A stretch of DNA of 54,755 bases from a virus. The position numbers and the translations under genes were made by a program. The notes under the pieces were generated by a model that saw only the letters and a program-made list of their open reading frames with translations, was not told the origin of the DNA and searched no databases. Within the stretch, counting starts at the first letter, position 1, and the number at the start of each line of letters is the position of its first letter. The stretch is from IMG/VR virus record IMGVR_UViG_3300025168_000110, positions 1 to 54,755 of that record; one strand, given 5' to 3'. Of the stretch, positions 1 through 54,755 are shown in pieces.

Positions 1-1
1 A

Positions 2-700
2 AGTTGGTTTTATTCTCATGCAGAAACTAAACAAAGAGTATTAGAACGCTTATGTAATTTAATGAAAGTTGCTTGGGCTGAAGGTAAAAAAGCTGGAATG
101 ATATTAGGAGATGGCGCTTATAAATTCCTTAGCGTTATGCCAGATATTGCTTTACAGGATTTTGGTATCTATGTGGGTGATAGCGGTAAAGACGATTCTA
201 TGAAGCAGGTAGTACAGCAAATGGCTCAAGCATCGTTACAGTCTGGAAGTATTGATTTACTAGGCGTAATTAAAGTTATGAAAGCTGATACTATGACAGA
301 AGCAGAAAAAGTGTTAGAACAAGGAATGGACGAAATGAAAAAACAACAACAAGCTGCTATGGAACAACAAATGCAAGCTCAACAGGCTGCCGCGCAACAA
401 GAGCAACAAAAATTTGAACAAGAGGCTCAGTTGAAACAAATGGATAATGAAGCAAAAATGAAAATAGCAGAAATGAATAATCAAACTAAAATGCAAATTG
501 CAGAAATGCAAGCAGATACAAATAGAGATATTAATGATGCTAAACAAATTAATGATAAAACTAATAAAGCTGCTGATATGTATATATCAGAAGAAGATAA
601 AGATAAAGAATCAAAAGATAAAAAAGATAGTGGTGCGTTAAAAAGAAGTAGTACAACGTCATCACAAGAGCAACTAATGAAGGCTGCTCAGAAAATATAA
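2..700 (+). CDS. Portal protein, C-terminal part (5' end outside window)
   Basis: The frame is open from the left edge, so the ATG at 62 is probably internal and the gene starts outside the window. Portal proteins form the dodecameric ring through which DNA is packaged and ejected. The visible part has a globular segment, then a long Gln/Met/Lys-rich helical tail (about residues 95-165 counted from the ATG at 62, with repeated Q-Q-x-x-A and K-M-x-I-A-E-M units) typical of coiled coils, and ends in a Lys/Ser-rich stretch. The call rests on position immediately before a scaffold-like and a major capsid gene, and on resemblance of the helical, Gln-rich end to portal C-termini of crAss-like and related podoviruses. 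The diagnostic portal core is not in the window, so another head protein remains possible. Confidence 0.6.
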   Translation, partial: SWFYSHAETKQRVLERLCNLMKVAWAEGKKAGMILGDGAYKFLSVMPDIALQDFGIYVGDSGKDDSMKQVVQQMAQASLQSGSIDLLGVIKVMKADTMTEAEKVLEQGMDEMKKQQQAAMEQQMQAQQAAAQQEQQKFEQEAQLKQMDNEAKMKIAEMNNQTKMQIAEMQADTNRDINDAKQINDKTNKAADMYISEEDKDKESKDKKDSGALKRSSTTSSQEQLMKAAQKI

Positions 701-709
701 TATTTTTTG

Positions 710-717
710 TATCTTTG
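710..717 (+). promoter_or_regulatory. Bacteroidota-type -7 element TATCTTTG
   Basis: TATCTTTG matches the Bacteroidota -7 consensus TAnnTTTG exactly and sits in the short gap before the scaffold-like gene (ATG at 749). No good TTTG -33 element is seen 19-21 bases upstream, where the portal coding end lies. The start would fall near 722, giving a leader of about 27 bases. Confidence 0.5.
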
Positions 718-720
718 CAA

Positions 721-748
721 ACAGGGAAATAATTAAAAAAAAGAAAAC
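721..748 (+). promoter_or_regulatory. Repeated A-rich leader ahead of scaffold-like gene
   Basis: ACAGGGA followed by AATTAAAAAAAAGAAAA directly precedes the ATG at 749. Nearly the same block, with AATT at the identical distance of 18 bases from the start codon, precedes the gene at 4149. No Shine-Dalgarno is present; A-rich leaders are usual for translation in Bacteroidota. It may be a shared translation enhancer or part of a phage promoter. Confidence 0.45.
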
Positions 749-1738
749 ATGTCAAAAGAAGAATCAAAATTAGTTGATGAGGTTATAGATAACCCATCAG
801 GAGAAGAAAAAATTGCAGAAGGTGAGTTTAACCCATTAGCATTTGTAGATGATGTATACGGATCTAATACAAAAGACAGCTCAGAGGATACTGGAGAGGT
901 ATCTAAAGAAGATGAAGATGGGTGGTCATGGGAAGAAGACCAAAAAGCAAAAGAGACAGAAGAAGTTGTAGAAGAAGAAGAGGAAGAGTATGATTGGGAG
1001 AATACTACCAAAGAGTCCACTGAAGAATCTACAGAAGAAGAAAAATTAAATTGGGAAAAAGTTGGTAAAGAATTAGGTATAGAAATTAATTCTAAAGAAG
1101 ACCTTGTTAATGCTATGAACTCTATGCAAAAAGAGTCTAGGCCTGTTCAGGAAGACAACCAAGTATCTCAATTAAGAGGGTATCTTAAGTTAAGCGATAG
1201 AGATTTAGTTGCTGAAGAGTTAAGACATGATGGTATTGAGGAGCATGAATTAGAAGAGTCTATTGATAAATTAGAAGACTCAGGAATGCTTAAGATGAAA
1301 GCTAAAAGTGTTAGGCGAGTTTTAAATCAAGCTATTGACCAACATAACGACAAAACAAAAAAAGAAAAAGCTAATGCAGAAATTCAGAAAAAAGAATCTG
1401 TTGCAAAAGCAAAAGAAGGATTAAAAACTCAGATTAAAGAAATGAATGAGTTTATGGGAGGAAAGGTTACAAAAAAACAGAAGGAGGAAATATATCGTTT
1501 TGCTACAGGTGATATGATGAATGAAATATGGAAAGATCACGCCAATGTTGCGGATGTTGCTATGTTTATGTTGTATCGCGAGCAAATAGAGAAAATTCTT
1601 CGTTCTCAAGGATTGGCAGACGGCAAAGCCGCTATCATGGATAGTATAGTCTCACCAAGCCTTAACACTGGAAAGAATAAATCTAACTTCAAAGTGGAGT
1701 CAGGTACGTTTGATCCAAAAGCGTTCATGAACGAGTAA
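749..1738 (+). CDS. Acidic scaffolding-like head protein
   Basis: A 329-aa, strongly charged protein. The first ~110 residues are very acidic with Glu runs and repeated W-E/D-W-E/N units. The middle and C-terminal parts are Lys/Glu-rich and predicted helical, and the end (about residues 310-329) is less charged and contains FDPKAFMNE. Scaffolding proteins that shape the procapsid are typically acidic, helical, and encoded between portal and capsid genes, which is where this gene lies. No protease motif was seen. The function is inferred from composition and position, not from a family match. Confidence 0.6.
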   Translation: MSKEESKLVDEVIDNPSGEEKIAEGEFNPLAFVDDVYGSNTKDSSEDTGEVSKEDEDGWSWEEDQKAKETEEVVEEEEEEYDWENTTKESTEESTEEEKLNWEKVGKELGIEINSKEDLVNAMNSMQKESRPVQEDNQVSQLRGYLKLSDRDLVAEELRHDGIEEHELEESIDKLEDSGMLKMKAKSVRRVLNQAIDQHNDKTKKEKANAEIQKKESVAKAKEGLKTQIKEMNEFMGGKVTKKQKEEIYRFATGDMMNEIWKDHANVADVAMFMLYREQIEKILRSQGLADGKAAIMDSIVSPSLNTGKNKSNFKVESGTFDPKAFMNE

Positions 1739-1822
1739 GTCTAATTAAGTAAGTCAAAGACTACTAGGTTGAAAGTTAATTGAGCAAAAAAAATGTTTAA
1801 TTAATAAAAAAAAATTTAAAAA

Positions 1823-3325
1823 ATGGCAACAACAAGTACGGGTACGTATGGAAGAGGAACAACTGCTGCGAATGCACTTAACGCAAATTTGTTACAACAT
1901 CCAGAAATTGCTAAAACTTTAATATCTCTTTACCCAAGATATTCTATGACATATCTTCTTGAAAAAACTAGAAGACATGCTGCTGAAAAAGTTTTAGGAG
2001 ACAGTTCTTACGAATGGAAAGTAATGAATCGTCTAAACAAAAAAACTATAATTAAAACACACGGTACACCTGCTGGTGGATCTGGTGGTGCGTCTGCTGC
2101 TGCTGGCGTTAACATTGTAGATTTAATATTTACACCAACAAATGGTGGAACTGCTGAATCTCAATTTAATTTATACGATGTAGTTAGATTCCCATCTGGA
2201 GCTACTGGGCTAGTTATTGCAGGTCCTGATGCTGATCATAAATATACAATTGAAGCTATCACAGATGTAACTGCTGCTGATAATACTGCAAATTCTGTAG
2301 TTGGTAGAATTGGTTCTGCATTCCCTGCTGGTTCTGCTGGATCTGATGTAGGAGAGAACAATGCTTACCCAGATACTTACAAGAACTGGATGACAATCAA
2401 CAGAAAGAAATGTACAATCACTGGTAAAGATGCCACTGATGTTTCTTGGGTTGAAAACAATGGTCAAAAATTATGGTACTTTACTAAAGAGAACCACATG
2501 ATGGATCAATTCATGTATGAGCAAGAATTACAAAGATGGTACGGACAAACGTCTGTAGCAACTGCTGCAACTAACTACTCTGCAACTAACACTGATATCA
2601 TTTCTGGTATTGCTGCTGGTACTTATGCTGATGGTTCTGCAAGAGCTTTATCTACAACTACTGATGGATCATTCACAATTGGTGATGGTGTATTAGCACA
2701 GATTGACGGTTCTAATCAAGCTACATATGCTGCTGGAACATTAACTGAAGATATTATCACTGAGTTTATTGGTAAGATCTCTTTAAATGCTCAAAATGCT
2801 GAAGGTAACGAATGGGTGGTTTTCACTGGTACTGAAGGACGTATTGCGTTCCACAGAGCTATGAAAGACTTAATCGTTGCTCCTTCTGGTGCTATGACTG
2901 GAGGTTCTATGAAAGACATCAAAGCTGGTTCTGATGTATCTTTAGGTGGAAACTTCACATCTTACCATGCATTAGGAAACAAGATCACTATCGCTTACTG
3001 TCCAGTATTTGATGATGCTCATGTTCACGGTGCTTCAGGTGGTACTAATTCATTTGGTGATACTAGATTAAAAGAATCTATGAAGATGGTGTTTATGGAT
3101 TTTGGTACAACTTCTAGCGTTGCTAACGTAGAGTTAATCACTAAAGGTGCTGCTGGAATTAATCGTTCATTAGTTAAGAAATATGTTGGAGGTATGGTAA
3201 ACCCTTACGATACTAAAGGTATGTTAGCTGCTAATGGTGATGACAGATTCCAATGTCACGCATTATCTGAGTCAGGAATTGTTGTTAGAAACCCACTTTC
3301 TTGTGGAGTTCTTTCTGCTGCCTAA
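1823..3325 (+). CDS. Major capsid protein
   Basis: A 500-aa protein in the classic position after portal and scaffold genes. It starts MATTSTGTYGRGTTAANAL, then a helical segment with YPRYSMTYLLEKTRRHAAEK, followed by long Gly/Ala/Thr-rich beta segments, as in HK97-fold capsid proteins of crAss-like phages. The C-terminal part contains aromatic and Gly-rich strands (NFTSYHALGNKITIAYCPVF) like an HK97 P-domain. Codon use is noticeably more selective (GCT, GGT) than in neighbours, which fits a highly expressed virion protein. The start has an A-rich leader and no Shine-Dalgarno. A GC-rich hairpin follows the stop. Assignment is by position, size and composition. Confidence 0.75.
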   Translation: MATTSTGTYGRGTTAANALNANLLQHPEIAKTLISLYPRYSMTYLLEKTRRHAAEKVLGDSSYEWKVMNRLNKKTIIKTHGTPAGGSGGASAAAGVNIVDLIFTPTNGGTAESQFNLYDVVRFPSGATGLVIAGPDADHKYTIEAITDVTAADNTANSVVGRIGSAFPAGSAGSDVGENNAYPDTYKNWMTINRKKCTITGKDATDVSWVENNGQKLWYFTKENHMMDQFMYEQELQRWYGQTSVATAATNYSATNTDIISGIAAGTYADGSARALSTTTDGSFTIGDGVLAQIDGSNQATYAAGTLTEDIITEFIGKISLNAQNAEGNEWVVFTGTEGRIAFHRAMKDLIVAPSGAMTGGSMKDIKAGSDVSLGGNFTSYHALGNKITIAYCPVFDDAHVHGASGGTNSFGDTRLKESMKMVFMDFGTTSSVANVELITKGAAGINRSLVKKYVGGMVNPYDTKGMLAANGDDRFQCHALSESGIVVRNPLSCGVLSAA

Positions 3326-3347
3326 TTCACAATATTAATTTGATGGA

Positions 3348-3365
3348 GGGAGGCTTCGGCCTCCC
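3348..3365 (+). terminator. GC-rich UUCG hairpin after capsid gene
   Basis: GGGAGGC-TTCG-GCCTCCC forms a perfect 7-bp stem with a UUCG tetraloop, 22 bases after the capsid stop codon. It is strongly GC-rich in an AT-rich genome. No T-run follows (AATATCGCC), so it may be a weak or partial terminator or an mRNA 3'-end stabiliser that raises capsid mRNA levels relative to downstream genes. Confidence 0.7.
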
Positions 3366-3391
3366 AATATCGCCTAAAAAAATAAAAAAAA

Positions 3392-3841
3392 ATGGCAAAT
3401 TATTTAGATTTATCAGGAAAGTCTTCTGCGCAAGGTCAAGGTAGACTTCCAAAATTAAGAGGGCAAATAGCTCCAACAAGTACATTAACATCAGATACAA
3501 CGCTTTATGATTATAATAGCGGTACTACTTATTTCTGTGATGGGTCAAGCGCAATTGACATAACACTACCTTCTGCAAAAGCAGGGTTAAATTTTAAATT
3601 TATAGCAACAGATACAACTGCTGATATAGATATTATTCAAGCTGCGGCTTCAGAAGATTTTATTGGCTTCATTTTAGATGGCGCTGGTACAAAAGATTCC
3701 GCTACAAGCTCTGATACAAAAATTGTTTTTGACACAAGTGGTGGTGCGTCTGCTGGAGATTATGTAAGTTTATCTTGTAATGGAACAAATTGGTTCGTTG
3801 AAGGAGCATGTAGTTCTGCTGCTGACGTAGTATTTGCATAG
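3392..3841 (+). CDS. Beta-rich head decoration/fibre-like protein
   Basis: A 149-aa Gly/Ser/Thr/Ala-rich protein directly after the major capsid gene. From about residue 30 it alternates short polar and hydrophobic strands (TSDTTLYDYNSGTTYFCDG, then ITLPSAKAGLNFKFIATDT), ending in NGTNWFVEGACSS. This pattern of strands, with a late Asn-x-Trp motif, is typical of small trimeric beta-structured decoration or head-fibre proteins in marine and Bacteroidota phages. There are no transmembrane segments or enzyme motifs. It is enclosed by two GC-rich hairpins, suggesting individually tuned expression. The family is inferred, and a minor capsid or cement protein is equally possible. Confidence 0.5.
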   Translation: MANYLDLSGKSSAQGQGRLPKLRGQIAPTSTLTSDTTLYDYNSGTTYFCDGSSAIDITLPSAKAGLNFKFIATDTTADIDIIQAAASEDFIGFILDGAGTKDSATSSDTKIVFDTSGGASAGDYVSLSCNGTNWFVEGACSSAADVVFA

Positions 3842-3860
3842 AAGTTAATTAATGGAAGAC

Positions 3861-3880
3861 GGAGGGGTTAATCCCCCTCC
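3861..3880 (+). terminator. GC-rich hairpin before host-type promoter
   Basis: GGAGGGG-TTAATC-CCCCTCC forms a 7-bp GC-rich stem with a 6-base loop in the gap after the decoration protein. It is followed by AAATTCC and then a TATATTTG promoter element, so it looks like a transcription boundary between two units. There is no clear T-run. Confidence 0.65.
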
Positions 3881-3888
3881 AAATTCCT

Positions 3889-3896
3889 TATATTTG
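3889..3896 (+). promoter_or_regulatory. -7 element TATATTTG, probable leaderless start
   Basis: A perfect TAnnTTTG match placed right behind the 3861-3880 hairpin. The start codon at 3901 begins only five bases after the motif (TTTGCAAAATG), so transcription would begin at or next to the ATG. The same arrangement is seen on the minus strand at 50366 (TTTGCAATATG). The -33 region is occupied by the hairpin and shows no TTTG. Confidence 0.5.
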
Positions 3897-3900
3897 CAAA

Positions 3901-4119
3901 ATGAAAACAATATTAGTAGTAAGAGACGGAAAGGTTGTTGAAATCAATCCAGATGAATTACAAGAAAGTAAAAGTAATATACTATTAAAAGAAGGATCAA
4001 AATTAAAATGGGGAGATAAAAACTATCAAGAAACTAGAATCTCTACTAATGAAAAAGGGCAAAGAAGAATATTTAAAGAGACTGCAAAAAAGTCTAAATA
4101 TTATATAAACAAAAAATAA
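3901..4119 (+). CDS. Small basic hypothetical protein
   Basis: 72 aa, Lys-rich. It begins MKTILVVRDGKVVEINPDEL, a beta-hairpin-like start, and ends in a basic tail (KKSKYYINKK). No family is recognised. It lies between the head decoration gene and the first of the connector-region genes, behind its own hairpin and host-type promoter, and is the likely first gene of a new transcript. The start is fixed by the promoter five bases upstream, which would make a leaderless mRNA. Confidence 0.6.
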   Translation: MKTILVVRDGKVVEINPDELQESKSNILLKEGSKLKWGDKNYQETRISTNEKGQRRIFKETAKKSKYYINKK

Positions 4120-4148
4120 CAGGGAGTATTAATTAAAAAAAAGAAAAA
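4119..4148 (+). promoter_or_regulatory. Second copy of the ACAGGGA / A-rich leader
   Basis: ACAGGGA at 4119-4125 and AATTAAAAAAAAGAAAA from 4131 precede the ATG at 4149. The AATT block lies 18 bases before the start codon, exactly as in the copy at 721-748. Here no TAnnTTTG element lies just upstream, so the conserved part may act in translation or be a phage-specific signal. Confidence 0.45.
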
Positions 4149-4913
4149 ATGGCACACCTAATTTATGTAAAATCAAAACAACCGAAGAAGTTTAGCTATT
4201 GTAAGTTCGGTGCTTACACAAGAAAAAATGGAAAGAAATCTGTATTATTAAATCCAGACGATCTTCCTGTAGATGGATGGGAGATGTACGATCCATTAAC
4301 TACATTAGATATTGACAATCAGTATGACAGAAGAATTTATGATTTTCTTTTAGAGCATCCTTTTATGACAAGCGGGAAAACATATGAAATGATTGATACT
4401 AAAGCAAATGTAGAAAAGCAAGCTGCTAATATCTTAGAGTCTGCTGAAGCTGTTCAAGTGGCTATATCTATTAAAGACAATGAATTAAATGATTTAAAGA
4501 AATTATTTGGTATTGGTGATGGATTTGAAGATAAAATCGTTAGAGCTAAGTTAATTCAAATGGCTGGAGCAGCTCCTACTAAGTTTATTGAAATTTATAA
4601 TGATGCTGATAAGTCTTATAAAGTATTTTTAAAGAATGCTTTAGAGAAGAAAATTATCCAAAAAGTTAATGATGTATGGAAGCACGGTAATTATACGTTA
4701 GGTATTTCTGATGGACACGCTATTCAATGGCTGAAAGAAAATCCAGACATCTATGCTGCAATGAAGAATCAAGTTAGAAACGGAATTAAAAAGACCGAAG
4801 AAGTTAAAACTAATACATCTGACATGGTAGCTAGTTCTGGTATTCAAGAATTAGAAAGAAAGATAGAGTCTGATAATAACAAAAAATGGTTTGATAGATC
4901 TAAAAATAAATAG
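4149..4913 (+). CDS. Hypothetical structural protein of the head-neck block
   Basis: 254 aa with no recognised domain. The N-terminus (MAHLIYVKSKQPKKFSYCKF) looks beta-rich. The middle (about residues 95-190) is predicted helical and charged, with KDNELNDLKKLFGIGDG and WLKENPDIYAAMKNQ. The Lys-rich C-terminus ends in KKWFDRSKNK. It sits between the capsid/decoration genes and the connector genes, four bases before the next gene. In crAss-like phages this interval holds small head-completion and auxiliary capsid proteins, so such a role is likely but unproven. It shares an A-rich leader with the scaffold-like gene, which may mean co-ordinated expression. Confidence 0.55.
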   Translation: MAHLIYVKSKQPKKFSYCKFGAYTRKNGKKSVLLNPDDLPVDGWEMYDPLTTLDIDNQYDRRIYDFLLEHPFMTSGKTYEMIDTKANVEKQAANILESAEAVQVAISIKDNELNDLKKLFGIGDGFEDKIVRAKLIQMAGAAPTKFIEIYNDADKSYKVFLKNALEKKIIQKVNDVWKHGNYTLGISDGHAIQWLKENPDIYAAMKNQVRNGIKKTEEVKTNTSDMVASSGIQELERKIESDNNKKWFDRSKNK

Positions 4914-4916
4914 TAA

Positions 4917-5687
4917 ATGAATTTAACCGAAGCGCATAATATGATGGATTTACTCTTAGATGAGTCAAATGCTCCATATTTTACAACTGAAGAAAAAGAT
5001 AAATTCTTAAATCTAGCTATATCTGATTTTATTAATGGGCATTATCAAAAGATGACAGCTGATGAAGATTCTAGAAGAGCATTGTCTGGCTGTATTGACT
5101 GGAATAGTTTTAGTATTTCTAAAGCAGTAATAATTGCTGGTACTGCTATTCATCAATCTAGTTATCCAGCATTATCAGGAGTGTATGACGACACTACTGC
5201 TACTGACACAAAAGGTTATTTTGTATATGGAAATCAATATGTGTTACCAAAACAACATTTATATGTATTATCTTTAGGGGTGAGTCATTATAACAAAGAT
5301 GAGGTTATAAATCCTAGTGACGGTACAGTCTATTCAGGAGTTACAGAAGATGATATAATTGTTAGCCCCACTGTTTCTGCAAAAAATAAATCTACTAGAG
5401 AGTATTATGAACATGCTTACACTCCAGATCCTTTTAATAAAGCTAGTGAAGATGCTCCATATTGGTCTTATATAGAAAATAGAATTGTAATTGGTGGGGG
5501 TGGTAGTTCTATAAGATATATAAATATGCAAGTGATAACATTACCTACAGTAGAGCAAGCATTTTCTGAAAGTACTTATGATAGTTCAACAGCTCCAGTA
5601 CGACTAGCATTTGCAGAGCATTATCAAAAACAAATAATACAAAGCGCTATTATTAAAATGTCGTCACATATAGATCTTCATAATTAG
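4917..5687 (+). CDS. Neck/ring (head-tail connector) protein candidate
   Basis: 256 aa. The N-terminus (MNLTEAHNMMDLLLDESNAP, then TTEEKDKFLNLAISDFINGH) is a pair of helices typical of podoviral adaptor/ring proteins that bind under the portal. The centre (about residues 60-210) is Tyr/Ser/Thr-rich and beta-structured. The C-terminal helix LAFAEHYQKQIIQSAIIKMS resembles the closing helix of P22 gp4/T7 gp11-type connectors. It is followed by an inverted repeat and a new promoter. The ring-protein call rests on the helix-beta-helix pattern and its place among similar genes at 5841 and 7763. Confidence 0.5.
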   Translation: MNLTEAHNMMDLLLDESNAPYFTTEEKDKFLNLAISDFINGHYQKMTADEDSRRALSGCIDWNSFSISKAVIIAGTAIHQSSYPALSGVYDDTTATDTKGYFVYGNQYVLPKQHLYVLSLGVSHYNKDEVINPSDGTVYSGVTEDDIIVSPTVSAKNKSTREYYEHAYTPDPFNKASEDAPYWSYIENRIVIGGGGSSIRYINMQVITLPTVEQAFSESTYDSSTAPVRLAFAEHYQKQIIQSAIIKMSSHIDLHN

Positions 5688-5750
5688 GATATATAATATT
5701 GAAATATAAAACGCATTACACTGTAAAAGGATTTCTTTTGCTCCCTGCGT

Positions 5751-5792
5751 CAAAAATAGGTTGACACTAGAAATAGTTGATGCCTATTTTTG
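5751..5792 (+). terminator. 10-bp inverted repeat between connector genes
   Basis: CAAAAATAGG (5751-5760) and CCTATTTTTG (5783-5792) are perfect inverted copies separated by 22 bases. The right arm ends in a T-rich run, as in an intrinsic terminator, and overlaps the TTTG of the promoter at 5789-5819. It could be a terminator/promoter boundary or an operator controlling that promoter. The rest of the 153-base gap holds no gene that I can see. Confidence 0.55.
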
Positions 5793-5819
5793 TTTAATGG
5801 ATAATTTTGACTAATTTTG
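5789..5819 (+). promoter_or_regulatory. Complete Bacteroidota promoter TTTG-N19-TAATTTTG
   Basis: TTTG at 5789-5792, a 19-base spacer, and TAATTTTG at 5812-5819 match both elements of the Bacteroidota consensus. Transcription would start near 5825 and read the gene at 5841. This is one of two sites in the window with both elements at ideal spacing. Confidence 0.7.
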
Positions 5820-5840
5820 TAAACATCTAAATACTCTATA

Positions 5841-6911
5841 ATGATAACGGTAAACGAAATAGCTTATAACATTAAAAACATTGCATATGGAGGATCTACT
5901 TCTACAGAAAATAGTATTAGCCTAAAGCAAATAAAACACTGGATTAATTACCATAGGGCTAAACTTATTGCTGACAACATTGATAAAGGCATTACAAACA
6001 ATCAAGCTCTACAACAAAAAATGGCACTTACTGCTAGAAACTCAACATCTTCTACTATTAAAAACTTTTATGACGCATGGGACGCTAAAGATAAAGATTC
6101 GTCTTTGTCGGCTCCAGTAGTGTCTGGAGAGTGGTTATCTAATTTACCTAAAAATACTGCTGGAGATAGATTAAATGGAGAATGGTTAGTAAACTCATCC
6201 TTAACGCAAGGCGAAAATGGTTGGGTTGATGGGCAGCAAAGAAGTTATTATGGAGAAGAAATATCTTCTTCACAACTGCGAGGTGATTTTAGAAATTTTG
6301 GAGGACATAGCTTTTGGACGCCAAGACCAATTCAATTAAAAAACAATCAAGGAATTGTGTCGGTAAATGTTGAAAGATATGCTTACTTTCCTGATGATCC
6401 TGGAACATCAGACAATGAGCAGGGGGGCGGGTATGCTAAAAAGGGAATAACATTGTATGAAAAAGATCACAGTAGTTTTGACAATTTTAATAAATTTACA
6501 GACAACAGTCAACCATATTACTCACAAGAAACATCAAGAATAGATAGAGAATTTGATGGTCATGAGAATTATATAGCTATAAGACAGCTGCAAGCATCTC
6601 CTAATTATCACGCAGGCATAATTACACCGACTGCACAAAAAATATTTTGGAAATATAGAGGGGGTGCAAGTATGATACTAGAAAATCCTGCTGAGATTGA
6701 TATGATGTATGGGTGGTGGTGGGAAACTGAAACTAAATGGGATGATTCTAGTACTCCTTATCCTATACCTTTGGAGTATGTTAGTGATTTAATACAAAGA
6801 GTTATACAAGTAGAAATGCAAGCTGAATTAAAAACTAATCCAGATATAATAACAGATGGTTTAGACGATAACTTAAAACGACAAAGCGGTGGGGCACAAG
6901 TACAAAGATAA
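5841..6911 (+). CDS. Ring/tail-tube-like connector protein candidate
   Basis: 356 aa. It begins with MITVNEIAYNIKNIAYGG and then SLKQIKHWINYHRAKLIADN, the N-terminal helical module common to ring proteins of crAss-like and other Bacteroidota podoviruses (compare 4917 and 7763). The central ~200 residues are Gly/Ser/Trp-rich and probably beta. The C-terminal part contains AEIDMMYGWWWETETKWDD and a closing helix (VSDLIQRVIQVEMQAELKT). It has its own promoter and overlaps the next gene by 23 bases if the GTG start there is right. Function is inferred from architecture and place. Confidence 0.55.
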   Translation: MITVNEIAYNIKNIAYGGSTSTENSISLKQIKHWINYHRAKLIADNIDKGITNNQALQQKMALTARNSTSSTIKNFYDAWDAKDKDSSLSAPVVSGEWLSNLPKNTAGDRLNGEWLVNSSLTQGENGWVDGQQRSYYGEEISSSQLRGDFRNFGGHSFWTPRPIQLKNNQGIVSVNVERYAYFPDDPGTSDNEQGGGYAKKGITLYEKDHSSFDNFNKFTDNSQPYYSQETSRIDREFDGHENYIAIRQLQASPNYHAGIITPTAQKIFWKYRGGASMILENPAEIDMMYGWWWETETKWDDSSTPYPIPLEYVSDLIQRVIQVEMQAELKTNPDIITDGLDDNLKRQSGGAQVQR

Positions 6912-7281
6912 ATATACATCAATAAAAGACATTTACAAACTTGTTAAATTGATGATGACAAGAAATATAGATTATTCTTTATATTATAATATTATTAAAA
7001 AGTATTTTGAAATACTAATAAGAGATGTAGTAGAAAGGAATCGTAGAGTTTATTTACCTAACTCAATGGGGTATGTTTATCTTGACGAAAGGCCACATAA
7101 AAGAGCCTTTCATGTTAGAGTAGATAACGAGGCAACTAAAAAAGAAGGAAAAACAATAACAAAACAAATTCCTATTCTAGATGATTTTTATAAAAAGATT
7201 GTTTGGGTAGGGCCAGAAACATATAAATATTGTAAGTTTATGCCTCTAGGGCATTTTAGAAATAAAATAAATAAAAATTAA
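6889..7281 (+). CDS. HU/IHF-like protein of the structural block
   Basis: 130 aa from a GTG start that overlaps the previous gene. The first ATG would delete the N-terminal helix, so GTG is preferred but not certain. A helical N-terminal half (IDYSLYYNIIKKYFEILIRD) is followed by VVERNRRVYLPNSMGYVYL, which resembles the helix-turn-strand entry of HU/IHF subunits (helix, then G/N-R-x-V-x-L-P-G-x-G-x-F). The basic C-terminal half follows. crAss-like phages carry IHF-like genes in the same place between connector genes, where a role in DNA bending during packaging or in the virion has been suggested. The match is distant. Confidence 0.4.
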   Translation: MGHKYKDKYTSIKDIYKLVKLMMTRNIDYSLYYNIIKKYFEILIRDVVERNRRVYLPNSMGYVYLDERPHKRAFHVRVDNEATKKEGKTITKQIPILDDFYKKIVWVGPETYKYCKFMPLGHFRNKINKN

Positions 7282-7284
7282 AAA

Positions 7285-7752
7285 ATGGCAACAACTGTAA
7301 ACGCATCTACACTTACTGTAAAAATAACAGAAACTTTATCATTAGGAACTGACGCCTCTGGAACGGCAGACAATATGTCATTTGCACAAGAAAATTCCCA
7401 TGTGATATCAGGAGCTATCTTAAATGCATCAAAAAGAATAATTGAGCTTGAGAGTACTGCACTAACAGAAGTAGTTACTTTTCATGCTAGTTTAAACGCT
7501 GGAGGTCAATTTAAAAGAGGAGATGTTAAATACATTAGAATAACTAATCTTGATGATTCAGCTGTTCTTAAGGTGGGGTTAATAGGGGATAGTAGTGGGG
7601 CCTTCCAGTCAGTGGCAGCAAACACATCTATTATATTCACAGGTACTGAGTTAGAAGTGGGCGCTACATTTAGTTCTTTTGCTAATGCAGATTCAATTAA
7701 AGTAATAGGAGTAGCACAACAACAGGTAGAGGTTTTTGTAGCAACTACATAA
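7285..7752 (+). CDS. Beta-rich small structural protein
   Basis: 155 aa, Thr/Ala/Ser/Val-rich, with no charged coiled coil or membrane segment. The part KYIRITNLDDSAVLKVGLIG (about residues 92-111) matches the style of VYMRNLDDTNFLEVHTG in the protein at 39760 and CFVKNIDTDHAVEVMASE at 40180: a strand, an N-L/I-D turn, then a strand. The three may be distant relatives of one virion beta-sandwich family. The gene lies between the HU/IHF-like gene and a ring protein candidate. Its role is probably a minor head or neck component. Confidence 0.5.
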   Translation: MATTVNASTLTVKITETLSLGTDASGTADNMSFAQENSHVISGAILNASKRIIELESTALTEVVTFHASLNAGGQFKRGDVKYIRITNLDDSAVLKVGLIGDSSGAFQSVAANTSIIFTGTELEVGATFSSFANADSIKVIGVAQQQVEVFVATT

Positions 7753-7762
7753 AAAATATATT

Positions 7763-9244
7763 ATGCACATAAACATAGATAGAGTTTTTACAACTGTAGC
7801 TAGAAATTTAGGGATAAGTGATTACAGCAGTCGTATAAATAACTGGATAGAGTGGGCTTATGAGGCAGAAAAACTTATAGGTAGCATCAGTACCTTTGTG
7901 CAAAAAGAAGCCGTTTACAATGCAGAAGGAGCTAAATCTACAGGAACTATAACATTTACAGATGTACCTGTGTCTGGAGACTCTATTACATTAAATGGTC
8001 TTAAATTATATTTTAGAAATTCTACAGATCTTGGTCAAGCTAAATCAGCAAATGAAATAGAAATAGGGCAAAACTTTGTAACAACTTTAGATAATGCAAC
8101 AGCGCAATATGGTTTAATTCAAAGTCTAAAAGGAAGAACAGGAAGCGGTGGTACTACAGGAACATACACTAATTCAGCAATATATAATTATCCAGAAGCT
8201 TTAAATGTTGCTGATTATTCTATTAGCTTATCTACAGGAAATGATATAATTACAAATGGCGCATTTACTGGAATTACACAAGCACAGAATGTACTTGGTA
8301 CTGAGTGGAATACATATGTTAATTGGACAATTGGAAGTGGGGCTGCTACACATGCCTCTGGAAGTCCAGGTTATTTAACACAAGACGAATTAACATTTGT
8401 AGAAGGAGATACATATTCAATTACTTTTGATATTTCATCTTGGACAACTGGAGCATTTTTATTAGCAAATCATTTACCTGATACTACTGGTACTAATAAT
8501 GATAATTTAACATTAACAACTGGAGCTACTACTGGAGACACTATTACAAGATATTGGAAGCAGGGTCCAACAAACAAAGATAAGCTAAGTCTTTATGGAA
8601 GTACAACTTTTGATGGTACTATAGATAATATTATAGTTAAAAAAGTTAATAATGAAGCTTTAACTATAACTGCAAAAGAAATAGGGAATAAGGGTAATGA
8701 ATATACTTTAGCTTCAGATAATGCAAATGCTAAAGTTAGTGGATTAAGCTTAACTGGAGGTAAGAATCTATACAGGAATCAGCAATTAAGATTACCAGAC
8801 GATAATGTTAAAATGTTAGCAGTTAGAGATAATAATAATTATGAACTAAGAAAAACATCATCTGTACATACTGGTAAATTGGGAGACGAAGCATTAAGAT
8901 ATTATGAGCAAGGTAATAGACTTAATATTGCGAATACAAAATCTACAGAAATGACAATAGTTTATTTAGCATACCCTACAGATTTAAGAGGGTGGCCAAT
9001 GATAAAGGAGGGTCACGAAACAGCAGTAGCGCAATATATAATGTGGCAAATGAAATTAATAGAATTCTATAATGGTGAAATAGCTCAATATATAGTAAAA
9101 GAACTTGAAAAAAGATGGTACTTCTTATGTGGTAAAACTAGGGGTGATGATGGTATGCCAACATCTGAAGAGTTAAAACAAATAGGTAATATATGGAACA
9201 CCATGCTGCCTATTAAAAATAATAGAGGTCTTATAGATTTATAA
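7763..9244 (+). CDS. Ring/connector protein with large beta insertion
   Basis: 493 aa. The ends look like a connector: a helical N-terminus (MHINIDRVFTTVARNLGISD and NNWIEWAYEAEKLIGSIS) and a helical C-terminus with DLRGWPMIKEGHETAVAQYI and a Trp/Tyr-rich tail. Between about residues 55 and 330 sits a Gly/Thr/Asn-rich beta region with Ig-like or carbohydrate-binding-like strands. That insertion probably projects outward from the neck. It is followed one base later by the giant tail gene. crAss-like phages have four ring proteins under the portal, and this would be one of them. The family call is by architecture only. Confidence 0.55.
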   Translation: MHINIDRVFTTVARNLGISDYSSRINNWIEWAYEAEKLIGSISTFVQKEAVYNAEGAKSTGTITFTDVPVSGDSITLNGLKLYFRNSTDLGQAKSANEIEIGQNFVTTLDNATAQYGLIQSLKGRTGSGGTTGTYTNSAIYNYPEALNVADYSISLSTGNDIITNGAFTGITQAQNVLGTEWNTYVNWTIGSGAATHASGSPGYLTQDELTFVEGDTYSITFDISSWTTGAFLLANHLPDTTGTNNDNLTLTTGATTGDTITRYWKQGPTNKDKLSLYGSTTFDGTIDNIIVKKVNNEALTITAKEIGNKGNEYTLASDNANAKVSGLSLTGGKNLYRNQQLRLPDDNVKMLAVRDNNNYELRKTSSVHTGKLGDEALRYYEQGNRLNIANTKSTEMTIVYLAYPTDLRGWPMIKEGHETAVAQYIMWQMKLIEFYNGEIAQYIVKELEKRWYFLCGKTRGDDGMPTSEELKQIGNIWNTMLPIKNNRGLIDL

Positions 9245-9245
9245 A

Positions 9246-12200
9246 ATGGCAGAACAAAAAAAGAATAAACCATCTCCATCACAAGGAGCTCAACAGCCTC
9301 AAAAAGCAAACTATACAGTTCCACAAGGATTTACTCACGGTATGGTTAGTGATCCTGATCCTAGGTTTCAATTAGAGGGAAGTTATAGTGATGCTTTAAA
9401 TATTAGATTGACTAACGATAAGGGTGATAGCTTTACTGTTGAAAACATAGAGGGTAATAGCCAGTTTATTGATTTAGGCGAACTACAAAAACAGCTTAAC
9501 ACGCAATCAAAAGGTATATTAGGTAAGACAACAACTGGTAGCAATACTGTGTTTTCTGAAATATACTGGGATCCAAAAAGTCATGATGCTAATGGAAACG
9601 AAGTTGGTAATTATTATCCTTCTGTTGGAGCATTCCCCTTTACAGACTTAGGGCCAGGATACACAGGAGGTTCTAATATAGATTTAAGCAATAGAGCAAG
9701 TATAGTCGGTTATACAGCTTATGCTGATACAATATTTTTAATTATAGTTGCTAGGTTTGAGTTTTTTAATGAAGATGGAGTTGTTGTTTCAGAAACTGCA
9801 AATAGAACAATATTTCTTTCTGTAGTATTTAATGATGAACTAGAAGTAACAAAAGTAATTGATCATGCAGTTTGCTACAGTAACGAAGGGGGTAATTATC
9901 CTGATTTAAATATGGATATAGATAACCAGTGTAGAGTTGAGCATATGGTTGAAAATAGTTGTATATCTAGAGTTTATTGGACAGATAATAAAAATCAACT
10001 AAGAACAATAAATTTAGGAGCAGGAGGGAAAAACGTTTTAAGTAAAGAAGAATTAGATATTACTCCCTTAATGTCACCATCTCAACCAACATTAAAATCA
10101 ACAACGCACGGTTCTTTACCAGTTGGTGTATATCAATACTCATTTAAATATGTTTCTGCTAACGGGGGTGAAACAACATTTTCTCCTTTAAGTAATTTAT
10201 ATCACGCCTCAGATCAATCATTTAGCTCAACACTAACTTATGGTGGAGGTCCTCCTGGAAAAATAGGAGTGCAAGGCTTTACTATAACTGTATCCGACCT
10301 AGATCAAGACTTTAAATTTATAGAGCTTTACGCTTTAATGTATGAACAGCAAAACATACCTCCTAGAGTCGCCTTAGTGGCTAAAAAAGGAATTGAGGGA
10401 AGATCTTCTGTAGACTTTTCACATACAACATGGTTTAATCAAATAGAAGGGGGATTAGAGGATGTTTTAATAGAATCTAACACGTGGGACGTTTGCAAAG
10501 ATATTGCAATTAAAGACAATATTTTATTTGCAGCAAATATAAAATCTAAAAAGAACTGGATATCAGAAAAAAATTGGAACGTTAAGGTTGCTAGACATAG
10601 AATTATTGATGGTGAGGGAATCTTAACAACAAATGATTTTGCTATAAATCATTATAAAGACGGATCTTTAGTTTCTCCTACTGGACAAACAGACAGAAAC
10701 GGATTTACTATAAAGCATGGAAGATTATTACAACCATCTGAACATGAAGAATGTGCATTTGACGGTACAATTAACACGCCAATGTGGACTACTTTATTAG
10801 AAAATCAAAGACATTCTACGGATTCTGCGGCTTCAAATAGTGATGATAAAAATAGAACAGGTAGAATTAAACAAAGATTAGAATACAGATACTTATCCGA
10901 TTTAATGACACCAGGAGGGGAATCTTTTAATTATGGAGATAATACATCTGGAGGTTGTAGGGTTACATTTGGAGTTAAAGAAAGGGCTGCTGATCAAACA
11001 CAGAACACAAGTACATCTCCATATATTTCAGCAACAATACCTGGAGAAGAGATGCAAACAGATTTTGCTGGTTCTATAGCATATAATCCAAATGGTCAAC
11101 CAGAAACTAAATTTAAAACATCAATGTCTTTAGGTGGTTCTATGGACCCTCATGCTGCTGGAGATAAAAGAGGATATCAAAGAGGTGATGTTTATAGATT
11201 TGGAGTTCAGACATATGATTTAACAGGTGCTCCTGGAAATGTTTTATGGATAGGTGATATACAGATACCAGAACAACATGATGTGTTAAGAATGATTAAT
11301 GTAAATCAAACTGACTACACACCAATAAGACCAACCTCAACAACCCTATCAGGTACCGCTAACAGCCTAATAGTTCAGAAAAGTATAGTAAGACATAAAA
11401 ACGTAATGGACTTTAGATTATCTTATGTTTATGGGCATACTATACCTAAAGTAGATGTAGAGTGGTTTAGCGCTAGATTAGATACTGATAGCACTCAAAA
11501 TTTAGATGCTTATGTAAAGCACGATGGAAATCAAGATAGTCAACTTCCTAATAATGGGGCGAGTGCTTACACACCTACAGTAGAAGGATTAAGAAAAGCA
11601 GTTCCTTACTATGCATTCCAGAACACTCATGATGACACTCATTATTTAATGGATTTATATGTTAATTTTGAATTTATTATACCTAGAGATGTTGCTTCTA
11701 AAATATCTGGATTTAGAGTTGTTAGAGCAGAAAGAAAAGAAGATGATAGAAGGGTAGTTCAGCAAGGGCTATTGAACCAGACTATGCAGTACGGTACAGC
11801 TGAAGCAGGTTTAGAGGCTGGTTACGATAGTAATAAATTTTCAGTAGCTGACAATGCTTCTCTTGGAGACGAGCCTGTGTTTGTAAATGCTTTTAATAAA
11901 CAAGACCCAACAAAAGTAGAGCAGCCAGAATTTAATACATATCTTAATGGATATTTAGGGTTAGCAGAAAATTCTAACTTAGCATATTATAATGACTCAG
12001 CAACAGATGGAGTTTTAACATCAGGCCAAGCTGACTTGGCTGGTAAAATAGGTAGTTGGCCAGAAACAGAAGATAGTAAAAAATGGTATGGTGGCAACGG
12101 AGAAAACGGTAAGGGGGCTGGGTATTGGAATGTCCAAGCAAATCCTTTTCAAGGCCCTGGAGCTTATGGTAGACACAAAAGACATTGTTCTTATTTTGGA

Positions 12201-15200
12201 ACCTACCCTAAGTATTATAGCGGTTATTCTGATGGAACACAAAGCGAATGGGGTAATAATCAAATAAGCAGTAGTATATATACATTAGATTCTCCAGACA
12301 GTGCTTTTGGTATTAGACCATATCAATATAGAGAAGGAGACTTTTTAAGAATAGACAGCTCTTTAAAGCTGACTGATAAAGACAGATACACAGACACTAC
12401 CGCATCTTGGGCTGTAGGATACCCACACCTTTGGTACACTCATTGTAGAAAGAGATCTGAATTTTTAACTTTAGATCCCCATGGAACAGGTACAAGAGCA
12501 TCTCAACTAATTTGGGAACCATTATCATTTGATAAAACAGACATAGATTCAATTTCGTTTTGCACAAAAAGACATATAGACGAAGATTATAGTGTATTAA
12601 TTGGTAAATACTATTGTTATGATCCTTATTTTGGTATTGGTATGGAAATTGATGGTGGTATGTTTGCTGCTATGGCATATGGTGGATCTGGAGGTATTAG
12701 GCCTAGAAATGATTTTGGGTGGTCTTTACCTCTTACTGCTGGAAAAGAAATAGGAGATGGGGAGATTGTATCATCTTCTTTTTTCCAAAAATCAAAAAGG
12801 GTAGATGATGGTCAGGTTTACGGATTCTCAAATAATACTTTAGGGTATTATAAATCAGCATGGAAAACAGCTGAGGCTACGCATGGAGGTTTTTCTGCTT
12901 TTGGAGCAGTAACACTTGGTACTAATTCTATTGCTGCAATAAGAGACTATTCAACAGCAACATCAGGTAATGATGCTACTACTTGGACAGACGATGAATC
13001 TAATGCGGATGATTTCACATATGATACTGTGTCTACAATGCAAATGGGACTAAGGACAATTTTATTAGAAGTAGATAATTATGCAGCTACAGCAAAAAGA
13101 ACTGGAGATTCTACTGGTGAAGGGTCTTACTTTAACAATAATATAATTACTAGGCCTGGTCATAGATTTCATTCATGGTTTGCTCCTGTAAATTTAAGTG
13201 CTATATATGAAGGAGGTAGTTGGTTTACATACTATTTAACTGGAGGTGTAAATGGAACATTTTCCCATGAACCATCCAGTACCAATAATTTTAATTCAAC
13301 CACTGACGTTATACATAGTAGTGCTTTATTAACTAATTATAATAGTGATTATAGAACATTAGTAGACATAACTAAAGATAGTGTATCGTATAGATATGGA
13401 AGCCATAAAAGATCACTTATTCCTTTTAAATATTTATGCTCAATAGTTAGGCGTGTTGTACCATATGGTGGTTACGGAAAAGAAGCTATTGAATCAACAA
13501 GATACATTCCTTGTGGCAACTTTCATGCTGTAGATGATAAAGGATGGAACGGTTCAACAGACCCCGCTCAACAAATAGCTCATGTAAGTCAAGTCTTTGG
13601 AGGAGATACATTCGTAAACCTGTACTCTCACCAAAAAACATCATCTCCATACATGAAAAAATCTGCATCAAGATGGCAAGTGTTTCCTGTAGAATCTTAT
13701 GTTAATACAGATATGAGAAGTGGGCTTACATTAAATAGTGGAGATACTGAACTGGGAAAAGATATAAATCAACCTCCTTTTAGTAATAGTTGGTTATATA
13801 ATCCTGTGTTTTCTCAAGAAAATAATATTAAGTCAGGATTAATGATTGATGAAAATGTAACTTGTGAAGCTTTAGATTTACCTTATGAAATTGCTTACTC
13901 TAATACAAAAATATCTGGAGATCCAGAAGATGCGTTTAGGCAATTTCCTATTAATCAGTTTCATGACATGGAAGCTAAATATGGCGAGATTAATAGGATT
14001 ATAAACTTTAAGAACGAGATATATGTACTGCAAGATAAAGGATTTGCTAAACTTTTGGTAAACCCTATTTCTATGCTTAAAGATGAAACAGGAAATTCCT
14101 TATATACAGGGACAGGAGAAACTGTTGAAAACCATATATACATATCTACTAAACACGGAACAACACATAGGTTTAGTGTTGCTGCTAGTGAGCATGCTTT
14201 ATACTTTGCAGATAGTAATTATGGTAGATTGTTTAAATACGATACAGAAAAATTAGTATCTTTAGGAGATTCTTTTGGACAAAGAAACTATCTTAGAGAA
14301 ATAATGAAAGAGTGGAAAAGTGTAGCTACAACTGACGATGCTGGTGTAATGAGGAAAGATGTTAAAGGAGATTTAGATAATATTAAAAAAGAAGGTAGAA
14401 ATTATATTGGGGACAATCCTTTAAAATTTGTAGGTATTACATCTATATTTGATCATGAAAATAAAGAATTATTAGTAACATTTCATAATAGTAAATTTCT
14501 TAATGGATACGACAGAACTGATTTTGCTAATCCATATAGTCATCATCGTATGGGTGCAACTGTAAATGGCCAACAAATGGGTATATCTGAAACCCTTGTA
14601 TTTAATGAAGGTATAAACGCTTTTACTTCAAGATATAGTGTAGCGCCTCCATCTTGGATTGGAGGAGGATCTGGATCATTTTTAGTTACTCCAGAAAATG
14701 AAATAGCTGTTAGATCTATAATGAATATAAGAGCAGATTCTACAGCTTATGATCACTTGCCTTACAATATATATGGGTCTTATGACTCTCATTGGTATAA
14801 GCAGTATAGGTGTAATCCATTAAGTTTATGGCTATGGAATAAACATAAAGATGGTCACAAAACTAATTTCTTTGGAAAATTAGATGACACCCGAAGGTAT
14901 GTTGGAAATAGTTCAAACTTTGCTTTAGTTTCGCCTATAGATGGTACTGTAAACAGAAGTGTAGTAACAGTTTACGAAGGTCGCAAGCCTTATGCTGAAG
15001 AAAGTTATATTGAAAAAGTTATTGGTGAAATGCCTCAGCTATCTAAAGTGTACGATCATGTAAAAATACCTATGGTCAGCGATAATGAATTTTCATCATT
15101 AGAATTTGATTCCGAAAATAGCTCTCATAAAACAAATATAAATTATAGATGGAATTTTGAAGACACTCACCATGGTTGGTTATGGGATGCTGGAGGAAGT

Positions 15201-16067
15201 AATTATGTAGAGCCAACTATTAACTCTGTTACATCAACAAATGAATCCACAGTAGTTGTTTCAGATATTGTTCATCCAACTGACCCAGACGATGGTAAAT
15301 ACTTTTTCTTTACAGTTCCTGAATGGGATTCTTTAGCTGGAAATACATCTTGGAGTAATAATATATTTAATGTAAAACAATATAGAGATGGGATTTTAAT
15401 ATGGCAAGGAGATGTGTATGCTTGGAATAGTGCAAATGGTGTGCACGGTAGAAGGGTGTCGGGATCTGCTGCTGATCAATGGGAAATAGGTGATAAAATT
15501 AAAGGAGGTAATTCAAGCGGTACAATAACATTATCAGCTACAGCAAGCAATTCTCAATTTCATAGCCCACGTTTTGAAGATAAATTAAATTTAGACGGAG
15601 AGTTTAATAATATTATTAAAGTTAGAATAAAAAGAATATCTGGTACTAGTTGGCAGGGAAGATTATTGTGGATTGGAACACTAAAACACGGAGAATGGCA
15701 AAGATTAGATGAAGACTCATCTGACGAATATAGAGCTCAATTTGTTGACGAACCATCTAATATGAGTTCAGAATTTGTTACTCTTGAGTGGGATATGAAA
15801 GATACTGCAAGTTGGAATGATAGTATTATTGAAAGCCTTAGATTTGATTTTTCAAGTAGTGAATCAGTATTTGAAATTGATTGGATAGAAATAGGATCTA
15901 ACACAAGAGCAAAGCATCGTAATGGAATGTTAAAAGTTCCTTTAAGAAACGAGACCTCTCCAAACAGGCTAAGGGGTACATGGGCAAAAGTAAAATATAA
16001 AGCCAAAACTACAAATAAATTTAATATCTTTGCAATAATGGCAAAGTATAGAAAAACATTTAGATAA
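9246..16067 (+). CDS. Giant tail hub / muzzle-like (tail stabilisation) protein
   Basis: 2,273 aa. It starts with a disordered Gln/Lys/Pro-rich segment, then FTHGMVSDPDPRFQLEGSYS, an opening seen in large tail proteins of crAss-like phages (Gly-Met, then a yxDAxN element). The body is beta-rich and Gly/Asn/Tyr-heavy, with no membrane segment. Around residues 1570-1710 it has a propeller-like block: NEIYVLQDKGFAKLLVN, a GTGETVENHIYIS strand, and ASEHALYFADSNYGRLFKYD, matching the style of the crAss 'tail stabilisation/muzzle' protein that closes the tail tip. The C-terminal third (from about 2000) contains jelly-roll-like segments and may bind carbohydrate. It forms the end of the connector cluster, one base from both neighbours. 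It is longer than the muzzle-type proteins I know of. Confidence 0.65.
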   Translation: MAEQKKNKPSPSQGAQQPQKANYTVPQGFTHGMVSDPDPRFQLEGSYSDALNIRLTNDKGDSFTVENIEGNSQFIDLGELQKQLNTQSKGILGKTTTGSNTVFSEIYWDPKSHDANGNEVGNYYPSVGAFPFTDLGPGYTGGSNIDLSNRASIVGYTAYADTIFLIIVARFEFFNEDGVVVSETANRTIFLSVVFNDELEVTKVIDHAVCYSNEGGNYPDLNMDIDNQCRVEHMVENSCISRVYWTDNKNQLRTINLGAGGKNVLSKEELDITPLMSPSQPTLKSTTHGSLPVGVYQYSFKYVSANGGETTFSPLSNLYHASDQSFSSTLTYGGGPPGKIGVQGFTITVSDLDQDFKFIELYALMYEQQNIPPRVALVAKKGIEGRSSVDFSHTTWFNQIEGGLEDVLIESNTWDVCKDIAIKDNILFAANIKSKKNWISEKNWNVKVARHRIIDGEGILTTNDFAINHYKDGSLVSPTGQTDRNGFTIKHGRLLQPSEHEECAFDGTINTPMWTTLLENQRHSTDSAASNSDDKNRTGRIKQRLEYRYLSDLMTPGGESFNYGDNTSGGCRVTFGVKERAADQTQNTSTSPYISATIPGEEMQTDFAGSIAYNPNGQPETKFKTSMSLGGSMDPHAAGDKRGYQRGDVYRFGVQTYDLTGAPGNVLWIGDIQIPEQHDVLRMINVNQTDYTPIRPTSTTLSGTANSLIVQKSIVRHKNVMDFRLSYVYGHTIPKVDVEWFSARLDTDSTQNLDAYVKHDGNQDSQLPNNGASAYTPTVEGLRKAVPYYAFQNTHDDTHYLMDLYVNFEFIIPRDVASKISGFRVVRAERKEDDRRVVQQGLLNQTMQYGTAEAGLEAGYDSNKFSVADNASLGDEPVFVNAFNKQDPTKVEQPEFNTYLNGYLGLAENSNLAYYNDSATDGVLTSGQADLAGKIGSWPETEDSKKWYGGNGENGKGAGYWNVQANPFQGPGAYGRHKRHCSYFGTYPKYYSGYSDGTQSEWGNNQISSSIYTLDSPDSAFGIRPYQYREGDFLRIDSSLKLTDKDRYTDTTASWAVGYPHLWYTHCRKRSEFLTLDPHGTGTRASQLIWEPLSFDKTDIDSISFCTKRHIDEDYSVLIGKYYCYDPYFGIGMEIDGGMFAAMAYGGSGGIRPRNDFGWSLPLTAGKEIGDGEIVSSSFFQKSKRVDDGQVYGFSNNTLGYYKSAWKTAEATHGGFSAFGAVTLGTNSIAAIRDYSTATSGNDATTWTDDESNADDFTYDTVSTMQMGLRTILLEVDNYAATAKRTGDSTGEGSYFNNNIITRPGHRFHSWFAPVNLSAIYEGGSWFTYYLTGGVNGTFSHEPSSTNNFNSTTDVIHSSALLTNYNSDYRTLVDITKDSVSYRYGSHKRSLIPFKYLCSIVRRVVPYGGYGKEAIESTRYIPCGNFHAVDDKGWNGSTDPAQQIAHVSQVFGGDTFVNLYSHQKTSSPYMKKSASRWQVFPVESYVNTDMRSGLTLNSGDTELGKDINQPPFSNSWLYNPVFSQENNIKSGLMIDENVTCEALDLPYEIAYSNTKISGDPEDAFRQFPINQFHDMEAKYGEINRIINFKNEIYVLQDKGFAKLLVNPISMLKDETGNSLYTGTGETVENHIYISTKHGTTHRFSVAASEHALYFADSNYGRLFKYDTEKLVSLGDSFGQRNYLREIMKEWKSVATTDDAGVMRKDVKGDLDNIKKEGRNYIGDNPLKFVGITSIFDHENKELLVTFHNSKFLNGYDRTDFANPYSHHRMGATVNGQQMGISETLVFNEGINAFTSRYSVAPPSWIGGGSGSFLVTPENEIAVRSIMNIRADSTAYDHLPYNIYGSYDSHWYKQYRCNPLSLWLWNKHKDGHKTNFFGKLDDTRRYVGNSSNFALVSPIDGTVNRSVVTVYEGRKPYAEESYIEKVIGEMPQLSKVYDHVKIPMVSDNEFSSLEFDSENSSHKTNINYRWNFEDTHHGWLWDAGGSNYVEPTINSVTSTNESTVVVSDIVHPTDPDDGKYFFFTVPEWDSLAGNTSWSNNIFNVKQYRDGILIWQGDVYAWNSANGVHGRRVSGSAADQWEIGDKIKGGNSSGTITLSATASNSQFHSPRFEDKLNLDGEFNNIIKVRIKRISGTSWQGRLLWIGTLKHGEWQRLDEDSSDEYRAQFVDEPSNMSSEFVTLEWDMKDTASWNDSIIESLRFDFSSSESVFEIDWIEIGSNTRAKHRNGMLKVPLRNETSPNRLRGTWAKVKYKAKTTNKFNIFAIMAKYRKTFR

Positions 16068-16068
16068 T

Positions 16069-18600
16069 ATGGGTTATCAAGATATAAAAGACGTGCTTAG
16101 TCAATATGGTTCTACTCTAAACAAAACAGAGGAAGATTATATGGGTAATAACTCTATTGATATGGAGTATGATCAAAAAATTAATCCATACTCATCAAGA
16201 GGATATGTAGACCAATCTTATAGAGGTTTAGCTTCAGAAAAACAAGATTTCTACAGCCCCATGGAAATGTATGAAGACGGGGCATTAGACCCCACATTAC
16301 TTACAAGAGCAACACAAGGACTTACTTATGCTAGTATGGCAAGCAAAGCATCACCATACATTGAGAAAGGGATTAACCAAGGGATAAAAGCATTTGGAGG
16401 TAAAGCCGTACCAGGTGGCACACCACTTAACTTATCAGGCCCAGCAGCCTTATATGGAATGACTAGAAACAACAATCCTTATGATTATACAAGCACAGAA
16501 GCATTAGGAACTACAGGAGCAACAGTGTGGGGTGCAGCTAATATAGCAAAATATGCTGGTGTTGCTGGAACAGCTATGCCATGGGTGTACTTAGGATCAT
16601 ACTTATTATCAAGATGGTTTAATAAAAAAGGTAAAGAAAAAGCTAAAAAATTAGTAGGTAAAGAATATGATAGAATTAGAGATTTCCAAACTGAACAAGC
16701 AGAAGGTGTTGAAGAAAGATTTGTTGAAAATAGAGAAGATGCATTAGCAAAACAAAATGCTGTTCATTATGATAAAATGGCTAATCAATACGATAATCAG
16801 TATGGAGCGTATGCAGATCCTTATGCTAGTAACTATTCAGAAGGAGGTAAAGTAACTAAACAAGACTTACAGGAAGTAAAGAAATTAGGTCGTTATGGAG
16901 ATACAGAATTAGTTCATGTAAATCAGCAGGAAAAACAAATGCTAAAAAACATGGGAGGTTCTGGTACTATTAATCCATACACAGGCCTGGAAGAGTATCA
17001 TATCTCTTTTAGCCATGTTACTGACACTATTACCGATGTAGTTGGAGGTGTGTTTGATGTAGCTGGTGATATACTTGACCCTTTATTAGGGACAGCTGGC
17101 GATATAGTTAATACAGCTGGAGGTGTACTTACAGACGTTGTAGATACAGCGGTAGACACAGGTGTTGATATAATTAAAACAACTGGAGATATTGCTACAG
17201 ATGTTGTTGAAGATGTTGGAAATTTTGTAGAACCTATTATACGCCCTCCATTTGAATTAGCTGGAAATGTTCTTGATACTGTTATTGATTTATTTAAACC
17301 AGACTCTTATGATATGCCAGATTTTGATGTTAATGATAGAGAAAATCCTGATATATCTTTTAGAGACCCAAAATCAATTAAAGGGCAGCAAATAAAAGGA
17401 GAAAAAACAAAAGCTAATATAAAGTTTGATCAAAATGCTAACGTAAAAGATTCTAAAGCTACAAATGAATTAAATGAATTTAAATGGGATTTAGATAATC
17501 CATATATAACAGAAGATGTAGAGCAATTTTCTAAGGGAGGCAAGGCAGTAGGTGTTGATGACAATGTTCTGAGTAACTATATGAATGAGTTAAAAGATCA
17601 AGAAAACAGTAGCTTAGTTGGATACAATAAAAAAGATGGTAAATTCTATCCTATCCCTGCATCAGAAGGAGATGGCTCAATGGAAATAGCTTATGGATTT
17701 AAACTTCCTAAAGATGAAATGGAAAGGTTGTCTAAAGAAGGAATGACTATGAAGGAAGCTGAATCTTACATGAGACAAGATTTACAAAAAAGAATGACTA
17801 CTGTAAAAAATTATTTTGATAAAAATCATCCAGGAACATGGGATTCACTTCCAGACAAAGTAAAAATTGTTGCTGCTGATTATGAATATAATTTAAGAGG
17901 AGGTATTGGTAGTTATCCTAAATTTGCTAAAGCCTTAGCTGAAAATGATTATGATGGTGCTGAAAGTCAATATGTACGTAACATGAGGAAAGACGGGAAA
18001 TTAATTCCTCTTGGTAAGCGTAATGATTGGACTGTAGAAACACTATTTTCTGGTGCTCCTAATGACAAACAATTATGGGACCCTAATAATCCTAATGTAG
18101 AATGGAGTGAGGAAGACACTAATCCTAGAGCTGTTCAAGACGCTATGTTTGGAGAAGAAGATTATGTTATAGACCAACAAGACAATACACAAGTTCCTGT
18201 TACTACAAACATACCAACTGTTGAAGAGTTTGACCAAGGGGGAAGAAGTAATATTGTTGCTGAATTTACAGGAAACGAATTAATTGTAAATAATCAAAAT
18301 GTTGTAGAGGAAGGGTTACTAGAAGGTAATTACGCTAAAGCTGCTGCTCCAATTAAACAAGCGATTAATAATAATAATATTACACCTGGACAAGAAACAC
18401 ATAAAGGAAATCCTATCCCTGTAGATGCTGATGGTAATATTTACGCAGCAGGAGGAAAACTTAAATTTAAGGTAAATAAAGGAGCTGGTGTATATGATCA
18501 TGCTGATGAGCAATTTAAATCTGGTATGACTGACAAAGAAATTGCAATGATAGCTCAGCAAAATATAAATAAATGGAAATCAAATAATATGTACTCTTAA
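16069..18600 (+). CDS. Virion protein with lysozyme-like domain
   Basis: 843 aa, first of four consecutive giant ejection-type genes. Residues 1-230 are Gly/Ala-rich with possible membrane-active helices (AGTAMPWVYLGSYLLSRWF). Residues 260-305 carry GGSGTINPYTGLEEY, a motif shared by many podoviral internal proteins. About residues 317-410 form a repetitive Asp/Val/Thr/Gly stretch of short helices. From about 505 to 665 lies a lysozyme/transglycosylase-like domain with SEGDGSMEIAYGFKLPKDE (E533 and nearby acids as catalytic candidates) and AADYEYNLRGGIGSYPKF. The tail is a segment of unknown fold. Such proteins locally open peptidoglycan during DNA entry. The glycosidase call is by pattern, and the exact family (GH24-like) is uncertain. 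Confidence 0.6.
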   Translation: MGYQDIKDVLSQYGSTLNKTEEDYMGNNSIDMEYDQKINPYSSRGYVDQSYRGLASEKQDFYSPMEMYEDGALDPTLLTRATQGLTYASMASKASPYIEKGINQGIKAFGGKAVPGGTPLNLSGPAALYGMTRNNNPYDYTSTEALGTTGATVWGAANIAKYAGVAGTAMPWVYLGSYLLSRWFNKKGKEKAKKLVGKEYDRIRDFQTEQAEGVEERFVENREDALAKQNAVHYDKMANQYDNQYGAYADPYASNYSEGGKVTKQDLQEVKKLGRYGDTELVHVNQQEKQMLKNMGGSGTINPYTGLEEYHISFSHVTDTITDVVGGVFDVAGDILDPLLGTAGDIVNTAGGVLTDVVDTAVDTGVDIIKTTGDIATDVVEDVGNFVEPIIRPPFELAGNVLDTVIDLFKPDSYDMPDFDVNDRENPDISFRDPKSIKGQQIKGEKTKANIKFDQNANVKDSKATNELNEFKWDLDNPYITEDVEQFSKGGKAVGVDDNVLSNYMNELKDQENSSLVGYNKKDGKFYPIPASEGDGSMEIAYGFKLPKDEMERLSKEGMTMKEAESYMRQDLQKRMTTVKNYFDKNHPGTWDSLPDKVKIVAADYEYNLRGGIGSYPKFAKALAENDYDGAESQYVRNMRKDGKLIPLGKRNDWTVETLFSGAPNDKQLWDPNNPNVEWSEEDTNPRAVQDAMFGEEDYVIDQQDNTQVPVTTNIPTVEEFDQGGRSNIVAEFTGNELIVNNQNVVEEGLLEGNYAKAAAPIKQAINNNNITPGQETHKGNPIPVDADGNIYAAGGKLKFKVNKGAGVYDHADEQFKSGMTDKEIAMIAQQNINKWKSNNMYS
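17020..17290 (+). repeat. Asp-Val/Thr-rich amphipathic repeat region inside the 843-aa protein
   Basis: About residues 317-410 of the protein repeat short units such as DVVGGVFDVAGDIL, DIVNTAGGVLTDVV and DIIKTTGDIATDVV. These are amphipathic and may line a channel or associate with membrane. The DNA itself is not an exact repeat. Confidence 0.5.
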
Positions 18601-18601
18601 T

Positions 18602-21600
18602 ATGGCAAATACAGACAATTATGATTATGCTCATGATTTAACAGCTCAATGGGAAGGTGGTGTGAGTGCTGATAAAGATGATAATGGAAATAAATATAAA
18701 ATTAGTGGTACTACTTATTACACTAAAACATATTACGGTGTAACTTTTAAAACATGGTTAGGCTACGAGGGTAAATCTAAACCTACTACAAAAGCTGAGT
18801 TTGATACATTAGTTGCTGAATTTAACAAAACAACAAAAGCTGACGCTAAAGCCTATTTTAAAAAAGAGGTTTGGGATAAAAATAATTTAGGAGATATAAA
18901 AGATAAGAAATTAGCGGCAACCATATATGACGCTATGATTAATCAAAACTACACTTTAGGTGGTAATGATAACAAAACATTAAAAAGAGTTTTAAAGAAG
19001 TTAGGTATAACAGGATATGACATCTCCACTCAAGAAAAAGCTATTGCTGTTCTAAATAAAGCAGTGGAAGATAAAGGATCTGAAGAAGTTCTAAATTCAT
19101 ATGCTGAAGTAAGAGAAGATTCATATATATCATCATCTAAAAAAGGAGAGAACCATTCATTTGGTAAAGGGTGGATGAATAGATTAAATGATCACAGAAC
19201 AGAAAACAAAGTAGACACAACTCTAACAACAATTAATGATAATCCTCTTGAGGGAGATACTGGTATAACCAATATAGTAAGACAAGATGTTGAAATTATA
19301 GAAGATGACCAAGCAGAAGGTAGTGATGTTGAAATTCCGTTAAGGAGAAAAACATATGATAAAGAATTTGAAAGCTGGGATGATGTTGATCCTGAAAAAA
19401 TTGGAGAGGATGAGATTTTTACAGTAGACGGTAAGGTTTACAAAAAAGATCCTGCCATGGATATTTACAGAAGATATGATGAAGAAAGTGGTGATTTTGA
19501 TGCTAACCAGTCTGGAGACGAAAACTCTCAATGGATATCTGAGTTAAAAAAAGAAAAAGAGAGAAAGGCTGAAATAGAAAAACAAAGAGAAGATGATGTA
19601 TACGTAGAACAAAATCCTGATACACCATACCAAAGAGACGGTAAAGTGTATCAAATGATTGATGGTGTTGAGGTAGAAGTAAATGTTCAAGATCCGTTGC
19701 CTGGAGATGATACTGGTATAAGTAACGATGATCGTCCTAATCTAATAGAGCCACTAAGAGAAGAGACTCCTGTTCTAATTGGGCCTGAAAATAAAGATGT
19801 TACATCTACAAAAGAAGACAAAATAAATGAAGAAGTTGAATTAAAAAAACCTAGATATAGAGATTACAAAACATCTTCAGAATACATGAAAGCTCGTAGA
19901 GAGTATTTTAAAAAGTTAGAAGAGCAAAAAAAGGGTGACGAAAAAGGACAAAACCAAGCAGAACCTCCTAAGAAAAAAAGAAAAATAACATCTTCTGCTC
20001 AAAAAAAATTAGATAAAGCTGTTGCTGATGGATCTATCACTCAAGAAGAAGCTGATAATTTGAAAGGAACAGGGTTATTTAAGACTGTTAATAATAGAGA
20101 TGTGAAGAAACTGTTAGCTAAAAAAGAAAAGCAAGCTAATAAAATTGACATGACTAAGGTAGAGGGTTCTTCTACGTATGAAGACCCTAATAAAAAAATT
20201 GATAATAGAACTGAGCAGCAAAAAATAGATGATGCTGTTAATGCGCCTCCTAGAATATTAACTCTTGAAGAAATAGAAGAAAACAAAAAGAAGGGACCTC
20301 AAGTAGAAAAATTAGAAAAAAAACCAAAAGTTAATACAGCAAGTATAGGTCAACCAATATTAGATTTAATAAAAATTATACACGCAAAAATAAAGAAATT
20401 ATCTGAAGATACTACAATCCCTTTTTCTGAAAAGCAAGGTCAAATGCAAGCGCTACAAGCTGAGTTAGACAACACTGGATATACAGGAGACTTAAATACT
20501 AATGGAGAGCCTGAAGGACAAGGAAGGTATGTTCATGCTAGCGGTTCTATAGAAGAAGGTGAATTTAAAGATGGTAAACTTGTTAATGGTACTTATACTG
20601 ATACTGAGTTTGGAATTACTTACACAGGAGAATTTGATGAAGATGGAGACTTAAGGAAAGGCGTTTGCAAATCGGCTAACGGCTACACTGAAGAAGGAGA
20701 ATTTGATGAAGATGGTATAGATTTAACTAAAGGTAAGGTCACTCTTGTAGATGGATCTACATATGAAGGAGAATTTGTTGACGGTAATCTAATTGGAGGT
20801 GTATATACAGATGCTAACGGAGTTGTAACTGAAAATTATTATTCAGCTACTCAGTCTACAGAAGCACAATCTACTTCTACAAGAAGAACAGAACAAGAAA
20901 TAAGAGAGGATCTAATTAAAGAAAGATTAGAGGCGAAACATAAAGAGAATGCTGATTCTTTAAGCATGACAATGGAAGAGTATAATGAACTTGCCAGAGA
21001 ACCATATGAAGAGGATTTTTTAGAAGAAGTTACTAATGAGGTAAACACTGAAAGAGATGGGCTTATAGAAGAAAGAGATGCTATAGATCCAAAAGATAAT
21101 AAAAACAATTACTCTAAAAATCTTAATAACGAGGTTATTTACACAGATCCAGAAACAGGAGAAACAAGTATAGTGGAAGGTGATGAATTAGAAAGAATTC
21201 AGCCTATTCTAAACTCAAGATCTACTGGGGATGTAATACCAGGTGGTAGCTACGAACCGTTTGATAGAGGAGATGGTAATTTAGTAGATGGTGATTTAGA
21301 AATAGTAGGAGTAAATCCTGCTGACGGTGATAATCCAGCAACCTATGACGTAAGAACTACCGATGGTCAAGTTATTACTATGCCTGCTCAAGACATGGGT
21401 CAAGAAGTAAATTCTCAAGGTGATATTATAGGAGCATCAGCACCAGTAACAACAACACAAGAAACAACTACCACTCAAGAAACAGCAGAAGTAGAGGCAG
21501 GACCTGATTCTAAGTCTGATTTTATAAACACTGCAAGAAACGCTTTAGATAAAGCATCTGGCATGGCAGGAGGCCTTATAGATGCAGGGGCAGGAGTTTT

Positions 21601-22186
21601 AGATGCTATTGGTGGTCCAGGAGCTATTGTTTCATATTTAATGGGTAAAGAAAGTTTAAAAGATGCAATGAAGGAGGTTACTCCGAAAGAAAAAGCAAAT
21701 CTTTCTGCTTCATTTATGGAACATTTTAGACAAACTAAAGAACTTCAAAAAAGAGGATTTCATCCTACTGAAGCTAGGGCTGTGCAAAAAGAAATAGATA
21801 CTGCATATCAAGTTGGTTTAGAAGCTTCGGTTAGAGGAACGGCAGGTGATAGAGCAAAATATTTAGCACAATCAGGATTACTAGACGCTAAAAGATCTTC
21901 TGCATTATTAGAGTATTCTGTTAAAGACGCTGAACTACAAAGAACAAATCAAACAAAATACAGCGCTATGTTACAATTTAAAGAAAATTTTGACGCGCAG
22001 AGATCCGAATCGTTAAGGGCTGAAGATATGGCTAATCAAAAAGCAAAACAAGAAGCTGCTTCTAAATTTACAGGTCAAATGTTTCAAAACGTTATGGGTG
22101 GATTAAATGGAGGCGGAATAGGATCCTTTTTTCAGCAAAACAGCACAGCTATAACAAGCTTTTTTGATAAATTAAAAATACAATAA
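18602..22186 (+). CDS. Virion protein with GH108-like muramidase and MORN repeats
   Basis: 1,194 aa. Residues 1-190 resemble the GH108/ZliS lysozyme family: DLTAQWEGGVSADKDDNGNK with the catalytic-type Glu in WEGG (E18), then YYGVTFKTWLGY and a helical region with TIYDAMINQN. Residues ~190-610 are acidic/Lys-rich and probably disordered. Residues ~627-745 contain MORN-type repeats (YTGEFDEDGDLRKGV, STYEGEFVDGNLIGG). Residues ~960-1194 hold Gly/Ala-rich helices and a Gln/Lys-rich coiled coil, as in podoviral internal proteins. It lies two bases after the previous gene. Likely role: degrade peptidoglycan during ejection and scaffold the ejectosome. The unusual part is MORN repeats in a virion enzyme. 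Confidence 0.65.
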   Translation: MANTDNYDYAHDLTAQWEGGVSADKDDNGNKYKISGTTYYTKTYYGVTFKTWLGYEGKSKPTTKAEFDTLVAEFNKTTKADAKAYFKKEVWDKNNLGDIKDKKLAATIYDAMINQNYTLGGNDNKTLKRVLKKLGITGYDISTQEKAIAVLNKAVEDKGSEEVLNSYAEVREDSYISSSKKGENHSFGKGWMNRLNDHRTENKVDTTLTTINDNPLEGDTGITNIVRQDVEIIEDDQAEGSDVEIPLRRKTYDKEFESWDDVDPEKIGEDEIFTVDGKVYKKDPAMDIYRRYDEESGDFDANQSGDENSQWISELKKEKERKAEIEKQREDDVYVEQNPDTPYQRDGKVYQMIDGVEVEVNVQDPLPGDDTGISNDDRPNLIEPLREETPVLIGPENKDVTSTKEDKINEEVELKKPRYRDYKTSSEYMKARREYFKKLEEQKKGDEKGQNQAEPPKKKRKITSSAQKKLDKAVADGSITQEEADNLKGTGLFKTVNNRDVKKLLAKKEKQANKIDMTKVEGSSTYEDPNKKIDNRTEQQKIDDAVNAPPRILTLEEIEENKKKGPQVEKLEKKPKVNTASIGQPILDLIKIIHAKIKKLSEDTTIPFSEKQGQMQALQAELDNTGYTGDLNTNGEPEGQGRYVHASGSIEEGEFKDGKLVNGTYTDTEFGITYTGEFDEDGDLRKGVCKSANGYTEEGEFDEDGIDLTKGKVTLVDGSTYEGEFVDGNLIGGVYTDANGVVTENYYSATQSTEAQSTSTRRTEQEIREDLIKERLEAKHKENADSLSMTMEEYNELAREPYEEDFLEEVTNEVNTERDGLIEERDAIDPKDNKNNYSKNLNNEVIYTDPETGETSIVEGDELERIQPILNSRSTGDVIPGGSYEPFDRGDGNLVDGDLEIVGVNPADGDNPATYDVRTTDGQVITMPAQDMGQEVNSQGDIIGASAPVTTTQETTTTQETAEVEAGPDSKSDFINTARNALDKASGMAGGLIDAGAGVLDAIGGPGAIVSYLMGKESLKDAMKEVTPKEKANLSASFMEHFRQTKELQKRGFHPTEARAVQKEIDTAYQVGLEASVRGTAGDRAKYLAQSGLLDAKRSSALLEYSVKDAELQRTNQTKYSAMLQFKENFDAQRSESLRAEDMANQKAKQEAASKFTGQMFQNVMGGLNGGGIGSFFQQNSTAITSFFDKLKIQ
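20481..20840 (+). repeat. MORN-type protein repeats
   Basis: At least four degenerate copies of the pattern Y/E-x-G-E-F-x-D/E-G-x-L/I-x-x-G within about 110 residues, e.g. GEFKDGKLVNGTY, YTGEFDEDGDL and YEGEFVDGNLIGG. MORN repeats form extended beta-hairpin rods that bind lipids or proteins. Confidence 0.65.
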
Positions 22187-24241
22187 ATGGGACTAGGAAT
22201 AGGATTTTATAATGCGTTTTTAGGTGACACTTCTACAGCAGGGAGTTTTGCAGAAAACCGTAAAACAAAGCAGATACAGGCCATGCAACAAGAGATGCAA
22301 ATGCAGCAGATGCAGCAAAAGCAATCTCAAGACATGGCGGCACTGCAACAGCAGTTAAATACAGCTGAAGAATCTGCAAAAGGGATTCTTTATATGAATA
22401 AGAATTTTGCAAGAAATAAAGATGTAGATGATTTTGAAAATTGGCATAAATCAGGTTCTACTTATCCTAAAATTAAAGAAACGTTAAAAAAATATGGTTC
22501 TGTAGCTAAAGCAAAAGCTTATGGTAATTTAGATTTAATGATAGAGCAATATAGGCAAGAAATACAAGACAACCCAATTTCAAAAAGAGCTAATCAAAAT
22601 ATGACTTCTTTAACAGCATATCAGAATTTAGCTTTAACTGATGACAAAAAACATCTTTTAAGTGTTAATAATAGAAAAAGATTTCAAGATTACAGAGAAG
22701 GTAAAACAGATCAATTTTATTTTAGTGGTGAGTTAGGAGATTATGTAAATATAGCCCAAGAGAGAGGTAGAACAAATCAAAATATAGATCTAGAAGAGGT
22801 GCTAGAGTTTAATAGAGTAAGAATAAAAACTGACATGGCTATGGACTTGCAATTATCTCCCGAAGAAGGAAATGCCCTGCAAGATAATGAAATGTTGTCT
22901 TGGTTAAAAAAGAATACTGGGCATGAGACATTTGGAGAAACTTCATATTTTAATGGTGAAGCCGTATTTGGGACTCAAGACTCTGACGCATCGTTTTCAC
23001 AAGACCTTGTACTAAACCTAGCTTCAGCTAAAACATTTGGAGATTCAGGATATTCTGTAGTAGACGGTAACTCTTATTTTAAAATGAGAGATGATGGTAT
23101 GACATACGATCAAATGTTTGGTGAGTATGAGTCTATGGAATGGATGACAATGGGAGGTGTTGATCATAGTCAAAAAATGAAAAACTATATTGATGATTGG
23201 TCTCCATTCTCAAAAGACACTAAAGTGGTTGGTTCTAGCGCAATTTTTGTTGATCCTATTTACAGGCAAGGGATAACAGAGTCTGTGTTTGGTAATTTTG
23301 CAGGAACAGAAGAGTCTAAATATAATCCTAAAACTAACACGGTTTCTGATGTTAATACTGCTGGGCTTTATGATAAGTCAGGGCATTTAATATTAGCTGA
23401 CGAAACTGCTGATGATGCTGAATGGAATACGTTATGGAATGAAGCTGAGTCTATGGATTTAGAACTATTAAACTATCATGTGGGACTAGAAGGTACAAAT
23501 AAAGACGGAGATTCTTTCTTATTAACCGATGTAGGAAATGAATCAGATAGGGATAAACTAAGAGAACAATATGGTGATGTAGTCTTTAAACAAGTTGTTT
23601 TAGCTGAAATGAGAGACTCTGATTTAGGTCCAGATAATGATGATTATTATTATAAAAAGGTTAACTTAGCAGACGCTAACTTACAAATTAAGTTAAATGA
23701 AAAATTCAACTCAGAAGGTAGAAATAAAATCAAAAAAGACATGTTAAGTACGCAAACTAGATTAGCGGAACAACAATATTTTGAAGGTAAAAAAGCTGCT
23801 AATAGAACTAAATTAGTTGCAAGACTTAATCTTCCTACAGATGCTTCATTAGATCAATTTGTTGGTGCTTATGACAAAACAATAAGTGTAGGATTAAAAA
23901 CTAATAACGTTTCTAATAAAAACATTCAGACAGCCATGCCTCTTCTTATGTCTCAATTATATGTAGAGTCGCAACAACCAAGATCTTATGGTAAAGATGG
24001 TATTGCCATGAAGAACACTAAAGATAAGGTAATTGGGTATGCTAAAAACTCTTCTGAATATATGGCATATAGAACCAAGTTATTTACAGACGGTTTAGCT
24101 GAAGGTAAATTTGAAGACATGTTGAGCGCTATCAATCAAGGAACAGGAGCATTTGCATCTTATTTAGAAGTTAATAATAATAAAAAAGACTTTAAAAATA
24201 TTAAGCAATTAACAAAAGATATAATTAAACACCTTAATTAA
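22187..24241 (+). CDS. Internal virion / ejection protein
   Basis: 684 aa, starting immediately after the preceding stop (TAAATG). Residues 1-65 are Gln/Met-rich (QEMQMQQMQQKQSQDM), a coiled coil similar to those in T7 and P22 ejection proteins. The remainder is mixed helical with no recognised enzyme motif. A helical region near the end (about 560-680) contains LVARLNLPTDASLDQFVG and FASYLEVNNNKKD. It is placed between a muramidase-bearing protein and the giant polymerase-bearing protein, with three bases to the latter, so it probably forms part of the ejected complex. Function is inferred from neighbours. Confidence 0.55.
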   Translation: MGLGIGFYNAFLGDTSTAGSFAENRKTKQIQAMQQEMQMQQMQQKQSQDMAALQQQLNTAEESAKGILYMNKNFARNKDVDDFENWHKSGSTYPKIKETLKKYGSVAKAKAYGNLDLMIEQYRQEIQDNPISKRANQNMTSLTAYQNLALTDDKKHLLSVNNRKRFQDYREGKTDQFYFSGELGDYVNIAQERGRTNQNIDLEEVLEFNRVRIKTDMAMDLQLSPEEGNALQDNEMLSWLKKNTGHETFGETSYFNGEAVFGTQDSDASFSQDLVLNLASAKTFGDSGYSVVDGNSYFKMRDDGMTYDQMFGEYESMEWMTMGGVDHSQKMKNYIDDWSPFSKDTKVVGSSAIFVDPIYRQGITESVFGNFAGTEESKYNPKTNTVSDVNTAGLYDKSGHLILADETADDAEWNTLWNEAESMDLELLNYHVGLEGTNKDGDSFLLTDVGNESDRDKLREQYGDVVFKQVVLAEMRDSDLGPDNDDYYYKKVNLADANLQIKLNEKFNSEGRNKIKKDMLSTQTRLAEQQYFEGKKAANRTKLVARLNLPTDASLDQFVGAYDKTISVGLKTNNVSNKNIQTAMPLLMSQLYVESQQPRSYGKDGIAMKNTKDKVIGYAKNSSEYMAYRTKLFTDGLAEGKFEDMLSAINQGTGAFASYLEVNNNKKDFKNIKQLTKDIIKHLN

Positions 24242-24243
24242 AA

Positions 24244-27200
24244 ATGGCTGGAGAAGACGATTTTATTAATTCACTAAATATTTTATTAGGAAGCGATGCA
24301 GATGCTAATTTAATAGGAAGCAAATCTATAGAGAAAGAAATCACTGACAATTATGATGATGAAATGGACAAGCCTTCTGGCTCATTCACATCTATGTTAG
24401 ACAATTCATCACAAGCAGAACAAAGAAGTATTGCCTTTGAACAATCTATGATGGGTGCTGGTGCTGAAAACGTGCAGCAAGATCAAAATGGAGTTATGAA
24501 TCAAATGGCACAAGGGCCAGCTCCAGATCAGCAAATTATTGATCCACACTCTATGATTGGTAATACAGCAGAGAGAACAGGAAGAGCAATTGCTTCTGGT
24601 TGGGGAGATTTAGTTAGTGGAACAGGAGATACAATGGATTTTATTTCTGCACTTGTAACTCCATGGGAGGCAGACGCCACTACATCTGTAGGTTCTTGGT
24701 TAAAAGGTATTGGTACAGAATATCAAAATGAAAACACATTAATATTATCTGAAAGTCTTAATGATATTACCATGGCAGATATGTTTAATGGTGAGTTCTG
24801 GTCTTCTAAAGTAGCAAGACAAATACCCTTTGCGTTATCATTTGTTATTCCTTACGCTGGTGGAGCAAGGTTAGGAGCTTATGCTTTAGGTAGGTTTGGT
24901 ATGGCAGCAGCTAGATCATTACAAGCAACTAAAAATGTCGGAACAATGGGAAGGGGAATTGGAGCGGCAGCAAATAAAGGATCTGGTCTTTTAGGAAAAT
25001 TAGCGTTTGATGGAGGTAAAAAAGGACTGCAAGCAACTAAATTTACCAGAAATGTTGGTGGCTTTGTCGGAGGAGGTGTTGGTGCAAATTTAGCAGAAGG
25101 AGCTTTTTTAGCTGGAGAATCATATGATGAAATGTTGTACCAATTAGATGAAAGTGGTCAGCCATTATTTTCTCCACAAGAAGCTGCTGAACATGCTTCT
25201 GGCGTAATGCTAGATAACTTTAAGTACTTTATGGTTGATGCTGCTCAGTATGGACTTGTATTTGGAGGTGCTGGTAAAGGATTGACTAGAAAATTAATGA
25301 TGGGTGGATTCAAAAATACTCCATTCAAAGCCAGTGTAGGTCATTTAATAAAAGGAGGAATGCAAAAAATTGCTCCACACTTAGCCCCTACTGCTGCATA
25401 TGCGGGTATTGAAGGTATTTCAGAAGGTATACAAGAGCTATATCAAGAATGGATTAAATATACAGCATTACAAGAAGCTAAAGGTAAGGATTATAAAACC
25501 TATATGGATTGGATGAAAGATGAGGGTGGTAATTATAGGCCTGAAGTTAGAGATATATTTTTTACATCAGTAGGATTAGGAGCTGCAATGGGGGGAAGTA
25601 GAGGTTTTTTTGACTCTATGGCTGAAAGAAAGAAAATGCAAGAAGAGAAGCATGCAAAATTTATAGAGCATGCAAGTAAAATAGATGCAGCTCAAACAAC
25701 AGAAGAAGAATATTTAGCTACACAATATGCTGTTGATCATGTCATAGCTGACAATGTATGGAACTACGGAGGAGATGGTTCTGTTGTATTTGCTTATTTA
25801 GATAAATTAGTTTCTTCTGGTAAAATGACTCAAGAAGTTGCTGATGAATATAAAAAGTCTGTTGAGGTGTCGGAAGCTAATTATAGTAAACACAGCATGA
25901 ACTCTATGCTAACAGAATCTGCCGCAAAACAAGCGTTTTTTAGAGAGACTAGATTAACTAGAAATGCTACACAACAGGCGCAGCAAAATGCCCTATATGA
26001 AAGTGATGTTAAAAAAGTTAATGAAACAATTTCAGACGAGTCTAAGAAGAATAAAATGCTTGCACAATTAGAGGCAGACCACCTAGGTGTTATGGAGACA
26101 TTAAAAACTGAAGAGGCTGAAGTTAATAGAGAGTTAGAAGATTTATACACATTAAGAATTGATGAAGCTCCTACAGCTAAATCTACAGGTAAGAGAGACG
26201 CTAGATTCAAAAAACAAGGACTTACTCCAGAAGAGAATTTAGAGTATTCTCAAGAAGCGCAAAAAGAAAAAGAAAGATTAGAGAAGGGAGAATTTACGCA
26301 AACAGAAAGAGAACAAGAGCTTCATAAATTATCTAAATCTGATATGACATTTGATCAATGGAAGGCAGATGTTATTAAAAGAGAGGGTGCTGATTATTTA
26401 AATTCATTTACTAATGAGCAGATAATGCAATTAAAGAACCCATCTTTAATGGATAAAGCTCAAACGTTAGGAGGTAAAGCTTTAGAGGTTGGTAAAAGTT
26501 TACTTGATAAAGCAAAAACTGTAGTATCAGGTTTAACTAATTCAGAAAAAACTGAATCAAAAGAAGAGGCTAAAAAGCCAGAGGCTAAAAATACAATTAT
26601 TGAAGACAATCTTACGCAAGCAAAAAATTGGGTAAAAAAGAATTTACATATTTCTAAAGATAAAGTATCTAAAATAATTGAAGAAGTTAAGAAGGCTGGG
26701 GGTACTGCTGCTGATGTTATTAGTAAGCTTAAAGCAGAAAAAACTTTAAAAGGAGCTTCTAAAAAAGTTTATGACGCTATAGAAAAATTTGCTAATGATA
26801 GAATTGAAGGGAAGGAAGGTAAAACTTGGAAAGAATTTATTAAAGATAAATTATCTGTTGATAAAGAAGGTAAAGTTACCGTTGAAGAAAAAACAAAAGA
26901 AGACACTATTACTCCCAAAATAATAAAAGATAGTAAAAAATCAAAATATGCTAAGACTGAAGAAATGCAAAATAAGGGTAAGCCTATTACAAATTCTACA
27001 GATACAATAACAGTTGATGGGGTTGATTATAGATTTAGAATAGAAGAGTTTAAAGATGGAACTATTTTATACAATGTAAGTGAAATAGCTGCAGATAACA
27101 AGGGTGGTATGCCAATTAGGTCATTAACAGAAAAAGAATACAAATCTTTAATTGAAAAGTCTCAAGAAGACGTAAAAAAAAAAGATAAAACCGAAAAAGT

Positions 27201-30200
27201 AAAGGTTTATCCTAAAAACAAAACTTTTAAAAAGATAGAGGAATTTCTTAGAAGCATTGGAGGGTCTATTGTTTTAAAAGGATTAGAGGTTGTTTATGGA
27301 GGAGGAACAACATGGGGAGGTAAATCTATTGTAATTAAAAGAGATGGGGAAGATTTAAGGTTTTATGACTTTAAAGGAGATATCCTAAAGCTTATTGAAA
27401 AAAATATTAATAAGCCAACAATACTTAAAAACATTGAATTACGATTAAGAGATCCTAAAAAAGGAGCTAAAGACGTAGTTACAATTAATGGTAAGCACTA
27501 TTTTCATTTTCCTAAATCTCGTACAGAAACTGCAATGTATGATACTATTGTAGATGTTTATGTAGATGGCAAAAGAGTAGGGGAGTTATTGCAAAGAGAC
27601 TGGAACTCTAAAATTATTACAAGAAAGGCTAAAAAGCAAGACGTTAGAAATATTGATAAAGTAATTGGCAAGTTAAAAGAAACTAAAGAAAATATTAAAA
27701 AGCTTTTAAATTCTACTTTTACAGAAGACCAAACAACAGAAATACTTAATATTAATCGTAATCTAGAAGTGTATCAATCTTCTGGTATTGGTGCTTGGGT
27801 TTTAACGCAAAGTGTTGTACAGCGACAATTTCCTGGAGCGAGAGGATATGTTGTTTCTCAAAAACTACATGACGACTACGGTTCTGAAGCTACTGCTTTA
27901 GCATTAGGATCTGCTTATGTTTTAATTAATGAAAAAGGTGTTGAGCAAACAGATTTAATTCACGAATTAGGTCACATATATTATTCTATTATGGAGAATA
28001 CTCCATTAATGAAAAGAATAAAAAAGTTATTGATTTCTAGTAAATTCTACCAGGACACTAAAGAAGAATACCCTGAGCTTATATTGTTTAATTACGACAA
28101 ACAACAAGTAACTCTTGGTGATTTATATGAAATGATTAATAATAATAAGTTTGGTTATACTAGCGATCTTATTAGTATTGTGGAAAATATAGAAGAGGCT
28201 GAAAAAAATAATAACAACCAAAGATTAATTGATTTATTTCATTCATTAAGAATTCAATTAAAAAATCAAGGAATTAAAGAAGTAAAAAAGAATGCACAAA
28301 AACACATAATAGAGGAGTCATTTACTAAGGCATTAGAAGCATCATCATACGGTACTGTAAATTCTATTATTAAAAATACTGAAGCACAAAGACAACTTAA
28401 AAAAGATTTAATTCAGTTTTATAAAGAAACTAAAAATTTAACTACTGAAGATGAAGCAAAAAGATTTCTTGACTTAACCGTAGAAAATATACAGAGCTTA
28501 TCTTTAGATGCTGCAATAAAACAAGTGCTTCTTGATTTTAATTCTCAAGACAGAAAAATTCCTATTGTTCAGAATTCTGGATACAAAAACAAAACAAAAG
28601 CAAAGAAAAAAAGATTATCTAAGCATGGTAGTTACAGTAATATATATTCTCATATAGGTGATGTTTCAGGTAAAAAAGGTCTAACAAAAACACAAAAACT
28701 AAACGCTGTTATAAAGGCTATAGCGCAAAGTAGCGGACTTACACAAAAAGAAGTTTCTAATAAATCTAAAGAATACATAAAGGCTATTATAGCTCAATCT
28801 ACAAGGCGTAACGACTTAAAGTCAGCTGACACTGTATTAGATAAAGAGTTAAAAGAAATAGGAATTGTTATTGAAGCAAGAGATGAAGTAACTGGAAAGG
28901 TAGAAGAACATACTATTGAAACTGCTAGATATGAAGAAAGCGAAAAGAACAAAGGCTTACCTACAACGGCATCTAATTTTATAAAAAAGATTACTGAAGT
29001 TTTTAATCATAAAAATCCTGACAATAAAATTAATAGAAAAAAACTATTGCATGCTTTATATGCACTAGCAAAACAAACGATGTATGATCCTTTTGATTAT
29101 GTTCCTGAATTAAGAAAGTCTGACAATCCCCATCTTATTTCTATGATAAAAGAATTAGATAGAATATATAATGGAGATGTAAATCTTACTAATGCTAAGA
29201 TGATGGAGCTTAAAGGGTATGTAGAAGGCATTAATATAGAAGTTTTAACTAATGGGGTTTTAAATATTAATGCTAAGACTGGTGAAATGTCTTGGAATAA
29301 ATATAAAACAACAAGCAGATCACTTGAGGCGTCTGTTACAAATTCAGTACTAAACCATGTTAAAGACAATAAAGATGTACAAAATAAATTAGCAAAAGTT
29401 TATAACGATTATTTCAATAAGAAAAAACCTTCTGTTAATGATAAGTATAATGCTGCTAATAAGTTTTTAAATATATTATTAGATGTAAAAAACAATCCTA
29501 AAGGAAGTCTTATTGATATTCCTTCACTATTAAATAATACAATAATGTATGAGGGTAAGGAACAGTATCTTTATAATATGTTATTTGAGCACACTATAAA
29601 CCCTCAATATAATACGCCTATTTTAAAAAATAAGTTTATGGTGTATGACGGAAAAAAGAGAGAGTTTGTTGCTAGTATACCTCAGTATGAGCCTTTTGAA
29701 TTATTTTTTGGATCTCAAAGCTCGTTAAGAAATATTATTAACGAAGGCCTTGTTCTTTCAAGAGGGATAAATTACTTGTCTATAGTAGATAGTGTAACAG
29801 GTGACGCTATAAGCGTATTTAATAAAGAAAACGGATTACAAAATAGAATTAAAAATGTTGCTAATGTTATTAATGAAGGGGTTTATATAGAAGAAAACGA
29901 TATAATGCATTCTGACAATAATATCTATTCTTATATATTGCAAGAAAGAAAAAATAAAAATAAACTTGCTAATAGAAAAGGAAAGGTAGTTAACAATCCA
30001 TTAAGACTTACAGTTCATTCTGGTCTAATGAGATCGTTGATAGGTATGGCGGAACATAAAGCGCATGTTAATTATGAGCAAAGAGCAAACAAACTAAATA
30101 ACACATCTCCTAATGAGCTCTTAGCTAATGATTTCTTTATGTGGCTTGCAAGGTACCAGGAAGGTAAAAAGAATAAAGACACAACTATTATATATGATCA

Positions 30201-33200
30201 GCCTATAGCTGTATTTTCTGATAAAAGTAGAAGATATTATATAGAAAGTATAATGGCTCATGATGAACAAAGCAGGCGATTGATATTATCTAAAATAGAA
30301 AACAATCCTGCGTACAAAGCTAAATACTCTGACGGCAAATCTGATGTATTTCCATTTAAAATAAGAGATGGTAGAATTGTTAACATACAAGATGAAGTAA
30401 AAAAATTAAGCAAAGAGATAGGTAAAAATCAAGAGCTGTTTACTAGTAATAAAGACTATAAAGACATTAAGAATAAAAGAGAAGTTTACGAAGCATTCTT
30501 AACATCTTATATTGCTAATAGATTTATGGCTCAACAATTATTTGTTCATGATCATAGACAATCTAAAAATGAAATTGACTATGTTAAAAGAGCTGCTGGA
30601 GCTATTGCAAGTCATACCGTGTATGACAGAAACTCTCAAGTTGAATTTATTATTACTAAAGATTATTTTGTAGATGATGATAATAATTTAACAACAGAAG
30701 AAACTGATGGTGTTGCTATTGAAAACGATGCTATGGGGTACGTTTTACCAGGTCAAGCTAAGATTATACGTAACAAGTATGGTGAAATACAAAAGGTAGG
30801 TAATGTCTTTAAGTTTGTTTATCATTATACAGAAACAGACGGGAAGTTGAAAGGGAAAACAACATACATGAAATTTGCTGTGCATGTATTAACTCCTGAG
30901 CTAGAGGCCTTAAGTCCAGAGATGACTAAAATTGGAGATATACTTAGGGCTAGAGAGGCAAATGTTAATGAACTATCTAAAGTTAAAAACAATCTTATAA
31001 TTGCTGCTTCAGAATCAGCAGCTAAGCTGTTTAAAGACGGTATAAGAACAGATAATCACATTTATGATATTAACCAGCTAAACGCACAAGAAATTAGCGA
31101 CAAGCAAGATGAAATACATTTAGACGAATCAGGATATAGAGGTTTGTCAGGAGAAGGATTAGGCATACAACTAGAGTTAGATAAACAAGCTAGTGAAAGG
31201 TTCTTCCCTTCACAATTATTTTACAATATAGCAACTAACATTAAAACAGAAGAAGAGGTTAAACTTGTTAATGAAATGTTTGAGCTGAGAAAAAAAGTAA
31301 TGGATGCTAATAATACGCAGAGAAATAAATCTCTTATTATGAATGATTCTGCAACGGAGCAGGATGCTTTAGCCGAAAGAGATTCATTTAAATCATCTAT
31401 GTCTGCTGATGTATTTGGTATAATGGTAGATAGCTCTTATGAGTTGTTAGATCCAAGATATCCATTTATGAATGCTTCTCATAATTCTATAGCTCTAGGT
31501 AAGATTACAAAGAACGGAACTAAGATGTATACTAAAGGAAGTATTGGGTATCAATCTTCTAGTTTAGGTATGGGATTACAATCTTATAAAAAAGGATTAT
31601 TTAAAGGAGATGAAAGTGTAGTTGCTTCTGAAGCCTATGTTCCTGGATATTTACAAGGTGATGGAGTTAAAGTTGGTGATTTATTTATAGGCACAAGAGT
31701 ACCTGCGCATGGTAAAGTAAGTAGTTCTGTTTTTGTAGTTAAAGGATTTCATAAACAAATAGGAGACTCGCCAACATCTAATATAACTATACCTGCACAT
31801 GTAAGTAAGAACTGGGGAGCTGATTTAGATGGAGATTCGGTTCACATGAATTTCCAATGGACAAAAAAAGAAGTTGCTGAAAAAGAATGGAGATCATGGT
31901 CTAATGAATTTTTTCTTAAATATGTAGAGCTTGTAAGTACAAAAGAAAGGCAGTCTGAGATTAAGGCTGATATTGATTTTATTACAGATTCAGACAATGC
32001 CATATCAAACACTAATAAATTAATTGGAATAGATTCTTCTGATATTAATTCACAATTAACGCCTATAGGCGATGCACAGATGTTTGAAGATAACGTACCA
32101 GCTAAAGACTTAGTAGGAATGGTTGCTGCATTACAAAGATCATTTAATATATTTTCTAGCGGAAAAGGAGAAGCTCTTCCTTTTGGTATATCAATTAAAG
32201 ATACAGATGGTTCGGTTAATAAACATACTGACGGTAAGCCAATTGAAAAATACTTTGACAATAAAGAACTAGAAGGAGGTGTTGGGAACTGGTTTGGTGT
32301 AGCTCAATTACTTAATATAGTGCTTGATAATGCTAAACATCAATACGCTAGTAAACTAGGATTAAATAGAAACAGTGTATTTCCTTATACATACTTAAGA
32401 AGACTTGGGTTTTCTTTAGATCAATTATCTTTATTATTTAACTCTCCTGTAGTAAAAGAGTATATGGAGTTTAAAAGAAATCGTAGTAAAAACTATATCT
32501 CTAAAGGTAAGGATATTAACGATATGTTTAATCAGTCAGATGAAATGAATCTTAATGAGCTAGTTGAATTTTTGGAAACACAAAACATTAAGTCTTTATC
32601 AAAAACATATACTGATATAATAACAGGTAAACCTAAGAAGGGATACAATAAAACAACATGGAACAAACTAACTAGCAGACTAGACTCTGGTATTGAAATT
32701 GATTTAAATGGACTTATTAATAGAGAGCAGGCAGCTGAAGTAGATGCTATTTTAGCTTTATATGCGTTAAGCAAATATAACAGTGATATAGTAAGACCTT
32801 TTTCTATGGCATTTACAGTACATCAAACTATTGAAAAAAATCCTGTTGAACTACATAAGATACATAATGACATACTTAAAATACGACAAGGGCCAGTATT
32901 AATTAATGATAAAACATCTGGAGGCTTAAACATAACTTATGAAATGGGCGATAGTGCTAACAATGCAATTGTAAATCACGCTGTAGGACTTTTTGATTCT
33001 ACCTTAAAAAGAGCATCTCGTACTGATATTAGATTTACTCCATACATGCAAAGTATATTAACTACTCCTAAAGCCGAAGAGTTGTTAGAAAAGAATAAGG
33101 ATTTTAAAAGTAAAATTATAAATCAAGTAATTGTAAACGATTTAAAACAAAACATAGAGCTTCTTACAAATGAAAAAAGCGTAGAAGCTTTAGTTAATGA

Positions 33201-36200
33201 TTTAATAAGTTTAAGATTAAAATATCCTGATAATTTCTTTTTGCATAATGTATTAGATATTAACGAAAAAGGAAATTATATTTCTGTAAACAGGGTTAAT
33301 ATAACTGAGTTTACTTCAAGAAAAACTATTGATCAAATAAAAGAATCATTTGCATTAATAAGTTTAGAAGATAAAAATTTAATATTTGATATGGAATATG
33401 AGTTTAATAAATTTGGATTTACTGGAGATTTTTCTGGAGCAACTTCTTTTGTTCCGTTCTTTGATAATAATTATGTAGCTAAAATTAATGATGAAATATC
33501 TAAGATAGTAGAGTTAAATCAAACTAGAGAAGAAACTACAACTAGTAAATTAGATACAGCTATTAACCAAGTCGTAAGCCCTAAGAAAGGGACAGTTAGA
33601 CAAAGAGCTAAGAAATTAGCACAACATGATCATACTATTACAATTGAAAGGCCTAATAAAAGAGCTAAGAAAATAGGACCTGAAGTGTCTTATAGAAATT
33701 TTTCTCAAGATCCTAATAGCCCTGTAATGAATATGACTATGTGGGCGGCTGATAAAGGTATTGATTTAAATAAAATAGACAAAGAATCTAAAACTTACGA
33801 ATTATTAAATAATAGATACGCATCTTATAAAACACAAGTAGGGCTTGTTAATGAGTTTATTTCTGAATTAGACATGAAGCCATTATCTGAATACAATATA
33901 AAAGATTTATACACTATAGCTTCTGATTTTAGAAAAATGGATAATTCAGCAACAAAAGGATTAGCTTATCTTATAGAAAAAGAAATAGGGCAGCAAGCTT
34001 TTAGAGAGCAGGCTGAGTTTTTACAAAAGGCTGGTCGTAAACAAGGGTATGAGTATAATGTTCCTGGAGAGCAAGGAGTAGCTCAAGAAGACCTTACTAA
34101 TTACCGAGCATGGTTAGGGTCTAACAACATGACGTCTAAACGTCCTGAAATACAGTATTTAATTAACGAAACGCAAAAAGAATATAGAGAGTATTTAAAA
34201 GCTTTTAAAAGATATAAAAACATTATAGATAAATCACACAATGCTTTATTAAAATCTAAAAGATCTAGACTAACTACTATGGAAAGATTAAAGCAATCTT
34301 TTACTTCTTATGATAAATATAAATACATTTATGGTAATATTATAAGGATAAGCGGTGATAAAGTAAGGCTTCTTAATAGAGATGAAATTACTGAAGTGTG
34401 GGACACTTTGAGCACACAAGAGCAAGACTACTGGACTCAATACATGACAATAGCTAATATGTTAATTGGAGCTGAAGAATCAAACGGTATGAAAGTTCCT
34501 AATATGCAGATGGGTAATTTAGAAGCTATGTCTAAAAATGGTTTATTTGGATTGTATAATACAACTATTGACTCTTTTGATTATGAAAGAGTTAAGGTGT
34601 ATGGTACTGATAAAGATGGCAATAAAAGTTTAAAAACATTTTATGAATGGAAAAATGAAGTGTATAAAAACAGAACAGGTAAAATTACTTTAGATTCTGG
34701 TAAAAAAATATTTGAATTAGATAAGTTAAGAAAAAAAGCAAAAGAGTTAAAGAAGCTAAATAAACATGAAGATAACTCTCCTATATTATTATCTGATAAT
34801 GAGTATGACGCCTTAGTTAATAGCGCTTACAAGCTTAAAGCAATGGTAGGTCATGATGTTAGTGATGTTGATGCTGAATTAATAAATGAATACGATAGAA
34901 GACAGGGTTCTGCGTTAGAGCAAAATACTCTTAACATACACACAGCTTTATTAGAATTTACTAGAAGCTCTTTGTTTATGCACGGTGAAAACACTGAAAT
35001 TAATCCTGAAGGATTTGCTGGTATGCATAAAACATCTATTCTTACTGATTCTGTTATAGCGTTTAATAAAGATTTAGACAATACTAATGCTGTTAAATAT
35101 CTTACTAAATGGTGGAAAGAAGGATTTTTAGAAAAGAAAAAACAAGAAAGTATTTTTGGAAAAAAGGCTGACAAAGTTATTGATGGATTTGTACAGCTTA
35201 CATCTTTAAGGCTACTAGGGTTTAGCTTAAGTGTGGGTGTAGGTAACGTTCTTGCAGGTAAATATCAAGAATTAAGAAAAAGAGGAGGTAAACAATTTGC
35301 CACTGGAGAGGTTAGATTTTGGAAAGACTGGTCTAAATCAAGAGAGATTCTAAAAAAACACAGAATAATTGATTATAGTTTTGATGACTTTGTTCATCTT
35401 TCAGAAAAGAAAGGTGCGTGGGGTAAGATAGAAAAATGGTCATTTATGTTTATGGATCAATCAGAGCACTACATACAAGGCTCAGCATTTTTAGGCATGC
35501 TAACTAAAGAAGAATTTCAGTCAGGTGAGATATCTCAAAAAAGAGTTATGTATATCAATCATAAAATATCAACAATACATGGTGAGGGTTATACTTCTTT
35601 TGATGCAAGTATGCTTTCTATGTACTCTTATGGTAGGGCATTACTACAATTTAAAAAGTGGTTTATTACTTTAATGCAAGATAGGTTTTCTGCTGAAGAA
35701 ATTGATAGATTTGGAAAAGTTAATGTAGGAAGCTATAGGGCTGCTGGTCAATTTGCTAACACAACAATAAGAGACTTCTTTTCAGGTAAGATTTCAATGA
35801 AAGAGGTTATTGATATATATAATAAGTCAAGCGCACATAGACAAGAAGAAATTTTAAGTTACTTAAGAGGCGTTGGTATAGGATTATCTCTTATAGCTTT
35901 AATAGCAATGATGGAAGACGATGATGAGCAAGACACTAAAGCTTTAAGAACTTTAAAAAAGTTATCTCATGATGTTTTTGTAACTACAGATATAAATAGA
36001 TTTATAAACTATACAGCTGTTCCAGCATCTACTAGTACACTTAAAAATGCCACAAGAGGCATACAAGAAGCTATAAGAGATGATAGAGTTAAAAGATCAG
36101 GGCCTTACGCAGAAGCAGGATCTTCTAAGGCTTTAAAAACGTTTAATATTGAAGTTAGTCCTTATTCTGAATTTAGAAAAGATTATTTAAACTTTGTCTA

Positions 36201-36246
36201 TGAGGGTAAAAAAGAGAAAAAGAAAACAAGTTCTTTAATTAGGTAA
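24244..36246 (+). CDS. Giant 4,000-aa virion protein: candidate RNA polymerase with zincin domain
   Basis: 4,000 aa uninterrupted. In order: an N-terminal region (about 195-300) with Gly/Ala-rich hydrophobic segments such as FALSFVIPYAGGARLGAYAL; a charged helical region (450-900); Lys/Glu-rich linkers; a zincin motif LIHELGH (H1240, E1241, H1244); a large polymerase-like region around GTRVPAHGKVSSSVFVVKGF and NWGADLDGDSVHMNF (D2527, D2529, D2531), followed by VLDNAKHQYASKLGLN; and a C-terminal part with LRGVGIGLSLIALIAMM (about 3875-3891), likely a membrane helix. The D-x-D-G-D motif with upstream R-x-P and downstream D-N-A-K elements matches the single-chain YonO-like/crAss-like virion RNA polymerase family. 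The closest characterised relative is the polymerase of Cellulophaga phage phi14:2 (about 2,180 aa, from memory), so this protein would be roughly twice as long. It is probably packaged, ejected, and used to transcribe early genes. The second barrel's lysines were not identified by eye. Confidence 0.75.
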   Translation: MAGEDDFINSLNILLGSDADANLIGSKSIEKEITDNYDDEMDKPSGSFTSMLDNSSQAEQRSIAFEQSMMGAGAENVQQDQNGVMNQMAQGPAPDQQIIDPHSMIGNTAERTGRAIASGWGDLVSGTGDTMDFISALVTPWEADATTSVGSWLKGIGTEYQNENTLILSESLNDITMADMFNGEFWSSKVARQIPFALSFVIPYAGGARLGAYALGRFGMAAARSLQATKNVGTMGRGIGAAANKGSGLLGKLAFDGGKKGLQATKFTRNVGGFVGGGVGANLAEGAFLAGESYDEMLYQLDESGQPLFSPQEAAEHASGVMLDNFKYFMVDAAQYGLVFGGAGKGLTRKLMMGGFKNTPFKASVGHLIKGGMQKIAPHLAPTAAYAGIEGISEGIQELYQEWIKYTALQEAKGKDYKTYMDWMKDEGGNYRPEVRDIFFTSVGLGAAMGGSRGFFDSMAERKKMQEEKHAKFIEHASKIDAAQTTEEEYLATQYAVDHVIADNVWNYGGDGSVVFAYLDKLVSSGKMTQEVADEYKKSVEVSEANYSKHSMNSMLTESAAKQAFFRETRLTRNATQQAQQNALYESDVKKVNETISDESKKNKMLAQLEADHLGVMETLKTEEAEVNRELEDLYTLRIDEAPTAKSTGKRDARFKKQGLTPEENLEYSQEAQKEKERLEKGEFTQTEREQELHKLSKSDMTFDQWKADVIKREGADYLNSFTNEQIMQLKNPSLMDKAQTLGGKALEVGKSLLDKAKTVVSGLTNSEKTESKEEAKKPEAKNTIIEDNLTQAKNWVKKNLHISKDKVSKIIEEVKKAGGTAADVISKLKAEKTLKGASKKVYDAIEKFANDRIEGKEGKTWKEFIKDKLSVDKEGKVTVEEKTKEDTITPKIIKDSKKSKYAKTEEMQNKGKPITNSTDTITVDGVDYRFRIEEFKDGTILYNVSEIAADNKGGMPIRSLTEKEYKSLIEKSQEDVKKKDKTEKVKVYPKNKTFKKIEEFLRSIGGSIVLKGLEVVYGGGTTWGGKSIVIKRDGEDLRFYDFKGDILKLIEKNINKPTILKNIELRLRDPKKGAKDVVTINGKHYFHFPKSRTETAMYDTIVDVYVDGKRVGELLQRDWNSKIITRKAKKQDVRNIDKVIGKLKETKENIKKLLNSTFTEDQTTEILNINRNLEVYQSSGIGAWVLTQSVVQRQFPGARGYVVSQKLHDDYGSEATALALGSAYVLINEKGVEQTDLIHELGHIYYSIMENTPLMKRIKKLLISSKFYQDTKEEYPELILFNYDKQQVTLGDLYEMINNNKFGYTSDLISIVENIEEAEKNNNNQRLIDLFHSLRIQLKNQGIKEVKKNAQKHIIEESFTKALEASSYGTVNSIIKNTEAQRQLKKDLIQFYKETKNLTTEDEAKRFLDLTVENIQSLSLDAAIKQVLLDFNSQDRKIPIVQNSGYKNKTKAKKKRLSKHGSYSNIYSHIGDVSGKKGLTKTQKLNAVIKAIAQSSGLTQKEVSNKSKEYIKAIIAQSTRRNDLKSADTVLDKELKEIGIVIEARDEVTGKVEEHTIETARYEESEKNKGLPTTASNFIKKITEVFNHKNPDNKINRKKLLHALYALAKQTMYDPFDYVPELRKSDNPHLISMIKELDRIYNGDVNLTNAKMMELKGYVEGINIEVLTNGVLNINAKTGEMSWNKYKTTSRSLEASVTNSVLNHVKDNKDVQNKLAKVYNDYFNKKKPSVNDKYNAANKFLNILLDVKNNPKGSLIDIPSLLNNTIMYEGKEQYLYNMLFEHTINPQYNTPILKNKFMVYDGKKREFVASIPQYEPFELFFGSQSSLRNIINEGLVLSRGINYLSIVDSVTGDAISVFNKENGLQNRIKNVANVINEGVYIEENDIMHSDNNIYSYILQERKNKNKLANRKGKVVNNPLRLTVHSGLMRSLIGMAEHKAHVNYEQRANKLNNTSPNELLANDFFMWLARYQEGKKNKDTTIIYDQPIAVFSDKSRRYYIESIMAHDEQSRRLILSKIENNPAYKAKYSDGKSDVFPFKIRDGRIVNIQDEVKKLSKEIGKNQELFTSNKDYKDIKNKREVYEAFLTSYIANRFMAQQLFVHDHRQSKNEIDYVKRAAGAIASHTVYDRNSQVEFIITKDYFVDDDNNLTTEETDGVAIENDAMGYVLPGQAKIIRNKYGEIQKVGNVFKFVYHYTETDGKLKGKTTYMKFAVHVLTPELEALSPEMTKIGDILRAREANVNELSKVKNNLIIAASESAAKLFKDGIRTDNHIYDINQLNAQEISDKQDEIHLDESGYRGLSGEGLGIQLELDKQASERFFPSQLFYNIATNIKTEEEVKLVNEMFELRKKVMDANNTQRNKSLIMNDSATEQDALAERDSFKSSMSADVFGIMVDSSYELLDPRYPFMNASHNSIALGKITKNGTKMYTKGSIGYQSSSLGMGLQSYKKGLFKGDESVVASEAYVPGYLQGDGVKVGDLFIGTRVPAHGKVSSSVFVVKGFHKQIGDSPTSNITIPAHVSKNWGADLDGDSVHMNFQWTKKEVAEKEWRSWSNEFFLKYVELVSTKERQSEIKADIDFITDSDNAISNTNKLIGIDSSDINSQLTPIGDAQMFEDNVPAKDLVGMVAALQRSFNIFSSGKGEALPFGISIKDTDGSVNKHTDGKPIEKYFDNKELEGGVGNWFGVAQLLNIVLDNAKHQYASKLGLNRNSVFPYTYLRRLGFSLDQLSLLFNSPVVKEYMEFKRNRSKNYISKGKDINDMFNQSDEMNLNELVEFLETQNIKSLSKTYTDIITGKPKKGYNKTTWNKLTSRLDSGIEIDLNGLINREQAAEVDAILALYALSKYNSDIVRPFSMAFTVHQTIEKNPVELHKIHNDILKIRQGPVLINDKTSGGLNITYEMGDSANNAIVNHAVGLFDSTLKRASRTDIRFTPYMQSILTTPKAEELLEKNKDFKSKIINQVIVNDLKQNIELLTNEKSVEALVNDLISLRLKYPDNFFLHNVLDINEKGNYISVNRVNITEFTSRKTIDQIKESFALISLEDKNLIFDMEYEFNKFGFTGDFSGATSFVPFFDNNYVAKINDEISKIVELNQTREETTTSKLDTAINQVVSPKKGTVRQRAKKLAQHDHTITIERPNKRAKKIGPEVSYRNFSQDPNSPVMNMTMWAADKGIDLNKIDKESKTYELLNNRYASYKTQVGLVNEFISELDMKPLSEYNIKDLYTIASDFRKMDNSATKGLAYLIEKEIGQQAFREQAEFLQKAGRKQGYEYNVPGEQGVAQEDLTNYRAWLGSNNMTSKRPEIQYLINETQKEYREYLKAFKRYKNIIDKSHNALLKSKRSRLTTMERLKQSFTSYDKYKYIYGNIIRISGDKVRLLNRDEITEVWDTLSTQEQDYWTQYMTIANMLIGAEESNGMKVPNMQMGNLEAMSKNGLFGLYNTTIDSFDYERVKVYGTDKDGNKSLKTFYEWKNEVYKNRTGKITLDSGKKIFELDKLRKKAKELKKLNKHEDNSPILLSDNEYDALVNSAYKLKAMVGHDVSDVDAELINEYDRRQGSALEQNTLNIHTALLEFTRSSLFMHGENTEINPEGFAGMHKTSILTDSVIAFNKDLDNTNAVKYLTKWWKEGFLEKKKQESIFGKKADKVIDGFVQLTSLRLLGFSLSVGVGNVLAGKYQELRKRGGKQFATGEVRFWKDWSKSREILKKHRIIDYSFDDFVHLSEKKGAWGKIEKWSFMFMDQSEHYIQGSAFLGMLTKEEFQSGEISQKRVMYINHKISTIHGEGYTSFDASMLSMYSYGRALLQFKKWFITLMQDRFSAEEIDRFGKVNVGSYRAAGQFANTTIRDFFSGKISMKEVIDIYNKSSAHRQEEILSYLRGVGIGLSLIALIAMMEDDDEQDTKALRTLKKLSHDVFVTTDINRFINYTAVPASTSTLKNATRGIQEAIRDDRVKRSGPYAEAGSSKALKTFNIEVSPYSEFRKDYLNFVYEGKKEKKKTSSLIR
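27940..27990 (+). other. Zincin HExxH motif in giant protein
   Basis: LIHELGHIYYSI with H1240, E1241 and H1244 (codons from 27961) fits the zincin metallopeptidase motif HExxH followed by a hydrophobic helix. It is preceded by a helix-strand region (ALALGSAYVLINEKGV) that is plausible for the active-site edge strand. A third zinc ligand was not fixed by eye. Confidence 0.7.
31690..31860 (+). other. RNA polymerase DPBB active-site motif DLDGD in giant protein
   Basis: Codons at 31822-31836 encode D-L-D-G-D (residues 2527-2531), the metal-binding loop of the beta'-type double-psi beta-barrel. The surrounding segment (GTRVPAHGK, then a hydrophobic strand, then ITIPAHVSKNWGADLDGD) has the spacing of beta'-type barrels, where an R-x-P element precedes the N-A-D-F-D-G-D loop. 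Confidence 0.75.
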
Positions 36247-36255
36247 TAAAATTTG

Positions 36256-36263
36256 TATATTTG
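36256..36263 (+). promoter_or_regulatory. -7 element TATATTTG after the giant gene
   Basis: A perfect TAnnTTTG match ten bases after the giant gene's stop codon and 15 before the next ATG (36278). A weak CTTT lies where the -33 element should be. It would separately express the adsorption and lysis genes from a host-type promoter. Confidence 0.6.
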
Positions 36264-36277
36264 TAAAAAATTAGAAT

Positions 36278-36664
36278 ATGAACGTAAACGACTTATTTAA
36301 AGCATCTTTTGGCAGTTATGGTTCTGTTTATTTACAAGATGATGGAGCTATATTAGATTTAAATGGATCTACTGCTAATAGATTTATATTAGCAATTACA
36401 TTTTTGTCAGATACTAAGTTTCAAGCTATACAAACTCTTGACGGGGTTATAGGATCTATTAGTTCAGACGGAACAAATGAAACGCAAATAGATGATGCTT
36501 TTGGAGCTACAACGACATGGGCTACAGGAACAGATAATGATGATGCCTTAGCAATAGACAATACTGTAAGATTTCCAAAAGGAGTTACAATATACGGAAA
36601 GTGGGATTATATAGAATTACATCAAGGATCATGTTTGTGTTATTTAGCACCAGTGGGATATTAA
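36278..36664 (+). CDS. Small structural protein, first of a tandem pair
   Basis: 128 aa, paralogous to the following gene. Both have an N-terminal V-N-D-L element, a Gly-x-Gly-S-x-Y strand near residue 15, and a shared C-terminus of the form YGKWD-x-x-E-L-H-x-G-x-C-x-CYLAP-x-GY. The fold is probably a beta-sandwich or cupin-like barrel. The conserved Cys pair and YLAP end suggest a repeated structural subunit at the virion surface. It is first behind a host-type promoter, before fibre-type and lysis genes. Confidence 0.6.
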   Translation: MNVNDLFKASFGSYGSVYLQDDGAILDLNGSTANRFILAITFLSDTKFQAIQTLDGVIGSISSDGTNETQIDDAFGATTTWATGTDNDDALAIDNTVRFPKGVTIYGKWDYIELHQGSCLCYLAPVGY

Positions 36665-36684
36665 TAAATTAAAATAAAAATAAA

Positions 36685-37056
36685 ATGGCAAACGTAAATG
36701 ATTTAAAAACAGTACCTGGCTTAGGCGATTTTGGATCTTGTTATATTACAGGAGATGGACAAAAAGTAGATCTTGACGGACTAACAGCAACAGCATATGT
36801 TTGTGCTATATATGTAGTGGCTGCTACTAAATTTGAAATATTATCTAACATGAATGGTGATGTTAGAAATATAAGTACTGTTACTGCAGAAAATGTTAGA
36901 AGTACTCAGTTTGGAGCTACTTCAGAAAGTACTGATATTGTAGCAGGAGAGTCTGGAACAGAATTTCCAACAGGAACATGGTTGTATGGTAAGTGGGATA
37001 ATGTAGAATTACACGCAGGAACTTGTATTTGTTATCTAGCTCCTAGAGGATACTAG
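36685..37056 (+). CDS. Small structural protein, second of a tandem pair
   Basis: 123 aa. It shares with its upstream neighbour the order FGSCYITGDGQKVDLDGLTA (compare YGSVYLQDDGAILDLNG there) and the ending LYGKWDNVELHAGTCICYLA. The two genes are separated by 20 A-rich bases and look like a tandem duplication that has diverged strongly. No enzyme motif is present. Likely role: a minor virion component or receptor-interacting small protein. Confidence 0.6.
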   Translation: MANVNDLKTVPGLGDFGSCYITGDGQKVDLDGLTATAYVCAIYVVAATKFEILSNMNGDVRNISTVTAENVRSTQFGATSESTDIVAGESGTEFPTGTWLYGKWDNVELHAGTCICYLAPRGY

Positions 37057-37057
37057 T

Positions 37058-37213
37058 GTGGGATTCATACAGAAATTAGCTAAAAGAAAAATTAAAAGCA
37101 AGGAAGACATGCCAATGTATATGATAAAAGAAAATACACTATACGCAAAAGTGCTTCCAAAAAAACCAATATTATATTATATTAATCCTAAAAATTGGAT
37201 TAAATGGGTTTAG
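37058..37213 (+). CDS. 51-aa basic protein (GTG start)
   Basis: An open frame from GTG at 37058, directly after the previous stop, to the TAG at 37211-37213. It overlaps the start of the next gene at 37204 by ten bases, which suggests translational coupling. The protein is Lys-rich (LAKRKIKSKEDMPMYM) and ends in YYINPKNWIKWV, an aromatic amphipathic tail. No other gene fills this 147-base space. The GTG start is chosen because no ATG lies before residue 18. Confidence 0.5.
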   Translation: MGFIQKLAKRKIKSKEDMPMYMIKENTLYAKVLPKKPILYYINPKNWIKWV

Positions 37214-37956
37214 GTTTAGGATTAGTAAACTCAAAGTTAGATTATACTGTAGGGTGGGAACCCTCTGATAAAGACGATTTAGTATTGTGGTTAAAAAATG
37301 ATGTAGATGTATCTAGTGCTTTGTGGAAAAATCAAGCTAATGAAAGCAAAAACTTTATACAAGAACTGTCAGGAAGACAACCTTCTCTTGCTGAAACTGA
37401 TGCAATAGATAGTCAAGAAATAACAAACGATTTAATTTTTGATGGAGTAGATGATGGTATGCAGATTAATGATAGCGGCTCTATATCAGTTGATGACGCT
37501 TTTACATTTGTTATAGTTTTTAAGCCTGATGTTGCTAAAGATGTTGTCTTAACTTCAGGAGCTTCTTTAAGTAGTAGTATATCATTAGGCCCTTTAGGCC
37601 TTACTGGAAACCAAACCGTAACGTTTTTAGCTAATAATGTTGCCACTACACTTCAACACACTAAGCCATTTGTACCGTCTAGTAGTAGTATTCCTTTACA
37701 GTATTATATTATACAAAGATCAAGTAGTGGTGCTATGACTGGAGAGTCAAGTGTCTGGGGCAATGTTAATAGTATAGTAAATAGTCCTAATACAGAAGTT
37801 TTAACTTTAGATAAATTATGTGGCGCACCCAAATATTATGATGGATCAATAAAAGAAATTTTTTTATTTGAAAGTGTTTTTGAAAATAGTACTGATTACA
37901 GGCAGATGCATAAGTACTTAGAGCATAAATTTGGAATAGAAGAGTATAGTTCTTAA
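37204..37956 (+). CDS. LamG/ConA-like adhesin or fibre component
   Basis: 250 aa. It starts MGLGLGLVNSKLDYTV, then DKDDLVLWLKNDVDVSSALW and LIFDGVDDGMQINDS followed by FTFVIVFKPD. This is the usual opening of the concanavalin A-like (LamG) jelly-roll, with the F-D-G-V-D-D motif and a W-K-N-Q element. The C-terminal strands (YDGSIKEIFLFESVF) close such a fold. Proteins of this type at the end of phage structural blocks usually bind polysaccharide or decorate fibres. There is no signal peptide. Placement before the lysis cluster suits an adsorption apparatus role. Confidence 0.6.
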   Translation: MGLGLGLVNSKLDYTVGWEPSDKDDLVLWLKNDVDVSSALWKNQANESKNFIQELSGRQPSLAETDAIDSQEITNDLIFDGVDDGMQINDSGSISVDDAFTFVIVFKPDVAKDVVLTSGASLSSSISLGPLGLTGNQTVTFLANNVATTLQHTKPFVPSSSSIPLQYYIIQRSSSGAMTGESSVWGNVNSIVNSPNTEVLTLDKLCGAPKYYDGSIKEIFLFESVFENSTDYRQMHKYLEHKFGIEEYSS

Positions 37957-37966
37957 TAGTTTTTAC

Positions 37967-37974
37967 TAATTTTG
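37967..37974 (+). promoter_or_regulatory. -7 element TAATTTTG before lysis cluster
   Basis: A TAnnTTTG match 11 bases after the LamG-like gene's stop and 27 before the ATG at 38002. No -33 TTTG at the expected distance. It would allow separate timing of the lysis cassette. Confidence 0.5.
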
Positions 37975-38001
37975 TAAATATAAAAAATTTAATATTGATT
38001 A

Positions 38002-38310
38002 ATGGCAACTGCAGCCCAAGAAATAGCGTTAATGAAGAGAGACATAGAGACTTTAAGCGGAGACGTTAAAGAAATAAACGATAAGCTAGACAGACTTATG
38101 GTAAAGCTATTAGACCCAGATGAAGGTTTGGTTGTTAGAGTTAACAAAAATACTAGTAGATTAGACAGAAGAGATGTTGAATTACCTGTATGGTTAGGTA
38201 ATTTAGAGGAGTTTAAGCAAATGAAAAGGTGGAAATCAAACGTAACTAAAGCTTTGTGGGGCATATACACAGCAATCATAGGTTATATTGTTAAATTAAT
38301 ATTTTGGTAA
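38002..38310 (+). CDS. Small coiled-coil protein with C-terminal membrane helix
   Basis: 102 aa. The N-terminal ~45 residues form a charged coiled coil (ALMKRDIETLSGDVKEINDK, then LDRLMVKLL). A C-terminal hydrophobic segment (about 84-101, IYTAIIGYIVKLIF) is a likely membrane helix. The architecture resembles XhlA-type lysis/holin-associated proteins. It overlaps the next gene by one base (TAATG) and sits at the head of a run of membrane proteins, so a role in lysis is likely. Confidence 0.55.
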   Translation: MATAAQEIALMKRDIETLSGDVKEINDKLDRLMVKLLDPDEGLVVRVNKNTSRLDRRDVELPVWLGNLEEFKQMKRWKSNVTKALWGIYTAIIGYIVKLIFW

Positions 38311-38516
38311 TGAAAGAAATATTAGATCTTATAGAAGGATATGGTTTACCTTTAGTGTTATTGCTTGGAGCATTATATGCATTATATAGATTTTTAGTAT
38401 TTAGTTTATATGAAGTAAAAAATCAATTTTCTCGTCATCATGAAAAAGCTGCTGATAACATTGAAGAAATGAAAAAGAAAATTGATATAATTTTAGAGTA
38501 TATAAGAAAAAATTAA
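38310..38516 (+). CDS. Small single-TM holin-like protein
   Basis: 68 aa from the ATG at 38310, which overlaps the preceding stop (TAATG); a TTG two codons upstream is less likely. A membrane segment near the N-terminus (LPLVLLLGALYALYRFLVF) is followed by a charged, helical tail (RHHEKAADNIEEMKKKIDII). This resembles the small BhlA/UviB-type holin-like proteins of phages. It is adjacent to other membrane proteins. Whether it forms pores or anchors a complex cannot be told from the sequence. Confidence 0.5.
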   Translation: MKEILDLIEGYGLPLVLLLGALYALYRFLVFSLYEVKNQFSRHHEKAADNIEEMKKKIDIILEYIRKN

Positions 38517-38517
38517 T

Positions 38518-38736
38518 ATGAAGGATTTTACTATAAATTTAGGTAATATAATTTGGATTATAGGTATAATATTTACTATGGGTATGGCTTATAGCCAGAT
38601 TGCCCAACTAGGAGAAGATATAATAATATTAGACAGAAGGTTAGAGAAAAAGATTAAAATAATTAGCGAAAACGAAGACCGAATAGTAGAACTTGAAAAA
38701 GAAATAGCAAAGCTAGAAGGTTGTAATCATAAATAA
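38518..38736 (+). CDS. Small membrane-anchored coiled-coil protein
   Basis: 72 aa. A membrane segment (about 10-30, IIWIIGIIFTMGMAYSQIAQ) is followed by a coiled coil (about 36-68, RLEKKIKIISENEDRIVELE). The arrangement (N-in anchor with a rod-like exterior) is like an i-spanin subunit, and the gene is in the lysis cluster two bases after a holin-like gene. No lipoprotein partner was found. A spanin is one possibility, a holin accessory another. Confidence 0.45.
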   Translation: MKDFTINLGNIIWIIGIIFTMGMAYSQIAQLGEDIIILDRRLEKKIKIISENEDRIVELEKEIAKLEGCNHK

Positions 38737-38747
38737 AAACTAATAAA

Positions 38748-38831
38748 ATGAAAAAAGCAATTTGTAAACTTATAAAAAAAATAACTTTTAGTAAAGTGTG
38801 CCTTGGTTGGTGTGCTTGTAATTTAAAATAA
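38748..38831 (+). CDS. 27-aa basic cysteine-containing peptide
   Basis: An ATG preceded by an A-rich leader opens a frame of 27 codons between two longer genes. The peptide is Lys-rich in its first half (MKKAICKLIKKITFSKVC) and has a second Cys pair (WCAC) near the end. Basic, amphipathic and Cys-bearing, it could be a membrane-active lysis peptide. No family is known to me. It is short enough to be chance, but it neatly fills the gap. Confidence 0.45.
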   Translation: MKKAICKLIKKITFSKVCLGWCACNLK

Positions 38832-38840
38832 ACATACAAC

Positions 38841-39074
38841 ATGGCAATACTTACAACAATAGGTGGTATGCCTTTATTTAGCACGCCAACAGAAGCTCTC
38901 AACTATGGAAGTGCTCAAGGACTCGTAGGGTATCACACGCATGTTTTTAATGGTGTTACTGGTTATATGGCTGGAGCAACTCACGGACAGGCCTCTGGAT
39001 CAAGTTCAGGTAGCTCTATGTCAAACAATCAGACAACACAAGGTGGAGGTAGTCAAGGTGGAGGTGGTTACTAA
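38841..39074 (+). CDS. Gly/Ser-rich small protein
   Basis: 77 aa. The first 50 residues contain TPTEALNYGSAQGLVGYHTH and NGVTGYMAGATHG, and the last 25 are low-complexity Gly/Ser/Gln. No enzyme or membrane motif was recognised. The N-terminal part looks like a small His-containing structural domain, and the tail is flexible. It is surrounded by membrane proteins of the lysis cluster. The function is unknown; a tail appendage or assembly factor is possible. Confidence 0.5.
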   Translation: MAILTTIGGMPLFSTPTEALNYGSAQGLVGYHTHVFNGVTGYMAGATHGQASGSSSGSSMSNNQTTQGGGSQGGGGY

Positions 39075-39087
39075 TAGATAATAAAAT

Positions 39088-39480
39088 ATGAGTATATTAG
39101 GAAAAATATTTAGTACTGGCGCTAAAGAATTAGTTGAAGGCGTAGGAGATGTTATAGACAATTTACATACAAGTAAAGAAGAAAAGCTTGCTGCTGAATT
39201 AAAAGTAAAAGAACTTTTATCTAACTATGAAATAGAAATGGAGCGTCAAGTAACTGCTAGATGGGAATCGGACATGAAGTCAGACTCTTGGTTAAGCAAG
39301 AACGTAAGGCCAATGACGCTTATATTTTTAGTGGTTAGCTCTGTGTTAATGATATTTATTGATTCAGGAACAATTAAATTTGTAGTAGACGATGAATGGA
39401 AAAGTTTATTACAATTAGTATTAGTAACAGTAATAGGTGCTTATTTTGGAGGTAGATCTTATGAAAAAATAAAAAGATAA
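39088..39480 (+). CDS. Holin, 3-TM (GTA-holin-like) candidate
   Basis: 130 aa. The N-terminal ~65 residues are a charged helical region with ELVEGVGDVIDNLHTSKEEK. Then come WLSKNVRPMTLIFLVVSSVL (membrane segment ~72-92) and LLQLVLVTVIGAYFGGRSYE (second segment ~108-125). The R-P-M-T element and the ending VIGAYFGGRSYEK match the 3-TM holin family found in phages and gene transfer agents (PF11351-like). Two helices are clear and a third is weak. It probably permeabilises the membrane at the end of infection. This is the best holin candidate in the window. Confidence 0.7.
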   Translation: MSILGKIFSTGAKELVEGVGDVIDNLHTSKEEKLAAELKVKELLSNYEIEMERQVTARWESDMKSDSWLSKNVRPMTLIFLVVSSVLMIFIDSGTIKFVVDDEWKSLLQLVLVTVIGAYFGGRSYEKIKR

Positions 39481-39484
39481 ATTA

Positions 39485-39745
39485 ATGACTGATGACTACA
39501 ATGAAATTGAATTTTATCAAGCCATGCAAAATGCATATATTTTATTAACTAATAAATTAACATTTGATGAAGTTTTTGATCATAATGGCTGTGACCTTCC
39601 TTTTGATATATCTAATAAAGTTACTAAAAAAGAAGTTAATGAAGTTATTGATTTTTTCTGCGAACAAGAAGAATATGAAAAATGTAGTGAATTAAAAAAA
39701 GCTAAAGAACTAGAGAAATATAATAAAAATTTCATAAATTTGTAA
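39485..39745 (+). CDS. Small acidic hypothetical protein
   Basis: 86 aa, Glu/Asp/Lys-rich, mostly helical, with NKVTKKEVNEVIDFFCEQEE and CSELKKAKELEKYNK. No family is recognised. It follows the holin candidate by four bases, and its stop codon overlaps a promoter element at 39735-39742. By neighbourhood it may regulate or accompany lysis, but nothing in the sequence shows this. Confidence 0.55.
   Translation: MTDDYNEIEFYQAMQNAYILLTNKLTFDEVFDHNGCDLPFDISNKVTKKEVNEVIDFFCEQEEYEKCSELKKAKELEKYNKNFINL
39735..39742 (+). promoter_or_regulatory. -7 element TAAATTTG overlapping a stop region
   Basis: A TAnnTTTG match within the last codons of the preceding gene, 17 bases before the ATG at 39760. No -33 TTTG at ideal distance. 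It could drive the two beta-rich protein genes and the fibre genes behind them. Confidence 0.5.
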
Positions 39746-39759
39746 AAAATTAAAAAACT

Positions 39760-40155
39760 ATGCCAAGCAATTATACATTTAACGCAAATATGTCCTGTAC
39801 GGCATCATCTGCAACAGGATATTCACAAGGAGTAAGCGGTGGGTTTTCTTTAAACCTAACACAAATAAATTCAGTACAGAGCGGAAGGATGGAAATAGGA
39901 ACATCAAACACAGAAGTATGTGCTGCTCCAGCAGGTACTGGTATTGGTAAAGTTGTCTATATGAGAAATTTAGATGATACAAATTTTCTTGAAGTTCACA
40001 CAGGAACAGCGGTAGATACTGATGTTGTAGCTATATTAGAACCAGGAGAATGGTTCTTTACAATACTAAGGGATACTTTAGCAGTAGGAGCTTCTGCTGA
40101 TACAGCAGTAATAGATGTAGAATACTTTGCAGTAGAAATAGACGCTAACGCTTAA
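39760..40155 (+). CDS. Beta-rich small virion protein
   Basis: 131 aa, Thr/Ala/Gly-rich beta protein. A central element KVVYMRNLDDTNFLEVHTGT (about 65-84) and LEPGEWFFTILRD (about 93-105) recur in the next gene as CFVKNIDTDHAVEVM and LKPGEFFFAPME, and more loosely at 7285. This points to a small family of paralogous virion proteins, probably beta-sandwich. The first ~35 residues are poorly conserved. A fibre base or baseplate-type component is likely. Confidence 0.55.
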   Translation: MPSNYTFNANMSCTASSATGYSQGVSGGFSLNLTQINSVQSGRMEIGTSNTEVCAAPAGTGIGKVVYMRNLDDTNFLEVHTGTAVDTDVVAILEPGEWFFTILRDTLAVGASADTAVIDVEYFAVEIDANA

Positions 40156-40179
40156 TTAATAATATAAAAACAAACAACT

Positions 40180-40596
40180 ATGGCAACAATGTCAACAACA
40201 TTTACGGCTTCAGGATCATTTTCATTAACAGATGAATTTGGTGTAACTGTATTTTCTTATAGCCCATCTTTTACAACTACTCCTAACACTGCTTCATTAG
40301 CCCTAACTACAGGAGAGGTTTTAGCAGGAACAACAGCTACTGAAATTGCAATACCACAGCATAATGATGATAGATTATTTTGTTTTGTTAAGAATATAGA
40401 TACTGATCATGCTGTAGAAGTTATGGCTTCAGAGCAAGAGGGTACTTCTAAAGAATGCGCTGATTTAAAACCAGGTGAATTCTTTTTTGCGCCTATGGAG
40501 TTAAATAGTGATGATACGGGAGATAGCATTACAGTAGGAAACGGTACTTCAGCTCAAAAAGTTCAATTCTTACTATGCGATGCAATAGATAACTAG
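40180..40596 (+). CDS. Beta-rich small virion protein, paralogue of preceding gene
   Basis: 138 aa. It shares the N-terminal FTASGSFSLTDEFG-type strands and the K-N-I-D-T-D-H-A-V-E-V and L-K-P-G-E-F-F-F elements with its upstream neighbour. A 24-base A-rich gap separates them. There are no membrane or enzyme motifs. The duplication suggests hetero-oligomers or alternative surface proteins. Confidence 0.55.
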   Translation: MATMSTTFTASGSFSLTDEFGVTVFSYSPSFTTTPNTASLALTTGEVLAGTTATEIAIPQHNDDRLFCFVKNIDTDHAVEVMASEQEGTSKECADLKPGEFFFAPMELNSDDTGDSITVGNGTSAQKVQFLLCDAIDN

Positions 40597-40600
40597 AACA

Positions 40601-41068
40601 ATGAATCTTACAGTTTTAAGATATAGTAGCCAGGAGGATAGTACTTCTGGCTTACTTTTTTTAAAAGAGGATGATAAGTTAAAATTTTTGTGTTATACGT
40701 TAGAAGATGAACATAGAGACGTTAAAATTAAAACAGAAACTAGAATTCCTTCAGGATCTTATGAAATTATTTTAAGAAAACATGGTGGCTTTCACGAAAA
40801 ATATTCTAAAAGATTTAGCGATATTCATAGGGGTATGCTTCACATTATTGATGTACCTGGTTTTGATTATATTTTATTACATTGCGGTAATACTGATGAA
40901 CACACTGCTGGCTGTTTGTTGGTGGGCGATACCCAAAGTAACAACATTATTAATAAAAATGGCTTTGTTGGTCAATCCTCGCAATGTTACAAAAGAATAT
41001 ATCCGCCTATTGTATCTGCGCTTGAGAAAGGTGATAAAGTTACAATAACATATATAGATTTTGATTAA
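40601..41068 (+). CDS. DUF5675-family protein
   Basis: 155 aa. The pattern CYTLEDEHRD, RIPSGSYEI and then FDYILLHCGNTDEHTAGCLL fits the DUF5675 family of phage and bacterial proteins, whose H-C/I-G-N...D-x-x-G-C arrangement (H94, N97, D99, H101, C105) recalls a cysteine-containing active site. The biochemical role is not established; association with lysis and cell-wall genes is common, and an L,D-transpeptidase-like or amidase-like activity has only been guessed. It follows two virion proteins and overlaps the fibre gene by one base. It could help in host cell-wall processing at exit. Confidence 0.7.
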   Translation: MNLTVLRYSSQEDSTSGLLFLKEDDKLKFLCYTLEDEHRDVKIKTETRIPSGSYEIILRKHGGFHEKYSKRFSDIHRGMLHIIDVPGFDYILLHCGNTDEHTAGCLLVGDTQSNNIINKNGFVGQSSQCYKRIYPPIVSALEKGDKVTITYIDFD

Positions 41069-42405
41069 TGTTTAAATGGATAGGTAATAATATATTTAAT
41101 CTTATTTCTAGATTTAGAGATGATGTCTATTTAGATAGTGTGTCTAGTGGCACAATAGTTAGTGGTGGCAACCTAGGTCTTGATTCTAATAATAAAATAG
41201 TTAAAGCAACAGAAGCTACTGGAGATTTAACTTCTATTGTAGCTGGAACAGGGTTAAGTGGTACTAGTTTAACAGGTCCAATACCAACTTTAAATCTTGC
41301 GTTAACAGAACTTTCAACTGTAACGCCTACATCAGGTGATTTTTTGGCTACTCTAGATGGTAACACTCCAACACACCAAAATACAACCACAGACAGTTTA
41401 GCAACTTTATTTGCTGGGACTGGATTAACAGCTTCTAGTGCTGTAATTAGTGTTGACGCTTCACAAGCACAAATAACTCGTGTTGGAACAATTTCTGCTG
41501 GTGAGTGGAGAGCATCAGCCATTAGTACTGCGTATTTAAATGGTCAAAGTGGGACAAATACTGGAGATGAAACTTTAGCAAGTATAAACGCTTTAGATAT
41601 CACAGAAGTAGGAACTATTAGTTCAGGTGTTTGGCAAGGAACAACTATAAAGACTGCATACATAGGTGATGATCAAATTACTGAAGACAAACTAGCTAAT
41701 ACACTTTTAGCAGAAATAGATGCTAATACAGCCAAAGTTACTAATTCAGACCAAAGTAAAGCAGATATAAATGCATTGGATATTACAGAAGTAGGTACTA
41801 TTGACAGTGGTGTTTGGCAAGGAACAGCTATAACCCACGCTTATATTGGTAATGATGCTATTGAAGGCGACAACATAGCAGATGATGCTGTTGATTCAGA
41901 ACATTATACAGATGGCTCTATAGATACAGCTCACATAGCTGATGATCAAGTAACTTTTGCAAAAGCACAAGGTGTTACACCTAACGTTTTTAATAATAAA
42001 ATAAAATTACTACCTTCAGACTTTGTGGCTAATGATGATGGTAATAATCAAAAATTTGGCATTGGTTATGTTGATGATGCTGGAGCAACTACTTATGGTA
42101 TGAGAGCCGCGAATAGTTTAACAGAGCTTTATGCTTTTGTTTCTATACCACAGGGTATGTCAGCTACTCATGTTAATATATTTGGTAGATCTAATATAGC
42201 TGTTGTAGTTTATGAAGCACAAGTAAACGCAACATCTATGACATCTAAAGGAACAGGTAATTGTAATACAGCAATAGATATGTCAGGCGCGCCTGTTGCC
42301 TCAACCGAGCATAACTTTTTAGCAATAAAAATAACTATAGCTACTTTTAGTGGTGGTAGTGCAGATAGAATTTTCGGTGGACATGTAACAATAGCAGCAT
42401 CATAA
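41068..42405 (+). CDS. Tail fibre with repeated beta units
   Basis: 445 aa, starting on the last base of the previous stop (TAATG). The N-terminal ~30 residues (MFKWIGNNIFNLISRFRDDV) may dock to the virion. Residues ~60-160 are Thr/Ser/Leu-rich beta. Three repeats follow, each with I-T-x-V-G-T-I-x-x-G-x-W-x-x-x-x-I (about 135-255), then a unit rich in D-D-Q and A-D-D motifs. These repeats are typical of trimeric shaft fibres. The C-terminal ~110 residues (AGATTYGMRAANSLTELYAF and AKITIATFSGG-like strands) form a probable receptor-binding jelly-roll. It is the best host-recognition candidate in the late region. Confidence 0.75.
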   Translation: MFKWIGNNIFNLISRFRDDVYLDSVSSGTIVSGGNLGLDSNNKIVKATEATGDLTSIVAGTGLSGTSLTGPIPTLNLALTELSTVTPTSGDFLATLDGNTPTHQNTTTDSLATLFAGTGLTASSAVISVDASQAQITRVGTISAGEWRASAISTAYLNGQSGTNTGDETLASINALDITEVGTISSGVWQGTTIKTAYIGDDQITEDKLANTLLAEIDANTAKVTNSDQSKADINALDITEVGTIDSGVWQGTAITHAYIGNDAIEGDNIADDAVDSEHYTDGSIDTAHIADDQVTFAKAQGVTPNVFNNKIKLLPSDFVANDDGNNQKFGIGYVDDAGATTYGMRAANSLTELYAFVSIPQGMSATHVNIFGRSNIAVVVYEAQVNATSMTSKGTGNCNTAIDMSGAPVASTEHNFLAIKITIATFSGGSADRIFGGHVTIAAS

Positions 42406-42416
42406 AATAAAAAACT

Positions 42417-42980
42417 ATGGCTTTAATAGACGATAAGTACAAAAAATCTAAAACATCTAGACCTAGTTTAGGTGAAATAAAAATAATAAAAAGTCCAGAA
42501 GTTGCACAAAAAAGTGCTTATTCTACAAGTAATGAAATTAATTCTTTAAATAATCTACAGACTATTAAATCTGTTGTAGATAGTAATTCAGTAGAATCAG
42601 TAACCGTAAAAGGATTTAAAATACCTGCAGACGAATCTGCCCATAGAGCATTTAGTATAGCTGAAAAAGATGGATTAGGTGGATTATTATTTTCTCATTA
42701 TGATATAAGTACACAAGCTGACGCTACAATATCTATGGCTTGGAGTTATGATGCCTCGTCTTCTCTAAAAATAATAGGGTCGGATGGTATTATTAACACT
42801 GAAAATGTTGGAGGAGGAACTATTTATAGGGTTTTAACCACTACAATTCCACACGGCAGTGCTTTTAGTTTACCAGTAGATATTATAAGGAATTTTAAAA
42901 ACTTATCTAAAAAAATTCATTTTTATGTTTCTTCTAGCATATCTGGTGTAGAAATGACTATATTTAAAACTAATGAGTAA
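42417..42980 (+). CDS. Fibre-associated hypothetical protein
   Basis: 187 aa. A basic, disordered first ~60 residues (KYKKSKTSRPSLGEIKIIK) is followed by beta strands (VESVTVKGFKIPADESAHRA, DATISMAWSYDASSSLKIIG). It looks like a small fibre or fibre-tip protein with an unstructured dock. It comes straight after the tail fibre and overlaps the next gene by eight bases. No family is recognised. Confidence 0.5.
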   Translation: MALIDDKYKKSKTSRPSLGEIKIIKSPEVAQKSAYSTSNEINSLNNLQTIKSVVDSNSVESVTVKGFKIPADESAHRAFSIAEKDGLGGLLFSHYDISTQADATISMAWSYDASSSLKIIGSDGIINTENVGGGTIYRVLTTTIPHGSAFSLPVDIIRNFKNLSKKIHFYVSSSISGVEMTIFKTNE

Positions 42981-43224
42981 GCCAAGTCATAAATATAATA
43001 TACCTATTTGGTTGTCTGATTGGACATTTAAAGACGGTAAAGAAAAAACACACCACATATATAATGTAGTAGTAAAAGGGGTAAATGAGGATGATATAAT
43101 AAATAATTTAGACATTGTTAATAAAGTAGTTAATAAATTAAAAAGAGGTCGTAAAAAAGTAACATTAAAAGCTACTAACTTGGTCCTCAAGAGTCAACAC
43201 GGGTATGGTATTGACGAAAACTAA
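42973..43224 (+). CDS. Small basic hypothetical protein
   Basis: 83 aa, Lys-rich. It begins MSKPSHKYNIPIWLSDWTFK and has a helical middle with IINNLDIVNKVVNKLKRGRK. No family is recognised. The start ATG overlaps the end of the preceding gene (ATGAGTAA), indicating translational coupling. The size and charge could fit a nucleic-acid-binding or chaperone-type helper protein, but nothing specific is seen. Confidence 0.55.
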   Translation: MSKPSHKYNIPIWLSDWTFKDGKEKTHHIYNVVVKGVNEDDIINNLDIVNKVVNKLKRGRKKVTLKATNLVLKSQHGYGIDEN

Positions 43225-43235
43225 AATTTTAAACC

Positions 43236-44522
43236 ATGTTAATTAATGAAAAGATTAAAGAATATCTTTTAAAAAATCCAACAAAATTAAGAAGCGATTA
43301 TGCTAAAACTGCAGAATTGTTTAACACTAATTATGAGCAGGTTAGAGGAGTAGCTCGTAAGATTAGAAAAACTCTAGGTGATGTAACTAACGATGCAGAA
43401 AAAGAATCAATAGATGTTTCTAATAAAAAAGATTCTAAAATTGTTAATATAGAAAAGTCTACAAGAATAAAATCTATAGAAGATTTAATTAAGGCTGCTA
43501 ATATAGATACAAACTTATGGGAATTAGAAAAATTTGATATAGGTACATATGAAGTAACAGGATTTGACGCTAATAACAATCCCAATACAGTTACTATGTA
43601 TCGTATGAAAGCTTGGTTTAAACCTATTAAAGCTCATCTCAATTTAGATTTAATATCTAAAGATTTAAAAGAAGATCTAAAAGATTTATCGCCATTAGTA
43701 CAACGAAAAGAATATCAAAGAGACAAAAAAGATAAATACCTTTTAGAAATATCTGCTTTTGATTTACATTTAGGTAAAATAGGTATTAAGGGGGATGATT
43801 ATAGTTTAAAAATAGCTTCTAATAGATTAGTGGATGCTGTAGAGCATTTATTATATAGAGCTCAAGGTTACCATGTAGATAAAATTTTATTTATAGTAGG
43901 ACAGGATTTGTTAAATTCTGATGGTGATTGGCCTATAGTATCTACTACTAGAGGAACTCCACAATATAATACTGATTATGGTATAGATATGTACAGAGCA
44001 GCTAGAAAGCTTTTAATTAAATGTATAAACTATCTTTCTGAAATAGCTCCTGTACACGTAATGGTTGTTCCTGGTAATCACGACAGAGAATCTGTAATGC
44101 ACTTAGGTGATATGTTAGAATTATATTACGATAAAAATGAAAATATAAAAGTAGATAATTCAGATTGCCAAATGAAAATGTTAGTGTATGGAAAAAATAT
44201 GATTATATCAGATCATGGAGATGGTCCAAAAGCAACAAATCTCCCTGGCATAATATCCCAAAGATACAAAAACGCATGGTCGGATGTTGATTTTGTTGAG
44301 GTGCATAGAGGTCATTACCATACCAATAAGTCTGTTAAATTACAAGCTATTGAAGAGTTAAACGGTATTACTGTTAGAAATTTATCTTCTATGTCTGCAA
44401 CAGATTTTTGGCATGACTCTAAAGGTTTTATAGGTAACATTAAAAAAGCCCAAGCATTCCTTTATCATAGGACAAATGGATTGCAAGGGATTTTAAATTA
44501 TAATGTTTCTTTAAGAAAATAG
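43236..44522 (+). CDS. HTH-plus-metallophosphoesterase protein
   Basis: 428 aa, last plus-strand gene. Residues ~1-45 (RSDYAKTAELFNTNYEQVRG) look like a helix-turn-helix DNA-binding module. The catalytic part has the calcineurin-like phosphoesterase motifs in order: D-L-H (D176, H178), G-Q-D-x-x-N (222-227, where the usual pattern is G-D-x-x-N), G-N-H-D (280-283), a following DHGDG, and G-H-Y-H (359-362). The family hydrolyses phosphodiester or phosphomonoester bonds in nucleotides, RNA or DNA with two metal ions; SbcD-like nucleases belong here. The HTH fusion suggests action on DNA or RNA at particular sites. It ends five bases from the convergent minus-strand block. Confidence 0.7.
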   Translation: MLINEKIKEYLLKNPTKLRSDYAKTAELFNTNYEQVRGVARKIRKTLGDVTNDAEKESIDVSNKKDSKIVNIEKSTRIKSIEDLIKAANIDTNLWELEKFDIGTYEVTGFDANNNPNTVTMYRMKAWFKPIKAHLNLDLISKDLKEDLKDLSPLVQRKEYQRDKKDKYLLEISAFDLHLGKIGIKGDDYSLKIASNRLVDAVEHLLYRAQGYHVDKILFIVGQDLLNSDGDWPIVSTTRGTPQYNTDYGIDMYRAARKLLIKCINYLSEIAPVHVMVVPGNHDRESVMHLGDMLELYYDKNENIKVDNSDCQMKMLVYGKNMIISDHGDGPKATNLPGIISQRYKNAWSDVDFVEVHRGHYHTNKSVKLQAIEELNGITVRNLSSMSATDFWHDSKGFIGNIKKAQAFLYHRTNGLQGILNYNVSLRK

Positions 44523-44527
44523 TTTAA

Positions 44528-44731
44528 TTAATTATTTTCTTCTAGTATAACAATTAATTCTTCTTTATTTAGAAGTTTTCTAGGACGTTTTCCTTTTATA
44601 TAATCTTCAGGATCATAAACTTGTTTCACCTCTTTAATTTTTCCTTGAGGTGTAGTTTTAACAATCCATCTAATATCTTTATTAAAGGATCCTTTTTTTA
44701 AATGTGATAAGAACGAAAAATCATTTTTCAT
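44528..44731 (-). CDS. Small basic hypothetical protein at block end
   Basis: 67 aa: basic, with RWIVKTTPQGKIKEVKQVYD and KGKRPRKLLNKEELI. No domain is recognised. The gene is the last in the minus-strand block and lies two bases beyond the HTH-like gene. It converges with the plus-strand metallophosphoesterase gene with five bases between stops, so there is hardly space for a terminator. Confidence 0.55.
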   Translation of the reverse strand: MKNDFSFLSHLKKGSFNKDIRWIVKTTPQGKIKEVKQVYDPEDYIKGKRPRKLLNKEELIVILEENN

Positions 44732-44733
44732 GT

Positions 44734-44930
44734 TTAAAATTTATTAAATTTATCTTTTACTATTTTATCTATAGTGTTCCAAGAAACATTAGTTAAATGT
44801 TGTATGTCCTTTAAGGTATAGCCTTTTGTAACATATTTCCAAATTCTTAATTTTTGTTGGACAGTTAGTTTTTTATAAGGAATTTTTTTATAATATTCAG
44901 CCCTTCTTCTTATATCTTTTAATGTTTCCA

Positions 44931-44931
<1 letters not shown>
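44734..44931 (-). CDS. Small HTH-like DNA-binding protein
   Basis: 65 aa, Lys/Arg-rich. The C-terminal half (RIWKYVTKGYTLKDIQHLTN, then VSWNTIDKIVK) has the spacing of a helix-turn-helix, with a putative recognition helix ending in T-I-x-x-I-V. Its ATG overlaps the groEL stop by one base (TAATG), so it is probably coupled to chaperonin expression. A regulator is likely, but the target is unknown. Confidence 0.5.
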
Positions 44932-46511
<1,580 letters not shown>

Positions 46512-46766
46512 TTATTTAATAATTGCTAATATATCATGCTCTTTAAGCATAAGTAACTCTTTGCCTCCATACTGCATTGTAGTTCCTCCAAACTGAGAGA
46601 ACAATACAGTATCGTTTTTCTTAATTTTAGTTATCTCATCTCCAACTGCAATAACTTTGCCTTCGTTTGGCTTTTGATTATTAGCAGTGATGATACCCGA
46701 TGCAGTTTTCTTTTGAGCATCTTTTTGCTCAATAATAATGTTTTTACCTAGTGGAATTATTTTCAT
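46512..46766 (-). CDS. groS: Co-chaperonin GroES (Hsp10), phage-encoded
   Basis: 84 aa, shorter than the typical 95-97. It has the GroES pattern: K-I-I-P-L-G-K-N-I-I-I at the start, KKTASGIITANNQKPNEGKV (mobile loop with the hydrophobic tripeptide, then the E-G-K-V strand), IAVGDE, and V-L-F-S-Q-F-G-G-T (matching V-L-F-x-x-Y-A-G/G-x-x-V in hosts). The gene order groES-groEL matches bacterial operons. It caps the GroEL ring and closes the folding chamber. A plausible pair with the adjacent GroEL rather than only with the host one. Confidence 0.95.
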   Translation of the reverse strand: MKIIPLGKNIIIEQKDAQKKTASGIITANNQKPNEGKVIAVGDEITKIKKNDTVLFSQFGGTTMQYGGKELLMLKEHDILAIIK

Positions 46767-46767
46767 T

Positions 46768-47019
46768 TTATGTTTTATTTTTTTGTTTAAATACTTTTCT
46801 AATTATTTCTATTGGTGCAACAAAATAAATATCTTCTTTTACTTTTAAATCTATATGAGAGTAACTATCATGTTGATTTGGATTAAAATCTCTTACTGGA
46901 TAATTTTTTCTTGTACAACCCGTTATATTATAACTAAGAGGTATTTGAGCGTAAACCGTAACTCCTTTTGTAGAAAGCCATTCTGCTTCTCTAACTAATA
47001 ATCTATCTTCTAATGTCAT
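46768..47019 (-). CDS. Small hypothetical protein before groES
   Basis: 83 aa with one base to the groES start. It begins MTLEDRLLVREAEWLSTKGV and contains VYAQIPLSYNITGCTRKNYP and YFVAPIEIIRKVFKQK. There is no recognised family and no membrane or Cys-cluster motif. It could be an accessory to the chaperonin or simply another early gene; tight spacing only shows co-transcription. Confidence 0.55.
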   Translation of the reverse strand: MTLEDRLLVREAEWLSTKGVTVYAQIPLSYNITGCTRKNYPVRDFNPNQHDSYSHIDLKVKEDIYFVAPIEIIRKVFKQKNKT

Positions 47020-47030
47020 TAATATATTTT

Positions 47031-47171
47031 TTATTTAAACCATACAGCATACACCTTAGTACCGTTAGAGGTGGTACATGCGTGTACCCTTTTCTTTTCC
47101 TCTTGTTTTTTTAACTTGTTTTTGTCCCAGTATTTTGGATTCTTGCTGTTCAGCTTCCTTTTTTTTGTCAT
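47031..47171 (-). CDS. 46-aa basic small protein (overlapping frame)
   Basis: A frame of 46 codons from an ATG (MTKKRKLNSKNPKYWDKNKL) to KVYAVWFK, ending 11 bases before the next ATG. It is Lys-rich in its first 30 residues and ends in hydrophobic aromatic residues. It overlaps the 49-aa frame at 47065-47214 in another frame; at most one of the two may be real, or both. This one spaces better with the following gene. Confidence 0.45.
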   Translation of the reverse strand: MTKKRKLNSKNPKYWDKNKLKKQEEKKRVHACTTSNGTKVYAVWFK

Positions 47172-47214
47172 AAAGCTCCATGTTTTTAATTAATTTTTGA
47201 TTCTGTTTTTTCAT
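47065..47214 (-). CDS. 49-aa charged small protein (coupled to radical SAM gene)
   Basis: It begins one base after the radical SAM stop (TAATATG), typical of translational coupling. The protein is Lys/Gln/Glu-rich (MKKQNQKLIKNMELYDKKKE, and GQKQVKKTRGKEKG) with no recognised domain, likely a short basic helix. It shares the DNA with the 46-aa frame at 47031-47171. Confidence 0.4.
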   Translation of the reverse strand: MKKQNQKLIKNMELYDKKKEAEQQESKILGQKQVKKTRGKEKGTRMYHL

Positions 47215-47215
47215 A

Positions 47216-48070
47216 TTAAAATATATATCTTATTGTGTTCCAGTTTATAATACTGTCGTGTAAATCTACAAATTGTTTTATATAATTACGTTTTAATTTG
47301 TGATTATATCTAACGTTTTTTCCACCATACTGTGATGTTTTAGACTCTTGTATGTCTGGTACCCATAAATCTTTTTCTGTCAAGGGATTAGCCTCTAGAT
47401 TTTCCATGTGTTTTTTAAAGTTATGTGTTAAGAATATGCATTCTGATAAAACTATATTTTTATTTATAACATGGTTATTAACTAAATTAAATAACTCAGT
47501 ATAATCTTCTAGCCATCCTTCATAAACTATAATAGGAGAAAAATTAATATGTACATCATAACCAGCATCTATAAATTTATCAATAGCTTTTATTCTATCT
47601 ATAATTTTAGAGGTAAAAGGCTCGTGTATATTTGATTTGACTTGTGGCATTAAACTGAATCTAATTCGTATTTTACCATTAGGATCAAAATCTAATAAGT
47701 TTTTATTTACATATTTAGTAGCAAAACTGCCCATTATATCTGGGTGCTCTTTAAAGAAAGTAAATATTTTTTCCCACTCATGGTGCTTAGCATGTAATGC
47801 AAAATCTTCATTACAGCTTATATCATAAGTCGTATATTTTTTATGTGTTTGGTTAGGCTTGTCAACTACTGCAAATGCAGCATGACTATTTATTTCTGTT
47901 AGTATATCTTCTGTGTTTGTAGCTACAGAAAGCCCCTTAGCCTTGTGTCGTTTCATATAACAATAAGAACAATTATATAAACAACCATATCCAAAGCTAG
48001 GGGTTATAAAATCAGTAGACCTTCCAGAAGGCCTTATTTTAAATGTTTTTCTATTTACTTTTTTGATCAT
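47216..48070 (-). CDS. Spore-photoproduct-lyase-like radical SAM enzyme
   Basis: 284 aa. The [4Fe-4S] motif C-x3-C-x2-C is at C30, C34, C37 (GYGCLYNCSYCYMKRH), followed by a TIM-barrel-like body with TTYDISCNEDFALHAKHHEW, RIRFSLMPQ and DVHINFSPIIVYEGW. The short barrel and the F-S-P-I/Y-E-G-W element match the SPL family, which repairs the thymine spore photoproduct using S-adenosylmethionine. The substrate here is unproven; a UV-damage repair role is sensible for a phage exposed in surface water. Other small radical SAM families are possible. It overlaps the DUF3310-type gene upstream by 20 bases. Confidence 0.75.
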   Translation of the reverse strand: MIKKVNRKTFKIRPSGRSTDFITPSFGYGCLYNCSYCYMKRHKAKGLSVATNTEDILTEINSHAAFAVVDKPNQTHKKYTTYDISCNEDFALHAKHHEWEKIFTFFKEHPDIMGSFATKYVNKNLLDFDPNGKIRIRFSLMPQVKSNIHEPFTSKIIDRIKAIDKFIDAGYDVHINFSPIIVYEGWLEDYTELFNLVNNHVINKNIVLSECIFLTHNFKKHMENLEANPLTEKDLWVPDIQESKTSQYGGKNVRYNHKLKRNYIKQFVDLHDSIINWNTIRYIF

Positions 48071-48368
48071 CTATTTTTTCTAATTCAAATTCTAAGTGAG
48101 CTATTGCTTTTTTTAAACAGTCTACAGGAGTATCATGTTTATGGTATGCACGTAAAATATAAGTAGTAGCGGTTGCAAGGTGGTAGGATAAATTAAAATT
48201 ATCACATACCTTTCTTGCCTCATAACCATTTCTACCTCTATAATAATTTGGAACTCTAGTGTCTTTTAATCCCAATTCTTCTTTAGACATTTTCATTTTA
48301 GGATTTATATTTGTAGTAGAGTCCATATTTCTGTCAAATTCATAGTAATATTTATTGTGCTTTGTCAT
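48051..48368 (-). CDS. DUF3310-like protein
   Basis: 105 aa. The C-terminal half, VPNYYRGRNGYEARKVCDNF, then LSYHLATATTYILRAYHKHD and CLKKAIAHLEFELEKI, fits the DUF3310 (SaV-like) pattern: P-x-Y-Y near the start, a L-x-x-x-L-A-T-x-x-x-Y-I-x-R-A-x-x-K motif, and a K-A-I-x-H-L-E helix. DUF3310 proteins are common in phage DNA-metabolism regions; their biochemical role is not settled (a nucleotide-related function has been proposed). It lies between the radical SAM gene and a recombination gene. Confidence 0.65.
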   Translation of the reverse strand: MTKHNKYYYEFDRNMDSTTNINPKMKMSKEELGLKDTRVPNYYRGRNGYEARKVCDNFNLSYHLATATTYILRAYHKHDTPVDCLKKAIAHLEFELEKIDDQKSK

Positions 48369-48760
48369 TAGTCTAGTTTTGTTTTAAAGTGATCTATTAT
48401 TTTATTCATCTGTCTTTTGTAGAATAAATCAAAATCTACATATTCCATTTGCCCTGACTCTCCATTTAATTGCTTTGGCTGTGTTTTTTCCCATAACCTA
48501 AATAAGACCGCTCTCATTCTTTGTGATGGTGTTTTTTCTTTAAATTCCGCGTTTACAGTTGCTCCTTCTACTGCATCTATTTGTTCTTGAGATATTTTCT
48601 TTGTAGAAACCAGGATATAACCTGGCTTCTTTCTTAATCTCATAATAGCTGCTTCTGTATCGTTTGTAAGTTCTGGTGTTCCTAAGATAACTCTTAAAGA
48701 ATTATCTGCCATAGTGGATACTTTATCTATCCCTCCTTCAAATACTACTGAATGTTTCAT
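48368..48760 (-). CDS. Hypothetical DNA-metabolism-block protein
   Basis: 130 aa. It starts MKHSVVFEGGIDKVSTMADN, followed by SLRVILGTPELTNDTEAAIM, and has a helical C-terminus (FDLFYKRQMNKIIDHFKTKL). The pattern is reminiscent of small phage proteins accompanying RecE/Rad52-type recombinases. No catalytic motif is seen. The start codon overlaps the neighbouring stops at one base (48368), showing an operon with the nuclease upstream and the DUF3310-like gene downstream. Confidence 0.5.
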   Translation of the reverse strand: MKHSVVFEGGIDKVSTMADNSLRVILGTPELTNDTEAAIMRLRKKPGYILVSTKKISQEQIDAVEGATVNAEFKEKTPSQRMRAVLFRLWEKTQPKQLNGESGQMEYVDFDLFYKRQMNKIIDHFKTKLD

Positions 48761-48761
48761 A

Positions 48762-49565
48762 TTATATATCGTTTGTCATTATGTGAATATTTCTTTCTGA
48801 GTTTTTATTAAGATAATCATAACCTTGTCCAGGCCAATAATCATTTTTTGTGCAATAATTATATATCTCTAGCTCTTGGTTATACATATACCTTCCATCG
48901 TCTAACATGTCGTCACCTATTTGAAATACATTCATATTAAATGGAGGTGATTTTTCTATAGCTACTATATAAAACTCATCTGCTCCTACAGCGTCCATAT
49001 AGAATGCTGCCTGCTTATGATACTTATATTTTAATATAGACCTTCTAAAGCCACTATACGAAGCGTCTTGCGTTGTTTTAAGATCTATAATAATATTAGG
49101 CTTTGGCTTATAGCAATCTAACATACCCTTACACTCTACATCATGAGTTTCGTTATGCCATGTTATTATTTTTTCTTTCTCTCCTCCTGAGAGTAATTGT
49201 TTAATAGTAGAATCTTTCATTAACTTCATAGTCATCTGTTCAATTAATTCAAATTCAGATTCTGTTATAACGGTTTTAAAGAAATTCTTTTTTTCAAATT
49301 CTGCATAGTCTGCCTTTCCTACTTTAGTTCTTTTATCAAACTTAGGCGCTACTGCGTAATTTTTATTAAATTCAGATGGTTGCAATACATTAACATGAAA
49401 CGCTGATCCAAATTTCATTGCTGCTGTTGGTAGCTGTGGATTATCCAATCTAAATCTAAAATATTCAGGAGAGTTTCCTGATAAGTTATTCAACATACTG
49501 TTAGATACATATTCTGTATTCTGGTAGTAGTCGTTGTGCGATAATTTGTCTTTTAATATTTTCAT
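48762..49565 (-). CDS. PD-(D/E)XK exonuclease, RecE-like
   Basis: 267 aa. Motifs of the PD-(D/E)XK superfamily in order: KFGSAFHVNVLQP (H57), E-C-K-G-M-L-D (E144 to D150), IIIDLKTTQDA (D161, K163), and Y-K-Y-H-K-Q-A-A-F-Y (Q185). This is the arrangement of RecE/YqaJ-like phage exonucleases that chew one strand of duplex DNA, leaving tails for annealing. It probably partners the Rad52-type protein at 51101. The opening (DYYQNTEYVSNSMLNNL) matches the usual N-terminal helix of the DUF3799-type exonuclease group. A GC-rich UUCG hairpin lies directly upstream of it. Confidence 0.75.
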   Translation of the reverse strand: MKILKDKLSHNDYYQNTEYVSNSMLNNLSGNSPEYFRFRLDNPQLPTAAMKFGSAFHVNVLQPSEFNKNYAVAPKFDKRTKVGKADYAEFEKKNFFKTVITESEFELIEQMTMKLMKDSTIKQLLSGGEKEKIITWHNETHDVECKGMLDCYKPKPNIIIDLKTTQDASYSGFRRSILKYKYHKQAAFYMDAVGADEFYIVAIEKSPPFNMNVFQIGDDMLDDGRYMYNQELEIYNYCTKNDYWPGQGYDYLNKNSERNIHIMTNDI

Positions 49566-49587
49566 TTGTTTTACATAAAGGCAATAA

Positions 49588-49607
49588 AGCCCCTCCGAAG
49601 AAGGGCT
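49588..49607 (-). terminator. UUCG hairpin in the early block
   Basis: On the minus strand AGCCCTTC-TTCG-GAGGGGCT forms an 8-bp stem (one G-U pair) with a UUCG loop, followed by TTTATTGCC. It lies between the hypothetical gene at 49658 and the exonuclease gene, inside a likely operon, so it may attenuate rather than stop transcription. The remainder of the 92-base gap has no gene. Confidence 0.65.
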
Positions 49608-49657
49608 CTAATGCAAACAAAACAAAGGTTAAAGAGAAAGTTCTACAAACGTAGTTA

Positions 49658-49984
49658 CTACTCTTTTGCTCCCTTTTCCTCCTCTTGACCTTCGTTATCT
49701 TTATCAGACGCATGCTGATCGTCTAACTCTTTCATTCTTACCAATATATTTGCTGCTTCTGGAATATTCATACAATAAGAAAATAAGCTTCTTCTAAATT
49801 CTTTAATTTCTGACGGTGAGTCAGTACCATTGTAATCTTTATGCAGCCATGTAAGTAACGCTACCTCATGAGCATGTAATGCTTCAGATAACGCTTTTAA
49901 AGTATCACTAACAGGTTTTTCAACCTTATACTTTTCTCCCATAATGTTAATCTTTTCTTTTGGTTCTTTTTTCTTTGTTGCCAT
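49658..49984 (-). CDS. Hypothetical early protein
   Basis: 108 aa. A basic N-terminus (MATKKKEPKEKINIMGEKYK) is followed by a helical region (SDTLKALSEALHAHEVALLT, then W) and an acidic, Glu-rich tail. No enzyme motif is recognised. It lies eight bases downstream of the RusA-like gene and before a UUCG hairpin. Its small size and helical nature suggest a regulatory or protein-binding role. Confidence 0.55.
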   Translation of the reverse strand: MATKKKEPKEKINIMGEKYKVEKPVSDTLKALSEALHAHEVALLTWLHKDYNGTDSPSEIKEFRRSLFSYCMNIPEAANILVRMKELDDQHASDKDNEGQEEEKGAKE

Positions 49985-49992
49985 ATTTAATT

Positions 49993-50361
49993 TTAATTTG
50001 TTACTTTTATTTCTACTCCTGGATTTTCTTTATCATAAACATAATCTTCAAATGAAGGTTTTATAAATTCACAATTATCATCTTCTATCCATTCGTATTT
50101 AACCATTAGATCTTGTACTGTTTGAGCTGGATTTATATAATCAAATTTTCTTCTACTTTTTCTAAAGAATTTAAAGCTCACTTCATACGGTGGTTTTTTT
50201 TCTTTTATTAATTCTAAGAATTTTTCTTTATTCTCAACCCACTCTTGTTTTGAGTCTTTTATGTAATTCATCGTTGTTTTAGAGTGGATTAAATACTTTC
50301 CTGTCCATCGTTTTCCGTTCTTACTAGATGGGACATTTCCTGCTATAAATATCTCTGCCAT
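49993..50361 (-). CDS. RusA-like Holliday-junction resolvase
   Basis: 122 aa. It has the RusA-family order: AGNVPSSKNGKRW near the N-terminus, then RKFDYINPAQTVQDLMVKYE with D74 and D84, and WIEDDNCEFI with D94/D95, matching the D...D...D-D metal-binding set of RusA. RusA cuts four-way junctions and would resolve recombination intermediates before packaging. It is likely transcribed from a -7 element at 50366 only five bases before its ATG, giving a leaderless mRNA. It may be overlapped by a 53-aa frame. Confidence 0.8.
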   Translation of the reverse strand: MAEIFIAGNVPSSKNGKRWTGKYLIHSKTTMNYIKDSKQEWVENKEKFLELIKEKKPPYEVSFKFFRKSRRKFDYINPAQTVQDLMVKYEWIEDDNCEFIKPSFEDYVYDKENPGVEIKVTN

Positions 50362-50485
50362 ATTGCAAAGATAACAATAAATTTGAGAGTTTCACCTTTA
50401 GAGTTGTGGCGCACTTAAATCTTAAAAGCTTAACCTGTCTAGCAGGACACTTACCTGACGCTAGGGGATCTGTTATCTCTCTCAT
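50324..50485 (-). CDS. Doubtful 53-aa small frame between SSB-like and RusA-like genes
   Basis: A frame from ATG at 50485 (MREITDPLASGKCPARQVKL) starting 11 bases after the SSB-like stop and running 38 bases into the rusA-like gene. It is Lys/Arg-rich with two CxxR/CP-type Cys residues. If it is not a gene, the 134-base gap is mostly non-coding and holds the RusA promoter. No homologue known to me. Confidence 0.3.
   Translation of the reverse strand: MREITDPLASGKCPARQVKLLRFKCATTLKVKLSNLLLSLQYGRDIYSRKCPI
50366..50373 (-). promoter_or_regulatory. -7 element TATCTTTG, leaderless RusA
   Basis: On the minus strand TATCTTTG is followed by CAATATG, with the ATG five bases after the motif. This is the same layout as at 3889-3901. 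No clear -33 TTTG. It may independently express the resolvase and the genes behind it. Confidence 0.5.
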
Positions 50486-50495
50486 TTATATTTAT

Positions 50496-51101
50496 TTAGA
50501 AGGGCATATCTTCATCGTTATTGTCTTCGCTTAAAGATGTTATTGTGCTTTCATTAACACTATTGTTTGTGTCAGCCCATTCTTTGTGTTTCTTGGCAAA
50601 TTCAATTCTTGCAGGTGTGTCTAAAACTTGATTCATGTCTGCATTGTAAGTACATTTTCCTCCTTCTTTAGAACTCCATCTATACCCTACAGAAGTTCTA
50701 ATAACAGGCTCTCCTGTTCCTTTTACTATTGTAGTATATTCTTGAGACGTAAGACATATCATTAATGTTTTGTCTACAGCTTCATTCATAGCTTTGCTGT
50801 CGTCTGAAAAATCTTGTACACCACAATTTATTAAGAAATCTCTTAATTGTTTTATTTTCCAATCTTTAGATGTTTGCCTGTCTGTTTCTTTAACTGCCCA
50901 AAACCTACATTTACCTACTTCTCCAGATGCAGCTGTTACTAAAAAGTCTATAAACGGACTTCCAGTATAGCTATCTAATTGATCAGAAGTCTTAATACCC
51001 GTAACTGTACACAGATGTGCTCCTGGGTTAAGGTATTCAAATCTTTGCCCTTTAGCAGATCCTGTTGTTGTGACATTTAAGTCAAATGGTAATACTTTCA
51101 T
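50496..51101 (-). CDS. Single-stranded DNA-binding-like protein
   Basis: 201 aa. The body has beta-type elements (LVTAASGEVGKCRFWAVKET) consistent with a DNA-binding barrel. The C-terminus is acidic and ends in EDNNDEDMPF, the D-D-x-P-F-type tip by which SSB proteins recruit recombination and replication partners. It is next to the Rad52-type gene. The core does not match the OB-fold of E. coli SSB obviously, so a phage-specific SSB or a recombination mediator are both possible. The tail is the strongest clue. Confidence 0.6.
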   Translation of the reverse strand: MKVLPFDLNVTTTGSAKGQRFEYLNPGAHLCTVTGIKTSDQLDSYTGSPFIDFLVTAASGEVGKCRFWAVKETDRQTSKDWKIKQLRDFLINCGVQDFSDDSKAMNEAVDKTLMICLTSQEYTTIVKGTGEPVIRTSVGYRWSSKEGGKCTYNADMNQVLDTPARIEFAKKHKEWADTNNSVNESTITSLSEDNNDEDMPF

Positions 51102-51595
51102 TATTTATTGTTTTTAATTTTCCAGTTAATATAATTTGTTAGCGTTACACCATCAAACACTAATTTGTTCTTTTCGGGAATATATGGATACTCTTTCCCG
51201 TTAGTATGTTTTTGTGTTTTAAGCGTTTGTATTGGCAGTCTATATAAGAATCTACCTATACCCCAAGATACACATGCACGTTTAAAAGCATCTGATACAT
51301 GACCTTTATCTTTTTCTACATTAGACTCTGAACCTGTGTCTGATTTCCATACCCACTGATTATATGCAACTTCAGATTCATTGTCTTTTGAATCACAACA
51401 AATACCTATTTTACAAAATAGTAATCCATTTTCTTCATAGAATATACTTTGCCAGTTTTCAGGACCTACTACTTCATCTAGTAAGTCTTGACAATCTCTT
51501 GCATCTATATAGGCAACGCAATTTGCTTTACCATATTTTGATGACTGTACCCTCCATTTAAAAGGAAGTTCTTTTTTTAAATCTTCTAATTTCAT
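51101..51595 (-). CDS. Rad52-type single-strand annealing protein
   Basis: 164 aa. It contains the Rad52/Rad22-like N-terminal pattern: LKKELPFKWRVQSS, then KANCVAYIDARDCQDLLDEV, and further on KGHVSDAFKRACVSWGIGRF, the conserved helix with S/D-A-F-K-R-A-x-x-x-x-G-I-G-R. These proteins anneal complementary single strands, normally next to a RecE-like exonuclease (48762) and an SSB (50496), both present here. The short length matches phage Rad52/Redbeta-superfamily annealases. It overlaps its neighbours by one and four bases. Confidence 0.8.
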   Translation of the reverse strand: MKLEDLKKELPFKWRVQSSKYGKANCVAYIDARDCQDLLDEVVGPENWQSIFYEENGLLFCKIGICCDSKDNESEVAYNQWVWKSDTGSESNVEKDKGHVSDAFKRACVSWGIGRFLYRLPIQTLKTQKHTNGKEYPYIPEKNKLVFDGVTLTNYINWKIKNNK

Positions 51596-51831
51596 TTTTC
51601 TTTTTCTTTCTTTTGATTTTTCTTAATCTTTTTTATTGCCGACAACGCAATAACGAATTTTACAAAGCGCCTTATCATAATAGGCCTACCTCTTAGTATA
51701 AGAGTAACTGCTATTTCTTTAAAAGTTAATAGTAATACTTCTTTTACAAGTGCTTTGTTAATACCTAAATCATAAGCAATCTCTGCCGCTATGTCTCTTA
51801 CTCTTGATTTTTCTCTGTTTTTTTGTTCCAT
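51592..51831 (-). CDS. HU-like nucleoid protein (early block)
   Basis: 79 aa, very basic. SRVRDIAAEIAYDLGINKAL, then KEVLLLTFKEIAVTLILRGR and PIMIRRFVKFVIALS reproduce the HU/IHF outline: two helices, then the V/I-x-I-R-x-F-x-x-F strand pair. The C-terminal arm is replaced by a short Lys tract (KKIKKNQKKEKEK), so the DNA-embracing arms of HU are missing or shortened. It would bend or coat DNA in replication. It starts behind the best promoter in the minus block and overlaps the Rad52-type gene by four bases. Confidence 0.65.
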   Translation of the reverse strand: MEQKNREKSRVRDIAAEIAYDLGINKALVKEVLLLTFKEIAVTLILRGRPIMIRRFVKFVIALSAIKKIKKNQKKEKEK

Positions 51832-51838
51832 TTAGGAG

Positions 51839-51869
51839 CAAATATACATATTTAATTTTTATCTCCAAA
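51839..51869 (-). promoter_or_regulatory. Complete Bacteroidota promoter TTTG-N19-TATATTTG (minus strand)
   Basis: Minus-strand TTTG (51866-51869), a 19-base spacer and TATATTTG (51839-51846) match both elements exactly, and the ATG at 51831 is seven bases after the motif. It would drive the HU-like, Rad52-type and SSB-like genes. It overlaps the end of the 53-aa membrane protein gene. Confidence 0.7.
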
Positions 51870-52013
51870 CAATTGAACAGCTAAATAAATAGGGACAACG
51901 ATTAATGTACTCAAAATTAATGAGAACATAAGAGGTGTCGCTATAAATATAAATCCTGTTATTGTTGCAATAGATAATATAGGATATTTTGAAAATATCT
52001 TAAATTTATTCAT
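51852..52013 (-). CDS. 53-aa membrane protein overlapping dnaB-like gene
   Basis: The ATG at 52013 lies eight bases inside the helicase gene's end (ATGAATAA), so it is translationally coupled. After a basic start (MNKFKIFSKYP), two hydrophobic stretches (ILSIATITGFIFIATPLM and FSLILSTLIVVPIYLAVQLF) form a probable helical hairpin in the membrane, with a short DKN tail. There is no known family. Early phage membrane peptides often block superinfection or alter host membranes, but this is only a possibility. Confidence 0.7.
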   Translation of the reverse strand: MNKFKIFSKYPILSIATITGFIFIATPLMFSLILSTLIVVPIYLAVQLFGDKN

Positions 52014-53289
52014 AATCTTCAAATTTAGTTAATTCACTTATAAATTTTAAAGTCACTTCACCGACTCCAATATTTCTGCCTTTCGCAAATATAATACTAG
52101 CTATACCTTTTGCGTTATTACCTGCATCGTCATATTCTAATCCATAGTACTCAGGACGATATATAAGCATAACTACATCTGCAGCCTGCTCTATCTCACC
52201 TGATTCTCTAAGATCAGAAAGTGTGGGCTTACTGTTGTTTCTCATACCTACACCTCTATTTAACTGACTTAATGCTATTACTGTTATATTAAGCTCTTTA
52301 GCAAGATTCTTTAACTTACGCGCAACCTTACTAACTTCTTGCTCTCTTGACAGTCCTTTAGCGCTATATGATACTAATTGTAAATAGTCTACCATAACTA
52401 ATTTAACGCCTCTATTTTTAACATATTCTTTTATTCTGTATACTAAGTAATTTAGTGATGTGATGTTACACTCATCTACATTTAGCGGAATGTTTTCTAA
52501 GACAGTTGTAGCGTCATGTATTCGCTTTAACTCTTCATCATTTAAAGTACCGTTAGATATGTAATTATTTGAAACTCCTGATTCAACAGATGTTAATCTT
52601 TTAAGAAGTTGATTACTACTCATTTCGTAAGAAAATATTACTGTAGGAGTATCTCCATATTTAGCTGCATTATAAGCCAAGGCTAAAGCAAAACTTGTTT
52701 TACCCATAGAAGACGCACCGCCAACAATAATTAAATCTGTTTCTTGCCAGCCTCCTGTAAACTTATCTATATCTCTAAATCCTGTAGGAGTACCAATTAG
52801 GCCTTCTGTATTCATTCTAACTTCTATGTCTCCAAGCATGTTTCTTAATTGCTTTTTTAAATCTGCAAGCTCTTCGCCAGAAGACATATTTATTTTAGAA
52901 ATGTCTTTTTGTATATTACCAATAATAACTTCTAATTCTTCTCTATCTGTAAGTTGATTATTTACATTACACACTATACCTAGAAGAACTCTTTTCTGAA
53001 ACTCTTCTTGCAGTATAGCTATACAAGTTTTGGCTTCTGTAAAAGAATAAGCTTCTTCTGTTATTTCTGACAGTTGTAATACAACATTATCTCCTTTTAT
53101 AAGTTTACCTAAAGTTAATATGTCTACGGTTTCACCTCTATCTTTTTGCTTTAAAAGCGCAAGATAAATAGATTTGTGAAATGGTATATTAAATAAATCT
53201 TCATGCAAAAGATTTGCATACTTATCATAAACAGTTTCTTCAATTATAATTTTACCTAAAAGAGTTTGTTCTATTTCAAAATTTGTCAT
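52006..53289 (-). CDS. dnaB: Replicative DnaB-type DNA helicase
   Basis: 427 aa, within the usual length of phage DnaB proteins. An N-terminal domain (about 1-110) is followed by a linker, and the RecA-like core from about 165. It has a Walker A GGASSMGKTS (190-199), a Walker B-type VKLVMVDYLQLV around 298-310, an LSQLNRGVGMRNNSKP segment, and the DLRESGEIEQAADVVMLIYR finger region. It unwinds DNA at the fork as a hexamer and would load primase. It has a near-consensus promoter element at 53311 and overlaps the small membrane protein gene by eight bases. The host or phage primase is not in this window. Confidence 0.93.
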   Translation of the reverse strand: MTNFEIEQTLLGKIIIEETVYDKYANLLHEDLFNIPFHKSIYLALLKQKDRGETVDILTLGKLIKGDNVVLQLSEITEEAYSFTEAKTCIAILQEEFQKRVLLGIVCNVNNQLTDREELEVIIGNIQKDISKINMSSGEELADLKKQLRNMLGDIEVRMNTEGLIGTPTGFRDIDKFTGGWQETDLIIVGGASSMGKTSFALALAYNAAKYGDTPTVIFSYEMSSNQLLKRLTSVESGVSNNYISNGTLNDEELKRIHDATTVLENIPLNVDECNITSLNYLVYRIKEYVKNRGVKLVMVDYLQLVSYSAKGLSREQEVSKVARKLKNLAKELNITVIALSQLNRGVGMRNNSKPTLSDLRESGEIEQAADVVMLIYRPEYYGLEYDDAGNNAKGIASIIFAKGRNIGVGEVTLKFISELTKFEDYE

Positions 53290-53310
53290 AATGTATTTTT
53301 AAGGGAAGGG

Positions 53311-53318
53311 CGAATATA
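53311..53318 (-). promoter_or_regulatory. Near-consensus -7 element TATATTCG before dnaB
   Basis: Minus-strand TATATTCG differs from TAnnTTTG at one base and lies 21 bases before the helicase ATG. No TTTG at -33. It may be a weak promoter or a coincidence. Confidence 0.3.
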
Positions 53319-53324
53319 CATATA

Positions 53325-53576
53325 TTATTCATTGTATTTTCTTTTAGCATCAGCTTTATCTTCTAAAGCATTTTCTCTCATTCTATCATTATATTCATCT
53401 ATAGGTTCTAAATCTATTTCATCTAGCCAATCATTACAATCTAGACATTCGTAACCCTCTGAGTCTGTATGCTCTTTACATTCATAGCATATTCCTGAGT
53501 CTGATATTTGAGCGGAGCAGCACCAACTTACAGTGCTCTCCTCATATTCTGACCCACAACATTTACTTACTAACAT
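53325..53576 (-). CDS. Small Cys-rich zinc-ribbon-like protein
   Basis: 83 aa with nine Cys residues in the first 50: CCGSEYEES, WCCSAQISD, then CYECKEH and CLDCNDWLDE. The C-x-x-C pairs (CYEC and CLDC) separated by about a dozen residues make a zinc ribbon likely. The rest is acidic and helical (EYNDRMRENALEDKADAK). Zinc-ribbon proteins of this size in phages bind nucleic acids or host polymerase. It precedes the helicase gene in the operon. Confidence 0.6.
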   Translation of the reverse strand: MLVSKCCGSEYEESTVSWCCSAQISDSGICYECKEHTDSEGYECLDCNDWLDEIDLEPIDEYNDRMRENALEDKADAKRKYNE

Positions 53577-53577
53577 A

Positions 53578-53874
53578 TTATTCGTATTTAAAGTTAACTA
53601 TCTCTTGTTTGTATTCTTCAGCACGATTGTGTCTTTCGTACCATTTTTTTCCTCTAAGAGTTTTATCAACTTCTTGAAGTTTTCTTCTAGCTCTTGTTAT
53701 AGAGTCAGCGCTAGACAGTATTTTATTACTTAAGTATAAATCAAAGAAGTCTTCTAAATTTTTATCTTTAGGCATTTGCCAGCTCCACACTAAAATACAT
53801 AGTGATCTATCACTATCTTTAGCAGTTCTAGATATATTTAGTATTTGTCTAACTAATTTATGCAGCTTATTCAT
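53578..53874 (-). CDS. Hypothetical early protein
   Basis: 98 aa. MNKLHKLVRQILNISRTAKD is a basic helix, followed by the hydrophobic SLCILVWSWQMP and then ITRARRKLQEVDKTLRGKKW and YERHNRAEEYKQEIVNF. The conserved-looking I-T-R-A-R-R-K-L-Q element is seen in other phage early proteins of unknown function and suggests nucleic acid binding. It is one base from the zinc-ribbon gene and overlaps the upstream gene by four bases. Confidence 0.55.
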   Translation of the reverse strand: MNKLHKLVRQILNISRTAKDSDRSLCILVWSWQMPKDKNLEDFFDLYLSNKILSSADSITRARRKLQEVDKTLRGKKWYERHNRAEEYKQEIVNFKYE

Positions 53875-54128
53875 ATTACTGGTATTGTTCCTAATTTTTC
53901 AAATGTAGTAGATATAGCTCCGCCATCATTACCTTCATCGTCCATCATTGGCACTAACCAATATTTATTATCTAATTGAATAGCTATTGGTCTCTTATAC
54001 CATCCAGAGTCTTCCATTTCTACTCTAGTCATATACTCTACTTTTGTTATTTTCTTGCCAACTAAATGTTTAGCAATTTTTTCTGTCCAGTATTGCTCTA
54101 CTGGTTTTCCTTCAATTTTGTATTCCAT
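53871..54128 (-). CDS. Hypothetical early protein
   Basis: 85 aa. The C-terminal half (KYWLVPMMDDEGNDGGAIST) is typical of a small phage protein found in DNA-metabolism regions of many phages: a beta-rich unit with a D-G-G-A-I segment before the end. The N-terminal half is basic. No activity is known. It overlaps the genes on both sides. Confidence 0.55.
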   Translation of the reverse strand: MEYKIEGKPVEQYWTEKIAKHLVGKKITKVEYMTRVEMEDSGWYKRPIAIQLDNKYWLVPMMDDEGNDGGAISTTFEKLGTIPVI

Positions 54129-54277
54129 AATTCATTTGTTTTATTAAATTCTTTTATTAAGATATTTTCTTCATTATCTGATAATAATAAAGATCCTTGC
54201 ATGTATAAATTATGTAATTCAAAAATACTAGGACTATAACCAAATTTTTCTTTATAATTTTTTATTATTGTTTCCAT
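54098..54277 (-). CDS. 59-aa small early protein
   Basis: A frame from ATG at 54277 (METIIKNYKEKFGYSPSIFE, then LHNLYMQGSLLLSDNEENIL) that fills the gap before the next gene and overlaps it by 31 bases. Its composition is protein-like: helical, mixed charge. No family is recognised. Without this gene a 157-base stretch would be empty, which is unusual in this compact block. Confidence 0.6.
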   Translation of the reverse strand: METIIKNYKEKFGYSPSIFELHNLYMQGSLLLSDNEENILIKEFNKTNELWNTKLKENQ

Positions 54278-54285
54278 AATTTATT

Positions 54286-54513
54286 TTATATTACCCAACA
54301 TCCAGTGTCGGTTTCTGTTAAAATATAGTAGTCATCTTCTTCAAAATCTTCTTTATCTAAAAATTGGATTCCATTTACTACTAAATCATCAATGTTTAAT
54401 ATATTCAAATCAACATCTATTTCTATTAGATAATCAAATAGCTCTTCATAGTATTCGTCATCTATGTCTACACAGCAAGACATCATTAGTCTGTTTAAAT
54501 TAAATTCTTTCAT
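54286..54513 (-). CDS. Small acidic hypothetical protein
   Basis: 75 aa, strongly acidic (EDFEEDDYYILTETDTG, D-D-E-Y-Y-E-E). The N-terminus MKEFNLNRLMMSCCVDIDDE is followed by a hydrophobic LFDYLIEIDVDLNILNID strand/helix. Acidic small early proteins of phages often mimic DNA or block host enzymes; this is only a possibility here. It lies eight bases upstream of the 59-aa gene. Confidence 0.5.
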   Translation of the reverse strand: MKEFNLNRLMMSCCVDIDDEYYEELFDYLIEIDVDLNILNIDDLVVNGIQFLDKEDFEEDDYYILTETDTGCWVI

Positions 54514-54526
54514 AATTTATTTATTT

Positions 54527-54755
54527 TTATAGTGCTGCCCATCCAATAAAGTAAAAAGCTTTGATACCTTTCTTGCCTTTATAGCCTCTATTTTCTTTCA
54601 TTCTTTTTAATACTGCTCCTGTTATTTCTATACATACACAGTCTTCCCATTTTTGTGCAACATTAAGCATTTTATGTTCCCATTTTTCAAATGCTTTAGT
54701 TCCATATCGTGGATTATCATCACGCATTATAAAGCCCGATGTTGTTGATATTGTA
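54527..54755 (-). CDS. Hypothetical protein, probably cut by window edge
   Basis: 66 aa from the ATG at 54727, but the frame stays open upstream to the window edge (TISTTSGFIMRDDNPRYG), so the real start may lie outside. It contains FEKWEHKMLNVAQKWEDCVC and KENRGYKGKKGIKAFYFIGW. The family is not recognised. Confidence 0.5.
   Translation of the reverse strand, partial: TISTTSGFIMRDDNPRYGTKAFEKWEHKMLNVAQKWEDCVCIEITGAVLKRMKENRGYKGKKGIKAFYFIGWAAL

Follow-up and report, generated by a model that had tools for sequence, protein, structure and literature searches.

A predicted virion RNA polymerase with phi14:2-like flanking modules in one 4,000-codon frame of a divergent crAss-like phage

CrAss-like phages of gut and sea package an RNA polymerase in their virions that turns on the earliest genes. 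The closest described counterpart of the locus analysed here is in Cellulophaga phage phi14:2, whose RNA polymerase (GenBank gp77, the protein in PDB 6VR4, and gp66 in the paper's numbering) is encoded between gp78 and gp76; all three are listed as structural on the basis of MS/MS. In the account of a review, this polymerase carries out early transcription and is rifampicin-resistant (PMC10136315). In Bacteroides phage crAss001, gp50 is a homologous polymerase with the motif DFDVD and gp49 is a homologous C-terminal module, and the RNAP-associated cargo proteins gp47, gp50 and gp49 were all found in virions by MS (PMC10172136). RNA polymerase genes are a hallmark of crAss-like phages and reach ~6,000 aa (PMC10136315), and gp96 of the Thermus phage P23-45 is a 5,002-aa tape-measure/vRNAP fusion that also contains metallopeptidase and membrane regions (PMC10770324).

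The frame that we describe lies in the virus record IMGVR_UViG_3300025168_000110, all 54,755 bases of which make up the stretch analysed, hereafter the window. The predicted protein shares with the phi14:2 polymerase a two-barrel core, an Asp triad, R-x-P and DNAK elements and first-barrel lysines, and the flanking modules and gene order are alike; phi14:2 has three separate proteins and DFDID, whereas the window has one chain and DLDGD. CrAss001 uses three proteins encoded on two strands, with HEAFH in gp47, whereas the window has a single chain with HELGH. Like the predicted window protein, P23-45 gp96 is a two-barrel virion polymerase within a fusion and has a DxDGD motif; unlike it, gp96 has its polymerase N-terminal in the tape-measure protein of a long-tailed phage, lacks a clamp and gives a weaker structural match. 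The N4-type (Schitoviridae) virion RNA polymerase, at ~3,400-3,500 aa, is also giant and is ejected from a short-tailed virion. It has a T7-like single-subunit fold rather than a two-barrel fold, and we saw no relation between it and the window protein.

The frame and its genomic setting

Profile searches of the window identified the crAss-like markers Crass_capsid, CrAss_Ring_1 and CrAss_Ring_2, the end of a portal gene and a homologue of the muzzle protein; judged by its sequence, the source is a divergent crAss-like phage. Since the first base falls within the portal gene, the window presumably represents part of a larger genome. The bacterial genome contigs searched contained no relatives and thus gave no host link. 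The 4,000-codon ORF is placed after the portal, capsid, tail-ring and muzzle block, the same position as that of the polymerase genes in phi14:2:

1823..3325, plus strand: crAss-like major capsid protein (Crass_capsid, E 8e-28)
9246..16067, plus strand: muzzle homologue (phrog_28748, E 1e-55; phi14:2 gp82, E 2e-12)
24244..36246, plus strand: putative fused virion RNA polymerase ORF, 4,000 aa, ATG to stop, a single chain with counterparts of phi14:2 gp78, gp77 and gp76

The muzzle homologue is 2,273 aa long, versus 1,340 in phi14:2 and 1,371 in crAss001; only its residues ~1355-1683 align, and it therefore has large extra regions. Three large plus-strand ORFs of 843, 1194 and 684 aa fill positions 16069-24241 between muzzle and polymerase; the 684-aa ORF is kept across the window family, and none of the three matched crAss001 gp45/gp46 or phi14:2 gp79-gp81. 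On the minus strand, the window encodes a GroEL-like chaperonin (44931-46505; phrog_5725, E 5e-164) and, within a phage replication/repair block, a spore photoproduct lyase-like protein, a radical-SAM DNA repair enzyme (47216-48070; PF20903, E 6.8e-26). A Rad52-like annealing protein (51101-51595, minus strand; PF04098, E 1e-10) lies near an exonuclease VIII-like protein (48762-49565, minus strand), and the two are probably a recombination pair.

Scans of IMG/VR returned 17 relatives of the window protein, giving 18 independent contigs with the window included. The 4,000-codon frame is real: 12 members including the window contain it entire (3,811-4,100 aa, counted from the initial Met), each with HExGH and DLDGD in the same chain at a spacing of 1,277-1,368 residues (1,287 in the window). 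In one relative (L106), the polymerase frame is broken at 2180-2205, corresponding to about window residues 2278-2296 inside the core, through either a sequencing error or a real split. The window protein has a predicted mass of ~453 kDa. Searched as a whole against Pfam, PHROGs and PDB sequences it matched nothing, and no part of it is recognised by Pfam or PHROGs. In a tree, the family forms a deep clade with a stem of 2.5 substitutions per site and a support of 1.0.

Sequence homology, catalytic residues and predicted fold of the core

The original prediction was of an RNA polymerase-like core related to that of phi14:2. Single-sequence searches with the core gave nothing significant (tblastn against known phages, E 0.4 or worse), and hmmsearch with the core profile alone against the PDB did not reach 6VR4. 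Because these ordinary searches came back empty, we used profile-profile comparison, with a profile built from 80 collected relatives of the phi14:2 polymerase. The core matched this family with a probability of 99.4 and an E-value of 2.8e-21 over 879 columns, placing GTRVPAHGKVSS over GYRIPNQGQSS and DLDGD over DFDID. A trimmed phi14:2-family template gave E 4.5e-20, and the reversed template gave nothing. By this profile evidence, homology to the phi14:2 virion RNA polymerase covers residues ~2079-2900, and the predicted relationship stands. The hhalign match between the window core and SPbeta YonO was limited to the DxDGD motif, and the phi14:2 family gave no match to YonO either.

The core holds the DLDGD motif, the upstream R-x-P and the downstream DNAK that had been noticed in the 4,000-codon frame, and the first-barrel lysines align with those of phi14:2:

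30478..32943, plus strand: RNA polymerase core, residues ~2079-2900, assigned by profile, model and fold matches
30850..30873, plus strand: first-barrel lysines K2203 and K2210 (phi14:2 K1012 and K1027), kept in 73/74 sequences
31696..31704, plus strand: R-x-P (RVP), residues 2485-2487 (phi14:2 R1322 and P1324), R and P in 74/74
31822..31836, plus strand: DLDGD, the predicted catalytic metal site, residues 2527-2531 (phi14:2 D1361/D1363/D1365), all three Asp in 74/74
32326..32337, plus strand: DNAK, residues 2695-2698 (phi14:2 D1612-K1615), Asp in 74/74 and Lys in 69/74

These counts come from a joint alignment of 74 divergent crAss-like sequences, 63 of them outside the window clade. Invariant throughout are R2116, Q2324, R2485, P2487, G2525, D2527, D2529, D2531 and D2695, and K2261 is kept in 73 sequences, as are K2203 and K2210; the phi14:2 equivalents of R2116, Q2324, G2525, D2695 and K2261 are R894, Q1116, G1359, D1612 and K1065, respectively. 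The window clade has the canonical DLDGD, and the 63 other sequences have DFDID or DFDVD.

On its own, DLDGD is weak evidence, because DxDGD arises in 5.8% of shuffles of the 4,000-aa protein and the unrelated muzzle protein of crAss001, gp44, also carries DLDGD by chance. The motif nonetheless stands above chance, since every one of the family's 18 independent contigs has DLDGD and the three Asp are invariant across the 74 crAss-like sequences. A chance match within a large structural protein thus has a negligible likelihood: the profile comparison with its silent reversed control refutes it, and motif invariance and the fold match speak against it as well.

We modeled residues 1780-2900 with AlphaFold (AF2), using an input alignment that contained phi14:2-like rows. 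The model has a pLDDT of 74.6 and a pTM of 0.75, and most of the catalytic region exceeds a pLDDT of 85. A Foldseek search against the PDB returned 6vr4_A as the best match (E 7.9e-19), followed by the two-barrel polymerases QDE-1 and RDR2. In a structural aligner, the model superimposed on 6VR4 with a Z-score of 15.7 over 799 residues (rmsd 4.9, ~15% identity), compared with a Z-score of about 14 for QDE-1/RDR2 and 11.6 for P23-45 gp96; the alignments with QDE-1 and gp96 cover the span of both barrels. The core is thus predicted to form two double-psi barrels in a single chain, as had been expected around DLDGD. The fold match to 6VR4 is support rather than independent proof, because of the phi14:2-like rows in the alignment; the sequence-profile match stands on its own, with or without the model.

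Divergence from all characterised polymerases, with the long stem of the clade, would fit a degenerate or structural cargo protein in which the polymerase fold persists without polymerase activity. We consider this highly improbable, as the catalytic residues are all invariant in the family and the core is the best conserved part of the protein.

Flanking modules and the HExGH motif

The original prediction also held that the polymerase is fused to further modules, and both ends of the chain bear this out:

24769..25599, plus strand: N-terminal module, residues 176-452, phi14:2 gp78 family (hhalign probability 96.7, E 3.6e-10; reversed control, none)
26161..27633, plus strand: Lys/Glu-rich variable stretch, residues ~640-1130, recognised by composition and by lower family identity
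27961..27975, plus strand: HELGH, zincin-like motif, residues 1240-1244 (HExGH invariant in 16 members)
28312..28317, plus strand: EE, candidate third zinc ligand, residues 1357-1358 (invariant in 16 members)
35134..36186, plus strand: C-terminal module, residues 3631-3981, matching phi14:2 gp76 and the crAss001 gp49 C-terminus (hhalign probability 98.6, E 9.7e-16; reversed control, none)
35851..35907, plus strand: hydrophobic helix, residues 3870-3888, the sole stretch above 1.4 on the Kyte-Doolittle scale; gp76 has one at the matching place

Its N-terminus matches gp78, its core gp77 and its C-terminus gp76, so that this one chain corresponds to the whole gp78-gp77-gp76 virion module. Among related crAss-like contigs, the equivalent part of the genome is occupied by three, two or one ORF, and the split points vary. 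The single hydrophobic helix and the Gly-rich gp78-like domain make membrane activity plausible. Between the modules, the Lys/Glu-rich stretch is a probable linker. When the region upstream of the core (residues ~1077-2047) was compared with its positional counterparts in other crAss-like proteins, nothing matched, and no homology was established for residues ~450-2080.

This intervening region contains the HExGH motif, followed by EE in a gluzincin-like pattern across 16 members. Foldseek (including the PDB), VIA and Pfam searches with the HELGH region returned no peptidase; ahead of the motif its model has low confidence (pLDDT below 50 for model residues 1-95), and the missing PDB match is no evidence against a peptidase. 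Other crAss-like chains carry HEAFH at a similar distance upstream of the polymerase. A comparison of the two regions matched the motif only (prob 6). The protease part of the original prediction is, from these motifs, possible but unproven.

An invariant HExGH and EE within the same chain would suit a polyprotein whose HExGH domain perhaps cuts it, at virion maturation or on entry, so that ejection, polymerase and C-terminal pieces comparable to the separate phi14:2 proteins result; that phi14:2 and crAss001 encode the modules separately, and that relatives split them at differing places, points the same way. We nonetheless regard such processing as unlikely: neither a cleavage site nor a peptidase fold was found, other crAss-like fusions stay open beyond 5,000 codons, and virion polymerases occur as fusions in other phages too, as in P23-45 gp96. 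Doubtful, too, and somewhat less probable still, is one obligate ~450 kDa ejection/protease-like/polymerase chain whose own zincin-like domain would trim the chain or the host envelope during ejection.

Proposed role and place among virion polymerases

We consider it very likely that the product of the ORF is an RNA polymerase that a divergent crAss-like phage packages in its virion, with the gp78, gp77 and gp76 modules joined, and that this protein is ejected and transcribes early genes. Packaging, ejection and early transcription are proposed by analogy with phi14:2 and crAss001. The protein would most likely sit inside the capsid, close to the portal, and leave through the tail, partly unfolded, with or before the DNA. 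The chain ends may help it to pass through the cell envelope or to anchor there, after which the two-barrel core would transcribe early genes through its own Mg-binding DLDGD site, independently of the host RNA polymerase. With the modules fused, both their ratio and their order of exit from the capsid would be set.

Two statements about size in the original prediction did not hold. The fusion was called much longer than the phi14:2 polymerase, yet on either side of the phi14:2 gene lies one for an MS-verified structural protein, and these two proteins are the counterparts of the fused ends. Nor is the chain among the longest polymerase-bearing polypeptides, given the ~6,000-aa (PMC10136315) and 5,002-aa (PMC10770324) precedents and complete single-frame crAss-like polymerase ORFs in our set (L112-L115) of 5,224-5,641 codons. 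The latter resemble the window in joining the polymerase to long N-terminal and C-terminal parts in one frame; they are longer and have DFDID, and the window lineage forms a deep clade of its own. On these precedents, giant fusion is an already known trait of crAss-like phages, and what sets the window lineage apart at the sequence level is its deep branch and canonical DLDGD.

Together, gp78, gp77 and gp76 of phi14:2 are indicated to be one evolutionary module, which suggests that they act jointly during ejection. Were the obligate-chain proposal true, a single polypeptide would open the way into the cell and start transcription. With this family, the crAss-like virion RNA polymerases gain a deep clade that had not been annotated before, and because it retains the canonical DxDGD of cellular and RNAi polymerases, this clade is useful for reconstructing how two-barrel polymerases diversified.
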